Shown here: positions 1-64,000 of the stretch, piece after piece
How positions within the stretch are numbered: the first letter of the stretch is position 1
Layout: every line of letters starts with the position of its first letter
DNA from: Hyphomonadaceae bacterium
GTDB lineage: Bacteria > Pseudomonadota > Alphaproteobacteria > Caulobacterales > Hyphomonadaceae
Length of the DNA: 64,000 bases
Direction: 5' to 3'
NCBI GenBank assembly: GCA_022844345.1
Contig: JALHLU010000009.1
Location: 1-64,000, forward strand
Position numbers and translations under genes: made by a program
Notes under the pieces: generated by a model
The model's input: only the letters and a program-made list of their open reading frames with translations
Databases searched by the model: none
Told to the model about the DNA's origin: nothing

Positions 1-457
1 CGCGGCAGCAGGCGCTGCCGTTGGCGCCGGGCGCGCGGCTGCGAACGGCACGGCGAGTTCCGCTGGCGGCCTGCGCGCGGCGACGGCGCTCGGCTCCCTC
101 CGCACCGGCCTCAACGGCCCCATGGCGGCGCCGATCAACGCAGCCGTCGGCCTTGGCGCATCTGCTGTCGGCGGCATTCGCCAGGGCGCCGACCGTGTCG
201 CGGATCATTTCCGGGCGCGCGGAACCACTGCCGCGCGCACCGTAGGCGGCGCTGCAGGCGCCATCACCCCAGCGCCCGCCGGCCTGGCCGCATCTGGGGC
301 AGCATCAGGCGCGGCGTCCGGCCAACCGGCCTGGGCGAAGCGCTTCCGTAATACGCAGGCGATGCGTGAAGGCGTGATGATCGCTGCCCACACGATGAAT
401 GCGGGCGATGGCGGCGGCGCGTCCGAAGGCCCCAATCTCAAGCAAAGACAGGAGTAG
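1..457 (+). CDS. trbL: TrbL/VirB6 family conjugal transfer protein, C-terminal part only
   Basis: The reading frame is open at the window's left edge (first full codon at base 2) and ends at TAG 455-457. Only the C-terminal tail is visible: a long Ala/Gly-rich stretch followed by the tail typical of TrbL proteins (QPAWAKRFRNTQAMREG, then an AAHT..GDGGG segment). TrbL is the polytopic inner-membrane channel protein of trb-type conjugation systems; its membrane segments would lie upstream of this window. GGAG at 451-454, inside its last codons, is the ribosome binding site of trbF, which starts 3 bases after the stop. The position directly before trbF-trbG-trbI supports the call. Confidence 0.8.
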   Translation, partial: AAAGAAVGAGRAAANGTASSAGGLRAATALGSLRTGLNGPMAAPINAAVGLGASAVGGIRQGADRVADHFRARGTTAARTVGGAAGAITPAPAGLAASGAASGAASGQPAWAKRFRNTQAMREGVMIAAHTMNAGDGGGASEGPNLKQRQE

Positions 458-459
458 TT

Positions 460-1158
460 ATGTTCGCGTCCGCCAGACAAGCGGGACGGTCCTCGCGATT
501 TCAGAAGACCGTCGAGCCGGGCACGCCTTACCGGCAAGCCCAGGAATTGTGGGACCGGCGGATGGGCTCGGCCCTTGCCCATGCCCGCACCTGGCGCACC
601 GCAGCGCTGGGCGGGCTTGGCCTGTCCGCACTCCTGGCCGGGGCGACCATCATCCTCGCCCTGCGGCCGGCTTCGGTCCCGTTCGTGATCGAGGCCAACG
701 CGACAGGCGAAGCCCGGCTCATAGGCCCCGCCTTGCAGGCCTATGAGCCGGCTGACGCCCAGCTGTCCTGGCATCTTGCGCGGTTCGTCGAAAAGATCCG
801 CAGCCTTCCGTCCGATTCCGTAGTGGTCCGCCAGAACTGGCTCTCCGCCTATGACTGGGCGACGCAGGCCGGCGCCCAGGTGTTGAATAGACTCGCCGAG
901 ACGGATGATCCGTTCGCAAAGGTCGGCAAGACCACGGTTGCGGTCGAGGTGCTGTCGGTCGTGCGCGCGAGCCCCAACAGCTTCAACCTGCGCTGGCGGG
1001 AGTCCAGCTACAACACTGGCACGCTGGTCAAGGTCGAGCGCTACACAGGGGTGGCCACGGTCGTCATCGACCAGCCCTCCGATCCAGAGCGCCTGGCAAA
1101 GAACCCGCTCGGTCTCTACGTCCACGCCTTCACCTTCTCCAGGGATCTCCAGCAATGA
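460..1158 (+). CDS. trbF: TrbF (VirB8-like) conjugal transfer protein
   Basis: This is a 232-residue inner-membrane protein: about 45 cytoplasmic residues, one transmembrane helix (about 47-67), then a periplasmic VirB8-like domain. The N-terminal segment with PGTPYRQAQELWDRRMG is characteristic of TrbF, as is the late FSRDL ending. VirB8/TrbF proteins assemble with VirB6, VirB9 and VirB10 homologues into the inner-membrane part of a type IV secretion channel. The start has GGAG 5 bases upstream. It overlaps trbG by 4 bases (ATGA), which implies translational coupling. Length is normal for the family. Confidence 0.92.
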   Translation: MFASARQAGRSSRFQKTVEPGTPYRQAQELWDRRMGSALAHARTWRTAALGGLGLSALLAGATIILALRPASVPFVIEANATGEARLIGPALQAYEPADAQLSWHLARFVEKIRSLPSDSVVVRQNWLSAYDWATQAGAQVLNRLAETDDPFAKVGKTTVAVEVLSVVRASPNSFNLRWRESSYNTGTLVKVERYTGVATVVIDQPSDPERLAKNPLGLYVHAFTFSRDLQQ

Positions 1159-1994
1159 AAGCCACGCTCCTTGTCGCCGCCAGCTTGGCGGCGCTCGCCC
1201 TCACGTCGCCCGCAATCGGACAAACGAAGCCCCCGCCGCTGCGTGACACCAACCAGGCTGCGATCCGCAGCGCCGCCGATGCATCCCTCGTCGGCGCTCT
1301 GCACGAGTTCGCCTACGAACGTGGTGCGCTCTATGCGATCCAGGCCTCTCCCCAGCGCATCACCGACATTGCGCTGGAGCCGGGCGAGGCCCTGCTCTCC
1401 GTGTCGGCTGGCGACACCACGCGCTGGATCGTCAGCGACGCCCGCTCCGGAGCCGGTCCGGCTGCCCAGGCGCATGTTCTCGTAAAGCCGAATGCGGCGA
1501 ATCTTTCCACCAACCTCATCATCATGACGGATAGGCGCATCTATCATCTCGATCTCAGAAGCGTCTCTGGCACGGCGATGGCGGCGGTCTCCTGGCGCTA
1601 TCCGGCCGACATGATGCTGGCGAACAATCCGCCGCCGCCGGCGCCTCCCCCGCCGCCCGCGCCGCCGCCCTTCTCCCCCGAGCAGCTCAATCTTCGCTAT
1701 CGCATCGATGGCGACAAGCCCGACTGGCGGCCGCTGGCGGCATTCGATGATGGGCGCCAGGTCTTCATCGAGATGCCCGACAAGATCCGTACGATGGAAG
1801 CCCCGCCACTGTTCGTGATCGGAGATGAAGGCGCGGAGCTGGTGAACTACCGCGTCCAGGGCAAATACTATGTCGTCGACCGGCTGTTCAGCAAAGCCGA
1901 ACTCCGGCTCGGCACCGGCTGGGGACAGAAAAAGGTCCAGATTCATCGCCAGACACCGATCGCATCTTACACGAGTGGAGGCCTCCATGGCTGA
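1155..1994 (+). CDS. trbG: TrbG (VirB9-like) conjugal transfer protein
   Basis: This is a 279-residue protein with a clear Sec signal peptide (about residues 1-22, ending in SPAIGQ). A VirB9/CagX-type beta domain and a proline-rich hinge around residues 155-175 follow, then a C-terminal domain containing NYRVQGKYYVVDRLF, the usual TrbG/VirB9 C-terminal signature. VirB9 homologues form part of the periplasmic and outer-membrane core complex with VirB10/TrbI. The start overlaps trbF by 4 bases and its end overlaps trbI by 8 bases, so trbF-G-I read as one operon. Normal family length. Confidence 0.93.
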   Translation: MKATLLVAASLAALALTSPAIGQTKPPPLRDTNQAAIRSAADASLVGALHEFAYERGALYAIQASPQRITDIALEPGEALLSVSAGDTTRWIVSDARSGAGPAAQAHVLVKPNAANLSTNLIIMTDRRIYHLDLRSVSGTAMAAVSWRYPADMMLANNPPPPAPPPPPAPPPFSPEQLNLRYRIDGDKPDWRPLAAFDDGRQVFIEMPDKIRTMEAPPLFVIGDEGAELVNYRVQGKYYVVDRLFSKAELRLGTGWGQKKVQIHRQTPIASYTSGGLHG

Positions 1995-3237
1995 TGGTGC
2001 TCGCGTGGACGCAGAGAGCCCCGAAGATCCCGAGCGGCAAACCGGCGGTTCTCCGACAGAACCGCCGCCGCTCACCGACATCCGGGTCAGGGGACCAAAG
2101 ACGAAGGGTCTGAACAAACCTGCAATCATCATGGCGGCTGGCGGCGGCGCCGCGGTCGTCCTCGTGCTCGCCTCCGGCGCGTTCTCGGACGATCCATCGC
2201 GCAAACCTGCGGACACGAAGCCGATGATGTCCGAGCCGGCGCGACCTGAAATGGCCAGGGGCACGGTGCGGGACCTGCCGGCGACCTATTCCGAGGCGCG
2301 CGACTTCGCACTGGCATCGGAGCCGGCAACGCCGCCACCGCAGCTCGGCCCCCCGCTGCCGGGCGATGTCGCGGCGTTCGCACCGCAGACGAGCAGCGCC
2401 TATCACGATCCGCCAGGCACAAACTGGAACGAGCCACCAGGCGACAACGCGTACGCAGGCCAGGGATCCTACACGGCAGAAGAAAATCCCGCCGTGGTCG
2501 AAGCCAGGCAGGCAGATCGATCGGCGCTGTTCTTCGCCGTGCGTCAGGAAAGTCCCGGACAGGCAGCGCCTCCCGCCGACCAAGCCCGGCAACCTCCGCC
2601 GAGCCAGCTCACGGCGATCGCACAGCCGCAGGACGAGCCGGCTGACGCCGGTCCATCGATCGCACGCGCCCTTCATCCGGGCTCGGTGATTCCGGCCAGT
2701 CTGATCACCGAACTCAATTCGGAATCGCCTGGTCCCGTGATCGCGCAGGTGACGCAATCGATCTACGATAGCGCCACGGGGCGCACGCTGTTGATACCTC
2801 AGGGCGCGCGGCTGATCGGCGACTACCGTTCGGCCTCGAAATACGGCCAGAGCCGCGTCGCGATTATCTGGTCCCGCCTCATCATGCCGGACGGCGAAGA
2901 AATCGCGCTGGACGAAGCGGCGCTCGATCCTTCGGGCGCCGCCGGTGTCGCTGGCCAGGTCGACAACCATTGGGGCGATGTGTTGGGGGCTGCTGCTCTC
3001 GGGACGCTGATCAACATCGGCGTAGCTTCAACCGAAGAGCCGCAACTGACCTATGGCGGCATAGGACTCGCAACCCGAGATCCAGTGGACGCCGCCATCA
3101 ATGACGGAGTCCAGCGCGGCGCAAGCGTTGTCACGAACCGGGTGGTTGATCGCGGCCTTGCCATACCGCCGACGATCCGGATCGAAGCTGGTAAGCGGAT
3201 TTCGGTAATCGTCACACGTAGTTTGACCCTTGAATGA
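1987..3237 (+). CDS. trbI: TrbI (VirB10-like) conjugal transfer protein
   Basis: This is a 416-residue protein: a short cytoplasmic N-terminus, one membrane helix near residues 45-65, a long Pro-rich periplasmic linker (about 75-220), and a C-terminal VirB10/TrbI domain that includes LIPQGARLIGDYRS and the final RISVIVTRSLTLE. VirB10 homologues span the envelope and gate the transfer channel. I chose ATG 1987 over a longer frame from 1870 because the latter would lie inside trbG; GGAGG sits 5 bases upstream of 1987. The trb run stops here; small genes often found after trbI in related elements are absent and AbiE-type remnants follow. Confidence 0.94.
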   Translation: MADGARVDAESPEDPERQTGGSPTEPPPLTDIRVRGPKTKGLNKPAIIMAAGGGAAVVLVLASGAFSDDPSRKPADTKPMMSEPARPEMARGTVRDLPATYSEARDFALASEPATPPPQLGPPLPGDVAAFAPQTSSAYHDPPGTNWNEPPGDNAYAGQGSYTAEENPAVVEARQADRSALFFAVRQESPGQAAPPADQARQPPPSQLTAIAQPQDEPADAGPSIARALHPGSVIPASLITELNSESPGPVIAQVTQSIYDSATGRTLLIPQGARLIGDYRSASKYGQSRVAIIWSRLIMPDGEEIALDEAALDPSGAAGVAGQVDNHWGDVLGAAALGTLINIGVASTEEPQLTYGGIGLATRDPVDAAINDGVQRGASVVTNRVVDRGLAIPPTIRIEAGKRISVIVTRSLTLE

Positions 3238-3260
3238 CCTACTGCTCCAACGCGTTTTGA

Positions 3261-3684
3261 CACGGCGCTGCGCCCGCGGCGCCTGAAGGGCTGGTCGGCT
3301 CTTTCCTGCACGATGACCGGTTCCTGCTGGTGTCGCCCAATGCCTACAACGGCCTGGGCGTGGGAACGACGCAGCTCTACAACACGCCTGTCGTCTACAA
3401 CCACAAGCGGCACGGCGAGTTCGAGCTCAACGGACGTCCCTATGATTTTCGCCGCCGCGCATCATTTCCAAAGAGCGTCAGCGAGGAGTTCCTGCTCGTC
3501 GACCTGCTACACAACCTGAACAGGCTGGCAGAAGACCAAGACGCCGTCCGCGCGCGCGCTGGCGCGCGCCAGACAGATGGATCGCAAGCGCCTGACCAAG
3601 GCGGTCTACGACTACGACTCGGCCAGGGTTCGCGAGCTCCTGGATCCTGTTCTCAACGGCGCCGAAGCGAGGCTCGCAGCATGA
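3261..3684 (+). pseudogene. decayed AbiEi-type antitoxin remnant
   Basis: No intact start is present: the frame follows a stop at 3258-3260 and begins mid-domain (AAPAAPEGLVGSFLHDD). It continues through VSPNAYNGLGVGTTQLYNTP and PKSVSEEFLLVDLLHNLNRL, which resemble AbiEi-family antitoxin proteins. The protein then breaks: the plausible C-terminus (ARARQMDRKRLTKAVYDYD through ELLDPVLNGAEARLAA) is in another frame ending at TGA 3682-3684. The shift lies between about 3530 and 3565, where an alternating CG run makes slippage likely. The N-terminal half has been lost, probably when it joined the trb genes. Confidence 0.72.
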
Positions 3685-3812
3685 CCTTCCTCGATGAGCA
3701 GCCTGACTTCGGCGACCTGCTCGCCGTTGTTGGCGACACCCGGAAAATCGATCCAGGGCTCGTGGAGAAAGACTACTGGCTCATGCACACGCTCTGAGGA
3801 CTGCAGGAACTC
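3681..3812 (+). pseudogene. decayed AbiEii-type nucleotidyltransferase toxin remnant
   Basis: It begins at ATG 3681, overlapping the antitoxin remnant's stop by ATGA, the usual arrangement of abiEi-abiEii pairs. The first 39 residues (MTFLDEQPDFGDLL, then DPGLVEKDYWLMHTL) match the N-terminal segment of AbiEii-family nucleotidyltransferases. A TGA then sits where a Trp codon would be expected (the frame resumes GLQELG), followed by a TAG. The catalytic GG..L motif and all later sequence are missing. It cannot encode an active toxin. The intact abiE pair next door is on the opposite strand and only distantly similar. Confidence 0.72.
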
Positions 3813-3862
3813 GGCTAGGCTTCGTCGTCGGAACGAGGACGCTGGCGAAATTATTTGCGCGA

Positions 3863-4831
3863 CTAGGTCGTGCGCCCGCGCACATGAGAGGCCTTCCAGT
3901 TGAGCATGGGCATGGCGGCGATCCGCGCCTGGATCTCCCGCTCGACATCGAGAAGGCTGGCGTCGATCTCGCCGCGATCCAGGACGCCGTCGAGAAACGC
4001 CTGCTCGTTGCGCGTATAGTCCAGCAAGGGCGCGGCGCCCGCGCGGCACAACGCAATTGTCTCCTCAACCCAGGCACCAAGGGCTGCGTCGTCGGCGAAT
4101 GCCGTGCGAGGCAGGCACATCAGGAGTTTCTGCCGAACCTCGCGTGGGTCGGCACCAATCGCCGCCGCCGAAGCGTCGCGCCAGTCATTGCGGCCGGATG
4201 CGCCGAACGCCAGCATGCCCGCGCGCACCCACTTCCAGTTAAGGCCTTCCCAGCCGAACAGGCGGCGCGCGTCGAACAGGTCGCGTCCGGCCCGGCGGTC
4301 AAGTAGCGCCACCAGCTTGCCGGCGGCGAGTTCGTGGCGATCGACCACGCTGACGCCTGTCGCCTGCTGGCCGCCCAGGACGACGGAGTCCATCGCCGTG
4401 ACGCCAAACAAGGGCTGGCGCATCATGAAATTGACGTCGACCTCCAGCGTGCCCTGCCCGCCCATGGCGGAGGGATGGACGGCGAGCCACTTGCCGCCGG
4501 CATGCTCGGCGGGCTGGCGGCGGACCCGATAGCCTTGCGCGACAAGAATGCGCCCGAGCGCCGCCTCAACGGCGGGCCGTTCGGCCAGCATGGCCTCGCG
4601 GTGGAGGGCGCCGATGTAGTTGACGTCGATGTCGACCGAAAGCCGGTCGAGGTTGAGATGGAAGACGTTGAGCGCGGTCCCGCCCTTCAGCGCCAGGCGG
4701 GATCCGAGTAGGTCGTCATCGGCGATACCCTGCAGGAGATCGAGCAGGCGCATGACCTTTTCGAGCGTGCCGGGCTGATGGCCAGTCTCGGCCGCAAGGC
4801 GTTGCAGGGTCTCGCGTGACGGCGCTGGCAT
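3863..4831 (-). CDS. AbiEii/AbiGii-family nucleotidyltransferase toxin
   Basis: This is a 322-residue protein. Near residue 45 it has the nucleotidyltransferase fold signature LALKGGTALN, followed by LDRLSVDIDVNY, where the DID motif supplies metal-binding acidic residues. A second acidic and lysine-rich segment follows (ELAAGKLVALLDRRAGRDLFD). This is the type IV toxin partner of AbiEi antitoxins. Members of the family transfer nucleotides to tRNA or other targets and cause growth arrest or abortive infection. I took ATG 4831 rather than a longer frame starting at 5032 because it overlaps the stop of the antitoxin gene (TGATG), indicating coupled translation. All key motifs are present, so it looks active. 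Confidence 0.9.
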   Translation of the reverse strand: MPAPSRETLQRLAAETGHQPGTLEKVMRLLDLLQGIADDDLLGSRLALKGGTALNVFHLNLDRLSVDIDVNYIGALHREAMLAERPAVEAALGRILVAQGYRVRRQPAEHAGGKWLAVHPSAMGGQGTLEVDVNFMMRQPLFGVTAMDSVVLGGQQATGVSVVDRHELAAGKLVALLDRRAGRDLFDARRLFGWEGLNWKWVRAGMLAFGASGRNDWRDASAAAIGADPREVRQKLLMCLPRTAFADDAALGAWVEETIALCRAGAAPLLDYTRNEQAFLDGVLDRGEIDASLLDVEREIQARIAAMPMLNWKASHVRGRTT

Positions 4832-5655
4832 CAGGCCCCCTCGAAACTTGGCGCGACCAGCTCGGCTGGAACGAGAATATTCCACGCCGCAACAGAGCGC
4901 GCATCGCCGGCCTTGGCGCCAAGCACGTATTGCGGGTGATTGGGTTTCAGGGCCTGGAGCGCGGTAAGCGTTTTGTCGGATACGCCAAGCCGGGTTCGTT
5001 CGCGCTCCAGCCACCAGCCGAGCGCACCGCATGCGGCAGCGCTGCCGAGGCTTTGCGCCTGACGCACTAGCGGATCGGAGCGCAGCCGTTGGACAAGTGC
5101 CAGCGAGTTGAACAGTTCTTCCGCGCCGCCTGCAAGATCGGGCCGGTCAAAACAGTCGACCACGGTTCGCTCGAGTGTCGTGAGCTTCAGCATTAGCCCG
5201 GCACGGTCTGCCTCGGCGACATCGCGTGGCGGCTCGAACCCCGCTGGCACTTTCACGAAGCGACAGGCGAAGCCAGGCGTATCGAACGTCACTGAGACGG
5301 AGGATGAGATGGCCTGGACGTCAGGCGCGTCGGTGTAGGCGCAGCCGTGCAGTTCCAGCGCCGAATGATAGGCGATGACGGCGTCGCGTCGGAGACGGGA
5401 GGCCGCCAGAAACCGGTCGACGGTCCAAGTCTCCACGTCACCGTGCGCTGGCACGGTCGCGAACACGCCTCGCGCGATACGCTTGATGTTGCCGGCCTTG
5501 AGGTGCTGGGCCAGCATCACGGTCACCACCTTTTCGCCGGTGCGCCGCCCTACCGCGGCGGCATAGTCCTCGCGCCGGAAGACCGGGTTGGCGCTGAAGA
5601 ATGCGCGCGAGCCGCCATGCTGCGGCCGGGTTGAGGAAATAGACTGGAAAGCCAT
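4831..5655 (-). CDS. AbiEi-family antitoxin
   Basis: This is a 274-residue protein with an N-terminal winged-helix segment (about 20-75, including LKAGNIKRIARGVFATVP) and a C-terminal AbiEi domain (for example RFLAASRLRRDAVIAYHSAL and LTTLERTVVDCFDRPDLAGG). AbiEi proteins neutralise the AbiEii nucleotidyltransferase and repress their own operon through the winged helix. The gene directly precedes and overlaps the toxin gene by one base. A short inverted repeat (ATAC-5-GTAT at 5654-5666) overlaps the start codon, with GAGGGAAGG just upstream, so it could take part in autoregulation; this is weak. The gene faces away from the MBL operon across a 250-bp intergenic region. Confidence 0.88.
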   Translation of the reverse strand: MAFQSISSTRPQHGGSRAFFSANPVFRREDYAAAVGRRTGEKVVTVMLAQHLKAGNIKRIARGVFATVPAHGDVETWTVDRFLAASRLRRDAVIAYHSALELHGCAYTDAPDVQAISSSVSVTFDTPGFACRFVKVPAGFEPPRDVAEADRAGLMLKLTTLERTVVDCFDRPDLAGGAEELFNSLALVQRLRSDPLVRQAQSLGSAAACGALGWWLERERTRLGVSDKTLTALQALKPNHPQYVLGAKAGDARSVAAWNILVPAELVAPSFEGA

Positions 5656-5905
5656 ACACGAAGTATAGCCTTCCCTCGTTAAAACTCAATTGCGGAACTA
5701 GGCCTCGCGCCTCCGAAGCCATATGATTTATATGTCTTTTACTCGGAAAACCTCAGCACAACTGGCATGCGCCGCGCCGCCGTGCCGGGTTTTCCACAAC
5801 AGTTTTCTCGATTCGTTCTGGACGGTCCGAAGCCGCTCTGTCTATATCTTGCGCCATTATTCCTGTGGGGACGCTAGATATTGCACAAGAAAGAGATTGC
5901 TCCTC

Positions 5906-7042
5906 ATGCGCGGTGATTTCAGGTTCACGGTCTTCGCCTCTGGCTGCGGAGACACCCTCCTCCTCGAAGCGCAGCGGAAGGTCATCCTGACCGATGTTCG
6001 TTACCGGACCGGACAGGCTCAGGACCCCGAGAATGACGAGGTCCCGGACTTTGGACCGGACATCCGCCTCGCCTGCGGAACGGGGCATCTCGATATTTTC
6101 GTCCTGACGCACCCAGACCAGGACCATGTCGGCGGCTTCTGCGAACTCTTCCACTGCGGGCGGCCGGCCGACTGGATCGCCAATCCGGATCGTGGCGACC
6201 CTAAACTGTTGGTCGATGAAATCTGGTGCTCGCCCTACTCGGCCAATCCCCACTACACGACCGACGCTTCCGAGCCCGTGATCAAGGAGATCAAACGCCG
6301 CCTCGCGCTGCGCGGGACGCTGGAGGGTCAACTCGACGGCAACCGGATCGTGGTCATGGATACGACGACCAACACCGAAGGCTTCGTCGTCGATGGGCTG
6401 CGCTGGCGTCTGCTGGCGCCGACACCGGCAGAATGGAACATTCCCAAAGCCGCTCCGGGCGAACCGCCAACGTCGTCGAACCCGACCAGCCTCATTATGC
6501 AGTGGACGGTCACACGGTCCTGGGGCGACAGCCAGATCCTCATCTGCGGCGATACATGCGTCGAGGTGCTGGAGCGCATTCATGATACTATCTTACGCCA
6601 CAATCCCGAGTGGCTCGATTGGCACATTCTGATCGCCCCGCACCACTGTTCGCGCCGTTCGATCGGCCGCGTCTGGAATGGTGGATGCATCGACGAAGAG
6701 TTCGATGCGTCCGCCAAGGCGCTGACGGCACTCGGGCGGCAAGTCGGCGATGGCTTCGTGGTCTCAAGCAGCAAGCGCATCATCCGCGGCGCGGCGACGC
6801 CACCCTCGTTCCACGCCAAGAACCGCTATCTTCGTATCCTCGCCGGCAGCGGCGAAATCGACGACAGCGTAAGAGAACGCTTCCTGTGCACCGGTGGCGA
6901 AGTCGACGGCGACAAACCGGCGCACGTCGTGTTCAATCTCAATGTTACCGGCCCGACACTCGCTGCCCGCTCCAAGCCGAGCGCCATCCGGGTTGGTGCT
7001 GCCTCATCGGTCGGGGGCGGCGGCGGTTATGGACGGCGCTGA
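5906..7042 (+). CDS. ComEC-like MBL-fold metallohydrolase, first gene of the E2-E1-JAB/TIR operon
   Basis: This is a 378-residue metallo-beta-lactamase-fold protein without membrane segments. The metal-binding motif is at residues 69-74 (HPDQDH in VLTHPDQDHVGG), as in ComEC-type hydrolases. A later Asp occurs in ILICGDTC and a His in IAPHHCSRRS, completing a two-metal site. The likely activity is hydrolysis of a phosphodiester or other ester bond; the substrate is unknown. The C-terminus is a flexible glycine-rich tail (SVGGGGGYGRR). ATG 5906 was chosen because the frame upstream shows no family similarity; the ribosome site is weak (AAGAG about 11 bases away). It overlaps the next gene by 14 bases, so the two are co-translated. 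Confidence 0.9.
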   Translation: MRGDFRFTVFASGCGDTLLLEAQRKVILTDVRYRTGQAQDPENDEVPDFGPDIRLACGTGHLDIFVLTHPDQDHVGGFCELFHCGRPADWIANPDRGDPKLLVDEIWCSPYSANPHYTTDASEPVIKEIKRRLALRGTLEGQLDGNRIVVMDTTTNTEGFVVDGLRWRLLAPTPAEWNIPKAAPGEPPTSSNPTSLIMQWTVTRSWGDSQILICGDTCVEVLERIHDTILRHNPEWLDWHILIAPHHCSRRSIGRVWNGGCIDEEFDASAKALTALGRQVGDGFVVSSSKRIIRGAATPPSFHAKNRYLRILAGSGEIDDSVRERFLCTGGEVDGDKPAHVVFNLNVTGPTLAARSKPSAIRVGAASSVGGGGGYGRR

Positions 7043-9254
7043 GGAGCCTGCATGGCTGGTTCGTCGCGAGATCGCGCTGATCAAAGCCTCCGCAGGGGTC
7101 GACGAGGCGAGCGTCCAGTTCGTTGCCGGCGACGGTGCCGGGATCGCCTTCTCGATCGCGACGGAACGGTCTGTGCATCCGGTCCAGGCTGACATCCGGC
7201 CCGTCGAACCGATCCTGTTCAGCTATGAAAACGTTGACGATATCGGACTCGGGCCGCCCGCGGTGATTGTCAGTACACGCCCAGACTTCCCGCGCGACCT
7301 AGGGCACCTCAATCCCGTCCGGCCAGAGCTGCCCGCCAGCCTTTGCCTCGCCGCGGCCGGCCTCCGCGGCATCTACGACCGATTCGGCATCGAAGGCGTC
7401 CTTGAACGGCTGCGCAATTTTCTGCGCGACGCGAAGATCGGGGCATTGATGCAAGACGGCTGGGAGCCGGTTCCGTTCGGGATCCGGTCCACTATCCGGC
7501 CCGGCATGCTCGATGCGCAGTTCTTCCAGGAGTTGGCCGCGCACCAGCCGGGCGGCGGCGTCGCATTCGGAGTGGCCGGTATCAAGAAGAACTTCGCGGG
7601 CCTCAAGCCGCAAGCCGTTCCGGTGGCGCAACTGGGGAAGGCGCTCGCCGAAGCGAAGCTAAAAGATGAGCCCAAGCGCGAGGTGCCGTGGATATTTGTC
7701 TGGCCGGACGCCGCAACGTCCATTGCCGAGCCTGTCTTCGGGGACTGGATGACCTATGGCGAGATCGCCGCCGGGCTTGAGACGCTCGGGCTGCGACAAC
7801 GGTACGAGGCGGCGATCGGCGATGCGCTGGTCCGCGGCGTTAATTTCAACAATGTCGATCTCGACAGCCGCCGCGCCGTTGTGGCGGTGATCGGCGTCTG
7901 GCGGCCCCAGCCCCTGCGCGCCAGCATCTTCGGTCTGTCGTCGGATGACACTGCGCGCCGTCTCGAACTCCGCGCATATCTGGTGGTCGGCACAGCGACA
8001 GAAGAGCCTCTGCAAGCCTTTCATCCGGCCACCGTACTGGTCGGGCACTGTCTGCCAGACCCCGATCTCTTCCGTTTCACCTCGGGCGTTAGTGGATCGC
8101 AGGAACATACGTTGATTGGCGCCGGCGCGCTCGGCAGCGCCATCGCGGAGGACTTGCTGCGCAGTGGCGCGACGAAGCTCGTCGTGATCGACAAGGAGTT
8201 GCTCGATCCGCACAATCTCGCCCGGCACAGTGGCCGCAAGACAGATATCTTTGCGGCGAAAGCGGAAGCGATAGTGACTCTCGGTGAGGATCTAGCGATG
8301 GGGCACGGGGCCACCGTGGAGCCACGGCAGACGGATATCACTCGGATGCGGGCTGAGGATATTGTCGCGCTGGCGAATATGAGCCCTGTGATCGACGCGA
8401 CCGCGAACGAATCTGTTCGCCGATATCTCGCGCGGGCGCAGCAAACAGCGGATCTCTCCATCCTTCGCACCGAAATCTTCGACCGCGGTCGGCTCGGCGT
8501 CATCTTCCAGTCACACCGCTCCGGAGCAGACCTGATCGACCTCTATTGCTGCCTCCTCCTCGCGGCGACAACCGAGGAACCGGTGCGGGACTGGCTCCTA
8601 CGCAACGAAAGCGATCCGGCGGTCCTGGATCACTTGCAGCTCGGGTTTGGTTGCGCTTCACTGACGACGAAGCTGCCCGGCTACGTTGTACGACAGCATG
8701 CCTCCGCCTTCCTTCCGTCGATCCTGGCCGACCGCAGCAGCGACGGCATCGGACTGAACCCGCTCGACGAATCCTTCCATCCGATGGGCTGGCGCTGGAT
8801 CGATGTGCCGCCCTTCAAGACGTTCACGCCGAAATCTGGCAGCGACTGGCGCGTGCGCGTCCACCCCGATGTTTTTGACGCCATGATGCGGCAAAGATCC
8901 GCCGCACTCCCCGCCGAGACTGGTGGCTATCTTTATGGCGGTTGGGACGCGGGCGCGCGCGTGGCGTCGGCGGTGTTCGCCTCGGGTCTTCCACCGGGCA
9001 CTACGGCCACGCCGACTTCACTCGCATTGGGCCCGGCTGGCGCGACGGACGATGAGCGACGACTTGAGCGAGCTACGCGGGGGCGTCTGACGCTGCTCGG
9101 GAGTTGGCACAGCCATACCGGTAACTGCGCAACTCTGTCGGCCACCGACCTGAAGACGCTTGTAAGTCACGCAGCGGTCGACCAGCTGCGGTTCGTGCCA
9201 ACCGTTGGCATCGTGGTCGCAGATGGCGCCGAGCAAGTCTTCCTGGAGATCTGA
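7029..9254 (+). CDS. triple-domain E2-like / E1 (ThiF) / JAB peptidase fusion
   Basis: This 741-residue protein holds a complete ubiquitin-like pathway in one chain. Residues about 20-200 are E2-like, with HLNP at 93-96 and a candidate catalytic Cys106 in ASLCLA. Residues about 355-560 are an E1/ThiF adenylation domain with the nucleotide loop GAGALGS (364-370), VVIDKE, and DATAN; Cys542 in LGFGCAS is a possible thioester cysteine. Residues about 605-741 are a JAB/JAMM peptidase with Glu630 and HSH-x7-S-x2-D at 694-707, all metal ligands intact. E2-E1 order matches CBASS Cap2, and JAB matches Cap3, but here they are fused. ATG 7029 was preferred to a longer frame lying inside the MBL gene. 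Confidence 0.92.
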   Translation: MDGAEEPAWLVRREIALIKASAGVDEASVQFVAGDGAGIAFSIATERSVHPVQADIRPVEPILFSYENVDDIGLGPPAVIVSTRPDFPRDLGHLNPVRPELPASLCLAAAGLRGIYDRFGIEGVLERLRNFLRDAKIGALMQDGWEPVPFGIRSTIRPGMLDAQFFQELAAHQPGGGVAFGVAGIKKNFAGLKPQAVPVAQLGKALAEAKLKDEPKREVPWIFVWPDAATSIAEPVFGDWMTYGEIAAGLETLGLRQRYEAAIGDALVRGVNFNNVDLDSRRAVVAVIGVWRPQPLRASIFGLSSDDTARRLELRAYLVVGTATEEPLQAFHPATVLVGHCLPDPDLFRFTSGVSGSQEHTLIGAGALGSAIAEDLLRSGATKLVVIDKELLDPHNLARHSGRKTDIFAAKAEAIVTLGEDLAMGHGATVEPRQTDITRMRAEDIVALANMSPVIDATANESVRRYLARAQQTADLSILRTEIFDRGRLGVIFQSHRSGADLIDLYCCLLLAATTEEPVRDWLLRNESDPAVLDHLQLGFGCASLTTKLPGYVVRQHASAFLPSILADRSSDGIGLNPLDESFHPMGWRWIDVPPFKTFTPKSGSDWRVRVHPDVFDAMMRQRSAALPAETGGYLYGGWDAGARVASAVFASGLPPGTTATPTSLALGPAGATDDERRLERATRGRLTLLGSWHSHTGNCATLSATDLKTLVSHAAVDQLRFVPTVGIVVADGAEQVFLEI

Positions 9255-9257
9255 GCC

Positions 9258-9959
9258 ATGGCCGACGCACTGAAGAAAGGCATCGCCGCGAAGTTCCTGC
9301 TGCCAATGGTGGGTGCCTACGTTGCCGCGGCGGCGGCGCTGTCGCTATCGGCCCCCGCCGATCTGATGGCGAAGCTGGCGCCAGTAGTCGGCGCCACCGG
9401 CGTACTTGGTGTCCTAGCGCTCGTTGGCGAGGAGCTGCTCCCACGTCCCTTTAAGGAGGTGGTCGTCTTCTGGCGACGCATGCGTCGTCTGCCGGGCTTC
9501 TGTGCGTTCTCGAAAATCGCGCCAGCGGACGGTCGGGTCGACCAAGCGACACTGAAATCGCTGCTGCCGGCTGGCCCTATGACGCCGGAGCAGGAGAACC
9601 AGCTCTGGTACAAATGGCTAAAGGAGACGGAGAGCGATCCCGGAATAAGCCAGAACCACAGGAACTTCCTCATCCTCCGTGACGCCGCTGTTCTGGCTGC
9701 CGCACTTGCCGCCTTTAGCCCGATCCTCCTGATCCTGAATCAAGATGTGTGGCAGCATGTTCTCGCGCTCGCCGCGATCAGCGGCTGCCTCTATCTCCTA
9801 CTGATGGTGTCGGCGCGCAATTCAGCCTGCCGGCTTGTCGGCAATGTCATCGCGCTGAAGGTCGCCAAGCAGACCCCGGCCGCCGTTGCCCAACAGCGGC
9901 GAAAAGGACAGTCGGCAAGGAGCGCGCAGAAACCTAGCAAGCCGAAAACTACGAAGTGA
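9258..9959 (+). CDS. four-helix membrane protein of the E2-E1-JAB/TIR operon
   Basis: This is a 233-residue protein I do not recognise. Four hydrophobic helices are visible in two pairs, at about residues 11-31, 41-58, 144-160 and 164-183. Between the pairs lies a polar domain of about 85 residues, with a basic start (FWRRMRRLPGF) and an acidic middle. The C-terminus is a strongly basic, disordered tail (QQRRKGQSARSAQKPSKPK). It starts 3 bases after the fusion gene's stop, so it belongs to the operon. By position it could be a membrane anchor, a sensor or a pore-forming effector; nothing in the sequence decides between these. Confidence 0.85.
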   Translation: MADALKKGIAAKFLLPMVGAYVAAAAALSLSAPADLMAKLAPVVGATGVLGVLALVGEELLPRPFKEVVVFWRRMRRLPGFCAFSKIAPADGRVDQATLKSLLPAGPMTPEQENQLWYKWLKETESDPGISQNHRNFLILRDAAVLAAALAAFSPILLILNQDVWQHVLALAAISGCLYLLLMVSARNSACRLVGNVIALKVAKQTPAAVAQQRRKGQSARSAQKPSKPKTTK

Positions 9960-9974
9960 AAGGACGCAAATTCT

Positions 9975-10817
9975 ATGACCGCGCATCATGCTCAAATCGA
10001 ACGCCTGATGCGGGAAATTGCATCTCTCCAGAAGGAAGATGCGGCCGAGGCCAAGAAAGAAGCCGACCTCATCGCCAAAGCGCATCGCTCGGGTGAAGCC
10101 GCCGGCAAATCGAAAGCTGCTTCGACCGTCCAGATGAACCTGCGGGCATTGGAGCGGGCGACCCAGGATCTGGCAGCGGTGAAGAAAAAACGCGCCGATC
10201 TCGCCGGTAAAATCGCCGATCGCGCAAAGAATCTCCGAACCTACGAAACGCGTCAGGCGACTGAGGACGAAAGGGCGAGAAAGAAAATTGCCGATGAGCA
10301 GAAAAGGCTTATCCGCGAACGCGAAGCGCATGGGCGACGATTGAGCCTTGACCTCCGTGGGCGGCGCGACGTTGCCCATGCAGAGGTAATCCCTGCTGGG
10401 GAAGTCGAACAGACTTATGACTTCTTCATATCGCACGCTAGCGAGGACAAGGATGGGTTCGTGCGCGAACTGGCCGAAACGCTTCGCGCCAAGGGGGCCA
10501 GGGTCTGGTATGATGAGTTTTCATTGAGGGTCGGCGACAGTTTGCGGCGAAACATCGATCGAGGTCTTGCAGGCTCTCGGTTCGGCGTGGTCGTCTTGTC
10601 CGAGGCGTTTTTCCGCAAGGAATGGCCGCAACGCGAACTGGACGGCATCGTGACGCTGGAAACTCAGGGCAGCATGCGCATCCTGCCTGTCTGGCACAAA
10701 GTCACGATCGACGAAGTCGCGGGATACAGTCCTACGCTGGCCGACAAGGTCGCACTCAACACTTCACTCAAAGGTGTGAACGATATAGCGGCTGAACTAA
10801 TGAGCCTGCTAAGCTGA
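9975..10817 (+). CDS. coiled-coil TIR-domain protein, probable NADase effector
   Basis: This is a 280-residue protein. Residues 1-125 are highly charged, with heptad-like Lys/Glu/Ala repeats predicted to form a coiled coil. Residues about 147-278 are a TIR domain: YDFFISHASEDK (148-159), then VWYDEFSLRVGDSL (177-190), in which Glu181 is the likely catalytic glutamate of NAD-cleaving TIRs, then VVVLSEAFFRKEWPQREL and ILPVWH. Bacterial TIR effectors of this kind cleave NAD+ to arrest infected cells or make signalling nucleotides. It is the last gene of the operon, 15 bases after the membrane protein. The coiled coil probably drives oligomerisation; that is inference. Confidence 0.9.
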   Translation: MTAHHAQIERLMREIASLQKEDAAEAKKEADLIAKAHRSGEAAGKSKAASTVQMNLRALERATQDLAAVKKKRADLAGKIADRAKNLRTYETRQATEDERARKKIADEQKRLIREREAHGRRLSLDLRGRRDVAHAEVIPAGEVEQTYDFFISHASEDKDGFVRELAETLRAKGARVWYDEFSLRVGDSLRRNIDRGLAGSRFGVVVLSEAFFRKEWPQRELDGIVTLETQGSMRILPVWHKVTIDEVAGYSPTLADKVALNTSLKGVNDIAAELMSLLS

Positions 10818-11237
10818 CGAGTACATACACGGCGGTCGGTCGTGGAGGTTTCGCTACTCAACCGACCGTTCGTAAGGCCGGACAGGGCTACTCCAGCCTC
10901 CCAGCTCAAGCTCTCGCAGCAATGGACCTTAGCCACACGAGGAAGCTTCTTCGTGTCGTTCCGAGTTGCCCCGCGTTTCCGCGCGTTTCCAACACCTACT
11001 GCCGACGCGGTGTGTCCCGAGTGTGTCCCTGGCCCGCCAAGCAATTGAAGAGATTGAACTCTCTTTCCAGCCCATCATAGCATCGGGCGCATCCGTCGGG
11101 CGCTCTGAGGAGGGCGTTACGCCTTCGCTCTTCGATTGGGCGAGCACGGCCTTTCCGACCCTTTCCGGTCATTTCCGACTCGATTCCCGTTCGTCTTACG
11201 GCGCCAAACATCATCATCTGTACCAAGGAGATTGATC
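10818..11237. other. 420-bp intergenic region between the TIR gene and alpA
   Basis: I see no convincing gene here. It contains an 8-bp inverted repeat (10833-10840 with 10861-10868, 20-base loop) shortly after the TIR stop, with no T-run. It also contains a 22-bp imperfect palindrome at 10935-10956 centred on GAAGCTTC, and three phased TTTCCG repeats close to alpA (listed separately). It presumably holds the operon's 3' end and the promoter of alpA. Confidence 0.6.
11152..11180 (+). repeat. three TTTCCG direct repeats at exact 10-bp spacing upstream of alpA
   Basis: TTTCCGACC (11152), TTTCCGGTC (11162) and TTTCCGACT (11172) recur every 10 bases, about one helical turn, starting 86 bp before the alpA start. 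Phased direct repeats of this kind often bind a cooperative DNA-binding protein such as an excisionase or regulator. AlpA itself is the obvious candidate, but this is inference. Confidence 0.5.
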
Positions 11238-11510
11238 ATGCTTGCCGCCCTGCCTGTTGAAATCGTCGAAGCCAAACCTGTTGTCCGTCGCCAGCAACTG
11301 CGCGAACTCGTGCCGCTTGCCGACACCACGATTTATGAGATGGAGCAGCGAGGGGAGTTTCCGAAGCGCTTCTACCTGACACCTCGTTGTCCAGTTTGGG
11401 ATCTCGGAGAAATCAATCATTGGTTGGCTGCACGACGCGCGGCCAGCGGCCTCGTACCGCCGCCGCATCCAGACGTGCGGCGGCGGAAGTCGCGTCCTGT
11501 GCGCGTCTAG
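11238..11510 (+). CDS. AlpA-family DNA-binding regulator / excisionase-like protein
   Basis: This is a 90-residue protein with a MerR/AlpA-type winged helix: RRQQLRELVPLADTTIYEME resembles the helix-turn-helix of AlpA proteins, and FPKRFYLTPRCPVWDLGEIN followed by HWL forms the wing and last helix. AlpA proteins activate or direct excision of integrated elements, often next to P4-type integrases as here. AAGGAG lies 7 bases upstream of ATG 11238, which settles the start. The stop TAG (11508-11510) overlaps the convergent integrase gene's stop, so the two genes meet tail to tail. Confidence 0.88.
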   Translation: MLAALPVEIVEAKPVVRRQQLRELVPLADTTIYEMEQRGEFPKRFYLTPRCPVWDLGEINHWLAARRAASGLVPPPHPDVRRRKSRPVRV

Positions 11511-12763
11511 GCGTGGGGGTCATGCGCGAACAGCTCGACGGCCGGCGGCATGAATGCGGCGATGTACTTCTCGCCGTTGATCCAGGCTTCGACCATGTTG
11601 GCCCATTCCTGCATCATATGGCGACGCTGCGGCTCGTACTCAGCTTTGTTGTATACTCCACGGACCGTTCGCCCGTGCTCGTGCGCTAAACATTTCTCAA
11701 TCCAGTCGCTGTTGAAGCCAACCTCGTTGAGCAAGGTAGACGCGGTGCGGCGCAAGTCATGTACCGTAAACGGTGCAAGCGGCAAATCATCGTCCTTGGC
11801 GATCTTGGCGATAGCGGCGGTAACGCGGTTGAAGACGACCCGGCACATTGGCTCGGCAGCGTCGTAACGCGAAGGCAGTAGATACCGCGAATTGCCCGCG
11901 CAGGTTTTCAACGCGATGAGAATGTCTATGGATTGGTCAGACAGGTAGACGTTGTGAGGCTTCGACTTCTTCATGCGCTCCTTCGGAATGGACCAAACGC
12001 GATTTTCGAAATCGAACTCATTCCACGTCGCTTCTAGCAGCTCGCTCTTACGAACCATGGTGAGTAGAAGGAGTTTCATTCCGAGGCGTATGGTCGGCAT
12101 CGTCGCGACCCGTTCGATCAGCCTGAAGGCAATTCTGATCTCGCTAGGCGACAGCGATCTGTCTCTGATCTCGAATGTTGCTATGGACGACGGAGCAACC
12201 GCGTCCGCCGGGTTGGCCATCGTCTCGCCTTGCAGGACTGCAAAGCCGAAAATCTGCTTCACAATATCGCGCACATGGATCGCGGTTGCCGGCGCTCCGC
12301 GGCCTTTGACCTTGTTGCATAGCGCCCTCAGGTCGTCCGGAGTAATCTCGGTCATGAGCCGGCTCCTCCACGCCGGGGCGATATCCCGGTCGTAGATGTG
12401 CCGCCGCATCTCCCGGGTCGACTGCGCTATCTTGGCTTCTTTGAAGTAGTTTTCCCCCCACTCTCCCAGGGACCGCGCCGTCGAAAGGCGGCGCTTCTCG
12501 CGTTGCTTTTCTTGGGCTGGCGATTGGCCCGCCTTCACGGCCCGTCGGGCTTCAATGCACCGCTCTCGGGCCTGGGACAGCGTGATCCCGTCGCGACCGT
12601 ACTGGCCAAGTGTCAGGGTCTCCCGTCTTCCGTGCAACCGATAGTCCAAACGGAAGACGATCGTGCCCGTCGGCTTAACCTGGGCGTACATACCGTCACG
12701 GTCCGCAACTTTGTACGTTTTGTCTTTTGATTTCAGATTCTTGAGTGCTGTGTCGGTCAACAT
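11507..12763 (-). CDS. P4-type tyrosine integrase
   Basis: This is a 418-residue site-specific recombinase. It has an N-terminal arm-DNA-binding domain (about 1-90, LTDTALKNLKSKDKTYKVAD and LDYRLHGRRETLTLGQYG), a SAM-like core-binding domain, and a C-terminal catalytic domain. The catalytic set is visible: Arg in MVRKSELL, Lys in KKSKPHNV, HDLRR, His in LAHE, and the nucleophile Tyr in VRGVYNKAEY. I chose ATG 12763 because AGGAG lies 6 bases upstream; a 20-residue-longer frame begins at 12823. It lies next to the guaA 3' end, consistent with insertion there. Confidence 0.93.
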   Translation of the reverse strand: MLTDTALKNLKSKDKTYKVADRDGMYAQVKPTGTIVFRLDYRLHGRRETLTLGQYGRDGITLSQARERCIEARRAVKAGQSPAQEKQREKRRLSTARSLGEWGENYFKEAKIAQSTREMRRHIYDRDIAPAWRSRLMTEITPDDLRALCNKVKGRGAPATAIHVRDIVKQIFGFAVLQGETMANPADAVAPSSIATFEIRDRSLSPSEIRIAFRLIERVATMPTIRLGMKLLLLTMVRKSELLEATWNEFDFENRVWSIPKERMKKSKPHNVYLSDQSIDILIALKTCAGNSRYLLPSRYDAAEPMCRVVFNRVTAAIAKIAKDDDLPLAPFTVHDLRRTASTLLNEVGFNSDWIEKCLAHEHGRTVRGVYNKAEYEPQRRHMMQEWANMVEAWINGEKYIAAFMPPAVELFAHDPHA

Positions 12764-12810
12764 TTTCCGCTCCTGTCGGGATGCGGAAAGGCGCGAGAAC
12801 AGCGCTGAAA

Positions 12811-12972
12811 TACCGTCAGCCAAAACACCGTCAGAACTCGCCTATCCGCTTGGTTTCGCAGTTTATTTCGGTCCAAACGCGCGGAAATGGCGGGAAATGA
12901 GCGTGACGGTATTGCGATCACTCGGCCTTCACCGATGTCGCTATGCCGTCGCGCGTACCGCCAGACCGTCAC
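12811..12972. repeat. four ACCGTCA-type repeats between integrase and guaA, probable integrase arm sites
   Basis: The motif NACCGTCAS occurs as TACCGTCAG (12811-12819), CACCGTCAG (12826-12834), inverted TACCGTCAC (read on the minus strand at 12903-12911), and GACCGTCAC (12964-12972). A further partial copy, GACCGTTCG, lies near 13036. The 317-bp spacer between the integrase start and the guaA end contains no gene. Tyrosine integrases with an N-terminal arm-binding domain recognise exactly such clustered short repeats flanking the att core, so these are the likely arm-type sites and may also overlap the int promoter. Confidence 0.6.
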
Positions 12973-13077
12973 GCTGCTGAGCGAACGATGGCGATAGGGG
13001 TCGATTGAAATTCTAACGGAGTTTCAGGGCTTTGAGACCGTTCGCCGATAGATTGCGAACAGTCCGGAACTGCCCTG

Positions 13078-13105
13078 AATCATTCCCACTCGATCGTGCC
13101 CGGTG
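13078..13105. other. probable attachment-site core at the guaA 3' end
   Basis: The last codons of guaA (PGTIEWE plus stop) are a conserved sequence used as attB by island integrases in many bacteria. Here the integrase gene and its presumed arm sites lie directly beyond the stop, so the att core should overlap these bases. A second copy was not found in the window and would lie at the other ICE end. The exact core length cannot be fixed from one end. Confidence 0.5.
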
Positions 13106-14672
13106 GCTTGCTGGTGACATCGTACACCACACGGCTGACGCCCTTCACTTCGTTGATGATGCGGGTCGCGGTGCGGCCGAGGAAGTTCATGTCGAAGGGG
13201 TAGAAGTCAGCGGTCATGCCATCGGTGGAGGTGACGGCGCGCAGCGCGAGGACGCTTTCGTAGGTGCGCGCGTCGCCCATGACGCCGACGGAGCGGACGG
13301 GGAGCAGGACGGCGAAGGCCTGCCAGATCTTGTCGTAGAGACCGGCCTTGCGGATTTCGTCGAGATAGATTGCGTCGGCTTTTTGCAGGATGGCGACGCG
13401 GTCGGGCGTGATCTCGCCGGGGATGCGGATGGCGAGACCGGGGCCGGGGAACGGGTGACGGCCGACGAGGCTTTCCGGCATGCCAAGTTCGCGGCCGAGG
13501 GCGCGGACTTCGTCCTTGAAAAGCTCGCGCAGGGGTTCGACCAGTTTGAGGTTCATCTTCTCGGGCAGGCCGCCGACATTGTGGTGGGACTTGATCGTCA
13601 CCGAGGGACCGCCGTCAAACGAGACGCTTTCGATCACGTCGGGATAGAGCGTGCCTTGGGCGAGGAATTGCGCGCCTTGCACTTTCTTCGCTTCGGCCTC
13701 GAAGATGTCGATGAAGGTCTTGCCGATGAATTTGCGTTTGGTCTCGGGATCGCTGACGCCCGCGAGGCCGCCGAGGAATGTGTCGCCTGCATCCACATGG
13801 ACCAGCGGGATGTTGTAGTGGCCGCGGAACAGCTTCACGACTTCGTCCGCTTCGTTCGCGCGCATGAGGCCGGTGTCGACGAAGACGCAGGTGAGCTGGT
13901 CGCCGATGGCTTCGTGGATCAGCACAGCGGCGACGGATGAATCGACCCCGCCGGAAAGGCCGCAGATCACCCTGCCCTTGCCAACCTGCGCCTTGATTTT
14001 GGCGACCTGCTCGGCGCGCAGTGCGGCCATCGACCAGTCGCCCTTCATGCCGGCGATCTTCTTCACGAAGTTGGAGAGGAGCTTTGCGCCATCGGGCGTG
14101 TGCACCACTTCGGGGTGGAACATGGTGGTGTAGTAGCGGCGCTTCTCGTCGACTGCGATGGCGAACGGCGCGTTCTCGGATGTGCCGACGACCCTGAAGC
14201 CCTCGGGCAGTTGCGTGACGCGGTCGCCATGGCTCATCCAGACGGGATAGCGCTTGCCGACTTCCCAGAAGCCTTCGAACAGCGGCGAGGCGTGCCTGAT
14301 CTCCACATCGGCGCGGCCGAACTCCGCCGCGTGGCCGCCCTCGACGACGCCGCCCTGCTGGACCGCCATCGTCTGCTGTCCGTAGCAGATGGCGAGGATG
14401 GGAACGTTGAGGTCGAAAGCGATCTGTGGTGCGCGGGGGGATTTATCGCGCGTGACGCTGTCGGGACCGCCGGAGAAGATGATGGCCTTGGGGTTGAACC
14501 CGGCTTTGATGACGGCTTCGGCGCGATTGTAGGGATGGACCTCGCAATAGACGCCCATTTCCCGAAGACGCCGGGCGATCAGCTGTGTGACCTGACTGCC
14601 AAAATCTATGATCAGCGCACGTTCGTGCGCGTTTGAATCGTAGGTGGGGATCGGGGGGGTGTTGCTCGCCAT
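13080..14672 (-). CDS. guaA: GMP synthase (glutamine-hydrolysing)
   Basis: This 530-residue enzyme converts XMP to GMP using glutamine and ATP, the last step of GMP synthesis. The N-terminal class-I glutamine amidotransferase domain has the nucleophile Cys96 in AICYGQQ and the His-Glu pair in MFHPEVVH. The ATP pyrophosphatase domain has the P-loop SGGVDSS, and the C-terminal dimerisation domain ends in PPGTIEWE. The length is typical. Its stop codon lies at the inferred ICE insertion site; because the coding sequence runs to the normal end, insertion has preserved the gene. guaB lies about 2.5 kb upstream in the same orientation. Confidence 0.97.
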
Positions 14673-14749
14673 GGCGGAAATAGAAGGCGTTCGGGCGGGG
14701 CGTCAACTGGAAAGCTGGGACCGCCGGGCGCCTGCCTGGCGATCCCGGA

Positions 14750-15394
14750 TCAGACTTCCAGGTGGTAGGGCGTGCCCGCTTCGAAGAGCTTGCGAATCGC
14801 CTTGCCGGTGACGGCGGTGCGCAGCTGGTAGTGCGGCGGGTCGGGCATTGTCTTCCAGATGCCGCCCCATTCGAGGATGGGAGCGAGCGTGGCGCTGTCC
14901 TTCACCAGCTGGCCGATGGCGGCATAGGCGGGGGCATCCTGCGGCTTGTCGCCATTCATGTAGCGGCCGCCATTCTCGAAGATGCCGATGTCCCAGGCGA
15001 CGCCGAAATTGTGGTTGCTCTCGCCGCCCTTGGCGTTGGTGACCTTCTTCTCGCTCGAGAAAAGGCCGCGGCCCTTGGCGTAGAGCTTGTCCTGCTCGGC
15101 ATAGGTGCGCGTGCCGGAGATGATCTTGATGACATGCGGGCCACCGGCGACGGCCGCCATGAACTGGCGGGCGGCGCGCTGGGCCTTGATATGCAGGGTG
15201 CGGATGTTTTCTTCGGTGCGATTGTCGAACGCGCCGAATTCGGTGATCAGCGCGGCGGCGGCGGACTGGAAGGCGTTTTCAGCCGCTTCCGTCTTCGGGC
15301 CCCAGTCGCCGTCGAGCTTGCCCTGATAGAAGGCGCAGCACTTCAGCAGGCGCTGGCGAAACAGCACCTCAGCCTTGTCGAATGGCTTGCTCAT
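14750..15394 (-). CDS. M15-family peptidoglycan peptidase with N-terminal peptidoglycan-binding-like segment
   Basis: This is a 214-residue protein. Residues about 10-45 (YQGKLDGDWGPKTEAAENAF) resemble a peptidoglycan-binding repeat. The C-terminal half is an M15 zinc peptidase: His128 and Asp135 in SNHNFGVAWDIG and His188 in DPPHYQL are the expected zinc ligands, and GTRTYAEQDKLYAKGR is typical of phage endolysin-like L-Ala-D-Glu peptidases (M15C). No signal peptide is visible, which fits an endolysin-like or otherwise exported enzyme. It follows the RsmB-like gene on the same strand after 76 bases. A prophage origin is possible, but no other phage genes are nearby. Confidence 0.85.
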   Translation of the reverse strand: MSKPFDKAEVLFRQRLLKCCAFYQGKLDGDWGPKTEAAENAFQSAAAALITEFGAFDNRTEENIRTLHIKAQRAARQFMAAVAGGPHVIKIISGTRTYAEQDKLYAKGRGLFSSEKKVTNAKGGESNHNFGVAWDIGIFENGGRYMNGDKPQDAPAYAAIGQLVKDSATLAPILEWGGIWKTMPDPPHYQLRTAVTGKAIRKLFEAGTPYHLEV

Positions 15395-15470
15395 GACGAT
15401 CCCCGAATGCGCCCCACGCGCGAGCGCACTAGACAGGGTGGCCGATGCATTGGCAAGCGCGGCGCGGAAT

Positions 15471-16778
15471 TCAACCGGCCCGTCGCATCACCGCCATGTA
15501 GAACCCATCCGTGCCAGCTGTGCGCGGCGTCAGGCGGATGGAGCCGTCGGGGCGGCGGCATTTGCGGACGAGTTTGGCGCCGGCTTCTGTGAGCTGGCCC
15601 GAGCGGATGGCGGCTTCGGCGGCGTCGTCTGTGATGAAATCGGGGCGGTCGGCGAGGAAGCTGGCGAACTGGTCTTCGTTCTCTTCCATCAGGAAGGAGC
15701 AGGTGACGTAGACGAGGCGGCCGCCGGGTTTCACATAGTTGCAGGCCATGCGCAGGATCATCGCCTGGTCGCCGATGCGCTTCTCCAGCGCGTTGGGCTG
15801 CACGCGCCATTTGGAATCGGGCTTGCGGCGCCATGTGCCGACGCCTGTGCAGGGCGCATCGATCATCACGATATCCATCTTGAGATCGAGATCGTCGAGC
15901 GAGGCGTTTTCCTTGGGGTGGCGCAGCTGCACGTTGCGGATGCCGGCGCGCTCCATACGCGGGATGAGCGCTGACAGGCGCTTGCCGTCGATGTCGTGGC
16001 TGAAGATCTGGCCCTTGTTGTGCATCATGGCGGCCATGGCGATGGTCTTGCCGCCACCGCCGGCGCAGTAGTCGAGCACCTGTTCTCCGGGCGCGGCGCA
16101 CGAGGCGGCGGCGGCGATCTGGCTGCCCATGTCCTGCACTTCAACCCAGCCTTTTGAATAGGCGGGGATGGCCTCAACGCTTTCGCCGCGTTCGACGCTG
16201 TCGGCGGCGGGAATGCGGAAGCCGTTGACGAGTTCGGGCATCGGCTTGGCCTTGACGCCTTCGAGCGCACGGCCGGCCTTTTCGGGATCGGACTTCAGCG
16301 TGTTGACGCGAAGATCAATCGGCGCGCGGGCGGCCATCGCCATGCCTTCGGGCACGGCGTCCTGCCCGAAGGCGCGCAGCATGTGGGGCGTCAGCCATTC
16401 GGGGAAATCGCCCTGCACGTGCGGCGGCGCGACGGGATTTGGCGCCATCAGCAGGTTCTCGCGCTCTTTCCCCTGCAGCGGCGGCGGCGCGTGTTCGTCT
16501 TTCAGGGCTTCCTCGATCTTGCGGACATCCCAGCCCCACGCGTGCTTGAGCGCGCCAAGCGCGAGAATGCGCGGGCCGGCGGCTTCCATCGCAAACTCGA
16601 TCGAGTTCTTGCGGCGCAGCGCATCGACGACGAGGCCGGAAATCCATGCGCGATCCCGCGCGCCGGCGAAGCGGGACTTCTTGCCCCAGTCGCGCACGGC
16701 TTCCTTCACCGGCGTACGGCGTTCCAGCACGTCGCGCAGCACTTCGATGGCCGCCTGGATTTTTCCGCCGTCTCTCAC
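15471..16778 (-). CDS. RsmB-like RNA 5-methylcytosine methyltransferase (Fmu/NOL1/NOP2/Sun family)
   Basis: This is a 435-residue protein. It has an N-terminal NusB-like helical region and an SAM-binding domain with VLDYCAGGGGKT (234-245). The two catalytic cysteines typical of RNA m5C methyltransferases are present: Cys310 in DAPCTGVG and Cys360 in YVTCSF. Members methylate a cytosine in 16S rRNA (RsmB, C967) or related targets; which position this one modifies cannot be told. GTG 16778 is preferred because it overlaps the preceding gene's stop by 4 bases (GTGA); the longer frame back to 17039 is out-of-frame translation of that gene. Confidence 0.9.
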   Translation of the reverse strand: MRDGGKIQAAIEVLRDVLERRTPVKEAVRDWGKKSRFAGARDRAWISGLVVDALRRKNSIEFAMEAAGPRILALGALKHAWGWDVRKIEEALKDEHAPPPLQGKERENLLMAPNPVAPPHVQGDFPEWLTPHMLRAFGQDAVPEGMAMAARAPIDLRVNTLKSDPEKAGRALEGVKAKPMPELVNGFRIPAADSVERGESVEAIPAYSKGWVEVQDMGSQIAAAASCAAPGEQVLDYCAGGGGKTIAMAAMMHNKGQIFSHDIDGKRLSALIPRMERAGIRNVQLRHPKENASLDDLDLKMDIVMIDAPCTGVGTWRRKPDSKWRVQPNALEKRIGDQAMILRMACNYVKPGGRLVYVTCSFLMEENEDQFASFLADRPDFITDDAAEAAIRSGQLTEAGAKLVRKCRRPDGSIRLTPRTAGTDGFYMAVMRRAG

Positions 16779-17107
16779 GGATGCGGCCCCGCGCCGCCGT
16801 GGCGGTGGGCGAGGGCTCGGCCGATGGCGCGGACGTCCTGCAGGATGGCGAAGTCGCCGACGATGATGGCGTCGCCGGGCGCGCGGTCCTTGTCCATCAC
16901 CAGCATGGGGCAGCCCTGCCAGTCGGGGCCGACGAGATCTATGATCTGCTGGCGCGGGCGAGGATAGGCGATGCGGCGTACGTCTATCCTGTCGTTCCAG
17001 TGCGGATTGGCGATGAGCGCGCCTTCGAGAGTCGCGCAATCGTTGCAGTACCAGTCGAAACCGCCATCCTGAAAAGGCGCGGCGAGGATGAACAGGGTGT
17101 CTTTCAT
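16775..17107 (-). CDS. DUF3088 family protein
   Basis: This is a 110-residue soluble protein. The pattern MKDTLFILAAPFQDGGFDWY, CNDCATLEGAL, DVRRIAYPRPRQQIIDLVG and GCPMLVM is characteristic of DUF3088, a thioredoxin-fold-like family of unknown function with a CxxC pair. It is coupled by a 4-base overlap to the RsmB-like methyltransferase downstream. No enzymatic function can be assigned. Confidence 0.85.
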   Translation of the reverse strand: MKDTLFILAAPFQDGGFDWYCNDCATLEGALIANPHWNDRIDVRRIAYPRPRQQIIDLVGPDWQGCPMLVMDKDRAPGDAIIVGDFAILQDVRAIGRALAHRHGGAGPHP

Positions 17108-17142
17108 GGCGCCCTCTTAGCGCCAGCGGGGAGGCTTGTCGC

Positions 17143-19412
<2,270 letters not shown>

Positions 19413-19429
19413 CGCGGCAACCCACGCCG

Positions 19430-20149
19430 CTACCCCTTGAACGTCCGCGCGATCACGAACGTCTCCGGGCTTTCGGCGCGGCTTGAGGGGGGCTTCCAGT
19501 GGCGGACGTCTTCGAAGTTGGCCTTCAGCAGGTCGAGCAGTGATTTCTGCGCGCCGCCCTGGAAGACCTTGGTGACGAAGTTTCCGCCTTTCGCGAGATT
19601 CGCGATGGCGAACTCTGCGGCGATCTCGGCGAGGCCAACAGTGCGCACGTGGTCGGTTGATTTGTGGCCGACGGTGTTGGCCGCCATGTCGGAGAGGACA
19701 AGCGTGGGCTTCTCGCCGAGTGCGGCGATCAGCTTGTCGGTCATGCCCGGTTCGGCGATGTCCGCCTCGAAGATGGTGACGTTGGCCATCACGTCGATGG
19801 GGAGGAGGTCGATGCCGACCACCTTTGAGGCGCCTTTCTCGACCACGACCTGCAGCCAGCCGCCGGGGGCCGAGCCGAGATCGACCACGCGGGCGCCGCG
19901 CTTCAGGATTTTGAACTTCTCGTCGATCTCTTTCAGCTTGAAGGCCGCGCGCGCGCGATAGCCCTCTTCCTGCGCGCGCATCACATAGGGATCGCGCAGC
20001 TGGCGGTCGACCCATTCGCGCGAGGACTTGGAGAGGGTCTTCTTGCGCACCTTCTCCTTCTTACCCATCAATCGGCCGCCGGCGGGGCCGCGCGCATCGA
20101 TGGGCGCCTTCCAGCGGCGGCGGCCCTTGTCGTCTTCTTCAACGCTCAC
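19430..20149 (-). CDS. rlmE: 23S rRNA 2'-O-ribose methyltransferase RlmE (FtsJ)
   Basis: This 239-residue enzyme methylates U2552 of 23S rRNA in the ribosomal A-loop. It has the SAM motif VVDLGSAPGGWLQV and the K-D-K-E catalytic set in RARAAFKL, LVLSDMAAN, NFVTKVFQGG and SPETFVIA. An N-terminal extension of about 30 residues is basic and probably binds RNA. Its start overlaps the stop of the Ppx/GppA gene by 4 bases (ATGA), so the two are translated together; this pairing is common in alphaproteobacteria. Confidence 0.94.
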   Translation of the reverse strand: MSVEEDDKGRRRWKAPIDARGPAGGRLMGKKEKVRKKTLSKSSREWVDRQLRDPYVMRAQEEGYRARAAFKLKEIDEKFKILKRGARVVDLGSAPGGWLQVVVEKGASKVVGIDLLPIDVMANVTIFEADIAEPGMTDKLIAALGEKPTLVLSDMAANTVGHKSTDHVRTVGLAEIAAEFAIANLAKGGNFVTKVFQGGAQKSLLDLLKANFEDVRHWKPPSSRAESPETFVIARTFKG

Positions 20150-21264
20150 GATGCGGTCTCCTGACCTGTGGCGGCAGGGCGCTGACGCGGGCGGTTGCGG
20201 CGGCGCTGCTGCTGGTTGCGGCCGGGGCTGTTTCCGTTGCCATGCATCAGCGACAGGATGATGCCCTCGCGCAGGCCGCGATCGCCCACGCGCAGTCGGG
20301 CGGACGGCCAGGTCGCCCAGACGGCGGCGAGGATTGCGATGCCGGGGACCATGAGGTCTGACCTGCCGCCGACGAGGCAGGGTTCCTGCGCGCGCTGTTC
20401 GGCGGTGGACGTGACGAGACGGTTCATGGTGGCTTCGGCGCCCTCGCGATCCATCCAGATGCCGTCGACGGAGGACCGGATATAGCGCGGCAGGTTGAGG
20501 TGGACGCCAGCGAGGCTGGTGACCGTGCCGGAATTGCCAATGAGTTGGCCGCGCCCGGCTCGGAAGAGCGGGCCGAAACGCGTGGCCGCATCGTTGGCGA
20601 GCAGAAGTGATTGCACATGATCGAGCATCGGCTGGTACTGGGCTGTGCCGGTGCCGGGGAACATGTCCGCCAGCGTGACCACACCGACCGGGAACGACGC
20701 CCAGCCGAGGATGGGCGGCCGGGCGGCGCAGCCACGCACGCCCCGTTCGGCCGCGGCCTTTGCGTCAATCCAGGAAAGTTCGGTGGACCCGCCGCCGATA
20801 TCGATGACGAGCGCGAAGTCGTGGGCTGGATCGACCAGGTCGAGTGAGCCCAGCAGGGCGAACTTGGCCTCCTCTTTCGGGGAGATCAGCTCCATCTTCA
20901 GCCCGACCTGGCGGGTGACGTCGTTGAGGAAGGCGCGGCCATTGGAGGCGGCGCGGCAGGCCTGGGTCGCGATGTAGCGGGCGCGCACGGGCCTGTGCTT
21001 CTTCACCTTTTCCGAGCAGCGGCGCAGCGCCTCTATGGCCCGCCCCATGGCCTTCTCGGACAGGACGCCTGACCCGGCGAGTCCCTCACCCAGCGTAACG
21101 ATCTGCGAGAAGGAATCGACCACGCGCAGCCCGCCGGACGCCGAGCGTTCGGCGATCAGCAGCCTGCAATTGTTCGTGCCCAGGTCCAGCGCCGCGTAGA
21201 GGTTCGACGCGCCGCCGGACCGTCCTTGAGGCTTACCGCGCCTCGGACGGGATGGCTTCGCCAT
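20146..21264 (-). CDS. Ppx/GppA-family phosphatase
   Basis: This is a 372-residue ASKHA-fold protein. It has the phosphate-1 motif ALDLGTNNCRLLIAE, the Gly-rich VIDIGGGSTELSW, and the GNSGTVTSLAGV segment. The family hydrolyses exopolyphosphate and/or pppGpp. The C-terminal tail is basic and low-complexity (NQQQRRRNRPRQRP). ATG 21264 was chosen; the same frame extends back to 22272, but that part is antisense to hspQ and phhA. Whether it acts mainly as Ppx or GppA cannot be told. It is co-translated with rlmE. Confidence 0.9.
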   Translation of the reverse strand: MAKPSRPRRGKPQGRSGGASNLYAALDLGTNNCRLLIAERSASGGLRVVDSFSQIVTLGEGLAGSGVLSEKAMGRAIEALRRCSEKVKKHRPVRARYIATQACRAASNGRAFLNDVTRQVGLKMELISPKEEAKFALLGSLDLVDPAHDFALVIDIGGGSTELSWIDAKAAAERGVRGCAARPPILGWASFPVGVVTLADMFPGTGTAQYQPMLDHVQSLLLANDAATRFGPLFRAGRGQLIGNSGTVTSLAGVHLNLPRYIRSSVDGIWMDREGAEATMNRLVTSTAEQRAQEPCLVGGRSDLMVPGIAILAAVWATWPSARLRVGDRGLREGIILSLMHGNGNSPGRNQQQRRRNRPRQRPAATGQETAS

Positions 21265-21354
21265 GTAGCGATCCGTGATCTTGTTGCGACAGCCATAGCC
21301 CGATCCGCAGTCATTGGCACGCCTTAAGACGTGTTTACTGTCAAGCAAGGTTGC

Positions 21355-21390
21355 GAGCCGCATTCTGATGGGCGTAACTGAATGCGGCTC
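21355..21390. repeat. perfect 11-bp inverted repeat in the ppx-hspQ divergent region
   Basis: GAGCCGCATTC (21355-21365) and GAATGCGGCTC (21380-21390) form a perfect inverted repeat with a 14-base loop. It lies between two divergently transcribed genes, 91 bp from the ppx start and 106 bp before hspQ. No T-run follows, so a terminator is unlikely; an operator or an untranslated-region hairpin is possible. Confidence 0.55.
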
Positions 21391-21495
21391 TGGCGGGGTT
21401 TGGCGGCGTTTTGGCGCGGTAGATTGCGCTTTTGCCGGTGTGGCGGGGCCACATATTGCTTGGGGCTGGGCAGAATTGGGCCAGGGGCGCCGTCG

Positions 21496-21831
21496 ATGAT
21501 GGAATTGAACAAGGCAGCGAAGTTCGCGATCGGTCAGCAGGTCCGTCACCGGATGTTCCCGTTCAGGGGAATTATCTTCGACGTGGACCCCAAATTCGCG
21601 AACACACAGGAATGGTGGGACGCCATCCCCGAGGATATCCGTCCGACCAAGGACCAGCCATTCTACCACCTGCTCGCCGAGAACGAGTCGACGTACTACG
21701 TGGCCTATGTCTCCGAGCAGAACCTGTTGCCCGATGACGCGCCCGAGCCCGTGAACCACCCGCAGATCCCGGAAATGTTCGAGATCGACGATCACGGCAT
21801 GTACCGCAAGCGCGCAGTGCTGGCGCACTGA
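21496..21831 (+). CDS. hspQ: heat-shock protein HspQ (YccV-like, DNA-hemimethylation-binding fold)
   Basis: This is a 111-residue small protein. AKFAIGQQVRHRMFPFRGII, DVDPKF, QPFYHLL and YVAYVSEQNLL match the HspQ/YccV family. In enterobacteria HspQ is a heat-induced protein that binds and modulates the Lon protease. There are two adjacent ATG codons (21496, 21499); the first is used. It stands alone between the divergent ppx gene and phhA. I see no clear sigma-32 promoter. Confidence 0.9.
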   Translation: MMELNKAAKFAIGQQVRHRMFPFRGIIFDVDPKFANTQEWWDAIPEDIRPTKDQPFYHLLAENESTYYVAYVSEQNLLPDDAPEPVNHPQIPEMFEIDDHGMYRKRAVLAH

Positions 21832-21888
21832 GGCGAGCGCTGGCCGCCCCAACGTGACGAATCCCCCGGCGCGGCCTACATTCCGGGG

Positions 21889-22743
21889 ATGAGCAGCCAC
21901 ATCACCCTTCGCGACGATGACTATGTCATCGACCAGAACTGGGCGGGCTATACGGCGGACGAGCATGCCGTGTGGGATTTCCTGTACCGGCGGCAGGTCG
22001 GGATCCTGCAGGATCGCGCGGACCCCGCCATGCTGCGTGGGCTGGAGACGCTGAACCTCAATCGCGGCGGCATTCCCGATTTCAGCGAGATCAATGTCGA
22101 GCTGAAGGCGCGGACGGGGTTCGAGGTTGTGGCCGTGCCCGGCCTCGTGCCGGACGAGGTGTTCTTCAACCACCTCGCCAATCGCCGCTTCCCCGCTGGC
22201 CAGTTCATCCGCACGCGCGCGCAACTGGATTACCTGCAGGAGCCCGACATCTTTCACGATGTGTTCGGGCATGTGCCGCTGCTGACCGATCCAGTGTTCG
22301 CGGACTACATGGAGGCGTATGGCAAGGGCGGGCTGCGCGCGATGAAGTTCGGCCGGCTCAAGAACCTCGCAGCGCTGTACTGGTACACGGTCGAGTTCGG
22401 GCTGATCGAGACGCCCAAGGGACTGCGCATCTATGGCGCGGGGATTTCATCGTCGAAGGATGAGTCGATCTTCGCGCTGGATGATCCCTCACCCAATCGC
22501 ATCCGCTTCGACCTCGAACGCGTGATGCGCACGCGCTATCGCATCGACGATTTCCAGCAGACGTATTTCGTCATCCGCTCTTACGATGACCTGTTCCGCG
22601 CGACTGTGGATACGGATTTCGCGCCGCTCTATGGGCGGCTGGGGGATGGCGTCGGGTATGGGGCGGAGGATGTGCTGGGGACAGACGAAGTTATCACGCG
22701 CGGGACTCAGGCTTATGCGCGGGGGAAGGCCGGGGCTTTTTAG
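21889..22743 (+). CDS. phhA: phenylalanine 4-monooxygenase
   Basis: This 284-residue enzyme hydroxylates phenylalanine to tyrosine using tetrahydropterin, O2 and Fe(II). The iron ligands are His123 and His128 in PDIFHDVFGHVP and Glu169 in WYTVEFGL. The length and motif order are typical of bacterial single-domain enzymes lacking the eukaryotic regulatory domain. It stands alone: no pterin-recycling dehydratase (PhhB) gene adjoins it in the window. Confidence 0.95.
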   Translation: MSSHITLRDDDYVIDQNWAGYTADEHAVWDFLYRRQVGILQDRADPAMLRGLETLNLNRGGIPDFSEINVELKARTGFEVVAVPGLVPDEVFFNHLANRRFPAGQFIRTRAQLDYLQEPDIFHDVFGHVPLLTDPVFADYMEAYGKGGLRAMKFGRLKNLAALYWYTVEFGLIETPKGLRIYGAGISSSKDESIFALDDPSPNRIRFDLERVMRTRYRIDDFQQTYFVIRSYDDLFRATVDTDFAPLYGRLGDGVGYGAEDVLGTDEVITRGTQAYARGKAGAF

Positions 22744-22804
22744 ATGGAGCCGCGCTACTGCCCGGATGATAGGCTGTGAGTACTCGGCTACGGCCTGGCC
22801 ATCC

Positions 22805-22832
22805 TGATCCACCGTCGGAAAGCGCGCGTAGA
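22805..22832 (+). promoter_or_regulatory. ECF (RpoE-ChrR type) promoter candidate for the photolyase operon
   Basis: TGATCC (22805-22810), an 18-base spacer and TAGA (22829-22832) match the TGATCC-N18-TA(A/G) form recognised by the RpoE-ChrR class of ECF sigma factors that respond to singlet oxygen. It would start transcription about 25 bases before the photolyase start codon. Photolyase and cyclopropane-fatty-acid-synthase-like genes are known members of that regulon in other alphaproteobacteria. The rpoE-chrR genes are not in the window. Confidence 0.6.
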
Positions 22833-22863
22833 CACCCCAAATAACCCCAGTCTGTGAGTTGTC

Positions 22864-24315
22864 TTGGCTGATAGCCCCGTTCTTTTCTGGTTTCGCGATG
22901 ACTTGCGGCTCGCGGACAATCCGGGGCTGGCGGCGGCGCATGCGACGGGTAAGCCGTTAGTCACTGTCTACATTCTCGACGAGGAAAGCCGCGAGGCGCG
23001 GCCGATGGGCGGGGCCAGCAAGTGGTGGCTGGACAAGTCGCTCCGCACCCTTTCGGAGCGGATCGCGGGCAAGGGCGGCACGCTGATCCTCCGCCGGGGC
23101 AATGCGGAGGAGGTGATCGCCGGGCTGGTCGCGGAGACCGGGGCCGAGGCCGTGTTCTGGAACAGGCGCTACAATCCCTCCCGCAAGATCGATGAGCGGA
23201 TCAAGGTCGCGCTTAAGGCGGCCGATATTGCTGCGGAGAGCTTCAACGGGTCGCTGCTGGCTGAGCCATTTGCGATCAAGACGGGGTCAGGCGGCGACTT
23301 CAAGGTGTTCACGCCTTTCTGGAAGGCGCTGCAGGCTACCATCGATATCCCCCAGGCCGCAGCCGAGCCGCGCGCGCTGGCGGCGCCGCCGGAGGTGAGG
23401 TCTGACGACATTGACGACTGGGGCCTGCATCCCGCGCGGCCAGACTGGTCGGGCGGGCTCGCTGAGGCCTGGACGCCGGGAGAGATGGGCGCGCGAAAAC
23501 GGCTTCGGGATTTCCTCGCGGGTCCGATTACGGGCTATGCATCCGGCCGCGACAGGCCGGATCAGGACGGGACCTCGCGGCTTTCGCCCTACCTCCATTT
23601 CGGCGAGATCAGCCCCCACCAGGTCTGGCGCGCGGCGCGACATGTAGAAGAAGCGGGCGAGGCGCCGGCGAAGGACGTGCAGAAACTGTTGTCCGAAGTC
23701 GCATGGCGCGATTTCTCCAACCACCTTCTCTATCACGATCCGCAGATGGGAAGGCTGAGCTGGCGCCGGCAGTTCGACAATATCGACTGGCGCAAGGGCA
23801 CCAAGGCCGAGCTTGATGCGTGGAAGCGCGGCAAGACCGGCTATCCCATCGTTGACGCCGGCATGCGCCAGCTTTGGGCTACAGGCTGGATGCACAACCG
23901 CGTGCGGATGATCGCCGCTTCTTTCTTCGTGAAGGACCTACTGGTCCACTGGCGCACCGGCGAAGAATGGTTCTGGGACACGCTGGTTGACGCAGACGAG
24001 GCCAACAACGCGGCAGGCTGGCAGTGGACAGCGGGAACCGGGGCCGATGCTGCGCCTTACTTCCGTGTGTTCAACCCTGTGCTACAGGGGGAGAAGTTCG
24101 ACCCCGAGGGCGACTATGTGCGCCGCTGGGTTCCCGAGCTTTCCGACCTCGGCGTGAAATGGATCCATCGGCCATGGGAAGCGCCTGCACCGGTGCTCGA
24201 CCTTGCAGGCGTCCGTCTGGGCGAGACCTATCCCCAGCCGATCATCGACCACGATTTTGCGCGCAAGCGTGCGCTCGAAACCTACAAGTTCTCCAGCCAG
24301 GAATCCGTTTCATGA
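22864..24315 (+). CDS. phr: deoxyribodipyrimidine photo-lyase (cryptochrome/photolyase family)
   Basis: This is a 483-residue flavoprotein that repairs UV-induced pyrimidine dimers with light. The N-terminal antenna domain begins VLFWFRDDLRLADNP. The C-terminal FAD domain has TSRLSPYLHFGEISP, EVAWRDFSNHLLYH, MRQLWATGWMHNRVRM and the WDTLVDADEANNAAGWQW segment typical of class I CPD photolyases. The start is TTG at 22864, with GAG about 7 bases upstream and a candidate promoter 34 bp upstream. It overlaps the next gene by 4 bases (ATGA), as do all genes of this operon. Confidence 0.94.
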   Translation: MADSPVLFWFRDDLRLADNPGLAAAHATGKPLVTVYILDEESREARPMGGASKWWLDKSLRTLSERIAGKGGTLILRRGNAEEVIAGLVAETGAEAVFWNRRYNPSRKIDERIKVALKAADIAAESFNGSLLAEPFAIKTGSGGDFKVFTPFWKALQATIDIPQAAAEPRALAAPPEVRSDDIDDWGLHPARPDWSGGLAEAWTPGEMGARKRLRDFLAGPITGYASGRDRPDQDGTSRLSPYLHFGEISPHQVWRAARHVEEAGEAPAKDVQKLLSEVAWRDFSNHLLYHDPQMGRLSWRRQFDNIDWRKGTKAELDAWKRGKTGYPIVDAGMRQLWATGWMHNRVRMIAASFFVKDLLVHWRTGEEWFWDTLVDADEANNAAGWQWTAGTGADAAPYFRVFNPVLQGEKFDPEGDYVRRWVPELSDLGVKWIHRPWEAPAPVLDLAGVRLGETYPQPIIDHDFARKRALETYKFSSQESVS

Positions 24316-25655
24316 GCATCCCCCGCAAGCGTGTCGCGGTGATCGGCGGAGGCGTGGCGGGCCTCGGCGCCGCATGGGCGTTGCGCGAGAATGCCGACGT
24401 GGTGCTGTACGAGAAGGCTGAGCGTCTGGGCGGGCATGCCTGGACCGTGGACATCGATCACATGGGCACCGCCATGTCGGTGGACATCGGGTTCATCTGC
24501 TTCAACCGGCCGAACTATCCGAACTTCACCGCGCTGCTGCAGCATCTCGACGTGCCGACGACGTGGACAGACATGGCGTTCGCCGTGTCCGATCCGAATG
24601 GCTATGAGTGGTCGTCGGACCCGTGGGGCCTGTTTGCGTGGAAGCGCAACGCGCTGGACAAGCGGTTCCGCGGGATGATCGGCGAGATACTCGACTTCAA
24701 CAGTGCGGCGCGAGCGGAACTGGCGAAGGACAGCGTGCCGGACATGACGCTGGGCGCCTGGCTGGACGGCCACGGCTATTCGCAGTTGTTCCGCGACGCC
24801 TATCTTCTGCCCATGAGCGCCGCGATCTGGTCGACGCCGGAAAAGCTGATGCTGGACTATCCGGTGATCAGCTTCCTGAAGTTCTTCGACAACCACAAGC
24901 TGATGCACACGGTGCGCCCGATCTGGCGGACGGTGAAGGGCGGAAGCCGAAGCTATGTCCAGCGCCTGCTGCAGGACCTGCAGCCATGCTTGCGGCCGTC
25001 CGCGGACATCCAGGCGGTGCGTCCGATGGGACCGGGCAAGACGCAGGTGATCGAACGCGGACGGGCGCCAGAGACTTTCGATGCGGTGATCTTCTCGTGC
25101 CATGCGGATGCAGCGCTGGGCATGCTGGACGAGACCTATGATGAGCAGCGCATGGCGCTGGGCTCGATGCGGTTCTCGCAGAACACGGCTTTCCTGCACC
25201 ATGACAGCACCTTGATGCCCGAGCGGCGGATGGCCTGGGCGTCGTGGAACGTCAAGAAGGGTGCGGACGAGGCTGTGTGCGTCACCTACTGGATGAACCG
25301 TCTGCAGAAACTGCCCAACTCGCATCCGGTGTTCGTGACGCTGAACCCGGTGAACGAACCGGCGAAGGACAAGACTTTTGGCGTGTATCAGTTCGATCAT
25401 CCGATGTTCGACACGGCCTCGCACGCGGCGCGGCGTACGATCCAGCGGCTGCAGGGGCGCGATGGCCTGTTCTTCGCGGGGGCCTGGTTGGGCGACGGCT
25501 TCCACGAGGCGGGATTGCGCACCGGGCTTGAGGCGGCGTTCGCGCTGGGCGGGTCTGTGCCGTGGGAGGCGACGACAACCCACACGCATGTGCTGGCTCA
25601 TTCGCAGGCGGCCTTCATGGGGGCGCAGCACGGCGCGCTGGCGGCGGCACAGTGA
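24312..25655 (+). CDS. FAD-dependent amine-oxidase-like protein (COG2907 type)
   Basis: This is a 447-residue flavoprotein. It opens with a dinucleotide-binding fold (RVAVIGGGVAGLGAAWAL, then E35 in VVLYEKAERLGGHA) and ends with GLFFAGAWLGDGFHEAGL, the FAD-binding tail of amine-oxidase-like proteins. The set photolyase / COG2907 protein / DUF1365 / CFA synthase recurs across proteobacteria and is tied to light or singlet-oxygen stress and lipid modification. It probably oxidises a fatty-acyl or related lipid; the exact reaction is not shown by the sequence. ATG 24312 overlaps the photolyase stop. Confidence 0.88.
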   Translation: MSIPRKRVAVIGGGVAGLGAAWALRENADVVLYEKAERLGGHAWTVDIDHMGTAMSVDIGFICFNRPNYPNFTALLQHLDVPTTWTDMAFAVSDPNGYEWSSDPWGLFAWKRNALDKRFRGMIGEILDFNSAARAELAKDSVPDMTLGAWLDGHGYSQLFRDAYLLPMSAAIWSTPEKLMLDYPVISFLKFFDNHKLMHTVRPIWRTVKGGSRSYVQRLLQDLQPCLRPSADIQAVRPMGPGKTQVIERGRAPETFDAVIFSCHADAALGMLDETYDEQRMALGSMRFSQNTAFLHHDSTLMPERRMAWASWNVKKGADEAVCVTYWMNRLQKLPNSHPVFVTLNPVNEPAKDKTFGVYQFDHPMFDTASHAARRTIQRLQGRDGLFFAGAWLGDGFHEAGLRTGLEAAFALGGSVPWEATTTHTHVLAHSQAAFMGAQHGALAAAQ

Positions 25656-26482
25656 CAGCTCCCGCCGCCCAGCTCTGGTTCGGCACGACGGTTCACCGCC
25701 GCGAGACGCCGTTCGTGCGGCGCTTCTCGCACCGCGTCGCCATGCTGGAGGTGGATATCGACCGGCTCGCGGAAGCGGATGCGCTGTCCCGCTTGTTTGC
25801 GGTCGACAGGGGCGCCGCGATTTCCTTCCGGCAGGCGGACCATGGCTCGCGGGACAAGGCGTTGCCGCTAAGGGCATGGGCCGAGGAGCGATTTGGCGAG
25901 ATCGGCGTTCAGCTTGATGGCGGCGCAATCCGCCTGATCAGTTTTCCGCGGGTGCTGGGGATTGGCTTTGCGCCCATCTCGGTCTGGCTTGGCCACGGGC
26001 CAGACGGGAACCTTCGCGGCGTCATCTACGAGGTGCACAACACGTTCGGCGAAACGCACACCTATGTTTCCGCATTTGATCCAGCGCATGCGCGCGCGGT
26101 GACGGAGAAGGAATTCTTTGTGTCGCCCTTCTTCGATGTCGACGGGGGGTACAGGTTTACGTTGCGGCCGCCGCCAACGGACCAGGGCGGGGGGCGAATG
26201 AGCCTTGTTGTCGAGAACATGGGGGCCGAAGGACGGGCGCACATGGCCGCCTTGACCGTCAGGGCAACTGCGCTTTCCTCGCCAGCCATTTTACGCTGGC
26301 TGGTGGCAATGCCCATATCTGGACTTGGTGTATTGATCGCCATCCATTGGCAGGCTTTCCGCCTGTTCCTGAAGGGTGCGAAGTATCGCGTTAAACCGGA
26401 ACAGCGGTTGAAGCGTACCACCTTGATCCGGCGCGAGGAAAAAGACGCCGGCGGGGACGAAGACCTGAGGAAACGTGCATGA
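25652..26482 (+). CDS. DUF1365 family protein
   Basis: This is a 276-residue protein. LWFGTTVHRRETPFVRRFSH, LPRVLGIGFAPISVW-like segments, GVIYEVHNTFGETHTY and KEFFVSPFFDVDGGYRF are DUF1365 hallmarks. A hydrophobic helix near residues 205-225 may associate with the membrane. The function is unknown; the fixed neighbourhood with the FAD protein and CFA synthase implies a role in modifying membrane fatty acids. The start is GTG 25652, overlapping the previous stop (GTGA); the gene in turn overlaps the CFA synthase gene by 4 bases. Confidence 0.88.
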   Translation: MTAPAAQLWFGTTVHRRETPFVRRFSHRVAMLEVDIDRLAEADALSRLFAVDRGAAISFRQADHGSRDKALPLRAWAEERFGEIGVQLDGGAIRLISFPRVLGIGFAPISVWLGHGPDGNLRGVIYEVHNTFGETHTYVSAFDPAHARAVTEKEFFVSPFFDVDGGYRFTLRPPPTDQGGGRMSLVVENMGAEGRAHMAALTVRATALSSPAILRWLVAMPISGLGVLIAIHWQAFRLFLKGAKYRVKPEQRLKRTTLIRREEKDAGGDEDLRKRA

Positions 26483-27720
26483 GCCGTGTCGAGAGAATGG
26501 TGCTGGACATCAAAGGCGCGCGCGATCTGCGCAGTCTTGATGGCCTGCCGGCCAGCCTGCGCTTCACGGCCATGGTGCTGGCGGGGTTCAAGCACGGCCG
26601 GCTCGACATGGTGCTTCCCGATGGCCGCGCCCTGCGCTTCACGGGCAAGGAGCCCGGGCCCGAAGCCGAGATGATCGTGCACGATCAGACATTCGCGCGC
26701 ACGGTTGCCGCGCGCGGCGATATCGGCTTTGCCGAAGTGTTCATGGACGGCAAGTTCGACTCGCCGGACCTCGCGACGCTGCTTGAGTATTTCAGCATCA
26801 ACTGGGACGACCTTGGCACGCTGGGGATCGGCAACGCCATCGCCCAGTTCATCGCCAACATGCGCCACATGCTGCGCTCGAACACCAAGAAGGGTTCGAA
26901 GCGGAATATCCTGGCGCACTATGACCTGGGCAACGATTTCTATGCGGCGTGGCTCGACCCGACGATGACCTACTCGTCGGCCATCTTCACATCCCCCGAC
27001 CAGACGATGATGGACGGTCAGCTGGCCAAATATCGCGCCATTGCGCGCAACATCGATCTGAAGCCCGGCCAGCATGTTCTGGAAATCGGATCGGGCTGGG
27101 GCGGTTTTGCAGAAGTGGCGGCGAAGGAGTTCGGCGCGCGCGTAACGTCGATCACCATCTCTGACGCTCAGCACGACTACGCCACGCAGCGCATCAGGGA
27201 GGCCGGGCTGGCTGGTCAGGTCGATATCGTGATGAAGGACTATCGCGACCTCACCGGCCAGTACGATGCGGTGGCGTCCATCGAGATGTTCGAGGCGGTG
27301 GGCGAGGAATACTGGCCCAGCTATTTTTCGAAGATCGCCGAGGTGTTGAAGCCGGGCGGCAAGGCCGCACTGCAGATCATCACGATCGCGGAGAAGGACT
27401 TCGACGAATACCGGCGCCGGGCGGACTTCATCCAGCGCTACATCTTCCCGGGCGGCATGTTGCCATCGCCATCGCGCCTGAAGGAACAGACGGAGCGCGC
27501 GGGCCTGACCTTCGCGGTCGACCAGATGTTCGCCGCCTCCTACGCCCGCACACTGGACGAATGGGCCAAGCGCTTCGAGATGGCCTGGGACCGCATCAAG
27601 GGCGGCAAGTTCGACGAACAGTTCCGCCGGCTCTGGCTCTACTATCTCGGCTACTGCTCGGCCGGGTTCCGGACAGGCAAGATCGACGTCGGCCAATTCG
27701 TGCTGTCCAAGCCGGTCTGA
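26479..27720 (+). CDS. cyclopropane-fatty-acyl-phospholipid synthase family methyltransferase
   Basis: This is a 413-residue SAM-dependent enzyme acting on unsaturated acyl chains of membrane phospholipids. An N-terminal lipid-binding region is followed by the SAM motif VLEIGSGWGGFAEVAA, TSITISDAQHDYA, and EMFEAVGEEYWP. The late GYCSAGFRTGKID carries the Cys and Glu/Gly context of CFA synthases. It may make cyclopropane fatty acids or, as with paralogues in singlet-oxygen regulons, methylated or furan fatty-acid precursors; the sequence alone does not decide. It ends the four-gene operon; a 7-bp hairpin lies at 27727-27745. Confidence 0.92.
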   Translation: MSRVERMVLDIKGARDLRSLDGLPASLRFTAMVLAGFKHGRLDMVLPDGRALRFTGKEPGPEAEMIVHDQTFARTVAARGDIGFAEVFMDGKFDSPDLATLLEYFSINWDDLGTLGIGNAIAQFIANMRHMLRSNTKKGSKRNILAHYDLGNDFYAAWLDPTMTYSSAIFTSPDQTMMDGQLAKYRAIARNIDLKPGQHVLEIGSGWGGFAEVAAKEFGARVTSITISDAQHDYATQRIREAGLAGQVDIVMKDYRDLTGQYDAVASIEMFEAVGEEYWPSYFSKIAEVLKPGGKAALQIITIAEKDFDEYRRRADFIQRYIFPGGMLPSPSRLKEQTERAGLTFAVDQMFAASYARTLDEWAKRFEMAWDRIKGGKFDEQFRRLWLYYLGYCSAGFRTGKIDVGQFVLSKPV

Positions 27721-27734
27721 CGGCGCACACGCGC

Positions 27735-28019
27735 TTACCGCGTGTTCGGAACAAAGGGCTCGCAGGCGAGGCCGTCATTGTCGGCGTCCAGCGGCTGGCG
27801 ATAGCCTGGCTCGCCGCGGCGGATGTTGGCCCTGCCATCCTGGAAGGCCTCACGGCACGTGGCGTAGTAGGTCCCGCGGAGGCTGAGAGCGCCCAGTGCC
27901 GACGGCTCTTCGGGCGGACCAAAGCTGTCGACCGCGACGAAGGCGCCCATGCCGGCAACAGCGCCACACATCAGATACATCGCAAGACGTCCGCTATCGC
28001 GCAGCTGTCTCTTGGCCAT
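27735..28019 (-). CDS. excalibur calcium-binding domain protein
   Basis: This is a 94-residue protein with an N-terminal membrane helix or signal anchor (about 13-30) and a C-terminal excalibur domain. YYATCREAF and LDADNDGLACEPF show the conserved Cys pair and the DxDxDG(x)2CE calcium loop. The protein probably faces the periplasm. The family occurs alone or fused to nucleases; the function is otherwise unknown. It lies 3 bases after the upstream hypothetical membrane-protein gene, so the two are likely co-transcribed. Confidence 0.85.
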   Translation of the reverse strand: MAKRQLRDSGRLAMYLMCGAVAGMGAFVAVDSFGPPEEPSALGALSLRGTYYATCREAFQDGRANIRRGEPGYRQPLDADNDGLACEPFVPNTR

Positions 28020-28022
28020 CGG

Positions 28023-28418
28023 TCAGATCTTGATGTACGGGCCGACGATATCGCGGGCCTGATCGATCCATTCAGGCGGAATGATCGTGGGATCGAGCGC
28101 AAAGGCGACCCCGCCGGCAATGATCATGACGAGCAGCAACTGGAACAGGAGGCCGCCGCCAGACTTCCGTTCGGCCCTTTCGCCGGGACGCTGGTAGGGC
28201 TTTTTGGAGTTGCCGCCAGAGAGCAGCGATGTGGTGTGCTGAGCCTGCGCCATACGTTCGGCCTTGAGCGCACGCTCTTCCTCGGACTCGCGCTTCACGG
28301 CTTTGCGCGGCTTGGGCGGCTTCTTCATGTCGGCGGTGGACGGGTTAAGCTGGGCGCGCAAGTCCGCGATGCGGGTCTGGCCACCCGTTCCTCCCAGCCG
28401 ATCGCGTGTCTGCTGCAT
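28023..28418 (-). CDS. hypothetical protein with one C-terminal membrane helix
   Basis: This is a 131-residue protein I do not recognise. The first 90 residues are polar, Lys/Arg-rich and probably disordered (KKPPKPRKAVKRESEEERAL). One hydrophobic helix (about 92-108, FQLLLVMIIAGGVAFAL) follows, then a short tail. It resembles tail-anchored or bitopic proteins. It starts at ATG 28418 with only a weak ribosome site and is followed at once by the excalibur-domain gene. Confidence 0.65.
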   Translation of the reverse strand: MQQTRDRLGGTGGQTRIADLRAQLNPSTADMKKPPKPRKAVKRESEEERALKAERMAQAQHTTSLLSGGNSKKPYQRPGERAERKSGGGLLFQLLLVMIIAGGVAFALDPTIIPPEWIDQARDIVGPYIKI

Positions 28419-28517
28419 GTCTTGCCCCGAGGCGCACCACCGTCCCGGTTTAGCCTGAACTCACTAAGGCCTGCTGGAGCGCCACAGACGAAGTTGGTGG
28501 AACGCAGCAATGTCTCG

Positions 28518-29426
28518 TTAAGCGTCGAAGTCGAGGCCGATTGCGGTGAAGCGTTCGCGGTTGTCCTGCCAGCGTTCGGAGACCTTCACCCGCAGGAACA
28601 GGTGGACCGGCACGCCGAGGATTTCGGACAGCTCCTTGCGGGCGGCGGTTCCGACTTCCTTGATAGTTTGTCCGCCCTTGCCAAGCACGATGGAGCGATG
28701 GCCCTCGCGCGAGACATGGATCAGCTGTTCGACCTTGACGCCGCCCTTGCCGATCTTCTGCCAGGTCTCGGTTTCGACGGTGAGCTGGTAGGGGATTTCC
28801 TGGTGCAGGCGCAGCATCAGCTTTTCGCGCGTGACTTCGGCGGCGAGCATGCGGACAGGCATATCGGCGGACTGGTCTTCGGGGAACAGATACGGGCCCT
28901 CGGGCATGCGCGCAGCGAGCATGTCGGCCAGCTGATCGACCCCGTCCCCCTTGAGGCCGGATATCATGACGACGTCGGAATAGACGCCCGTGTCGAACAG
29001 CGCCTGTGTGGCCGCAAGAAGTCCGCTGCGTTCGACGAGGTCGATCTTGTTGAGGGCGAGGATCGCCTTGGCGCCAATCTCCTTCAGGCGGGCGATGATC
29101 GCCTCGTCTTCCGACTTGTCGCCATGACCGGTCCAGTGCCGCGCATCGATGAGATGGACGATGCCATCGGCGTCGCCTGCGCCTTCCCACGCCGATTTCA
29201 CCATCGCGCGGTCCAGCCGGCGCTTTGGCGCGAAGATGCCGGGCGTGTCGACCAGCACCACCTGGGATTGGCCGCGCATCATGACGCCCCGGATCGGGAA
29301 GCGCGTCGTCTGCACCTTGTGGGTGACGATGGAGACCTTGGAGCCGACCAGCCGGTTGACCAGCGTGGACTTGCCCGCGTTCGGTGCGCCGATGATGGCG
29401 ACGAAACCCGCGCGTGTGGCGGTCAT
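28518..29426 (-). CDS. era: GTPase Era
   Basis: This is a 302-residue ribosome-assembly GTPase that binds the 3' end of 16S rRNA. The G motifs are G1 GAPNAGKST, G3 DTPG, G4 NKID, and G5 SGLKGDG in VMISGLKGDGVDQL. The C-terminal KH domain includes VLGKGGQTIKEVGTAARKEL. It overlaps rnc by 4 bases, the standard rnc-era pairing. recO, which usually follows era in alphaproteobacteria, is absent; the next genes are small membrane proteins after a 99-bp gap. Confidence 0.97.
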   Translation of the reverse strand: MTATRAGFVAIIGAPNAGKSTLVNRLVGSKVSIVTHKVQTTRFPIRGVMMRGQSQVVLVDTPGIFAPKRRLDRAMVKSAWEGAGDADGIVHLIDARHWTGHGDKSEDEAIIARLKEIGAKAILALNKIDLVERSGLLAATQALFDTGVYSDVVMISGLKGDGVDQLADMLAARMPEGPYLFPEDQSADMPVRMLAAEVTREKLMLRLHQEIPYQLTVETETWQKIGKGGVKVEQLIHVSREGHRSIVLGKGGQTIKEVGTAARKELSEILGVPVHLFLRVKVSERWQDNRERFTAIGLDFDA

Positions 29427-30187
29427 GAGTTGGCTCCTGGAATTATGGCGAGCATTGCGCGCGCAGCTTCGCGCTCTGCATGCTGCTTGGATGGTCCGCT
29501 GGCGGAGACGGGATCATACCCTTCGACAGCCACGGTTGCGGTGAAGACCGGCGCATGATCAGGGCCGGTGCGGCTGACATGGCGATAGGTTGGCGCCGGG
29601 AAACCTTCGCCCTGCGCCCATTCCTGGAGCGCGGACTTTGGATCGCGCGGGGCCTCGGCGTTCGCCTTCAGGAGGGCGCCCCAGTGTCGCAGCACGAACT
29701 TCTCCGCCTTTGCGAGCCCGCCGTCTAGATAGACCGCGCCGAGCACCGCTTCGGCGGCATTGGCCAGGAGGGAGGCCTTGGTCGCGCCGCCATTGGCGCG
29801 CTCGGACTTATCGACGATGAGGAAGGGGCCAAGCCCCAGTTCGGCGCCGACGACGGCGCAGGCTTCGCGGCTGACCACGGCGTTGAGACGCGGGGCAAGT
29901 TCACCCTCGCGGGCGGTGGGGAAGCGCAGCATCAGCGCCTCCACGATCACAAGGCCGAGCACCCGGTCGCCGAGGAATTCGAGACGCTCATTGCTCCATT
30001 CGGCGGTCTTGCCCTGAGCCGCGCTGCGGTGGGTCATGGCGCGATGCAGCAGGCTGGCGTCCTTGAAGCTGTAGCCGATGGCGGCTTCGCAGGCGGCGAG
30101 ATTTTCGGCCGACAGGGATGGCGGACCTTCGGCGCGGGCGCGGTTCTTGCGGCGCTTTCCGGTGTGGCTGGAGTTTGGACGGGTCAC
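29423..30187 (-). CDS. rnc: ribonuclease III
   Basis: This 254-residue double-strand-specific endoribonuclease is involved in rRNA processing and RNA decay. The N-terminal nuclease domain has the signature [12 protein letters not shown] with metal-binding Glu/Asp, and [12 protein letters not shown] carries the later acidic residues. The C-terminal double-stranded RNA-binding domain ([14 protein letters not shown] through [10 protein letters not shown]) is complete. About 25 extra basic residues lie at the N-terminus. It overlaps acpS upstream and era downstream by 4 bases each; lepB, often located before rnc, is not here. Confidence 0.96.
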
Positions 30188-30594
30188 GCCAGCGCCGTGG
30201 GAAGCGCTTCGATGATCACCTGCGCCTGCGCGTAAGGATATTCATCGGTGATGGTGAGGTGGATGAAGCAGGTCATGCCCGGCGGCGTAAGCTTCTCAAG
30301 ACGTAAGGCGGCGCCGCCTGTCAGCGCGAAAGTGGGCTTGCCGGTGGGCAGATTGATCACGCCCATGTGCTGCCAGTGCACGCCGCGACGGGGAACGCCG
30401 GTGCCCAGCGCCTTGGCGCAGGCTTCCTTGGCGGCGAAGCGCTTGGCGTAGGTGGGCGCGCGCTGCCGGCGGCGATCGGCCGTGCGGCGCTCCACATCGG
30501 TGAAGACGCGATTGGTGAAACGGTCGCCGAACTCGGCCAGCGCTTTCTCGATCCGGCGGATGTCGCACATGTCCTGGCCGATGCCGATGATCAC
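30184..30594 (-). CDS. acpS: holo-[acyl-carrier-protein] synthase
   Basis: This is a 136-residue phosphopantetheinyl transferase that activates acyl carrier protein for fatty-acid synthesis. [13 protein letters not shown] gives the metal-binding Asp, and [16 protein letters not shown] is the conserved F(A/S)xKEAxxKA motif. It is coupled by 4-base overlaps to pdxJ and rnc. The length is typical. Confidence 0.95.
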
Positions 30595-31343
30595 GCGTGG
30601 CCTCGCGCAATGTCGATTTCCCGGCGCATGCGTTTGACCGCCGCTTCGAGACCGACGAACAGCGCCTCGCCCATGATGAAGTGGCCGATGTTGAGTTCGC
30701 GCACTTCGGGGATGGCGGCGACAGGGCGGACGGTGTCGTAGGTGAGGCCGTGGCCCACATGAATTTCGATGCCGCGCTCGTGGCCATGGGCGGCGGCCTC
30801 GCGCAGGCGGTTCAGTTCTTCGGCGGCGCCGGACTTGTCGCCCGCGAAGACCAGTTCGACATATTTGCCGGTGTGCAGCTCCACCACGGGCGCGCCGATG
30901 GCTTCGGCGACGGCGACCTGGACGATGCTGGGTTCGATGAAGAGCGAGACGCGGATGCCGGCGTCGCGCAGGCGCGTCACGAACGGCGCGACCTGATCAT
31001 GCAGGCGCGCGACGTCGAGCCCGCCCTCGGTCGTCCGCTCTTCGCGCTTTTCCGGCACGAGGCAGGCGGCGTGGGGTTTGTAGTCGAGCGCGATGGCGAG
31101 CATTTCTTCAGTTGTCGCCATTTCGAGATTGATCGGCAGGCTGGTTGCGCTGCGCACGGCGGCAAGGTCCGCATCGCGGATGTGGCGGCGGTCCTCGCGC
31201 AGGTGAATGGTGATGCCGTCCGCGCCGGCGGCGTGAGCGATGGCCGCAGCCTTGGCCGGATCAGGATGGGCGCCGCCGCGCGCGTTGCGGATGGTCGCAA
31301 CGTGGTCGATGTTCACACCAAGGCGCGCACGCTGCATCGTCAT
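30591..31343 (-). CDS. pdxJ: pyridoxine 5'-phosphate synthase
   Basis: This 250-residue TIM-barrel enzyme condenses 1-deoxyxylulose-5-phosphate with 3-amino-2-oxopropyl phosphate in DXP-dependent vitamin B6 synthesis. [30 protein letters not shown] and VELHTGKY are family signatures. ATG 31343 was chosen since it overlaps the pyrE stop (ATGA); a longer frame back to 31670 lies inside pyrE. It is coupled to acpS downstream. Confidence 0.96.
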
Positions 31344-31924
31344 TTCAGGCCCCGGCTGCCGGGCTTGATGGCGGGCAGTCTCGCAAGTTCGGGCGGAAGG
31401 TCGTTGGCGTCGTAGTCGGGGAAATCGACGGCGGCGAGCGAGACGAGCTTCAGGCCGCCTACATCCGCCTTGCCGTTCGAGCGATCGACGATGCAGGCCG
31501 CGCCGATGACGTTGGCGCCGGCCGCCTTCAGCGCTTCCTGCGTTTCGCGCATCGAGATGCCGGTGGTGACGATGTCTTCCACGATGATCACGCGATCTTC
31601 GGGCGCGACGGTGAAGCCGCGGCGCAGGCTCATCACCCCGCCCTCGCGCTCGGTGTAGAGCGAGCGGCAACCCAGCGCGCGGGCGGTTTCATAGCCGGGT
31701 ATCAGGCCGCCGACGGCGGGACCGACCACGACATCGATCTTGCCGAACTCGGCTTCCAGCTTGCGGGCCAGCGCGCCGCACAGGCGCTCGGTTGTCTGCG
31801 GATGCGAGAAGACGAGCGCCTTCTGCAGGAACACCGGGCTGCGGCGGCCGGAGGACAGGATGAAGTGCCCTTCCAGGAGGGCGCCAACTTTCCTGAATTC
31901 GTCGAGAACGTCGTTGGTGTTCAT
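31340..31924 (-). CDS. pyrE: orotate phosphoribosyltransferase
   Basis: This 194-residue enzyme makes orotidine 5'-phosphate from orotate and PRPP in pyrimidine synthesis. The PRPP-binding motif is [13 protein letters not shown], with [19 protein letters not shown] and the flexible-loop YTEREGG. It is a long-form bacterial enzyme of normal size. It heads the overlapping pyrE-pdxJ-acpS-rnc-era run and follows a 58-base gap after a lipoprotein gene. Confidence 0.95.
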
Positions 31925-31982
31925 GTCTGTCCTGGCTGGTCCGGCGTTGCTGGCCCTGCCCTACAACCCTTCGTCATCAGGC

Positions 31983-32372
31983 TCAATCGACACATAGGGT
32001 CGGGGTGGGCATGCCGTCTTCGACGCGCTGGTTGCAGCCGCAGGGATTGCTGTTCAGCGAGCAGCGGCCAACGGCTTTCACGCCCGGCTGGAGGGGGCCG
32101 TTGGCGGTGTCGGCATAGCAGCTGCCCTGACACTGGTCGCTGTCGGTGCAGAGCGTGCCGGCGTCGGAGAAGGTGAGCACGCATTGCGGCTGCTGGAGGC
32201 GGCAGATCGGCGCCCATTGGCCCGCCTGCGCCTTGCACATCTCTTCGGTGGCCGGGACGGCCGGCTTCTCGACGGTCGCAGGCGGAGGCGGCGGCTGAAG
32301 CGGCTCCTCCTGCACTGGCGCGCAGGCGGCGAACAGCAGCACGGCAATGGCGGCGATCCAGCGCATGGTCAT
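31983..32372 (-). CDS. cysteine-rich lipoprotein of unknown function
   Basis: This is a 129-residue protein with a lipoprotein signal (lipobox LFAAC, Cys17) and a Pro-rich stretch (about 26-40). It has ten further cysteines between residues about 46 and 127, clustered as QCQGSC and NPCGCN, which suggests disulphide bonds in the periplasm or outer membrane. I do not recognise the family. Its start overlaps the rel stop by 4 bases, so it is translated with rel. This insertion between rel and pyrE is not a usual part of the cluster. Confidence 0.75.
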   Translation of the reverse strand: MTMRWIAAIAVLLFAACAPVQEEPLQPPPPPATVEKPAVPATEEMCKAQAGQWAPICRLQQPQCVLTFSDAGTLCTDSDQCQGSCYADTANGPLQPGVKAVGRCSLNSNPCGCNQRVEDGMPTPTLCVD

Positions 32373-34624
32373 CCCTTTACCCGTTCGGCCGAGTCCACCA
32401 CGGCGAGCGCGCGCAGGGCGGCGACGATCTGGGTGAGGCGCTTGTTGTCTTCGACTTCGACGTCGAATTCGAAATCGAAGAAGTCGGGCGAGCGCTTCAG
32501 CGTCTTCACGTTGATGATGTTGCCCTGCGCATCCGAAACCGTCTTCGCCAGCAGGGCGAGCGCGCCGCGTCGGTTGGCGGTGGTGACGTGAATGCGGCCG
32601 ACAGCCAGCGCATCCGTGTCGCCCTTGGGACGCCAGCGCAGGTCAAGCCAGCGGTCCGACTGGTTCTCGAATTCGGCAAGGCGCGCGCAATCGATGACGT
32701 GAACCTCAATGCCCTTCTCGGGGATCAACACGCCGATGATGCGGTCGCCCGGCAGCGGCGAGCAGCATTCGGCAAGGTGCATGGTGACGCCCGCCGTCAT
32801 CTCGCCGCCGGCGATCAGGCTTGGGCCATCGGCGTCGGGCGCGGACATCGCGTGGCGGCCCGGATCGTCGAGACCCGGGAAGGCCTTTTCCAGCATCTCT
32901 GCGGTCGAAAGCCGGCCACGGCCGATGGCCTCGGCCAGCGCGTCGGCCTTGTCGAACCCGGTGCGCTCGGTCATCTCGGCCTGGTCCACCTCGACCGGAT
33001 CGAGGCCGATGCGGCGCAGCGCGTGTTCGATCAGGCGATGGCCGATGGCGATGAATTCGCCGCGCTCGGCAGTGCGCGTCAGGCGGCGGATGGCCGAGCG
33101 GGCGCGGCCGGTAACGGCGAGGCTTTCCCAATGCGGCTGGGTGGCGGGACGCGAGCCGCGCAGGATTTCGATGGTGTCGCCGTTTTCCAGTATGGTGCGC
33201 AGCGGGCGGTCCTGCCCGTTGATGCGCGCGCCGATCGTGGTGTCGCCGATCTCGGTGTGGACGGCGTAGGCGAAGTCGAGCGGCGTTGCGCCCGCAGGCA
33301 GGCGCACAAGCTGGCCCTTGGGCGTGAAGACGAAGACGCTGTCGCGATACATCTGGAGCTTGGCGTGCTCGAGGAATTCCTCGGGCGAGCCCCCGTGCTT
33401 CAGCATGTCCGCGAATTCGATGAGTTCCGCCTCGGCGTCGAGGCCGGCTTCGCGCGCGGCCTCTGCGTCGAAGCCGTATTGCGAGTCCTTGTATTTCCAG
33501 TGCGCCGCCACGCCGCGCTCGGCGACGGCTTCCATGTCTTTCGTGCGGATCTGCAATTCGACGCGGCGATTGCCGGGGCCGAGGAAGGTGGTGTGCAGCG
33601 AGCGGTAGCCGTTGGGCTTGGGGACAGAGATGTAGTCCTTGAATTTTTCCGACAGCGCCGCCCATTGCTGGTGCGCGGCGCCAAGCGCGCGGTAGCACTC
33701 TTCCGTCGCGCCGACGATCAGGCGGAAAGCGAAGACATCGCCCAGGTCCTTGAACGAGATCGACTTGGTCTCCAGCTTGCGCCAGATCGAATAGGGCCGC
33801 TTCATGCGGCCGACCAGTTCACCGCGCACGCCGCGCGCCAGCATCACGGTTTCAATGTCGGAGCGTATGCGGTCGAGCACGGAGGTGTCGTCGGAGACGA
33901 GTTCCTCGAGGCGTTTGGTGATAGCTGAATAGGCGACAGGGTTCACCTGCTTGAAGGCGAGGTCTTCCAGCTCGCCCGCGAAGATCGAGAGACCGACGCG
34001 GCGCGCCAGCGGGGCGTAGATGTCCAGCGTCTCGCGCGAGACGCGCAGGCGGGATTCCTCGGTCGGCATGAACTCGATCGTGCGCATGTTGTGCAGCCGA
34101 TCCGCCAGCTTCACGAGAAGGACACGGATGTCCTTGGTCGTCGCCAGAATGAACTTCTGGAAATTCTCGGCCTGGATCAGGGCGCGCGGCGAGTTATTTC
34201 CCGTGACCTTGGGCAGCTTGGTGACGCCGTCGACGAGATCGGCCACCTCCTGGCCAAACAGTTCGCGGATGTCGCCGGGCGTGACATCGCAATCCTCGAT
34301 CACATCATGCAGGAGGCCGGCGATGATCGTGGACTGGTCGAGCTTGAGATCTGTGAGCAGGCCGGCGACGGAGACGGGATGGGCGAAGTACGGGTCGCCC
34401 GAGTGGCGCAGCTGCTGGCCATGCTTCATGACGGCGTAGACATACGCCTTGTTGAGTTCGTCCTCGCTCGCATCCGGCTGGTAGGCCTTAACGCGGTCGA
34501 CGAGTTCGTTCTGGCGGAGGAATTTCCGGCCGCGCGGCCTTGCAACAGCAGTTTGCTGGGCGGCGGCAGGCGTGCCGGCCGGTTCAGGCTTCTTGAAGGG
34601 GGCGACGTTTCCCGTTTGCCCCAT
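32369..34624 (-). CDS. rel: bifunctional (p)ppGpp synthetase/hydrolase, RelA/SpoT family
   Basis: This 751-residue stringent-response enzyme both makes and degrades (p)ppGpp. The hydrolase HD domain is intact (His82; H106-D107 in GLLHDVIEDCD). The synthetase domain has FKDLGDVFAFRLIV and ISVPKPNGYRSLHT. TGS (VFTPKGQLVRLPAGATPLDF) and C-terminal ACT domains follow. A single bifunctional Rel is usual in alphaproteobacteria. It lies 12 bases after rpoZ, the conserved rpoZ-rel pair. Confidence 0.95.
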   Translation of the reverse strand: MGQTGNVAPFKKPEPAGTPAAAQQTAVARPRGRKFLRQNELVDRVKAYQPDASEDELNKAYVYAVMKHGQQLRHSGDPYFAHPVSVAGLLTDLKLDQSTIIAGLLHDVIEDCDVTPGDIRELFGQEVADLVDGVTKLPKVTGNNSPRALIQAENFQKFILATTKDIRVLLVKLADRLHNMRTIEFMPTEESRLRVSRETLDIYAPLARRVGLSIFAGELEDLAFKQVNPVAYSAITKRLEELVSDDTSVLDRIRSDIETVMLARGVRGELVGRMKRPYSIWRKLETKSISFKDLGDVFAFRLIVGATEECYRALGAAHQQWAALSEKFKDYISVPKPNGYRSLHTTFLGPGNRRVELQIRTKDMEAVAERGVAAHWKYKDSQYGFDAEAAREAGLDAEAELIEFADMLKHGGSPEEFLEHAKLQMYRDSVFVFTPKGQLVRLPAGATPLDFAYAVHTEIGDTTIGARINGQDRPLRTILENGDTIEILRGSRPATQPHWESLAVTGRARSAIRRLTRTAERGEFIAIGHRLIEHALRRIGLDPVEVDQAEMTERTGFDKADALAEAIGRGRLSTAEMLEKAFPGLDDPGRHAMSAPDADGPSLIAGGEMTAGVTMHLAECCSPLPGDRIIGVLIPEKGIEVHVIDCARLAEFENQSDRWLDLRWRPKGDTDALAVGRIHVTTANRRGALALLAKTVSDAQGNIINVKTLKRSPDFFDFEFDVEVEDNKRLTQIVAALRALAVVDSAERVKG

Positions 34625-34636
34625 ATGGCCTGCCTC

Positions 34637-34987
34637 TTAGAAGCGCTCTTCGCGCGCCGACTCCAGCTCGACCTGATAAGCCTTGAGAACTTCTTCCTCG
34701 GAGGCGGTGGGAGCGGCGGCGAGCGCGCGCTTATCCGCTTCCTTCTCGGCTTCCTCGCCGGGACGAACTTCCTGCAGCTCAGCGACCAGGCTGTCACGGA
34801 TGGTTTCGAGGTCGACCGTCTCGTCCGCGATTTCGCGGAGAGCGACGACGGGATCCTTGTCGTTGTCCCGGTCGATGGTGATCGGGGCGCCCTGGCGAAT
34901 CACACGCGCACGATGCGCAGCAAGGAGAACCAGCTGGAACCGGTTCGGTACCTTTTCCACGCAGTCTTCAACCGTCACGCGGGCCAT
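34637..34987 (-). CDS. rpoZ: DNA-directed RNA polymerase subunit omega
   Basis: This is a 116-residue small RNA polymerase subunit. [20 protein letters not shown] and the following LAAHRARVI with [10 protein letters not shown] match the family. The subunit folds beta' and, in many bacteria, forms a ppGpp site with it. The C-terminal 50 residues are acidic and Ala-rich, as in alphaproteobacterial homologues. GGAGAGA lies close before the start. It heads the operon leading into rel. Confidence 0.95.
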
Positions 34988-35142
34988 GCGTCTCTCCTTT
35001 GGGAACCGCCCTCCCTACAGGAAAGGGTTCGCGGGCGCAACATAGGCTTTCATGGCCGTTTTGGCCAGTTTTTTGGGGACTTTCTGGCATTTGACCCGGC
35101 GATGGGCCCCGGTACAGGAAGGGCTGACAGGAAAGGTGGCCA

Positions 35143-35850
35143 ATGAAGGGACGCAGAGTGAATGCGCGAATCCCAGCTGGACGGGCGCCCAGGGTGATGG
35201 TTGCAGCGCCAGCGGAAGCGCCGCGCGACTGCGCCCTCTGTCCCCGCCTGGCCACTTTCATCGCCACGAACAGGGCGGCTCACCCTGACTGGTTCAACGC
35301 GCCGGTGCCATCCTTTGGGGATGCGACGGGACGGCTCTTGATCGTGGGGCTGGCTCCCGGCCTGCAAGGCGCGAACCGGACGGGGCGGCCCTTCACCGGT
35401 GATTATGCCGGCGACCTGCTCTATTCCACCCTTGCCAAGTACGGGCTTTCGACAGGGCAGTTTGCGGCGCGGCCCGATGATGGCCTGGCGCTGAAGGATG
35501 CAATGATCACCAATGCGGTGCGATGCGTTCCACCGGAAAACAAGCCCACGGGGGCCGAGATCCTGACCTGCCGGCAGTTCCTGGTGAGCCGCATAGCCGA
35601 GATGCCCAACCTGAAGGTGATCCTCGCGCTGGGCCGGATTGCGCATGACAGCACGGTGCGGGCGCTGAACGGCAAGCCGGCCAGCGCCGTGTTCGGTCAC
35701 GCGCGACGGCACAGCATGCGGGGCCCGCAAGGCCCGCTGGCGCTGCACGACAGCTATCACTGCAGCCGGTACAACACGAATACCGGCCGCCTCACCACGG
35801 AGATGTTTCACAACGTTTTCGCGGCGATCGCCAAAGACCTTGGGGCGTGA
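35143..35850 (+). CDS. family 5 uracil-DNA glycosylase (UDGb type)
   Basis: This is a 235-residue base-excision repair enzyme. Motif A is GLAPGLQGANRTGRPFTGD and motif B is HDSYHCSRYNTNTGRL, the family-5 (UDGb) forms, which lack the usual catalytic Asp and act on uracil and other deaminated bases. Cys30, Cys33, Cys128 and Cys143 form the expected iron-sulphur site. The start ATG 35143 has AGGAAAGG about 6 bases upstream; an internal ATG at 35197 would still retain all motifs. Confidence 0.9.
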   Translation: MKGRRVNARIPAGRAPRVMVAAPAEAPRDCALCPRLATFIATNRAAHPDWFNAPVPSFGDATGRLLIVGLAPGLQGANRTGRPFTGDYAGDLLYSTLAKYGLSTGQFAARPDDGLALKDAMITNAVRCVPPENKPTGAEILTCRQFLVSRIAEMPNLKVILALGRIAHDSTVRALNGKPASAVFGHARRHSMRGPQGPLALHDSYHCSRYNTNTGRLTTEMFHNVFAAIAKDLGA

Positions 35851-35898
35851 TGCGCGAAGCGGCTTTGCCGCCGCGAACTTTCCGCTAGACTGCGAGTC

Positions 35899-36351
35899 AT
35901 GGAACCGATCGAGCGCGACCTTGCGACACGGAAGGACGAGCTGAAGAAGCTCGCCATCAACTTGCAGCGCCTTGAAGAAGCGCCAGCAAGACGCGGCACC
36001 GTGGCCTATCGCGAGAAGAATCGGGAGCTTGCCGCGCTGCGCAAACGCATCGAAGTGGTGAAGTTCGGGATCGGCGAGCTCGAAGAGATCATCGCCGAGC
36101 ACAAGCGGCAGATGCGTGACCGCGAGATGAACATCCGCCCGACCCGGCCCGACATCTCCCTGCGCCGGGCGCTGGGCGACCGGGAGCGCAAACGGATCGC
36201 CGCCGACTATCGCCGCAAGATACTGGCGCAGATGCGCGTCTATGGGCCGGATTTCGACCCACAGACGCTCAAGGTGTATGTCGAGCGGGTGACCGACCTG
36301 CAGGGCCACCCCATTTGCGGCTATTCAATAGGCCCGCCGGAATACGAGTAA
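35899..36351 (+). CDS. hypothetical coiled-coil protein
   Basis: This is a 150-residue protein I do not recognise. Residues about 1-80 are charged and heptad-like (LATRKDELKKLAINLQRLEE and LAALRKRIEVVKFGIGELEE), strongly suggesting a coiled coil. The rest is Arg-rich and ends with YVERVTDLQGHPICGY. It has no signal peptide or membrane helix. It lies 48 bases after the glycosylase gene on the same strand and just before the tRNA gene. Codon use is normal for the region. Confidence 0.7.
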   Translation: MEPIERDLATRKDELKKLAINLQRLEEAPARRGTVAYREKNRELAALRKRIEVVKFGIGELEEIIAEHKRQMRDREMNIRPTRPDISLRRALGDRERKRIAADYRRKILAQMRVYGPDFDPQTLKVYVERVTDLQGHPICGYSIGPPEYE

Positions 36352-36429
36352 GCCCCGCCCTCCCCGTGTGCTGAGATGGCTGGCGGACGTTGACCAATTT
36401 CCCTGGTTCGCCTACCTGAGGCCCGGCTC

Positions 36430-36503
36430 GCGGGTATAGCTCAATGGTAGAGCAGCAGCCTTCCAAGCTGAATACGAGGGTTCGATTCCCTCTACCCGCT
36501 CCA
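36430..36503 (+). tRNA. tRNA-Gly(TCC)
   Basis: This is a 74-base cloverleaf. The acceptor stem is GCGGGTA pairing with TACCCGC (36493-36499), followed by discriminator T and an encoded CCA (36501-36503). The D arm is GCTC-AATGGTA-GAGC, the anticodon loop CTTCCAA has anticodon TCC at 36462-36464, and the T arm is GAGGG-TTCGATT-CCCTC. It reads GGA and GGG codons. No integrase gene adjoins it. Confidence 0.95.
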
Positions 36504-36571
36504 GGCCGCCTTCCGATGACGCGCAAGCAATGCCCGCTAAAAGCGCCGGGAGCGTCCCTGATTTCCTAGTA

Positions 36572-36594
36572 GAATCGCCGCCTCGATTAACCAT
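36572..36594 (+). promoter_or_regulatory. CtrA-like half-site next to a GANTC methylation site
   Basis: TTAACCAT (36587-36594) matches the CtrA half-site of Caulobacter-type cell-cycle promoters, and GAATC (36572-36576), a CcrM methylation site, lies 10 bases away. They sit about 175 bp before the hybrid kinase start codon in the 263-bp gap after the tRNA. The nearby divK and pleD genes make CtrA control plausible, but the match is short. Confidence 0.4.
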
Positions 36595-36766
36595 TTCGCG
36601 GCCGGAAATCAGCCTTTCTTAGGGATGCTCGCGTACGACTTGTCGCAGGGAGACACGCTGCACCAGCGGCCTCGCTTCAACCCGCGACGGGACGAGGCGA
36701 AGAGTTGCCGGGCGCGTGTCCTGCACCAGCAAAAGGCTGGGCGGGGAGCGAAAGGCAGAACGTACG

Positions 36767-38401
<1,635 letters not shown>

Positions 38402-38544
38402 GCGGCACTTTGCCGCTTTCGTTACCGTCCGCGCTGGAAAAATCGCTGGCGCTTTCCCCGTTCGTAAGGTGATCTCCCCGGCAGGCCGCCCCAGTTTGGC
38501 AATCGAGTGCGGCGCCGCATCTGCGGACTCAAGGGAGAGACGAC

Positions 38545-39066
38545 ATGAAACTGGTTTCACTGCTGGCCGGGGCCGCGTTGGCCGTTGGCCTTGCCGGCAC
38601 GGCGTCGGCCCAGGGCACATGGCCCAAGGCTGAGTACGTCGCCATTCCGATGGAGATCACCGTCAACAAGCCGGCCGCAGAAGTGTGGGCCAAGGTTGGC
38701 GGCTGGTGCGACATCTCGAAGTGGATTGCACCAGGCCGCGAAGTGCCCTGCGCTGTCACGACGAGCCACAGCGACGTCGGCTCCGTGCGCCTGATCGCCA
38801 ACTCGGTGACCGAGGTGATGGTGTCGAAGACCGAGTTTGGCTACGGCTATGCCCAGCCTGCGGTCGAGGGCAAGTGGTACAACACCTACCACGGCTTCGT
38901 TGAAGCCAAGCCCATCGACGCGACCTCGTCGAAGATCCTCTATACGCTGATGCTCGACGTCGGAAACCTCGCCACGCCGGAAGAGAAGACCAAGTCGGCC
39001 GACGGCTACCGCACGCGATTCAACGGTGCGCTCGCCAACATGAAGAAGCTGGCCGAAGGCGGCTGA
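38545..39066 (+). CDS. exported SRPBCC-fold protein
   Basis: This is a 173-residue protein with a Sec signal peptide (about 1-23, ending AGTASAQ) and a START/Bet v1-like fold: MEITVNKPAAEVWAKVGGWC is the usual first strand and helices, and the last helix is GYRTRFNGALANMKKLAE. SRPBCC proteins bind hydrophobic ligands or act as small-molecule enzymes or chaperones. The ligand is unknown. AGGGAGAG lies upstream of ATG 38545. A strong terminator follows, so it is a single-gene unit. Confidence 0.85.
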   Translation: MKLVSLLAGAALAVGLAGTASAQGTWPKAEYVAIPMEITVNKPAAEVWAKVGGWCDISKWIAPGREVPCAVTTSHSDVGSVRLIANSVTEVMVSKTEFGYGYAQPAVEGKWYNTYHGFVEAKPIDATSSKILYTLMLDVGNLATPEEKTKSADGYRTRFNGALANMKKLAEGG

Positions 39067-39092
39067 TCGACTTCCATCGAAGCGAAGACATG

Positions 39093-39123
39093 CGGCCCGC
39101 CCGTTCAACCGGCGGGCCGTTTT
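39093..39123 (+). terminator. Rho-independent terminator of the SRPBCC gene
   Basis: A perfect 9-bp stem, CGGCCCGCC (39093-39101) with GGCGGGCCG (39111-39119), has a 9-base loop and is followed by TTTT. It sits 27 bases after the SRPBCC stop and directly before the convergent large AsmA-like gene's end. Confidence 0.88.
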
Positions 39124-42100
39124 CTATGGCTGGGGCGTCGCTGGCGGGGCGGGTAGCGACGCGTCCGGCGCAGGCGGCGGCTCGGTCGGGTTCTCGAAGA
39201 TGCGGCGGAGCACGCCTGGCGTGAATGCGGCGACCGGATTGATCTGCACGCGGGCGCGCGCGAACGTTCCTCTCACCGAATAGGTCGGCGCGAACATGCC
39301 CTCGCCCTGGCGCGAGACGAACAGGTCGCCGATCACAGGCAGTCCGCCCAGCAGGGAGTTGACGCCGAAGGACGGCACCAGCACGCCATCAAGCGACAGC
39401 TCGCCCGTTTCCGGTGATATCCACCCGCGCGCCGTTATGCCCATGGCCGGCCCCGAGGCGCGCATGCCCGGCGCGTCTATGCGGCCATCAATGATCCTGA
39501 TGGGCGCGTTGACCTCGGTGAACAGAACGCCATCGCCGGACAGCACGTCGGCCAGCCCTTGCAGCGAAGCGAGCGAGAATATCTGCGCGAGCAGCGGCGC
39601 GTCCTTGAGGCGCACGTCTGTCATCGTGACTGTGGCGTCGCCGTCGGCGCCGACAAAGGCGCCGTCGACGGCAAGCTTGCCGCCGATGAGGTAGTCCGCT
39701 TTGAACAAGACGCGAGCGGCAAAGCCGGCGTCGTCAGAGCGGAGGGAGATGTTCTTCGTCTCGCCGCTCGTGCTCAGGGCGACGTTGACATACTTGTCGC
39801 GCGCGATCTGGCCGGAGATAGAACCGCTGCGCGGGCCTTCGCCATCGACACTGAAGGAAATGCGTGCATTCGAGATGTCGGTGTCGGGCCGGACGCGCAG
39901 CTTGTCGGTGTTGAGCTGCAGTTCATGCAGCGGCCCGGGATCACCGGGCCCGCCCATGGCGGTCGGCGACGCACCGCCGCCGGACATGTCCAGCATCTGA
40001 TCCATCCACGGGCTTGCATCGAAAAACGGACCTGAGAGCGACGCGCGATAGCCACCGTCCGACTTGCGCGTGATGCGGCCACGAACATCCAGCGTGCCGC
40101 GCGAGAACAGACGCTCGATGTCAATCGCCTTCACCATATTGTCGCCGTCCAACTGGGCTTCGGCGACGAGTTCGAGGCCGTCGGCGCGAATGTCGCCCAC
40201 GACGATGGCGCTGTCGTCACCCTTGCCATAGCGGAATGTGCCCTTGGCTTGCGCATTGAGGGGCTTGCGCCACCCGAACTCAGCGATATCGATCTGCGCG
40301 TGTTCAAGATCGACGCTGGCCGTCACGAGATCGAAGTTGCGGCCGCCGGGTCCAGAGGCCTTGAGTTCGACCTCCGCTTCACCCTGCATGACGTTGCGCG
40401 CGGCAAGTCCAAACGCGTTGAGCAGGTCAGGATTGGCGCGGGCGCGGGCGACAAGCTGAGCGCCGGCGTCGTCGCCGCTGACGGCTTCGCGCCACTCGAA
40501 ACTGACTGGCGCAGGCCCGAACCGCCCCTCCCCGTCCATCGACATGCCGTCCTGGGTCAGCTCCATTCTGACCCCGCCGCCGGCGAGGCCGAAGTCGCCC
40601 GCGATATCGGGCACGACGACGTTTTCGAATTCGCCCTTGATGTTGAACCTGATGTCCTTGTCCGTCAGTTCGCCGATCATCGGATAGCCGACCTGGACGC
40701 TGACATTTCCATCGCCGGAAATCTGGGCGATCTGGAGATTGTAGCGCTCGGCGATATCCAGCTTGCTGTCGTCGACAATGCGCAGCAGGTCCATCAGCGG
40801 GCCGCGTCCTGCCACGGTGATTTCGGCCATTGCGCCAGCTGGTGAGAACTGCGGCAGGACGATCTTCGCTTCGTCGATCTCCCAAGCCTGAAGCGCGCCG
40901 CCCGTCACGTCCAGGGTGATGCTGTTCCCCTTGAGGTGGCCGGCTCCGGAAACGTTCGTTACGGCCGGAAAGTCCGGCAGGAATTTCACCGTAGCCTGTT
41001 CGACGTCGAACGTGAGCGACAAGTTTTCGTCGGGCAGAAAGCCCTTTGCTGTGGCGCCCGGCGGCCAGTCAATCGCAACGACTGCATTGCTGATGACGGC
41101 TTCGGGAATATTCGTCTTCACCCAGTTGCGGGCAAATGAATCCGCCAACACCGGCCAGAAGGCGACGACCTGTGCCGGGGTGAATGTTCCTTCCGTCGCA
41201 GCCTTGACCTTGACGCCAACGCCGAGCTTGTCGCCTTCGCCCTCCAGCCAGATTTCGCCCGAGCCAGAGGCGGTCATCACGCCATTGCCGGCCTTGATGC
41301 TGGAGACGGTCAAGCGGCGCAGGTCAGTCGATATCTGCCCGCTCAGGGCCGCACTCTTGATCTGCATGGGCCCGTCGAAGAGCGGCGCCAGCGTCATTGT
41401 GAACGCTTCGCTCGACAGGGCGAAATCGGTGGGCAGCGTGGCGTCACCGGCCATGATCGCCCGAGCGTCGAGCGCGCCGGTGAAGGTCCCCGCCACCCGG
41501 TCGCTGTCGATACTGAGCGCTTCCAGCGTGATAAACTTGGTGGCCGGATCGTAGACCGCCGCGAACGACAGATCCCGCACCGCGACAGTCCCTTCGTTCA
41601 CCTGGAGGGCGCCGGAGACGCCGGAGAGCGAAAGCTTGGTGTTGAGGAGGCCGCTGCGTTCGCTGGCAGTGGCGGCGAAGGTGGCGTTGGCAGAGCTGTC
41701 TGACGTGAAAGCGTCGCCCGAATAACCGAACATCTGGGCGATCGACATGGGGTCGACGCCTTCGAGGGTGATATTGCCCGAGGCGTGGGCAACATCGCCA
41801 TCCGACGTCAGTTCGATGCGCACCTTGTTGGGCTCGCCTTCACGGGCGCCGGCGAGCCGAATATCGAGTTCGAGCGACACGCCGTCGCGTGTCGCCTTCC
41901 ATATGCCGTCGACAGGATTGGCGCCCCAGGTCGTTCCCGTCTTCTGATCAACCACATCAAGGTGGAAGCCCGCCAGTTCGACCTGCTCGAACGAACCGGC
42001 CGCAACCAGCGCGCGGATCGGCGTCGCCAGCGTCCCCCAGTCAAGATCGCGCACCGGATCGAACGGCTTGTCGCTGGGATCTGGTTCCTTCGCGATCTCG

Positions 42101-42513
42101 ATGTCCGCGAGCGTCCAGACTCCATCCTTGCTCCGCACCACGGTGGCCCGGCCATCCTCAAGACGCAGCTGCCGGGGCTTGACCTGCAAGGCCAGCAGCG
42201 CGCCGGCTTCGAGCGCAATCATCGCGCGTTCGGCGCGGAAGGCAGGCTGATTGTCCGCCCCCATCGCGGTAAAGCCGCGCGCAACGGCCTCGACCCGGCC
42301 CCGGCTCCGCACCCATTCAAGCGCCAGCGTCTCGATCTGCACGGGCTTGCCGCCGCGCGCCTCCGCCAGAGATCGTTCCACCTGCGGACGGATAAATTCG
42401 AGATCGATGGGCCCCTGGGACAGGCGCCAAGCCAGGAATCCCGCACCCGCCAGAATCAGGAAGGTGATGAACGCCAGAATTTCAAGGAACAGGATCTTGG
42501 CCGAAACCTTCAC
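39124..42513 (-). CDS. large AsmA/YhdP-type membrane-anchored protein
   Basis: This is a 1129-residue protein with one N-terminal membrane helix (about 7-29, FLEILAFITFLILAGAGFLA). A very long beta-rich periplasmic body follows, with DUF3971-like repeats (for example GEIWLEGEGDKLGVGVKV) and an AsmA-like C-terminal region (GLADVLSGDGVLFTEVNAPI, GWISPETGELSLDGVLVPSF). It ends in a Pro-rich tail. AsmA, YhdP and TamB proteins form bridge-like tubes that move phospholipid between membranes; that role is inferred here. The length is close to that of YhdP proteins. It is convergent with the SRPBCC gene. Confidence 0.87.
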   Translation of the reverse strand: MKVSAKILFLEILAFITFLILAGAGFLAWRLSQGPIDLEFIRPQVERSLAEARGGKPVQIETLALEWVRSRGRVEAVARGFTAMGADNQPAFRAERAMIALEAGALLALQVKPRQLRLEDGRATVVRSKDGVWTLADIEIAKEPDPSDKPFDPVRDLDWGTLATPIRALVAAGSFEQVELAGFHLDVVDQKTGTTWGANPVDGIWKATRDGVSLELDIRLAGAREGEPNKVRIELTSDGDVAHASGNITLEGVDPMSIAQMFGYSGDAFTSDSSANATFAATASERSGLLNTKLSLSGVSGALQVNEGTVAVRDLSFAAVYDPATKFITLEALSIDSDRVAGTFTGALDARAIMAGDATLPTDFALSSEAFTMTLAPLFDGPMQIKSAALSGQISTDLRRLTVSSIKAGNGVMTASGSGEIWLEGEGDKLGVGVKVKAATEGTFTPAQVVAFWPVLADSFARNWVKTNIPEAVISNAVVAIDWPPGATAKGFLPDENLSLTFDVEQATVKFLPDFPAVTNVSGAGHLKGNSITLDVTGGALQAWEIDEAKIVLPQFSPAGAMAEITVAGRGPLMDLLRIVDDSKLDIAERYNLQIAQISGDGNVSVQVGYPMIGELTDKDIRFNIKGEFENVVVPDIAGDFGLAGGGVRMELTQDGMSMDGEGRFGPAPVSFEWREAVSGDDAGAQLVARARANPDLLNAFGLAARNVMQGEAEVELKASGPGGRNFDLVTASVDLEHAQIDIAEFGWRKPLNAQAKGTFRYGKGDDSAIVVGDIRADGLELVAEAQLDGDNMVKAIDIERLFSRGTLDVRGRITRKSDGGYRASLSGPFFDASPWMDQMLDMSGGGASPTAMGGPGDPGPLHELQLNTDKLRVRPDTDISNARISFSVDGEGPRSGSISGQIARDKYVNVALSTSGETKNISLRSDDAGFAARVLFKADYLIGGKLAVDGAFVGADGDATVTMTDVRLKDAPLLAQIFSLASLQGLADVLSGDGVLFTEVNAPIRIIDGRIDAPGMRASGPAMGITARGWISPETGELSLDGVLVPSFGVNSLLGGLPVIGDLFVSRQGEGMFAPTYSVRGTFARARVQINPVAAFTPGVLRRIFENPTEPPPAPDASLPAPPATPQP

Positions 42514-42634
42514 GGCTTCGCCCCCGAACGCTGACGCAGCGTTGGGCGGACGGCGATTTGCTGCCGCTTCACCGGGAGACGTGGACGGCGATAGAAGTCC
42601 ATGATCCCTGACACCACAAAAACACGGATGGATT

Positions 42635-43108
42635 GTGTCACAGCAACTTGCAGCCGGCGACCCGGCTCCCGCATTTCAACTGCCAGCGACGCCCCGGGGG
42701 GCCGCCAGCCTCGATGATTATGCAGGAAAAACCCTTATACTCTTCTTCTATCCCAAGGATGATACCGACGCCTGCACCCGGGAAGCAGTCGCGTTCAGCG
42801 GCATGCAGTCGCGCTTCAGGCGAGGCGGCGCCGACCTACTGGGCATTTCCCGCGACAGCATGGCCGACCACAAGACGTTTACAGCCAAACACGGGCTCAA
42901 GGTCCGCCTCGGCTCCGACGAGGACGGCCAGGTGTGCGACGCCTTCGGCGTCTGGCGGGAGAAGCAGCTCTACGGCAACCGGTTCATGGGCATCGTGCGA
43001 TCCACCTTCCTGATCGGTCCGGACAGCGTGATCCAGCAGGTGTGGCGAAACGTCCGCGTTCCGGGACACGCAGAGACTGTTTTGCGGGCAGCGGCATCAT
43101 TTCGTTAA
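42635..43108 (+). CDS. bcp: thioredoxin-dependent peroxiredoxin, BCP/PrxQ type
   Basis: This is a 157-residue peroxiredoxin. FFYPKDDTDACTREAVAF carries the peroxidatic Cys47 with the needed Thr; GISRDSMADHKTF and FLIGPDSVIQQVWR are family marks. The usual second Cys five residues after the first is missing (Arg-Glu-Ala-Val here). Cys101 is the only other cysteine, so the resolving step may use it or a partner thiol. The start is GTG 42635. It is divergent from the AsmA-like gene. Confidence 0.9.
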   Translation: MSQQLAAGDPAPAFQLPATPRGAASLDDYAGKTLILFFYPKDDTDACTREAVAFSGMQSRFRRGGADLLGISRDSMADHKTFTAKHGLKVRLGSDEDGQVCDAFGVWREKQLYGNRFMGIVRSTFLIGPDSVIQQVWRNVRVPGHAETVLRAAASFR

Positions 43109-43113
43109 CCATA
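43106..43113 (+). promoter_or_regulatory. CtrA-like half-site upstream of the M23-bactofilin pair
   Basis: TTAACCAT overlaps the bcp stop codon, 177 bp before the M23 peptidase gene. A second TTAAC lies at 43146-43150. The spacing (40 bp) is not the full TTAA-N7-TTAA site, so this is only a half-site match. Cell-cycle control of a morphogenetic peptidase would make sense. Confidence 0.3.
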
Positions 43114-43289
43114 TCACCGCCATTTGGATTGGGTATACGGATGCTTAACCCGGCTGCTTGAGGCTGGCGAAAAAGCTGACCTTAGGGGTTCGCGTGCGCG
43201 AATTTCTGAGCTATCCATGTGACCGCCGGGCAACATCCAGCGGGGCAACGCGGGGCTTGGCGCGTAGAGAAATTGATCGGGCAGTGTAA

Positions 43290-44507
43290 ATGGCGGTCAA
43301 GCAATTGAAGGCGAAGACCAAAGCCTTCTTTGAGAAGGCTTTTCCTGAACGGCAGATCTATCACCGCAGCGGCGGCTCCGTTCGGTATGTTTCGATCTCT
43401 CCATGGCGCCAGGCGATGATCGCCGGCGCTGCGACTCTGGTTGTCGGCTGGTGCCTGTTCGCGACCGTTGCGGTCCTGCTTCGTGGGCCGGGAATGGACA
43501 GCGGCGGCGGCTCGCTGGACAAGCAGTCGGCTCGCCTTGAGCGCGAACTTCGTCAGGCGCGCGCCGCTGAGCAGACCGCCCTCCACCTGCTTGAGACGCG
43601 GACTCAGGATTTCAACAGTGCGATCGTCGAGGCCAAGAGCCGTCACGAAACGCTCAAGAAGCTGCTGTCGAGCCTGCAGGGAGGCGATACGGCCTCGGCC
43701 ATCGTGCTTAACGGCTCCAACGCTACCATGCTGATCGATTCCACCATCGAGGAAGGCGATCCACGGCAAAGCCGTCCTGAATGGTCGTCGGGCGATGACC
43801 GCGACGGCGTCTTCCGCGCGCCGACCGACAAGCTTATCGGCGAACAGGCCCTGCTGCTTGATTCCTTCGAGGAAGAAGCCGTTCTGCGTTCCGAGACGGC
43901 GCGTGGCGTCATTCGTCTCACCGGCGTGCCTGCCTCCCGCGTGCTGGAGCAGTCCGGCGTTGGCGGTCCGCTGGTGCCGGTGAGCTTTGCGGCCAACGGT
44001 AAGCCGCTTGAGTCGATCACCGACCCTTTCGAACGCCGTATTTATGAGGTCGAAGCCCGGCTCTACGAAGCCCAGCTCTACGAGAAGGCGTTGCGGTCCC
44101 TGCCCCTCGGAATCCCTGTCCAGGGCAGCTACCGGGAAACATCCGGCTTCGGTTACCGGACCGACCCGTTTGGCCGCGGCACCGCCTTTCATGAAGGCAC
44201 CGATCTTGCAGCCTTTACTGGAGCGCCGTTGATTGCATCGGCGCCGGGGAAGATCATCTACGCAGGGGTCAAGGGCGGGTACGGACGGACAGTCGAGATT
44301 GACCATGGCGGAGGCTTCCGCACGCTTTACGGGCATATGAACTCGATCAGCGCGAAGGTTGGCGACACTGTCGCCCTCGGCCAGAAAGTTGGCACAATGG
44401 GGTCAACTGGAAGAAGTACGGGACCGCACCTCCACTACGAGATATACTTCCGCGGAAAGTCGTACGATCCGATCAAGTTTTTGAGGGCTGGCAAGCATGT
44501 TCACTAA
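43290..44507 (+). CDS. membrane-anchored M23 (LytM) peptidoglycan endopeptidase, LmdC-like
   Basis: This is a 405-residue protein. A basic cytoplasmic N-terminus (DUF5930-like) and a membrane helix (about 41-64) precede a coiled-coil stretch (75-130) and a periplasmic M23 domain. The zinc ligands are His301 and Asp305 in FHEGTDLA and His382 in PHLHYE, with His349 in YGHM, so the enzyme should be active. In stalked and budding alphaproteobacteria, an M23 peptidase of this build (LmdC) is encoded beside a bactofilin and works with it in shaping the cell. It overlaps the bactofilin gene by 11 bases. Confidence 0.9.
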   Translation: MAVKQLKAKTKAFFEKAFPERQIYHRSGGSVRYVSISPWRQAMIAGAATLVVGWCLFATVAVLLRGPGMDSGGGSLDKQSARLERELRQARAAEQTALHLLETRTQDFNSAIVEAKSRHETLKKLLSSLQGGDTASAIVLNGSNATMLIDSTIEEGDPRQSRPEWSSGDDRDGVFRAPTDKLIGEQALLLDSFEEEAVLRSETARGVIRLTGVPASRVLEQSGVGGPLVPVSFAANGKPLESITDPFERRIYEVEARLYEAQLYEKALRSLPLGIPVQGSYRETSGFGYRTDPFGRGTAFHEGTDLAAFTGAPLIASAPGKIIYAGVKGGYGRTVEIDHGGGFRTLYGHMNSISAKVGDTVALGQKVGTMGSTGRSTGPHLHYEIYFRGKSYDPIKFLRAGKHVH

Positions 44508-44946
44508 GGGCAAATCACCTGAGCCGACACCGGCGCCCCAGGCCCCCAAGCCCGTTCTGACGGATCCGGGAGCCAAGCGCGCGCCGCTGGCGGCCCGCTC
44601 GGGGCCATCGATCATCTCCGCCGACGTGAAGATGACCGGCACGATCGTCAGCACTGGCGAAATCGACATCAACGGCCAGATCGAGGGCGATGTGCGCGCC
44701 TCCGCCCTGACGGTTGGCGAAACCGGCGCTGTCAAAGGCGAAGTTGTCGCTGAGTCCATCGTTGTTCGTGGCACAGTCGAGGGCCGCATCCGTGGCCGCA
44801 AGGTTCAGCTCTGTACCGGAGCCAAGGTGCGTGGCGACATCTTCCACGCTTCACTGGCCATCGAGCCGAACGCCATCTTCGAAGGCGCTGTCAAACACGC
44901 GCAGGACCCGATGGCCGAACAGCCGGGATCACCGCCTGTCGCCTGA
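44497..44946 (+). CDS. bactofilin
   Basis: This is a 149-residue cytoskeletal protein. A Pro-rich N-terminal tail (about 1-35) precedes the bactofilin beta-helix: ISADVKMTGTIVSTGEIDIN, GQIEGDVRASALTVGETGAV, and KVRGDIFHASLAIEPNAIFEG repeat at about 17-18 residues per turn. Bactofilins self-assemble into filaments without nucleotide and recruit cell-wall enzymes at defined sites, such as stalk bases. The 11-base overlap with the M23 gene supports a direct partnership. A strong terminator follows. Confidence 0.93.
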   Translation: MFTKGKSPEPTPAPQAPKPVLTDPGAKRAPLAARSGPSIISADVKMTGTIVSTGEIDINGQIEGDVRASALTVGETGAVKGEVVAESIVVRGTVEGRIRGRKVQLCTGAKVRGDIFHASLAIEPNAIFEGAVKHAQDPMAEQPGSPPVA

Positions 44947-44971
44947 GCGATCTGGCAAGACGAACTCAGGA

Positions 44972-44995
44972 AAGGCCGCCTCCGGGCGGCCTTTT
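44972..44995 (+). terminator. Rho-independent terminator of the M23-bactofilin operon
   Basis: AAGGCCGCC pairs with GGCGGCCTT around a 4-base TCCG loop, followed by further T residues (to 44995), 25 bases after the bactofilin stop. Confidence 0.88.
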
Positions 44996-45089
44996 CATTT
45001 CGGGCGAGCCCCCCAATGCAGGCGGGCCGGCCGGTGCTGCGCTTTCGCCCCAAGCCGTCTGTCGTCGTAAGCGATGACCTGAAATGCAG

Positions 45090-45115
45090 AACGCCCGGCA
45101 TTGCTGCCGGGCGTT
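45090..45115 (-). terminator. hairpin downstream of the HU gene, candidate terminator
   Basis: A perfect 11-bp stem, AACGCCCGGCA (45090-45100) with TGCCGGGCGTT (45105-45115), has a 4-base loop and lies 32 bp beyond the HU stop. No clear T-run follows on either strand, so its strength as an intrinsic terminator is uncertain. Confidence 0.55.
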
Positions 45116-45147
45116 CCAATCGTTGGGTCAGTGAAATCGCTGAGCCG

Positions 45148-45456
45148 TTAGATCGACTCTTTGAGTTCCTTGGAGGCGCGGAACGCAACCTTCTTGGAAG
45201 CCTTGATCTGCACCGGCTCGCCCGTCGCCGGGTTGCGGCCCATGCGGGCAGCGCGCTTGCGCACGACGAGCACGCCGAGACCAACGAGGCGGATACGGTC
45301 GCCTTTCTTCAGGTGCTTGGTGAGCAGGCCGACGAGATCGGCCAGCATGGCCTCGGCTTGCTTCTTCGGAATTTCGTGGCTCTCGGCCAGGGTGGCGGCC
45401 AGCTGCTTGGTGCTGACGGTCGTTTGCTTAGCGGCGGCTTTTTTAGCGGTGGCCAT
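45148..45456 (-). CDS. HU-family nucleoid protein
   Basis: This is a 102-residue DNA-binding protein with a Lys/Ala-rich N-terminus. TKQLAATLAESHEIPKKQAE forms the helical part. The DNA-binding beta arm is RKRAARMGRNPATGEPVQIK, with the Pro that intercalates in DNA and the GRNPxTGE signature. I chose ATG 45456 over a longer frame because MATAKKAAAK is a normal start and GGGAG lies 11 bases before it. It is monocistronic, with a hairpin downstream. Confidence 0.93.
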   Translation of the reverse strand: MATAKKAAAKQTTVSTKQLAATLAESHEIPKKQAEAMLADLVGLLTKHLKKGDRIRLVGLGVLVVRKRAARMGRNPATGEPVQIKASKKVAFRASKELKESI

Positions 45457-45672
45457 GGTCTTTTCGACTCCCTTGGGAAAATCCGCCCTCTGAATACACG
45501 GATTTCGGAGCCTCCAAAGCAAAAAAGGCGCGTTTTACAAGGGAAATCCCGGCTTTTCACAGCTAAAAGCCCCGAAAACCCCCGATTTTGCGGCTTCCGG
45601 ACGCTTTGCCCTCTCCGGAACCCCCGATTTTTCAGGGAATCAGCGCAGCTGAGTCGCGCACGCCAGACCGCG

Positions 45673-47073
45673 TCAACCGCCGCTCGCGAACCGCGCTTCC
45701 TTGTTTCGGATCAGCGGACCAAAGCGGCGCATCGCCATCGCCAGCAGCGCGGCGCTGAAGAGAAGATAGATCGGCTCGATCGTATAACGCATCCGCGCCT
45801 GCTCACCGCCGTTCAGGAAGTGCGAGGCCAGTGTGAAATAGCAAACGACGCCAAGCAGCGAAATGCAAAGCGGCGGGTTGATGCGGATGCATTTCACCCC
45901 GGCCCAGATCAGCAGCAGGTACCAGAGCGTCATGGTGATCCGGCTGATCTGGCCAAAGCTTGCCGTAAGGCGCTCTGCCGGGCCGAAGATCGCATCCCAG
46001 CCGAGCGGGTCCGCATTGTAGTTGGACGGCGGCAATTGGTGGGTGCCCATCAGAACGCCGATGCGTGACGCGGTCCAGCCGATCGGGTCCTGGAGGATGA
46101 CGTCCTTCATCAGGCCGAGGCAATGTTCGCTGATGGCAATCATGCCGGGATGGTTCATGTTTGGCGCGCCAGGGCGCTTCCATGTTTGCGACAACAGCGG
46201 GTGATCCGCTGGCGAGCCGGCATGCGCCGCAACAGCGTTGCCGTGAGCCGTCTCGAAGTCGCAGAGCGCCAGTTCGCCGCTCTGCCCGCCCGGAACTGTC
46301 TGGGCGATGTTGAGTCCGATCCATGTCGAGGCGGACGGCACGCCGTGAATGGCCATGTTCTTTATGGCGGGCAAAGCGGCGATCACCGTAGCCAGCGCCG
46401 CCAGCGCAATGACGGGGCGCGCGAGTGGTGCAAGCGTGAAGCCTCGGCTCCACCACAGCAGTGTGACGCCAGCCAGCGCGACAAAGGCCGGATGGAAGAT
46501 CGCCCAGGTCAGCGCAAGCGCCGTCAGCACGCCCAAAGCGCCGGCCACGGGCCAGAGTGGGCCATTGCGCGTCACCTGCACCAGCAGCCACACCAGCAAC
46601 GTGACCAGAAAGAAGGTGAAATGCGGGTAGAATACGTAGGTCTCGAAATAGAGGATGTTCGGCGACAGGATCGAGATGCAGGTGAACACCGTCGCCGCCA
46701 GCGGCGAGAATCCGAACCGGCGCAGGATGTCGAGGAACAGCAGACCCGCGCCCCCCGTCATCAGCAGATTGAGCCCATAGACAACGCTGGTGGCCGCATC
46801 GCCGTCGGGGCCTGTGATCGCCACGATGCCCGCAAGAATGCCATTCCAGAGCGGCGGCTGGGTGTGCAGGTTCCACAGAGCGCCGAGGGGGTCAGCGGCC
46901 AGGAAACGGAGATCGACATGCTGCCAGTGGTCGATCACGATGGCCGGGTCGGGCATCAGGCCGGCGGCATGGGCCGCCAGACGGGACAGGACCAGAACGA
47001 TCAGGACGGCCAGCTGCGGCATGTATTTGGGAGCGAGCATCGCCGGACCATCCCCGAGTGTCCAAGGAGCCAT
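45673..47073 (-). CDS. polytopic membrane protein, possible GT-C type glycosyltransferase
   Basis: This 466-residue protein has about ten hydrophobic helices. An early extramembrane loop holds HWQHVDLRFLAADPLGALWN and LHTQPPLWNGILAGI, which recalls the first acidic/aromatic loop of polyprenyl-linked sugar transferases (GT-C fold), but no single family signature is decisive. Near the end, HFLNGGEQARMRYTIEPIYL resembles the late loop of such enzymes. Alternative starts are 47073 and 47040, the latter with a better ribosome site (GGGGATGG). It shares strand and neighbourhood with the next large membrane protein, 17 bases away. Confidence 0.7.
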   Translation of the reverse strand: MAPWTLGDGPAMLAPKYMPQLAVLIVLVLSRLAAHAAGLMPDPAIVIDHWQHVDLRFLAADPLGALWNLHTQPPLWNGILAGIVAITGPDGDAATSVVYGLNLLMTGGAGLLFLDILRRFGFSPLAATVFTCISILSPNILYFETYVFYPHFTFFLVTLLVWLLVQVTRNGPLWPVAGALGVLTALALTWAIFHPAFVALAGVTLLWWSRGFTLAPLARPVIALAALATVIAALPAIKNMAIHGVPSASTWIGLNIAQTVPGGQSGELALCDFETAHGNAVAAHAGSPADHPLLSQTWKRPGAPNMNHPGMIAISEHCLGLMKDVILQDPIGWTASRIGVLMGTHQLPPSNYNADPLGWDAIFGPAERLTASFGQISRITMTLWYLLLIWAGVKCIRINPPLCISLLGVVCYFTLASHFLNGGEQARMRYTIEPIYLLFSAALLAMAMRRFGPLIRNKEARFASGG

Positions 47074-47090
47074 TCACTAGCCAATTTGCG

Positions 47091-49115
47091 TTAAGGATCT
47101 CCTGAGTCGCGAGGCCGCAAGGACGGCTTCCGGTGTGACCAGCGCGTCCAGTGCAGCGTATCGACCCGCGCAGCATAGTTCGCGTCCAACCAGGGGCCGT
47201 AGAGTTCCTTCATCAGGTCCGCCGTCGGCTGCATCAGCGAAATTCTGGCGATCATCACATGGTCTGAGTCCGCAAACATCGTTTCAGGCGCCGGGTGCAC
47301 CTCCTCGCTGATTGTGCGATTCATGTGCAGGGTCAGCCAGCCGCCCCTGGGCGCGCGCAAGTTCATCAGGAACGGGAACGGGTTCGTCATGTCGAGCGTG
47401 TTGACCGTCTCACCCCGCTTCACCACCGGCTTGAGGTCTTCCATCCCGGCCAGCAGCGTCTGCATGTATTCGCCCTGGCGCAGCTCCTGGCGCCGGCCGA
47501 ACTGGCCAGACAGCCAGACATTGCGGATTCGCGTCTCATCGAGATCAGACAGAGTCAGCGCGCGATCGAACATGCTCTCGCGCTCGGGCACGTAGACGCC
47601 GCGCAGCGCCGCAACGCCCGCCCACTCCGCCGGCTCACGCGCTTTCTCGCGCAGGATGGCGTAGGCCTGGTCGATCAGCACCAGGCCCCTGTCGAAGGTC
47701 TGCGAGGCCGCCAGCATGCCGAACGCGCCAGCCGCCGCGATACGGGCCACGCGTTGCGCGTCCGCCTCGCCCATCACCCTCACCGCGCCATAGGCCGCAA
47801 GGACGATCAGCGTGCTCATGTTCTCGAACTGGCCGTTCTGGTTGATGACGAACATCGACATCGCGAGGATAGACCCCGCGACCAGCCCATCGCGCCAGTG
47901 GAAGCGTTTGATCGCCGCAAGCACACCCAGCGGCGCCAGTGCGAAGAGCATTTCCATCATGTTTCGGCGGATGAGGCCGAGCATGGAATCCGCACGCGCG
48001 CCGGAAACCTTTCCAACCAGCAGGATATCGTTGAGATAGGATAGCAGGTTTCCCGTCATCAGCCCGACGCAGACTATGCCTGCAGCGGTCGCGCCCGCGC
48101 CCAGCCCCAGCGTGCGCCAGGGGGCGGGGTTCAGGAAGGCATAGATTGCCGCCATCCCAAGCCCGGCGGCGAAATAGCTGGCCTTCAACCAGAACAGGAA
48201 GGTGAGCAGAGCAGCGAGGACGGCGATCTCGCCAAGGGCGGGACCGGCCGCGCGGTCGCGGCGGGGGATCAACACCATGCACAGCGGAATCAACGCCGCC
48301 CAGCCCCAGCGATTATAGAACATCGCCCAGGTCAGGTTGTCGGCCAGGAGCTCGGTGTCGTCGTTCACCAGCGTGATGCTCTCCCCGCCCCAGCGATCGA
48401 GCATGGCGGCCGGAACGGTGACGAGAAAGACCACGCCCAGCAGCAGGGCTGTTACTGCGACGGGCATGCGCGGCGCGCCCACGACGGCGCAGACCAGCCC
48501 CAGCCCGAGCGCAACCCAGACCGATGCCAGCTCCACCGATCCGCCATAGCCGCCGATCAGCCATGCTGCCCAGGCAGGCAGGTACAGCTGAGCAGCGCCC
48601 AGCGCCGTGGGGAAGTCGTTGGACGGGACCAGGCCGTTGGAGATGCGGTAGGTTGAATCGAAGAAAATCAGGCTGTCATTCGTGATGATCGTGAAGACCG
48701 AGACCGGGCTCCACAGGAACAGAAGATAGCCCGTCATCAGCAGCAGCGCGTAGGCGGCGGCGATGCGGAAGCGGCTGGCGTCGCTCGCGAAAGCGGCGGG
48801 GTTGACGGCGGCATAGCGGGTGTGGGCGATGACGGCGAGCGCGACCAGCCCCGTGAACGCCACCCACTGGATGACCGACGCAGCATGCGCCAGCGCAACG
48901 GGGTCGAGCGCGTTGCGGATTTCGGCGTAGGGCCAACCGGCAGCGCCAGCATGGGCGGAAAGTAGCGCCGGGCGAAGGGCGAACGCCACGAGGCCCCAGG
49001 CGAGCAACAGCAGGCCGTAACGGTCCGTGGCGAGGAAGCGGAGCCCGCCAAGGATCTGCGACACCCAGCCCTGGCGACCCCCGGTCGCCACCGGACCTGC
49101 AACTCCCTCAGACAT
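47091..49115 (-). CDS. large polytopic membrane protein of unknown function
   Basis: This is a 674-residue protein from ATG 49115 (a longer frame starts at 49148). There are roughly eleven or twelve hydrophobic helices in the first 450 residues, then a soluble C-terminal domain of about 200 residues (for example GVYVPERESMFDRALTLSDL). An acidic loop, DSLIFFDSTYRISNGLVPSN, follows the early helices. It looks like a membrane sugar or lipid transferase with a periplasmic domain, but I do not recognise the family. It is 17 bases upstream of the other membrane protein gene, so the two may act together. Confidence 0.7.
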   Translation of the reverse strand: MSEGVAGPVATGGRQGWVSQILGGLRFLATDRYGLLLLAWGLVAFALRPALLSAHAGAAGWPYAEIRNALDPVALAHAASVIQWVAFTGLVALAVIAHTRYAAVNPAAFASDASRFRIAAAYALLLMTGYLLFLWSPVSVFTIITNDSLIFFDSTYRISNGLVPSNDFPTALGAAQLYLPAWAAWLIGGYGGSVELASVWVALGLGLVCAVVGAPRMPVAVTALLLGVVFLVTVPAAMLDRWGGESITLVNDDTELLADNLTWAMFYNRWGWAALIPLCMVLIPRRDRAAGPALGEIAVLAALLTFLFWLKASYFAAGLGMAAIYAFLNPAPWRTLGLGAGATAAGIVCVGLMTGNLLSYLNDILLVGKVSGARADSMLGLIRRNMMEMLFALAPLGVLAAIKRFHWRDGLVAGSILAMSMFVINQNGQFENMSTLIVLAAYGAVRVMGEADAQRVARIAAAGAFGMLAASQTFDRGLVLIDQAYAILREKAREPAEWAGVAALRGVYVPERESMFDRALTLSDLDETRIRNVWLSGQFGRRQELRQGEYMQTLLAGMEDLKPVVKRGETVNTLDMTNPFPFLMNLRAPRGGWLTLHMNRTISEEVHPAPETMFADSDHVMIARISLMQPTADLMKELYGPWLDANYAARVDTLHWTRWSHRKPSLRPRDSGDP

Positions 49116-49216
49116 CCGCCGCCCCTGCTCCGGGCCGCGACGGCCCACCGGGACTAGGCCATGGGGCGGGTTAACCGGCGGTTTTCCATGGTTTCGACCA
49201 GCGATCGGGGGGCCTT

Positions 49217-49711
49217 GTGAATCAGCCAGCTAGCGCCGACATTGATGGCATGGCCCACGCTCATCTCGCCTGCGCTCCCATAGCCGTCTCCGACAGCCTG
49301 AAAGAGGCGGAAACGCTGTGCGACGAGCGGGGGGGCAAGCTGACCCCCCTGCGCCGCAAGGTGTTGACCCTGCTTCTGGAGTCTGAAGGCCCGGCCAAGG
49401 CATATGACCTGCTGGAGCATCTGGGCGAGGATGGCGCGGCCAAGCCGCCCTCGGTCTATCGCTCGCTGGATTTCCTGCTGGAGATGGGCCTCGCCCACAA
49501 GATCGAGAGCCTGAACGCCTATGTCGCATGCGGACACTGGAAGCATGGCCACGCGGCTGTCTTCCTCATCTGCGACAAATGCGGGACTGCCGGCGAACTG
49601 CACGCCACCGACACGGTGAGGAAACTGACGCAGGACGTCGAGAGCGTGAACTTCAGGATGCGCAGCGCCGTGATCGAGATCCGCGGCACCTGCGCCGCCT
49701 GCGCCGCCTGA
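49217..49711 (+). CDS. Fur-family regulator, Zur-like
   Basis: This is a 164-residue metalloregulator. The winged helix (LTPLRRKVLTLLLESEGPAK and AKPPSVYRSLDFLLEMGLAH) is followed by a dimerisation domain with two structural zinc pairs, CDKC and CAAC, and a metal-site His-rich stretch (CGHWKHGHAAVF). This set is typical of Zur zinc-uptake repressors, though Fur-like alternatives are possible. The start is GTG 49217; ATG 49250 would remove 11 residues. It is followed one base later by the DUF5990 gene. Confidence 0.88.
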   Translation: MNQPASADIDGMAHAHLACAPIAVSDSLKEAETLCDERGGKLTPLRRKVLTLLLESEGPAKAYDLLEHLGEDGAAKPPSVYRSLDFLLEMGLAHKIESLNAYVACGHWKHGHAAVFLICDKCGTAGELHATDTVRKLTQDVESVNFRMRSAVIEIRGTCAACAA

Positions 49712-49712
49712 C

Positions 49713-50138
49713 ATGCCGGCCGCAGGGGACAATGTGATCCTGCGGCTGTCCGTGCTGTCTCCGCCCACGGGCGTCGCCCACAGCCTGCAGGACAAGAACA
49801 GCACGCCAGTCGACGTGCGCATGTCCACCGGCAAGACAATCCGCTTCGAGATTCCGATCAGGCTTGAACCCGGCAAGACCGGATACCGCTTCCTCGGCGA
49901 CTTCGTGCGCACTGAAGGCAAAATCCGCCGCTTCGCCTACGTCGCCACCGGCCAGCAGGCGGGTCAGCACACCGAATGGAGCCGCCGCGCCAAGGTGGAC
50001 CTGCCCGAACCGACGCCCGCGATGATTAAGGCGGCGACGGGCGCGGGCCTCGTCCTCGAAGCAGCGTATGAAGGCACAGACGCCAAGGGCGGGCCGACCT
50101 GCGCAACCGTGAAGGTCGATTGGAAGAACGGCGAATGA
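49713..50138 (+). CDS. DUF5990 family protein
   Basis: This is a 141-residue soluble protein. ILRLSVLSPPTGVAHSLQDK, KTIRFEIPIRL, YRFLGDFVRTEGKIRRFAYV and GPTCATVKVDW match the DUF5990 pattern. The function is unknown. It sits between the Zur-like gene and the thioesterase-like gene, overlapping the latter by 4 bases (ATGA). Confidence 0.8.
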   Translation: MPAAGDNVILRLSVLSPPTGVAHSLQDKNSTPVDVRMSTGKTIRFEIPIRLEPGKTGYRFLGDFVRTEGKIRRFAYVATGQQAGQHTEWSRRAKVDLPEPTPAMIKAATGAGLVLEAAYEGTDAKGGPTCATVKVDWKNGE

Positions 50139-51064
50139 TCGAACTCTACCGGGGCAGCATCAACACCTGGGAATGCGACGAGATGGGGCACATGAATGTG
50201 CGCTTCTACGTCGCCAAGATGATGGAGGGGCTGGCGGAGCTGTCCCACCACATCGCCCTGCCCGGCGCTTTCCGGCCTGGCCCGGAGACGACGCTGCGCC
50301 CCCGCGACCAGCACATCCGCTTCATGAAGGAGGCGCACGCAGGTTCACCCTTCACCATGCGCGGCTGCATCCTCGAAGTGTCCGAAACGTCGGCCCTGCT
50401 CTACCAGCAGATCGACCACAACACCGGCGAGCCATGCGCCGCGTTCCGCACATGGGTCGACCATGTCGACGTCGCCAGCGGCGAGCCAGAGCCATGGTCC
50501 ACCGTATCGCGCAAGAAGCTAAACGCCTTGATCGGCGAAGCGTCGGCCAACTGCGCGCCGCGCTCCATCGACATGTCGGTTGCGCCACGCGCGACGGCAA
50601 CGATGTCCGACGCCGAGGCGATCAAGGCGCCGGTGATCGGGCGCGGCGTCGTACTGCCGCATCATCTCGACCTCACCGGCCACATGATCCCGGAGATGTT
50701 CATCGGCCGCGTCTCGGATTCCATCGGCCACTTGCTGCGCCCCTGGCGCGAGGGCCTGGCGGCGCAGGCGCGTGAGCGTGGCGAGGTGGCGCGCGTGGGC
50801 GGCGCCGTTCTCGAATACCGGCTGGTCTACCGCCGCTGGCCGCGCGCAGGCGACCGCTTCGTGATCCGCTCGGGACGGGGCTTCCAGAAGGAGAAGACAC
50901 ACTCCTTCGTCCACTGGCTGATCGACCCCGATACGGGCGCGGCCTGGTGCACCAGCGAGGCGGTGGCGATCGTGCTCAATCTCGATACGCGAAAGATCAT
51001 GCCGGCGACGCCCGATCTGCAGCAATCGCTCGCCGCGCTCGCGCCAGCCGGTCTGACGGTCTGA
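50135..51064 (+). CDS. double-hotdog acyl-CoA thioesterase-like protein
   Basis: This is a 309-residue protein with two hotdog domains. The first (about 1-130) contains WECDEMGHMNVRFYVAKM, the Asp-containing active-site motif of 4-hydroxybenzoyl-CoA-thioesterase-type enzymes. The second (about 165-300) contains LPHHLDLTGHMIPEMFIGR. Likely activity is hydrolysis of an acyl-CoA; the substrate is unknown. ATG 50135 overlaps the DUF5990 stop, so translation is coupled. Confidence 0.8.
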   Translation: MIELYRGSINTWECDEMGHMNVRFYVAKMMEGLAELSHHIALPGAFRPGPETTLRPRDQHIRFMKEAHAGSPFTMRGCILEVSETSALLYQQIDHNTGEPCAAFRTWVDHVDVASGEPEPWSTVSRKKLNALIGEASANCAPRSIDMSVAPRATATMSDAEAIKAPVIGRGVVLPHHLDLTGHMIPEMFIGRVSDSIGHLLRPWREGLAAQARERGEVARVGGAVLEYRLVYRRWPRAGDRFVIRSGRGFQKEKTHSFVHWLIDPDTGAAWCTSEAVAIVLNLDTRKIMPATPDLQQSLAALAPAGLTV

Positions 51065-51067
51065 GCC

Positions 51068-51163
51068 CTATTTGTCTGGCGGGGGACGGCGGTTGTTGAT
51101 CAGCCGCGTGACGACCATGGCCACGACGAGGCCGAGCACGACAAAGATGATGACCTTGATCAC
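51068..51163 (-). CDS. small single-helix membrane protein
   Basis: This 31-codon frame begins at GTG 51163, four bases after GGGGA, and ends at TAG 51068-51070. The product is a single hydrophobic helix (VIIFVVLGLVVAMVVT) followed by a basic, Pro-rich tail (RLINNRRPPPDK), the shape of many genuine small membrane proteins. It is convergent with the thioesterase gene. No homology can be assessed by eye, so this stays tentative. Confidence 0.45.
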   Translation of the reverse strand: MIKVIIFVVLGLVVAMVVTRLINNRRPPPDK

Positions 51164-51254
51164 AGCGTCCCCGCTTGGCCCTGCGATGGGCCGGGCCCTG
51201 CGCCCGTTCCAGCCTCAATAGCCTGCGCCTGGGCGAATTAGTAGCCTACGCAGA

Positions 51255-51698
51255 TCAATCCGCGTTTATCGGCCAGCCTTTTTCCTTTGCCTGCTTCTTC
51301 ATCGAGGCCAGCCCCGCCTTCAGCAGCTTCTCGAAGGCGGCCATGTCCACGTCGGCGAGCTTGTTGATGTAGATACACGCCTTGGCGACCTTGTGCTTGC
51401 CGAGCGCCTTCAGATAGGGCGCGGCCTCCTCCGCATACATGCCGCTGTAGATCGACAGGGCCGAGCCGCGAGGCGAGAAGCCCACCACGCACATGTCGCC
51501 CGAACGGCCGCTGTCGTAGGTGTATGTGTACCTGCCGTAACCGATGATGGTCGGCCCCCACATCTGCGCCTTCCAGCCAGTGACCTTGGCGAAGACCTTG
51601 AGGAGCGTCTCGGCGTCGGCGCGGCGCGTGTCGTTTTCGACGGCGGCGATGAAATCCTTCACGCCGGTCTTTGTCGGCTTTGTCTTCGCTTCGGCCAT
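51255..51698 (-). CDS. DUF1801 family protein
   Basis: This is a 147-residue soluble protein. VENDTRRADAETLLKVFAKV, WGPTIIGYGRYTYTYDSGRS, and KACIYINKLADVD are the typical DUF1801 (YdhG-like) features. The fold is known in structural genomics but the function is not. It lies 17 bases downstream of the M23 lipoprotein gene on the same strand. Confidence 0.87.
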   Translation of the reverse strand: MAEAKTKPTKTGVKDFIAAVENDTRRADAETLLKVFAKVTGWKAQMWGPTIIGYGRYTYTYDSGRSGDMCVVGFSPRGSALSIYSGMYAEEAAPYLKALGKHKVAKACIYINKLADVDMAAFEKLLKAGLASMKKQAKEKGWPINAD

Positions 51699-51715
51699 CG
51701 CGGCGCCCCCCGGGT

Positions 51716-52732
51716 CTACTCAGGAATGTTCAAATTCATCATCAGGACGGGGTCAAGCCACACATCCGTACCGCGATCTTCCGAATGTACGTTGCGGAAC
51801 TTCATGGCCCAGTGCAGGTGCGGCCCCGTCACCCGGCCGGTGGCGCCGGACAGGCCAAGCACATCTCCCGCCTGGACCACCTGTCCGTCGGCGACGTCGA
51901 TCGCGCTCATGTGCATCATGACCGAGATGAGGCCGCGGCCATGGTCGAGGAAGACGGCGCCGCCTTCATAGTAGAGATCGGGATCGGCCAGCAGGACCGT
52001 GCCGCCCATCGGCGCGCGGATCGGCGTTCCCGTGGCGATAGCGATGTCCTGGCCGTTGTGGACGCTGGTGGAGCCTTCGCAGTCCTTCGTCTTGGGCACA
52101 TAGGTGCGCACCGCGCCGAAGGGGCTCGAGTATGGTCCCTCCGCAGGCTTGGCGACGCCCAACGCCGAGACGGGCGCAGCGAACACCTTCAGGGCCTTGT
52201 CCTTCTTCACCCACGAGACTTCGGCATGGCGTTTCTGCTGCGCCGTCTGCGGCGCGATCTTGCCGCACTCCATGGTGAACTTCGAGACCGTGTCCTTGCG
52301 CGGGAGGATTTCGACGGTGGTCGCCGCCTCATATTCGGAACCGTCAACGCGGGCGCTGAGGCGTGCTTCCAAAGGCGCATCTCGGCGCAGGCCGATGACG
52401 GCGATGCCGTCTGCATCGGCAGTGGCGATGGGGGCGCCGTCGAGCGATACGACGCTGCCGGGATTGGCGCGGCAGACGATCGCGCCGCCCTGCGTGGCGG
52501 GACCGGCGCAGGCGATCTCGGGACGCGGGGGCTCAGGCTCAGGCGCGATCACCGTGGGAGGCGCGGGCTCAACAACGACGTTGGAGAAGTCCGGGGAGAC
52601 ATCAGGCGCCGCTGCGGCGGCAGCCGCGGGCGCCTCTGCAACAGGCCCAGGGGCCGGCCCGGCGCAGGACGCCAGGACAGCCGCCGCCAGGACAACTGAA
52701 AATGTCAGGCCCGTCCGGTTAGCTGTTTCCAT
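51716..52732 (-). CDS. M23-family peptidase lipoprotein
   Basis: This is a 338-residue protein with a lipoprotein signal (lipobox VLASC, Cys23), a long Ala/Pro linker (about 25-75), a beta-rich middle region, and a C-terminal M23 domain. The zinc-ligand region is VHNGQDIAIATG, and later MMHMS and GPHLHWAMKF hold the catalytic histidines. It is probably an outer-membrane or periplasmic murein endopeptidase or amidase activator. Its first 28 bases overlap the DUF2093 gene. Confidence 0.87.
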   Translation of the reverse strand: METANRTGLTFSVVLAAAVLASCAGPAPGPVAEAPAAAAAAAPDVSPDFSNVVVEPAPPTVIAPEPEPPRPEIACAGPATQGGAIVCRANPGSVVSLDGAPIATADADGIAVIGLRRDAPLEARLSARVDGSEYEAATTVEILPRKDTVSKFTMECGKIAPQTAQQKRHAEVSWVKKDKALKVFAAPVSALGVAKPAEGPYSSPFGAVRTYVPKTKDCEGSTSVHNGQDIAIATGTPIRAPMGGTVLLADPDLYYEGGAVFLDHGRGLISVMMHMSAIDVADGQVVQAGDVLGLSGATGRVTGPHLHWAMKFRNVHSEDRGTDVWLDPVLMMNLNIPE

Positions 52733-52926
52733 CGATTCAACGCCGTTTCTGCGTCGAAGTAGGCTTCCTGGGTATCAACATTCCAATAACGCAGGTCCTC
52801 CAGCGGGATTCGCCGGCGCGTAACCGCGCACAGCACGAAACGGCCGGGCTTGATGACCTCGAAGTCTGCATCGAGATAGCGAAGCCTGGCCTCGCCGGGT
52901 TGGGAACCGGGTGTGAACGTATCCAT
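52705..52926 (-). CDS. DUF2093 family protein
   Basis: This is a 73-residue protein. YLDADFEVIKPGRFVLCAVT, then RRRIPLEDLRYWNVDTQEAY, is a compact, well-conserved alphaproteobacterial family (DUF2093) of unknown function. It overlaps the following M23 lipoprotein gene by 28 bases. The downstream neighbourhood with a cell-wall enzyme is the only functional hint. Confidence 0.85.
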   Translation of the reverse strand: MDTFTPGSQPGEARLRYLDADFEVIKPGRFVLCAVTRRRIPLEDLRYWNVDTQEAYFDAETALNRWKQLTGRA

Positions 52927-52977
52927 GCCCGCTATATGCCCCTGATCGGCGGGGAAGTTAAGGCCTTTGCCCGTCCC

Positions 52978-54345
52978 CTATTCGAAGGCAATCGCCTCGA
53001 GCTCGACCTTGTTCCGGCCGGCGGACTTGGCGCGGTAAAGCGCGTCGTCGGCGCGCTTCAGCATGGCGTCCATCGTGTCTTCGGGCGGGAGAATAGTGGA
53101 GACGCCGCCGGACATCGTGACTTTGAGTTCGTCGCCACGGCTGATCGAAAAGGTGGTCTCGGCCATGATCTGGCGAATGCGCTCCCCGGCCGATTGCGCC
53201 AGCGCCTGGGGCGTTTCGGGCATGATCACCACGAACTCTTCCCCGCCATACCGGCAGGCCACGTCCGTCGGCCGGATGTTCTCGCGCAGGCGGCGGCCGA
53301 ACTCGCGCAGCACGTCATCGCCTGCGGCATGGCCATGGATGTCGTTGATCCGCTTGAAGTGGTCGATGTCGCACAGAAGGATCGACAGCGGCGGACCGCC
53401 CATGTTGGCGCGCTTCACGAAGCTTTCCAGCTGTACGCGCATGTAACGCCGGTTGTGCAGGCCGGTGAGCTGGTCGGTGACGGCAAGCTCCATCGACTGA
53501 TCGAGACGCGCGCGTAGCGCATCAAGATAGCGCTTCTTGCGCACCTGCGTCTTCACGCGGGCGAGCAACTCCTCGCTGTCGATCGGCTTGATGACGATGT
53601 CGGACGCGCCCAGATCAAGCGCGCGGACCGCCTTCTTCTCGTCGTCCGGTTCGGAGACGACAAGGATCGGCAGGTCGCGCGTGGATTCCAGCGAGCGGAA
53701 ATAGGCGCACAGCTTCAGGCCATCGAGCTTCTCGTTCGAGAGCGAGACGATCAACAGGTCGACCATCGAGCCGGAGATGCCCAGCTGGCTGGCTTCCGAA
53801 TGCGAGATCGGCCGGTGCAGGCCTTCAAGATACCGGCAGATGCGGCGAGCCTGACGCTCGTTCTCGTCGACCACAAGGATGCGTGCGGGTTCAGAGGCGC
53901 GGCCCTGCGCTGCAATGTCCACCGCACCGATACGCTTGCCGGAGGCCTCACGTTTGCGCAGTTCGTCGGCGACCATCTTGTACTTTGTCAGCGCACGCAC
54001 GCGCGACAGCAGCTGCAGGTCGTTGACAGGCTTGGTGAGGAAATCGTCGGCGCCGGCGCCAAGGCCGCGCAGCCTGTCCTCGCGCTCGTTCAGCGCTGTG
54101 ACCAGCACAATCGGGATATGTTCGGTGCGAGGGTCGGTCTTCAGCAGGCGGCAGGCGTCGACGCCGTTGAGCTTCGGCATCATGATGTCCATCAGGATGA
54201 CGTCCGGCTCCTCGGCCAGCGCCTTGTCGATGGCGTCTTCGCCATCCACCGCCGTGATGACATGGAAGTATTCGTTCCGAAGCTTGTCCGTAAGCAGCTT
54301 CCGGTTCTGTTCGATATCATCGACGACGAGGACGCGCGCGCTCAT
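52978..54345 (-). CDS. pleD: diguanylate cyclase response regulator PleD
   Basis: This is a 455-residue protein with two receiver domains and a GGDEF domain. The first receiver has Asp53 ([13 protein letters not shown]) and Lys105; the second lacks the phospho-acceptor (Ser in [13 protein letters not shown]), as expected of an adaptor domain. The GGEEF active site is at 367-371, and the inhibitory site RPTD is at 358-361, so c-di-GMP product inhibition should be intact. In Caulobacter, PleD controls the swarmer-to-stalked switch. It overlaps divK by 4 bases. Confidence 0.96.
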
Positions 54346-54776
54346 CGAGCCGCTCTCCGCGACGTTGTCGACCGCGTGCGCGCGGGCGTCGCTGTCGGCG
54401 TGCCGGTCAGGCGCTTCACTTCACTGATGAAGGCTGACATCTGGATCGGCTTGGACATGTAGGCCTCGCAGCCGGCCTCGCGCACCAGGCGTTCGTCCTG
54501 GCGCATCGCGAAGGCGGTGACGGCCATGATCGGGACATGCTTGATCGTGGCGTCGTCCTTGATCCAGCGGGTGAGATCGAGACCCGAGACTTCGGGAAGC
54601 TGAATGTCCATGATGATGAGATCGGGCTTGTGCGCGCGCGCCAGTTCAACGGCTTTGAGCCCGTCCCTGCTCTGGACGGTCTCGAAGCCGAATGCATCCA
54701 GCAGGTCGCAGAAGAGCTTCATGTTGAGCTCGTTGTCTTCGACCACTAGGACTTTCTTGGCGGGAGACGTCGCCAT
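54342..54776 (-). CDS. divK: single-domain response regulator DivK
   Basis: This is a 144-residue receiver protein. [14 protein letters not shown], Asp57 in [12 protein letters not shown], Thr87 and Lys109 complete the active site. In Caulobacter, DivK controls polarity and CtrA activity through DivL and CckA. The C-terminus carries about 20 extra residues rich in Thr/Arg ([19 protein letters not shown]) beyond the usual length. GTG 54782 is an alternative start. It precedes pleD, as in other Caulobacterales. Confidence 0.94.
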
Positions 54777-54946
54777 CAGCACATCATGTAAGGACCGGGC
54801 CCGGGTTGATTCCCGTCTTCGTACCTTGTGTTAGACCTGAGAGTATTAACCGCCCATTTTCAACTGCATCTGGCAGAGCGGGCATTCACAGCTCACGAAT
54901 TAACAAATCCGCCTTCAATACAAACACTTCCGGCCGGAACTGAATC

Positions 54947-56254
54947 TTGTCCACGAAGCTTGCCACCGGCACTGAAAATTTACCCATCGCCTGCCGCGAC
55001 TGCTTTCACGGTTGGCGGGGGCAAACGCTGCGTTGCCCGCGGTGCCGGTCGGAACGGGTCGTCTCGCATCCGAGGCTGTTCGAGCTGTCGATCGTGCACA
55101 TCGATTGCGATGCTTTCTATGCCTCGATCGAGAAGCGCGACCGCCCGGAACTGCTCGCCCAGCCCGTCATCGTCGGCGGCGGCAAACGCGGGGTCGTCTC
55201 CACCTGCTGCTATGTCGCGCGCACTTATGGCGTGCGCTCCGCCATGCCGATGTTCAAGGCGCTGAAGCTCTGTCCGCACGCCGTGGTGATCAAGCCGCGC
55301 ATGGACCTTTACGTTAAGGAAGGCCGCCGCATCCGCGAGATGATGCAGGCGCTGACGCCCCTGGTTGAGCCGGTCTCCATCGACGAAGCCTATCTCGACA
55401 TGTCGGGCACGCAGGTGCTGCACGGCGCCGCGCCGGCGATGACGCTGATGATGCTGCAGAAGAAGATCGAGGCGGACCTGAACCTCACCATCTCGGTTGG
55501 TCTCGCCAGCAACAAGTTCCTCGCCAAGACGGCGTCAGAGGCCGACAAGCCGCGCGGCTTCTTCGCGCTCTCCATCGACGAGGCGCCAGCCTATCTCGCG
55601 GACAAGTCCGTGCGCGTGATCGGCGGGGTCGGCGCGCAGTTCGAGAAGAAGCTGAACGCCGACGGCATACGCACAGTCGGCGACATCCAGCAGATCGACG
55701 TGAAGACCATGGTCCGCCGCTATGGCGAGACCGGACTGTGGCTGCACAACTGCGCGTTCGGGCGGCACGAGCGCAAGGTGGACCCCACGGGCGAGCGCAA
55801 GAGCGTATCCTCCGAAACCACGTTCAACGAGGACATTTCGGACCCGCGCACGCTGGAAGACATTCTCTGGCGCCTGAGTCAGCGCACGGCGGACCGGGCA
55901 AAGGATTCAGGCGTAGAGGGGCGTGTCGTCACCCTGAAGCTCAAGACCCATGACTTCAAGAGCTTCACGCGCCGCGTATCGCTGAATGAGCCGACGCAAC
56001 TGGCGCAGGCGATCTTCCGGGTTGCAAGGCCCATGCTGGCGCGCGAAGCGGCCGGCCAGCGCTATCGCCTGCTGGGCGTCGGCATTTCCGAGCTGGTGGA
56101 CGCGCGCGCCGATGCGCTTGACCTGGCCGATCCGCAATCACTGAAACGCGCCAAGGCCGAGCGCGCGGCCGACAAGGCCCGCGAGAAATTCGGCGACGCC
56201 GCCGTGATGACCGGTCGCGGCGCACGTATCGAGAAGGCGCGGAAGAAGGAATGA
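54947..56254 (+). CDS. dinB: DNA polymerase IV with N-terminal zinc-ribbon-like extension
   Basis: This 435-residue Y-family polymerase copies damaged DNA. The palm has IVHIDCDAFYASIEKRDRPE and VSIDEAYLDM with catalytic acidic residues; LTISVGLASNKFLAKTASEA and the little-finger domain follow. The first about 45 residues are unusual: two CxxC pairs (CRDC and CPRC, Cys17/20 and 31/34) resemble a zinc ribbon ahead of the catalytic core. The start is TTG 54947. A DUF1905 gene overlaps the end by 4 bases. Confidence 0.93.
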   Translation: MSTKLATGTENLPIACRDCFHGWRGQTLRCPRCRSERVVSHPRLFELSIVHIDCDAFYASIEKRDRPELLAQPVIVGGGKRGVVSTCCYVARTYGVRSAMPMFKALKLCPHAVVIKPRMDLYVKEGRRIREMMQALTPLVEPVSIDEAYLDMSGTQVLHGAAPAMTLMMLQKKIEADLNLTISVGLASNKFLAKTASEADKPRGFFALSIDEAPAYLADKSVRVIGGVGAQFEKKLNADGIRTVGDIQQIDVKTMVRRYGETGLWLHNCAFGRHERKVDPTGERKSVSSETTFNEDISDPRTLEDILWRLSQRTADRAKDSGVEGRVVTLKLKTHDFKSFTRRVSLNEPTQLAQAIFRVARPMLAREAAGQRYRLLGVGISELVDARADALDLADPQSLKRAKAERAADKAREKFGDAAVMTGRGARIEKARKKE

Positions 56255-56553
56255 TGGAGTTCGACGAGACCTTTCGCGCAGAGGTGTGGACGCAGGAAAG
56301 CACCGGCGCCTGGCATTTCGTGACTCTGCCTGCAGGGCTGTCGCAACGCCTGCGTACGCTGACGGCCGGCCAGCGCAAGCCGTTCGGCTCATTCCACGTG
56401 AAAGCCCGCACGGGCCTGACGACATGGGAAACCTCGCTGTTTGCAGACACCAAACGCGAGGCGTTCCTGTTGCCCGTGAAGGCCGATGTTCGCCGGAAGG
56501 AGAAGATAAAGCCGGGGGACAGGATCGAGGTTACGGTGTCGTTTGGGCTGTAA
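56251..56553 (+). CDS. DUF1905 family protein
   Basis: This is a 100-residue protein. FDETFRAEVWTQESTGAWHF and FGSFHVKARTGLTTWETSLF are typical of DUF1905, a small beta-barrel domain of unknown function. It overlaps the dinB stop by 4 bases (ATGA), so the two are co-translated. A role in DNA damage tolerance is possible only by association. Confidence 0.85.
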   Translation: MMEFDETFRAEVWTQESTGAWHFVTLPAGLSQRLRTLTAGQRKPFGSFHVKARTGLTTWETSLFADTKREAFLLPVKADVRRKEKIKPGDRIEVTVSFGL

Positions 56554-56616
56554 CAGGACCGGGATGACAAGCCCCACCAGCTCCCCCTACAACGTGGTGA
56601 AAGATGGAGTTGCACG

Positions 56617-57072
56617 ATGTCCGTACTTGAACGCCTCAAGGCTGCTGGCGTAACGCTCCCGGAAGCGCGGCCGCCTGTGGCCAACTATGTGCCGTGGGTG
56701 ATCACGGGAAACCTGCTGTTCATCTCGGGCCAGGTCAGCGTGACGCCTGACGGCCTGATCAAGGGCCGCCTCGGCGAGGACATGTCGGTCGAGGACGGTC
56801 AGAAGGCGGCGCGTGCGTGCGGCGTAAACCTGCTGGCGCAGATGCAGGCCGCGCTGGGCGACCTCGAGCGCGTGACGCGCGTCGTGAAACTCGGCGGCTT
56901 CGTCAACGCGGCAAAGGACTTCGTGGACATTCCAAAGGTGGTCAATGGTTGTTCGGACCTCATGGTGGAAGCGTTCGGCGACAAGGGCCGCCATGCCCGC
57001 TCAGCCGTCGCCTGCCCGGTCCTGCCGCTCGGCGTCGCGGTCGAGGTCGACGCCGTGGTCGAGTTCAAGTGA
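56617..57072 (+). CDS. RidA family protein
   Basis: This is a 151-residue protein. FISGQVSVTPDG, AARACGVNLLAQMQAALGDL, VTRVVKLGGFVN and GDKGRHARSAV, with late VEVDAVVEF, are RidA (YjgF/YER057c/UK114) features, including the active-site Arg. The family hydrolyses reactive enamine/imine intermediates, mostly from threonine or serine breakdown. This is the longer subgroup, about 150 residues. It is followed after 4 bases by the GDPD gene. Confidence 0.9.
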   Translation: MSVLERLKAAGVTLPEARPPVANYVPWVITGNLLFISGQVSVTPDGLIKGRLGEDMSVEDGQKAARACGVNLLAQMQAALGDLERVTRVVKLGGFVNAAKDFVDIPKVVNGCSDLMVEAFGDKGRHARSAVACPVLPLGVAVEVDAVVEFK

Positions 57073-57076
57073 CACG

Positions 57077-57802
57077 ATGAGCGAGCGCCTGTTCGACGTC
57101 TCGGCGCATGTCTACGCCCATCGCGGGCTGTGGGATGCGGCCTTGCCCGAGAACTCGCTCGCTGCCTTTCGTGCGGCTCATGCCGCCGGCGTCGGTGTCG
57201 AACTGGATGTGCATTTGACGGCAGACGAAATCCCCGTCGTCTTCCACGACGCCAGCCTTGAGCGCATGTGCAATCACCGCGAGTGGATATCCGCCATCCC
57301 CGCAGCGGAGCTTTCGCGCTGGTCGCTGCCGGATGGCTCGGCCATCCCGACGCTGGAAGCGGTGCTCGACGTGATGGGCGACCTGCCCGTGCTGATCGAG
57401 TTGAAGGTGGACAGGCAGTCGGGACAGATCGCCGAACGGGTTGCGGACCTGATCGCGGGGCGCGAGGGTCAGCTTGCCGTGATGAGTTTCGACGAGCCGA
57501 CCGTTGCGCGCCTGTGCCGGCTGGTGACGGATCGCCCTGTGGGACTGCTGGCGATTGCGGACAACCAGGTGGAGGGAGACCTCATGGGCAAGGCCGCCAC
57601 GGCCCGCGCGCTGGGTTGCGACTACATCGCGCCCCACCATTCGGCGCTTGAGGCTGTTGTCGAGACGGCAGGCGGCCTGCCGCTCGTCGCCTGGACAATC
57701 CGCACGCCCGAGCAACTCGCCCTCGCCCGCAAACACGGCGCCGCGCCCATTTTTGAAGGATTCAGCGCAGCCCTCGCAAAGTCGTCCGCGAACACGATAT
57801 AG
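57077..57802 (+). CDS. glycerophosphodiester phosphodiesterase family protein
   Basis: This is a 241-residue TIM-barrel enzyme. AHRGLWDAALPENSLAAF carries the catalytic His and Arg, VELDVHLTADEIPVVFHDAS the metal-binding Glu/Asp and second His, and ELKVD a third acidic site. It probably splits glycerophosphodiesters into glycerol-3-phosphate and alcohol. No signal peptide is seen, so it is cytosolic. ATG 57077 is 4 bases after the RidA stop, suggesting an operon. Confidence 0.9.
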   Translation: MSERLFDVSAHVYAHRGLWDAALPENSLAAFRAAHAAGVGVELDVHLTADEIPVVFHDASLERMCNHREWISAIPAAELSRWSLPDGSAIPTLEAVLDVMGDLPVLIELKVDRQSGQIAERVADLIAGREGQLAVMSFDEPTVARLCRLVTDRPVGLLAIADNQVEGDLMGKAATARALGCDYIAPHHSALEAVVETAGGLPLVAWTIRTPEQLALARKHGAAPIFEGFSAALAKSSANTI

Positions 57803-57832
57803 TCTGCCGGGGGTTCAATCCCGAGGAACAGC

Positions 57833-59059
57833 TTGGCGGACGATACTGCGGACAGGATGGAGCTCCAGCTTTCCGTCGCCGAAGCCATGGCGGACGTCGA
57901 TCGCGCGCAATGGAACGCCATCGCGAACCCGCCGGGTGAACGCTATGACCCCTTTCTGGATTGGGACTTTCTGGAAGCATGCGAGAGCACAGGCTGCGCC
58001 CAGCCCGACACAGGCTGGACGCCGCGCCACATGCTGGCTCACGACGCGGCGGGAAACCTCGTCGGCGCCGCGCCGCTCTATCTGAAAGCGCACTCTCGCG
58101 GCGAATTCGTGTTTGATCATTCCTGGGCCGACGCGCTGCATCGCGCGGGCGGGCGGTATTATCCCAAGCTGCTGTGCGCCGTTCCGTTCACGCCAGTAAC
58201 CGGGCGCCGGCTTCTGGCGCATGGCCCCAACGCGCTCGCCATCCGCCATGCGCTGGGCGAAGCCATAGTGAGCGCGGCGCGCGAATGGCGCGCCTCCTCC
58301 GCCCACCTGAATTTTCTGGACGAGGAAACCTGGAGCATGCTCGGCGCATCCGGCATGCTGCTGCGCGAGGACCAGCAGTTCCACTGGATCAATCGTGGCT
58401 ACAGGACATTCGAGGACTTTCTTGCCGCCCTGTCCTCGCGCAAGCGCAAGATGCTCCGCCGCGAGCGGCGCGAGGCGCAGCAAGGGCTGGAGATCATCCG
58501 GGTCTCCGGCGGAGACCTGAAGTCACACCACTGGGACGCGTTCTTCGAGTTCTACATGGACACCGGCAGCCGAAAGTGGGGCTCGCCCTATCTCAACCGC
58601 GAATTCTTCCAGCTGCTCCATGAACGCATGGCCGACAAATGCCTGCTGATCCTCGCCTTCGAGGACGGGACGCCGGTCGCGGGCGCGCTGAACATGATCG
58701 GCTCGGATACGCTTTACGGCCGATACTGGGGGCGCGAGATCGACCGGCCGTTCCTTCATTTCGAGATCTGCTATTATCAGGCTATCGACTTCGCGATCGA
58801 GCGCGGCCTTGGCTTCGTCGAGGCGGGCGCGCAGGGCGAACACAAGCTGATGCGCGGATACGAACCGCGCCTCACGCGGTCGGCGCACTGGATCGCGCAT
58901 CCAGGCTTGCGGTCAGCGGTTGCGAATTATCTCGACAGGGAGCGGATTGCGGTCGAGGAAGGGATTGACCAGCTGCAAGCCTACACGCCCTTCAGAAAGG
59001 GCGATGACCAGCCAGTGGACTTGCAGCAGTCCGAACATCAAGACGAGGAGGGGTTCTGA
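57833..59059 (+). CDS. GNAT/FemAB-like acyltransferase (COG3146 type)
   Basis: This is a 408-residue soluble protein. YDPFLDWDFLEACESTGCA, SSRKRKMLRRERREAQQG, FFEFYMDTGSRKWGSPYLNR and FVEAGAQGEHKLMRGYEP match the COG3146 (DUF482) family, related to FemAB aminoacyltransferases and predicted N-acyltransferases. The substrate is unknown. The start is TTG 57833 with AGGA 5 bases upstream; ATG 57857 is an alternative. It overlaps the HIT gene by one base (TGATG). Confidence 0.85.
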   Translation: MADDTADRMELQLSVAEAMADVDRAQWNAIANPPGERYDPFLDWDFLEACESTGCAQPDTGWTPRHMLAHDAAGNLVGAAPLYLKAHSRGEFVFDHSWADALHRAGGRYYPKLLCAVPFTPVTGRRLLAHGPNALAIRHALGEAIVSAAREWRASSAHLNFLDEETWSMLGASGMLLREDQQFHWINRGYRTFEDFLAALSSRKRKMLRRERREAQQGLEIIRVSGGDLKSHHWDAFFEFYMDTGSRKWGSPYLNREFFQLLHERMADKCLLILAFEDGTPVAGALNMIGSDTLYGRYWGREIDRPFLHFEICYYQAIDFAIERGLGFVEAGAQGEHKLMRGYEPRLTRSAHWIAHPGLRSAVANYLDRERIAVEEGIDQLQAYTPFRKGDDQPVDLQQSEHQDEEGF

Positions 59060-59493
59060 TGAGCCTTGCCGGTGAGTACGACGGCGCAAACATCTTCGCG
59101 AAGATCCTGCGCGGCGAGATGCCGTGCGTGAAGATCTACGAGGACGAGCACGTTCTCGCTTTCATGGACATCTTCCCACAGAGTCAGGGCCACTGCCTCG
59201 TGATCCCGAAGGACACGACGGCGCGCAACCTGATCGAGTTTCCCGCTAACCGGCTGGGCCTGCTGTTCGCCGCCGTGCAGAAGCTGTCCAAGGCTGTGGT
59301 GAAGGCGCTGAACTGCGATGGCGTGATCGTGACGCAGTTCAACGGCGCGCCCGCCGGACAGACCGTGTTCCACCTGCACGTGCACGTCATCCCCCGCTAC
59401 GCCAACCTGCCCCTGCAGCCGCACCACGGCGGAAAACCGGCGGACATGGCCGTGCTGCGAGATCAGGCGGCAAGGATCGCGGCTGCGCTTTAG
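59059..59493 (+). CDS. HIT-family hydrolase
   Basis: This is a 144-residue histidine-triad protein. IFAKILRGEMPCVKIYEDEH opens the fold, the active-site triad HLHVHVIP lies near residue 110, and GHCLVIPKDTTARNL is conserved. HIT proteins hydrolyse AMP-linked or dinucleotide substrates. It is translationally coupled to the acyltransferase gene, a common association in alphaproteobacteria. Confidence 0.94.
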   Translation: MSLAGEYDGANIFAKILRGEMPCVKIYEDEHVLAFMDIFPQSQGHCLVIPKDTTARNLIEFPANRLGLLFAAVQKLSKAVVKALNCDGVIVTQFNGAPAGQTVFHLHVHVIPRYANLPLQPHHGGKPADMAVLRDQAARIAAAL

Positions 59494-59508
59494 GGCCGCC
59501 GGGACCGC

Positions 59509-60429
59509 CTACTCGCCAGCCCTCGCCCGGATCTGCTCCAGCGAGATCTTCCCGCGCACCAGCAGGCTGTAGTCATCTGCCAGCGTGCCGGTGATGTTGC
59601 CGGGCTTGTAGTGGTGGCCGGCCATCTCGGCCACCGGGGTCACTTCCGCCGCTGATCCGGTGATGAAGCATTCCGAGAAGCTGGACAGTTCATCCGGCGT
59701 GATGTGGCGCTCAATCACCTCGAAGCCGCGTGCGCGCGCCAGTTCGATCACGGTCTGCCGCGTGAGGCCGTTGAGGAAGCAGTCCGGCGTCGGCGTGTGG
59801 ATGGCCCCGTCCCGGATCAGGAACACGTTCGCGCCCGTCAGCTCCGCCACATAGCCGCGATAGTCCAGCATCAGCGCGTCGGCGAAGCCTTCGGCTTCCG
59901 CCTTGTGCTTGGACATGGTGCAGATCATGTACAGGCCCGCCGCCTTGGCCGCCGAAGGGATGGTGTCCGGCGACGGCCGCTTCCAGTCCGACATGGTGAC
60001 GCGGATGCCGGCGTTCTTGTCGGCGAAATAGTTGCCCCAATGCCAGACGGCCACGCATGTGCGGATTGACGCCTGTTGCGCCGAAACGCCCATCATCTCC
60101 GATCCACGCCAGGAGAACGCCCGGATATAGCAATCCGAAAGGCCGTTCTTTTCCATGACCTCAAGCTTGATCCGATCCAGTTCGGCGACAGGCACGGGGC
60201 ACTTATACCCCACCAGCTCGGCCGATTTGTGCAGCCGCTTCGAATGGTCGGTTGAGCGGAAAACCCTGCCCTCATAGGCGCGCTCGCCCTCGAACACGCA
60301 GGAGCCATAGTGCAGTGAATGCGTCAGTACGTGAATTTTGGCGTCCCGCCACGGCACCATCTTGCCGTCCAGCCAGATCCAGCCGTCGCGATCGTCATAG
60401 GGAACGAAGTTAGGAGAGGGAGCAGCCAT
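59509..60429 (-). CDS. ilvE: branched-chain amino acid aminotransferase
   Basis: This is a 306-residue class IV PLP enzyme. The PLP lysine is Lys162 in PSAAKAAGLY; DYRGYVAELTGANVFLIRDG and LNGLTRQTVIELARARG are hallmark segments. It transfers amino groups between glutamate and the keto acids of valine, leucine and isoleucine. The length is normal. It faces away from the MarR-led operon. Confidence 0.94.
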   Translation of the reverse strand: MAAPSPNFVPYDDRDGWIWLDGKMVPWRDAKIHVLTHSLHYGSCVFEGERAYEGRVFRSTDHSKRLHKSAELVGYKCPVPVAELDRIKLEVMEKNGLSDCYIRAFSWRGSEMMGVSAQQASIRTCVAVWHWGNYFADKNAGIRVTMSDWKRPSPDTIPSAAKAAGLYMICTMSKHKAEAEGFADALMLDYRGYVAELTGANVFLIRDGAIHTPTPDCFLNGLTRQTVIELARARGFEVIERHITPDELSSFSECFITGSAAEVTPVAEMAGHHYKPGNITGTLADDYSLLVRGKISLEQIRARAGE

Positions 60430-60538
60430 ATGTCTTTGTCCTGGGCGGCACGTACGTGGCGGGGCCCGATCTGTTTGATCATTGCCCCGGGATGAGCTTG
60501 AGTTTCGCGTCCTGAACTCTCATTGTCCGGTCGTGGCC

Positions 60539-61045
60539 ATGCCTGTCAACCGACCCCACCCCGTATCCCTGCCGCCAGCGGCCGCAACGTCCGTTGGCGA
60601 CGGGCGGCTATACCTGCGCGACCAGGACCTGAACGAGGGTGCAGCACTGATCCGGGCCGCCGCGCGCAAGCTGGCCCAGCTCACCGAGGCCGTCGGCACA
60701 GCCGCGAACATTTCCTCGCCCGAGATGGATATCCTGCAGGAAATCCATGACCTCGGAGCGATGGACGTGGGCGATCTTCGCATGCGACTGGCCGCGCCGA
60801 AGCAATCCCTTGCCCGCAACCTCAACCAGCTGGAAGGGCGCGGCATGCTGACCCGGGAGACCGATCCGCGCGATCGCCGCCGCCGCCTGGTGACGCTGAC
60901 CCCGGCCGGCGCAACGTTCGCGCGCGAAGCGACAGAGCATCGCAGGCAGGTTCTCCGGCAGGCCTTCCTGTCGGCCGGACCCGAAGCCGTGACGGGCGCG
61001 CGGCGCATGCTGGCCGACCTTCTCCGCCTCAGGGGCGACAATTGA
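60539..61045 (+). CDS. MarR-family transcription regulator
   Basis: This is a 168-residue winged-helix protein: SSPEMDILQEIHDLGAMDVG, then RMRLAAPKQSLARNLNQLEG (recognition helix) and GMLTRETDPRDRRRRLVTLT (wing). The MarR plus OmpR-type regulator pair resembles petP-petR of other alphaproteobacteria. ATG 60539 is preferred; the frame extends to 60482. It is 2 bases before the response regulator ATG. Confidence 0.87.
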   Translation: MPVNRPHPVSLPPAAATSVGDGRLYLRDQDLNEGAALIRAAARKLAQLTEAVGTAANISSPEMDILQEIHDLGAMDVGDLRMRLAAPKQSLARNLNQLEGRGMLTRETDPRDRRRRLVTLTPAGATFAREATEHRRQVLRQAFLSAGPEAVTGARRMLADLLRLRGDN

Positions 61046-61047
61046 CC

Positions 61048-61722
61048 ATGCGCACCGGGCATATCCTGGCGGTCGATGACGATGACCGCCTGCGCGATCT
61101 TCTCAAGCGCTACCTGACGCGCGAGGGGCACGATGTGACCGTCGCCAAGGATGCCGCCAGCGCGCGCAAGATGATGTCCGGCATGGCGTTCGACCTGGTG
61201 ATCCTGGATGTGATGATGCCCGGCGAAGACGGGCTGTCGCTGCTCAAGCACATGCGCGAGCAGCGTTCGGAAACGCCAGTGATCCTGCTGACTGCGCGGG
61301 GCCTTGCCGCTGAACGGATCGAGGGCCTGAAGCTCGGCGCCGACGACTACTTGCCCAAGCCGTTCGAGCCGGAGGAGCTGGCGCTGCGCATCGCGTCGGT
61401 GCTGAAGCGGCTGACGCCGGATACGCCGGTGGAAGAGATCAAGCTTTCGGGCATGATCTTCCATGTCGGCAAGGGCGAACTGCGCAAGGACGGGCGGCTG
61501 GTGCGCCTAACCGAAAGCGAGACGCAGCTGCTCTCCATCCTCGCCGCCCGCGCCGGCGCGCCGATCTCGCGACATGAGCTCGCCGTGCTGACCTCGGCGG
61601 GCGTGGAGCGGTCTGTCGACGTCCAGGTGACGCGCCTGCGCCGCAAGATCGAGCGCGATCCGCGCGAGCCTGTCCACCTGCAGACCGTGCGCGGCGTGGG
61701 CTATCGATTGACCGGAGACTGA
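61048..61722 (+). CDS. OmpR-family response regulator
   Basis: This 224-residue protein has a receiver domain with Asp54 (LVILDVMMPGEDG) and LGADDYLPKPF, then a winged-helix DNA-binding domain (LTESETQLLSILAARAGAPI, SVDVQVTRLRRKIE, VRGVGYRL). It lies in the operon between the MarR regulator and an FkbM methyltransferase, with a histidine kinase gene next but one, its likely partner. A TTG at 61042 could be an alternative start. Confidence 0.94.
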   Translation: MRTGHILAVDDDDRLRDLLKRYLTREGHDVTVAKDAASARKMMSGMAFDLVILDVMMPGEDGLSLLKHMREQRSETPVILLTARGLAAERIEGLKLGADDYLPKPFEPEELALRIASVLKRLTPDTPVEEIKLSGMIFHVGKGELRKDGRLVRLTESETQLLSILAARAGAPISRHELAVLTSAGVERSVDVQVTRLRRKIERDPREPVHLQTVRGVGYRLTGD

Positions 61723-61723
61723 A

Positions 61724-62554
61724 ATGACTGTCGATGCCCCCTTCGGCAGCTATCGCCCCACCGGAGCGGTCGCAACGATGCTTGCCCTGACCCAGAAGAC
61801 AGTCCTGGGTCGGGGACATCTTCGCAAGGCTATCGGCAACTTGCTGCGGCAACGCACCACGACGCCAATCGACGTGCAGCTCTGGGGGCGCAACGCCCGC
61901 CTGCATCTTCAGTCGAACCATGCCGAATTTAAAGCTGTCCTGAATCCCAAAAATTACAGCCATCGGGACTTTGCGTTCATCCGCCAACAGCTCCCTCGCG
62001 CAGGGACATTCCTGGATATCGGCGCCAACGCCGGTATGTTTTCGCTCTTCGCAAGCTCGCTGCTTGGCAAGGGCGGTTGCGTCGTAGCTGTCGAGCCGCA
62101 ACCCGGCTTGTTCAGCCGTCTGGTCTACAACATGACAGTGGCCAACGATCTTGCCTCCGAAGGCGTGCGCACCGTCCTCGCGCAGACGGCTGTCGGTCCC
62201 GTAAGTGGGACAGCCGAACTCGCCGTCCCGAACGAACTTGGCCAGGCTTCTCTCAGTCCGCATGTTGGCGGCGTACGCATCAGCGTGCCGCTGATCCCGC
62301 TGGGAGACCTTCTGCGCCGCGAGGGCGTTACGCGTGTCGACGTCATGAAGATCGACGTCGAAGGTTACGAGGACGAGGTGCTCCAGTCCTTCTTCGAGAA
62401 GGAAGACCGGTCGTTATTCCCCCGCGCCGTGCTGATCGAGCACTGCAACAGCACCCGGTGGAAGTGGGACTGCATCGCTCACATGCAGAGTATTGGGTAT
62501 GTTCAGGCGCACCGCGACAACGCTAACGTGTTTCTCACGCTCCGGGATGCCTGA
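61724..62554 (+). CDS. FkbM-family methyltransferase
   Basis: This is a 276-residue SAM-dependent methyltransferase. The SAM motif is FLDIGANAGMFSLFA, followed by VVAVEPQPGLFSRL and DVMKIDVEGYEDEVLQ, the typical FkbM signature. Substrates of the family are often sugars or polyketides. Its place between a response regulator and its kinase, with gaps of only 1 and 2 bases, is unusual, so it is likely co-expressed with them. Confidence 0.92.
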   Translation: MTVDAPFGSYRPTGAVATMLALTQKTVLGRGHLRKAIGNLLRQRTTTPIDVQLWGRNARLHLQSNHAEFKAVLNPKNYSHRDFAFIRQQLPRAGTFLDIGANAGMFSLFASSLLGKGGCVVAVEPQPGLFSRLVYNMTVANDLASEGVRTVLAQTAVGPVSGTAELAVPNELGQASLSPHVGGVRISVPLIPLGDLLRREGVTRVDVMKIDVEGYEDEVLQSFFEKEDRSLFPRAVLIEHCNSTRWKWDCIAHMQSIGYVQAHRDNANVFLTLRDA

Positions 62555-62556
62555 TT

Positions 62557-63888
62557 GTGAGACTGCGCGACTATACCCCACAAGGCTACAACGCCAGGCA
62601 CATCCTGATCCTCATCGTCCCGATGATCGTCTTCGTCGTCTCGATGACGCTGTACTTCTTCTACACACATGTGGAGCAGGTGAACGAGAAACTGTCGCGC
62701 GGCGTCGCCGACGAGCTCGCCTTCCTCGAACAGCAGCGCAAGGATGATCCGGAAAACTGGCCGCAACTGACCGCGGGATTCCAGCAGTCTGGTCTTATGG
62801 ACGTCAGCTTCACGCCAGGCGTCTCGCAATTCCAGACGCCGGAGGGCAGCGACTGCTGTATCGAGCTTGGCCGGGAACTGTCCCGCCGCTTCCCCGAACG
62901 GCCGCTCACCTATCGCTACCTTCCCGGCGACCTTCTGACCGTGCGGATGGTGATGCCTGATGGCCTGCTGGAAGCGCGCATGGACCGCAAGCGCGTGATC
63001 ATCATCAACGCGCACATCTTCATCGTGTGGACAGTGGCGTTCAGCATCCTGCTGCTGGTCACGTCCTACCTCTTCCTGCGCAATCAGGTAAAATCGATCC
63101 TGCAGCTATCCTGGGCGGCGGACGCATTCGGACGCGGCGAGGACGTTCCCGACTACAAGCCTTCAGGCGCCATTGAGGTGCGGAAGGCGGCGCGATCGCT
63201 ACTTCGCATGCGCAACCGCATTCGCCGCTACGCCGACCAGCGCACCGCCATGCTTGCCGGCGTGAGCCACGACCTCCGCACGCCGCTATCGCGCCTGAAG
63301 CTCGAACTCGCACTCGCTCCGAAGGATTACGACACGGGTCCGGCAAAGAAGGACATCGAGGAGATGGAGCGGATGCTCGACGGCTACCTCGCCTTCGCGC
63401 GCGGCGAGGAAGGCGAACAGCCGGTGCAGTCCGACCTGGCCGCGATAGCGCGCGAAGCGGTGATTGCGGCCGGCGCGCGTTGCAAGCTCGAACTCGTGGC
63501 GGCCGCCCCCGTACCGATGCGCCTGCGGCAGCTGGCGATGAAGCGCGCGATCTCCAACCTCGCCAACAACGCGGCTGACCATGGCAAGCATGTGCGTGTA
63601 ATGGTTTCGGCGGCGTCCGGCGAGGCCGTGGTGACCGTGGAAGACGATGGTCCGGGCATACCGCCGGGTTTCTACGAGGACGCGTTCCGGCCTTTCAGCC
63701 GCCTCGACGCTTCACGCAATCAGAACGTCTCAGGCGTTGGCCTCGGCCTCACCATCGCGCGCGACACGGCGCGGGCGCACGGCGGAGACGTTACGCTGGG
63801 CAAGTCGGAACTTGGCGGCCTTCGCGCGACTTTGCGTTTGCCGCTTGAATCCAACCGGCAGAAGAACGTCGCGGACGAGGAGGATTGA
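62557..63888 (+). CDS. EnvZ-like sensor histidine kinase
   Basis: This is a 443-residue kinase with two membrane helices (about 15-36 and 150-174) bounding a periplasmic sensor of about 115 residues. HAMP, HisKA (His238 in GVSHDLRTPLSRLKLE) and HATPase (NLANNAADH, DDGPGIP, VGLGLTIA) follow. The start is GTG 62557. It is probably the partner of the OmpR-type regulator two genes upstream. The periplasmic ligand is unknown; Cys100-Cys101 in DCCIE are notable. Confidence 0.93.
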   Translation: MRLRDYTPQGYNARHILILIVPMIVFVVSMTLYFFYTHVEQVNEKLSRGVADELAFLEQQRKDDPENWPQLTAGFQQSGLMDVSFTPGVSQFQTPEGSDCCIELGRELSRRFPERPLTYRYLPGDLLTVRMVMPDGLLEARMDRKRVIIINAHIFIVWTVAFSILLLVTSYLFLRNQVKSILQLSWAADAFGRGEDVPDYKPSGAIEVRKAARSLLRMRNRIRRYADQRTAMLAGVSHDLRTPLSRLKLELALAPKDYDTGPAKKDIEEMERMLDGYLAFARGEEGEQPVQSDLAAIAREAVIAAGARCKLELVAAAPVPMRLRQLAMKRAISNLANNAADHGKHVRVMVSAASGEAVVTVEDDGPGIPPGFYEDAFRPFSRLDASRNQNVSGVGLGLTIARDTARAHGGDVTLGKSELGGLRATLRLPLESNRQKNVADEED

Positions 63889-63925
63889 GCTTCGCCGCAG
63901 CGGCGGGCAGCCGCCAATTGAAGGC

Positions 63926-64000
63926 CTAAGTCTTGTTCTCGGCCTCTTTCGCCAGCTCCGCGCCGCGCTTCACCGCGGCATCCACGGCCTTGCGCATCAG
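63926..64000 (-). CDS. C-terminal end of an unidentified gene, possibly a phasin
   Basis: The minus-strand frame enters from the right edge and ends at TAG 63926-63928. The visible 24 residues (MRKAVDAAVKRGAELAKEAE plus NKT) form an amphipathic, charged helix with phasin-like composition. Too little is present to name it with confidence. Confidence 0.4.
   Translation of the reverse strand: MMRKAVDAAVKRGAELAKEAENKT

Follow-up and report, generated by a model that had tools for sequence, protein, structure and literature searches.

The locus analyzed here lies in a stretch of 64,000 nucleotides from a Hyphomonadaceae bacterium (contig JALHLU010000009.1; the whole stretch is called the window below) and is best explained as a divergent 6A-MBL anti-phage system. 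Our analysis suggests that a metallo-beta-lactamase (MBL)-fold enzyme is likely used in this system as a ubiquitin, which would represent a second class of non-beta-grasp modifiers beside the CD-NTases. A single E2-E1-JAB polypeptide would mature, conjugate and release this modifier, and the whole would be layered on a minimal module of MBL and four-transmembrane (4-TM) protein that seems to exist also without conjugation, comparable to the split between type I and type II in CBASS. While the architecture is already known, the mechanistic inference on the MBL as substrate is new here; no description of the MBL tail as a conjugation substrate was found in the accessible literature, although others may already have noted the Gly tail. 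The features of the locus are as follows.

5906..7042, + strand: MBL, ComEC-type metallo-beta-lactamase-fold protein, 378 aa when counted from the start indicated by homology, proposed modifier (non-beta-grasp "ubiquitin"); NCBIfam, alignments and AlphaFold2 (AF2) model
6962..7039, + strand: C-terminal tail of the MBL (...SSVGGGGGYG-RR, the hyphen following the conserved Gly, codon 7031-7033), with predicted JAB cleavage after this Gly; low pLDDT, Gly statistics and sequence
7029..9254, + strand: E2-E1-JAB fusion (6A-MBL Cap2_3), 741 aa; open frame, Pfam, NCBIfam, AF2 model and Cap2 match
7086..7478, + strand: E2 (UBC-like) domain, about residues 20-150, with H93 and catalytic C106 (codon 7344-7346); Pfam Prok-E2_A, invariant in 46 sequences
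7506..8078, + strand: Cap2-type linker ("wing") domain, about residues 160-350; VIA alignment to Cap2 (7TO3)
8091..8828, + strand: E1 adenylation domain, about residues 355-600, with ATP motif GAGALGS and catalytic C542 (codon 8652-8654); Pfam ThiF, model and alignment
8841..9251, + strand: JAB/JAMM peptidase domain, about residues 605-741, with E630, H694xH696, S704 and D707; Pfam Prok-JAB, invariant in 46 sequences
9258..9959, + strand: 4-TM membrane protein of family c1, 233 aa, encoded 3 nt behind the fusion and proposed as membrane effector; family recurring at 6A-MBL loci
9975..10817, + strand: coiled-coil and TIR protein, encoded 15 nt behind the 4-TM gene; Pfam TIR_2 (1.3e-21), PADLOC PDC-S66 (323 bits)

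The E2-E1-JAB fusion

The fusion gene occurs once in the 4.19 Mb genome, and its 741-residue product contains the three domains that the initial annotation had proposed, all detected above the Pfam gathering cut-offs: Prok-E2_A (residues 55-155, E 5.4e-12), ThiF/E1 (residues 361-481, E 3.4e-14) and Prok-JAB (residues 614-715, E 7.9e-10). In addition, the NCBIfam model NF058523 ("6A-MBL_cap2_3", anti-phage 6A-MBL system cap2_3 protein) spans residues 54-726 with 359 bits relative to a cut-off of 320, the anti-phage label of the family being the naming given by NCBIfam. The fusion cannot be regarded as novel, since a triple-module E2-E1-JAB protein adjoining a specialized metallo-beta-lactamase gene was published in 2006 (Iyer et al., Table 1 row 6a; PMC1779556) and is named in NCBIfam. 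The description of this chain as a complete conjugation and deconjugation pathway was an overstatement because the fusion contains no modifier protein. The initial annotation also missed that the gene overlapping the start of the fusion gene is likely to encode the substrate.

Alignment of 46 fusion sequences demonstrated that H93 and C106 in the E2 domain as well as G364, G366, G369, D388, N396, R399, K411 and C542 in the E1 domain are invariant, which supports the assignment of Cys106 and Cys542 as catalytic residues. The JAMM motif E...HxH(x7)SxxD is also present, and its residues E630, H694, H696, S704 and D707 are invariant in the same alignment. In the AF2 model of the fusion (pLDDT 81.8, pTM 0.80) the loop carrying C542 (residues 539-543) is flexible, with a pLDDT below 50. 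The structure closest to this model in Foldseek is Cap2 from Enterobacter cloacae (7TO3, E 8.7e-21), and VIA aligned 513 residues within the segment 6-593 to the same structure (Z 23.6, rmsd 5.4), in a match list consisting mostly of E1 domains and barely representing other parts such as JAB, while BubCD gave a weaker match (Z 18.8, rmsd 14.9). Since the match to Cap2 begins at residue 6, the model includes the expected E2 fold around Cys106, and the earlier comparison with Cap2 and Cap3 is supported. Region 200-355, previously left without a recognizable motif, falls inside the Cap2 alignment, where its counterpart is the "wing" domain that serves as a linker in Cap2 (PMC12355090); it is simply the least conserved part of the fusion, with a mean column conservation of 0.33 compared to 0.43-0.48 in the 46-sequence alignment.

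The MBL and its C-terminal glycine

The reading frame of the upstream MBL gene is open from position 5702, and comparison with homologs indicates that its start is most likely at 5906 and not at 5723. The start of the fusion gene lies within the MBL gene, the two overlapping by 14 nt (7029-7042). The protein scored 204.3 bits (E 2.7e-60) against NF058524, slightly under the curated cut-off of 220, and its fold, Zn ligands and position agree with this family. The HxDxDH motif is intact in the sequence HPDQDH (H69, D71, D73, H74), and D216 and H246/H247 complete the set of Zn ligands. The AF2 model of the MBL (pLDDT 81.8) has its best fold match in the MBL domain of ComEC (9IC4, E 1.2e-13), a relationship also seen by sequence, and we take the protein to be a putative hydrolase acting on nucleic acid, on nucleotides or on some other phosphodiester.

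Residues 364-378 of the MBL are predicted to be disordered (pLDDT < 50). Across about 100 loci the MBL tails are rich in Ala, Ser and Gly, a segment that is disordered in the window model, and end in a fixed Gly with 0-9 unconserved residues behind it. When the MBLs were clustered at 70% identity, [HAYF]G was found at the end of the protein or no more than 9 residues from it in 48 of the 49 non-redundant clusters, and the single exception (L049), a 278-aa ORF, appears to be truncated. The same test was positive for only 3 of 45 fusion C-termini, 1 of 36 third genes and 16 of 153 downstream genes overall. Under a stricter pattern (n=44) the motifs were HG (26), RAG (12), PAG (3), YG (2) and FG (1), with the Gly forming the exact C-terminus in 23 of the 44 proteins. 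The E. coli plasmid pSE11-2 copy ends in ...APRAG-VSNQ, the MBLs of three more enzyme-bearing loci end in RAG, RAG and HG, and tails comparable to that of the window occur in L058 (VGYG-D) and L050 (VGFG-QVLSER). The residues flanking the Gly vary and the Gly alone is constant, as would be expected of an E1 substrate. A similar pattern is known for the C-termini of CBASS cGAS enzymes, which carry a conserved Gly/Ala preceded by variable penultimate residues, and formation of the Cap2 thioester, conjugation and defense all depend on the terminal Gly of cGAS (PMC10097602). These sequence features suggest that the MBL itself is the likely substrate, or tag, of the E2-E1-JAB machine.

A comparison group was provided by distant MBLs that adjoin a family c1 4-TM gene in four loci (L149, L150, L164 and L169), around which no match to E1, E2 or JAB was obtained in the fetched stretches. 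These MBLs end in ...RVEEYT, ...YEEEV, ...YPDRQED and ...YPTDQEA, respectively, and none of the four has a Gly tail, in contrast to all 48 intact MBLs with conjugation enzymes (Fisher P 3.7e-6, uncorrected for kinship, the four being distant homologs). Therefore, there seems to be a minimal module of MBL and membrane protein that is extended by the E2-E1-JAB regulator and the Gly tail, just as CD-NTase and effector are extended by Cap2 and Cap3 in type II CBASS. A wider search for MBLs of the same family lacking E1/E2/JAB returned only 6A-MBL members, so that this tail-less group stays small. Coupling between enzymes and tail is not universal across architectures, since locus L163 (G114), which combines ThiF, JAB, MBL and 4-TM genes and has no E2, encodes an MBL whose end is not Gly; it may represent another arrangement.

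The tails also bear on the task of the JAB domain. The initial annotation had argued that fusion fixes a 1:1 ratio of writer and eraser, which would imply either a maturation role or strict gating of JAB. However, E2-E1 and JAB are separate proteins in the relatives L067 (ORFs 7526-9451 and 9336-10022) and L058, both with an MBL tail of the same kind, and consequently fusion is optional and the 1:1 ratio is not essential. The suggestion that JAB could act as a maturation protease is consistent with our data in that about half of the MBL tails extend beyond the conserved Gly by 1-7 residues, including YG-RR in the window. Because only this half needs trimming, the task common to all JABs is probably the release of conjugates, with maturation as an additional one. 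A four-domain MBL-E2-E1-JAB protein considered in Methylomonas (L099) was rejected as the product of a 1-nt frameshift, the usual tail STPMPHG lying in the +1 frame.

Membrane partners and the TIR gene

The 4-TM protein encoded directly behind the fusion has hydrophobic segments near residues 9-27, 38-56, 142-160 and 168-186 and a conserved middle part (R73, P79, F84, P107, Y118, L138 and R141). It had no match in Pfam, NCBIfam or PADLOC, and neither of the two 4-TM families found at these loci, c1 and c2, matched Pfam or NCBIfam at the applied thresholds. Family c1 is found directly downstream in 15 other 6A-MBL loci and upstream in others. Among the 49 non-redundant loci, 34 have a 4-TM gene of family c1 or c2 and five have a patatin phospholipase, with one or the other in 39, while other loci contain small multi-TM proteins or PADLOC PDC-M48 candidates. 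The latter system, composed of a small TM protein (M48A) and an MBL (M48B), is likewise a pair of MBL and small membrane protein, and at some 6A-MBL loci the effector slot is taken by an M48A or M48B gene; M48B MBLs, however, come from a different MBL family and have no Gly tail. TM effectors are also used by CBASS. Furthermore, CapV is a phospholipase effector of CBASS (PMC10097602). The core of the 6A-MBL system would be the MBL together with a membrane effector, the 4-TM protein here and patatin elsewhere, and the fusion would be its regulator.

It is also possible, although we regard it as clearly the less probable assignment, that the killing effector in the window is the TIR protein, of the NAD+ hydrolase type, rather than the 4-TM protein. 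The TIR gene follows the 4-TM gene closely on the same strand, and TIR domains are common defense effectors. In contrast, no TIR homolog of this kind was found near any other 6A-MBL locus examined, which led us to reject the gene as a conserved part of the system, and PADLOC lists the TIR family on its own, as the single-gene candidate PDC-S66. With the 4-TM protein as the favored effector, the TIR protein is perhaps a second effector or a separate defense gene.

Proposed mechanism and related systems

Taken together, it is quite likely that 6A-MBL is a system resembling type II CBASS in which an MBL takes the place of the CD-NTase, its tail being matured, conjugated and released by the fusion and a membrane effector being activated. 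The ComEC-like hydrolase would be made with the flexible tail ...GGYG-RR, from which the JAB domain would trim RR and expose the Gly. The E1 domain would then adenylate this Gly and form an MBL thioester on Cys542, to be passed to Cys106 of E2, which would join the MBL to a lysine of some target, with removal by JAB being possible. Conjugation, probably altered upon infection, might switch the MBL to a state that activates the membrane effector, be it through a signal made by the MBL or through contact, and the activated effector would harm the membrane and thereby abort the infection.

Three other readings of the MBL and the fusion were weighed against this proposal. According to the first, which we consider unlikely, the fusion handles an ordinary beta-grasp ubiquitin-like protein whose gene lies elsewhere in the genome, and the MBL is an effector or sensor whose tail serves, for example, membrane or partner binding. 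The homology of the E1 domains to the ThiF/MoeB enzymes, which use beta-grasp carriers, is in agreement with this possibility. However, 6A-MBL operons occur as self-contained sets across phyla and on plasmids and islands, and no beta-grasp family match was obtained among the operon proteins scanned. Moreover, such a protein would leave unexplained why the Gly is kept in 48 of 49 MBLs amid varying neighbors and is missing where E1/E2/JAB are missing, and the closest fold, that of Cap2, acts on a non-beta-grasp substrate (PMC12355090). Still less probable is that the MBL is the acceptor, i.e. the target, instead of the modifier. The MBL and fusion genes are neighbors throughout, an operon-encoded acceptor is conceivable, and self-conjugation of MBL to MBL might occur, but a conserved free C-terminal Gly on a disordered arm is a feature of a donor, and none of the listed tails has a fixed lysine as needed by an acceptor. 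Finally, small-molecule synthesis or sulfur carriage by ThiF/MoeB and JAB chemistry, as in siderophore and thiamine pathways, is very improbable, since despite the known E1 and JAB pairs in such pathways (Iyer et al., 2006, Table 1 rows 4a-4e; PMC1779556) the fusion has an E2 domain with invariant His and Cys and an overall Cap2-like fold, it is accompanied by genes for membrane proteins, patatin and WYL regulators and by restriction genes rather than by metabolic genes, and the NCBIfam label is anti-phage.

With the MBL as the favored modifier, the window can be placed among the known systems. It shares with 6A-MBL (NF058523/NF058524; Iyer row 6a) the arrangement of an MBL-fold gene followed by the E2-E1-JAB chain, and differs in an MBL score slightly under the cut-off, in a tail ending in YG-RR instead of the usual HG or RAG, and in an effector slot occupied by a 4-TM and a TIR protein. 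Ledvina reportedly described in 2023 that Cap2 and Cap3 accompany a CD-NTase in type II CBASS. Common to that system and the window are the E2-linker-E1 fold, a JAB isopeptidase and exchangeable effectors, membrane-damaging in CBASS and presumably also here, and the CBASS substrate is likewise encoded in the operon, has a Gly/Ala C-terminus and lacks a beta-grasp fold (Jenson et al., 2023; PMC10097602). In the window, by contrast, a ComEC-type MBL occupies the position of the CD-NTase, the writer is fused to the eraser, no CD-NTase was matched among the scanned neighbors (Pfam, PADLOC), and nothing observed points to a cyclic nucleotide signal. Bil and Bub (bacterial ISG15-like and ubiquitination-like) also employ E1/E2/JAB conjugation in defense, but use beta-grasp ubiquitin-like proteins, of which none was found in the 6A-MBL operons examined.

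According to a 2025 review, ubiquitin transfer involving a non-beta-grasp protein as substrate is known only from Cap2, and unusual substrates may hide other such systems (PMC12355090). The Gly tail of 6A-MBL would name such a substrate, which is directly testable, also by means of the E. coli pSE11-2 copy, and suggests that bacterial immunity plugs one conjugation device, as a regulator, into quite different enzymes. In addition, two uncharacterized families of 4-TM membrane partners have been brought to light. The related loci were gathered with an alignment of an MBL subset, and the resulting set of 80 loci from several phyla is, as an MBL-seeded set, biased toward the more conserved branch, from which the window stands apart as an outlier. 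The system is uncommon yet widely distributed: among 398 genomes of the phylum, 6 had an MBL above the cut-off, and among 5426 complete E. coli genomes, 31 contained close relatives of the pSE11-2 copy. While the phage collection gave no match, five matches were obtained in viral contigs.

Setting of the operon in the window

The 6A-MBL operon of the window is immediately preceded, in divergent orientation, by an AbiEi/AbiEii-type toxin-antitoxin pair, and since this pair adjoins the operon, the region is a defence island. VirB-type genes lie on one side of the defence genes, and a regulator and an integrase gene on the other:

460-3237 (+), VirB8, VirB9-like (CagX) and TrbI/VirB10 genes
3863-5655 (-), AbiEi/AbiEii-type pair (PADLOC PDLC02270 and PDLC02305)
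11136-12823, AlpA regulator and tyrosine integrase

The latter genes adjoin the 3' end of guaA at 13080. No tRNA was found in positions 1-20000 of the window. The defence genes are probably cargo of an integrative conjugative element.

Spread of closely similar copies

Closely similar 6A-MBL copies were present in the related loci L068, L070-L071, L074-L092, L094 and L140, in which the MBL tail is TPMPHG-AS (the hyphen follows the conserved Gly) or close to it, and most of which carry the same PDC-M48B-type MBL gene downstream. Their hosts span many genera, among them Acinetobacter, Bordetella, Achromobacter, Variovorax and Stutzerimonas, and the similarity of the copies across these genera suggests a recent spread via a mobile element.

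Variant arrangements

Other related loci differed in gene content, gene order or reading frame:

L151, 4472-5857 (-), WYL-domain regulator and small membrane protein, upstream of and divergent from the MBL gene
L170, 4089-5657 (+), the same pair, likewise upstream and divergent
L163, 3759-7154 (-), ThiF, JAB-like, MBL and 4-TM proteins, no E2 domain
L099 (Methylomonas koyamae), 6468-9893 (+), MBL and fusion as a single ORF

The membrane partner in L151 and L170 thus stands beside the regulator rather than downstream of the fusion. Downstream of the fusion, L066 and L061 (Burkholderia/Paraburkholderia) carry, beyond the 4-TM gene, an unclassified gene for a 453-aa protein together with additional genes, which might represent extra system components. 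The MBL tail of L163 lacks the terminal Gly, and its set is possibly a further E1-dependent arrangement. In L099 a 1-nt shift, either a sequencing error or a true frameshift, joins the MBL and fusion frames, and the conserved tail STPMPHG is readable in the +1 frame.
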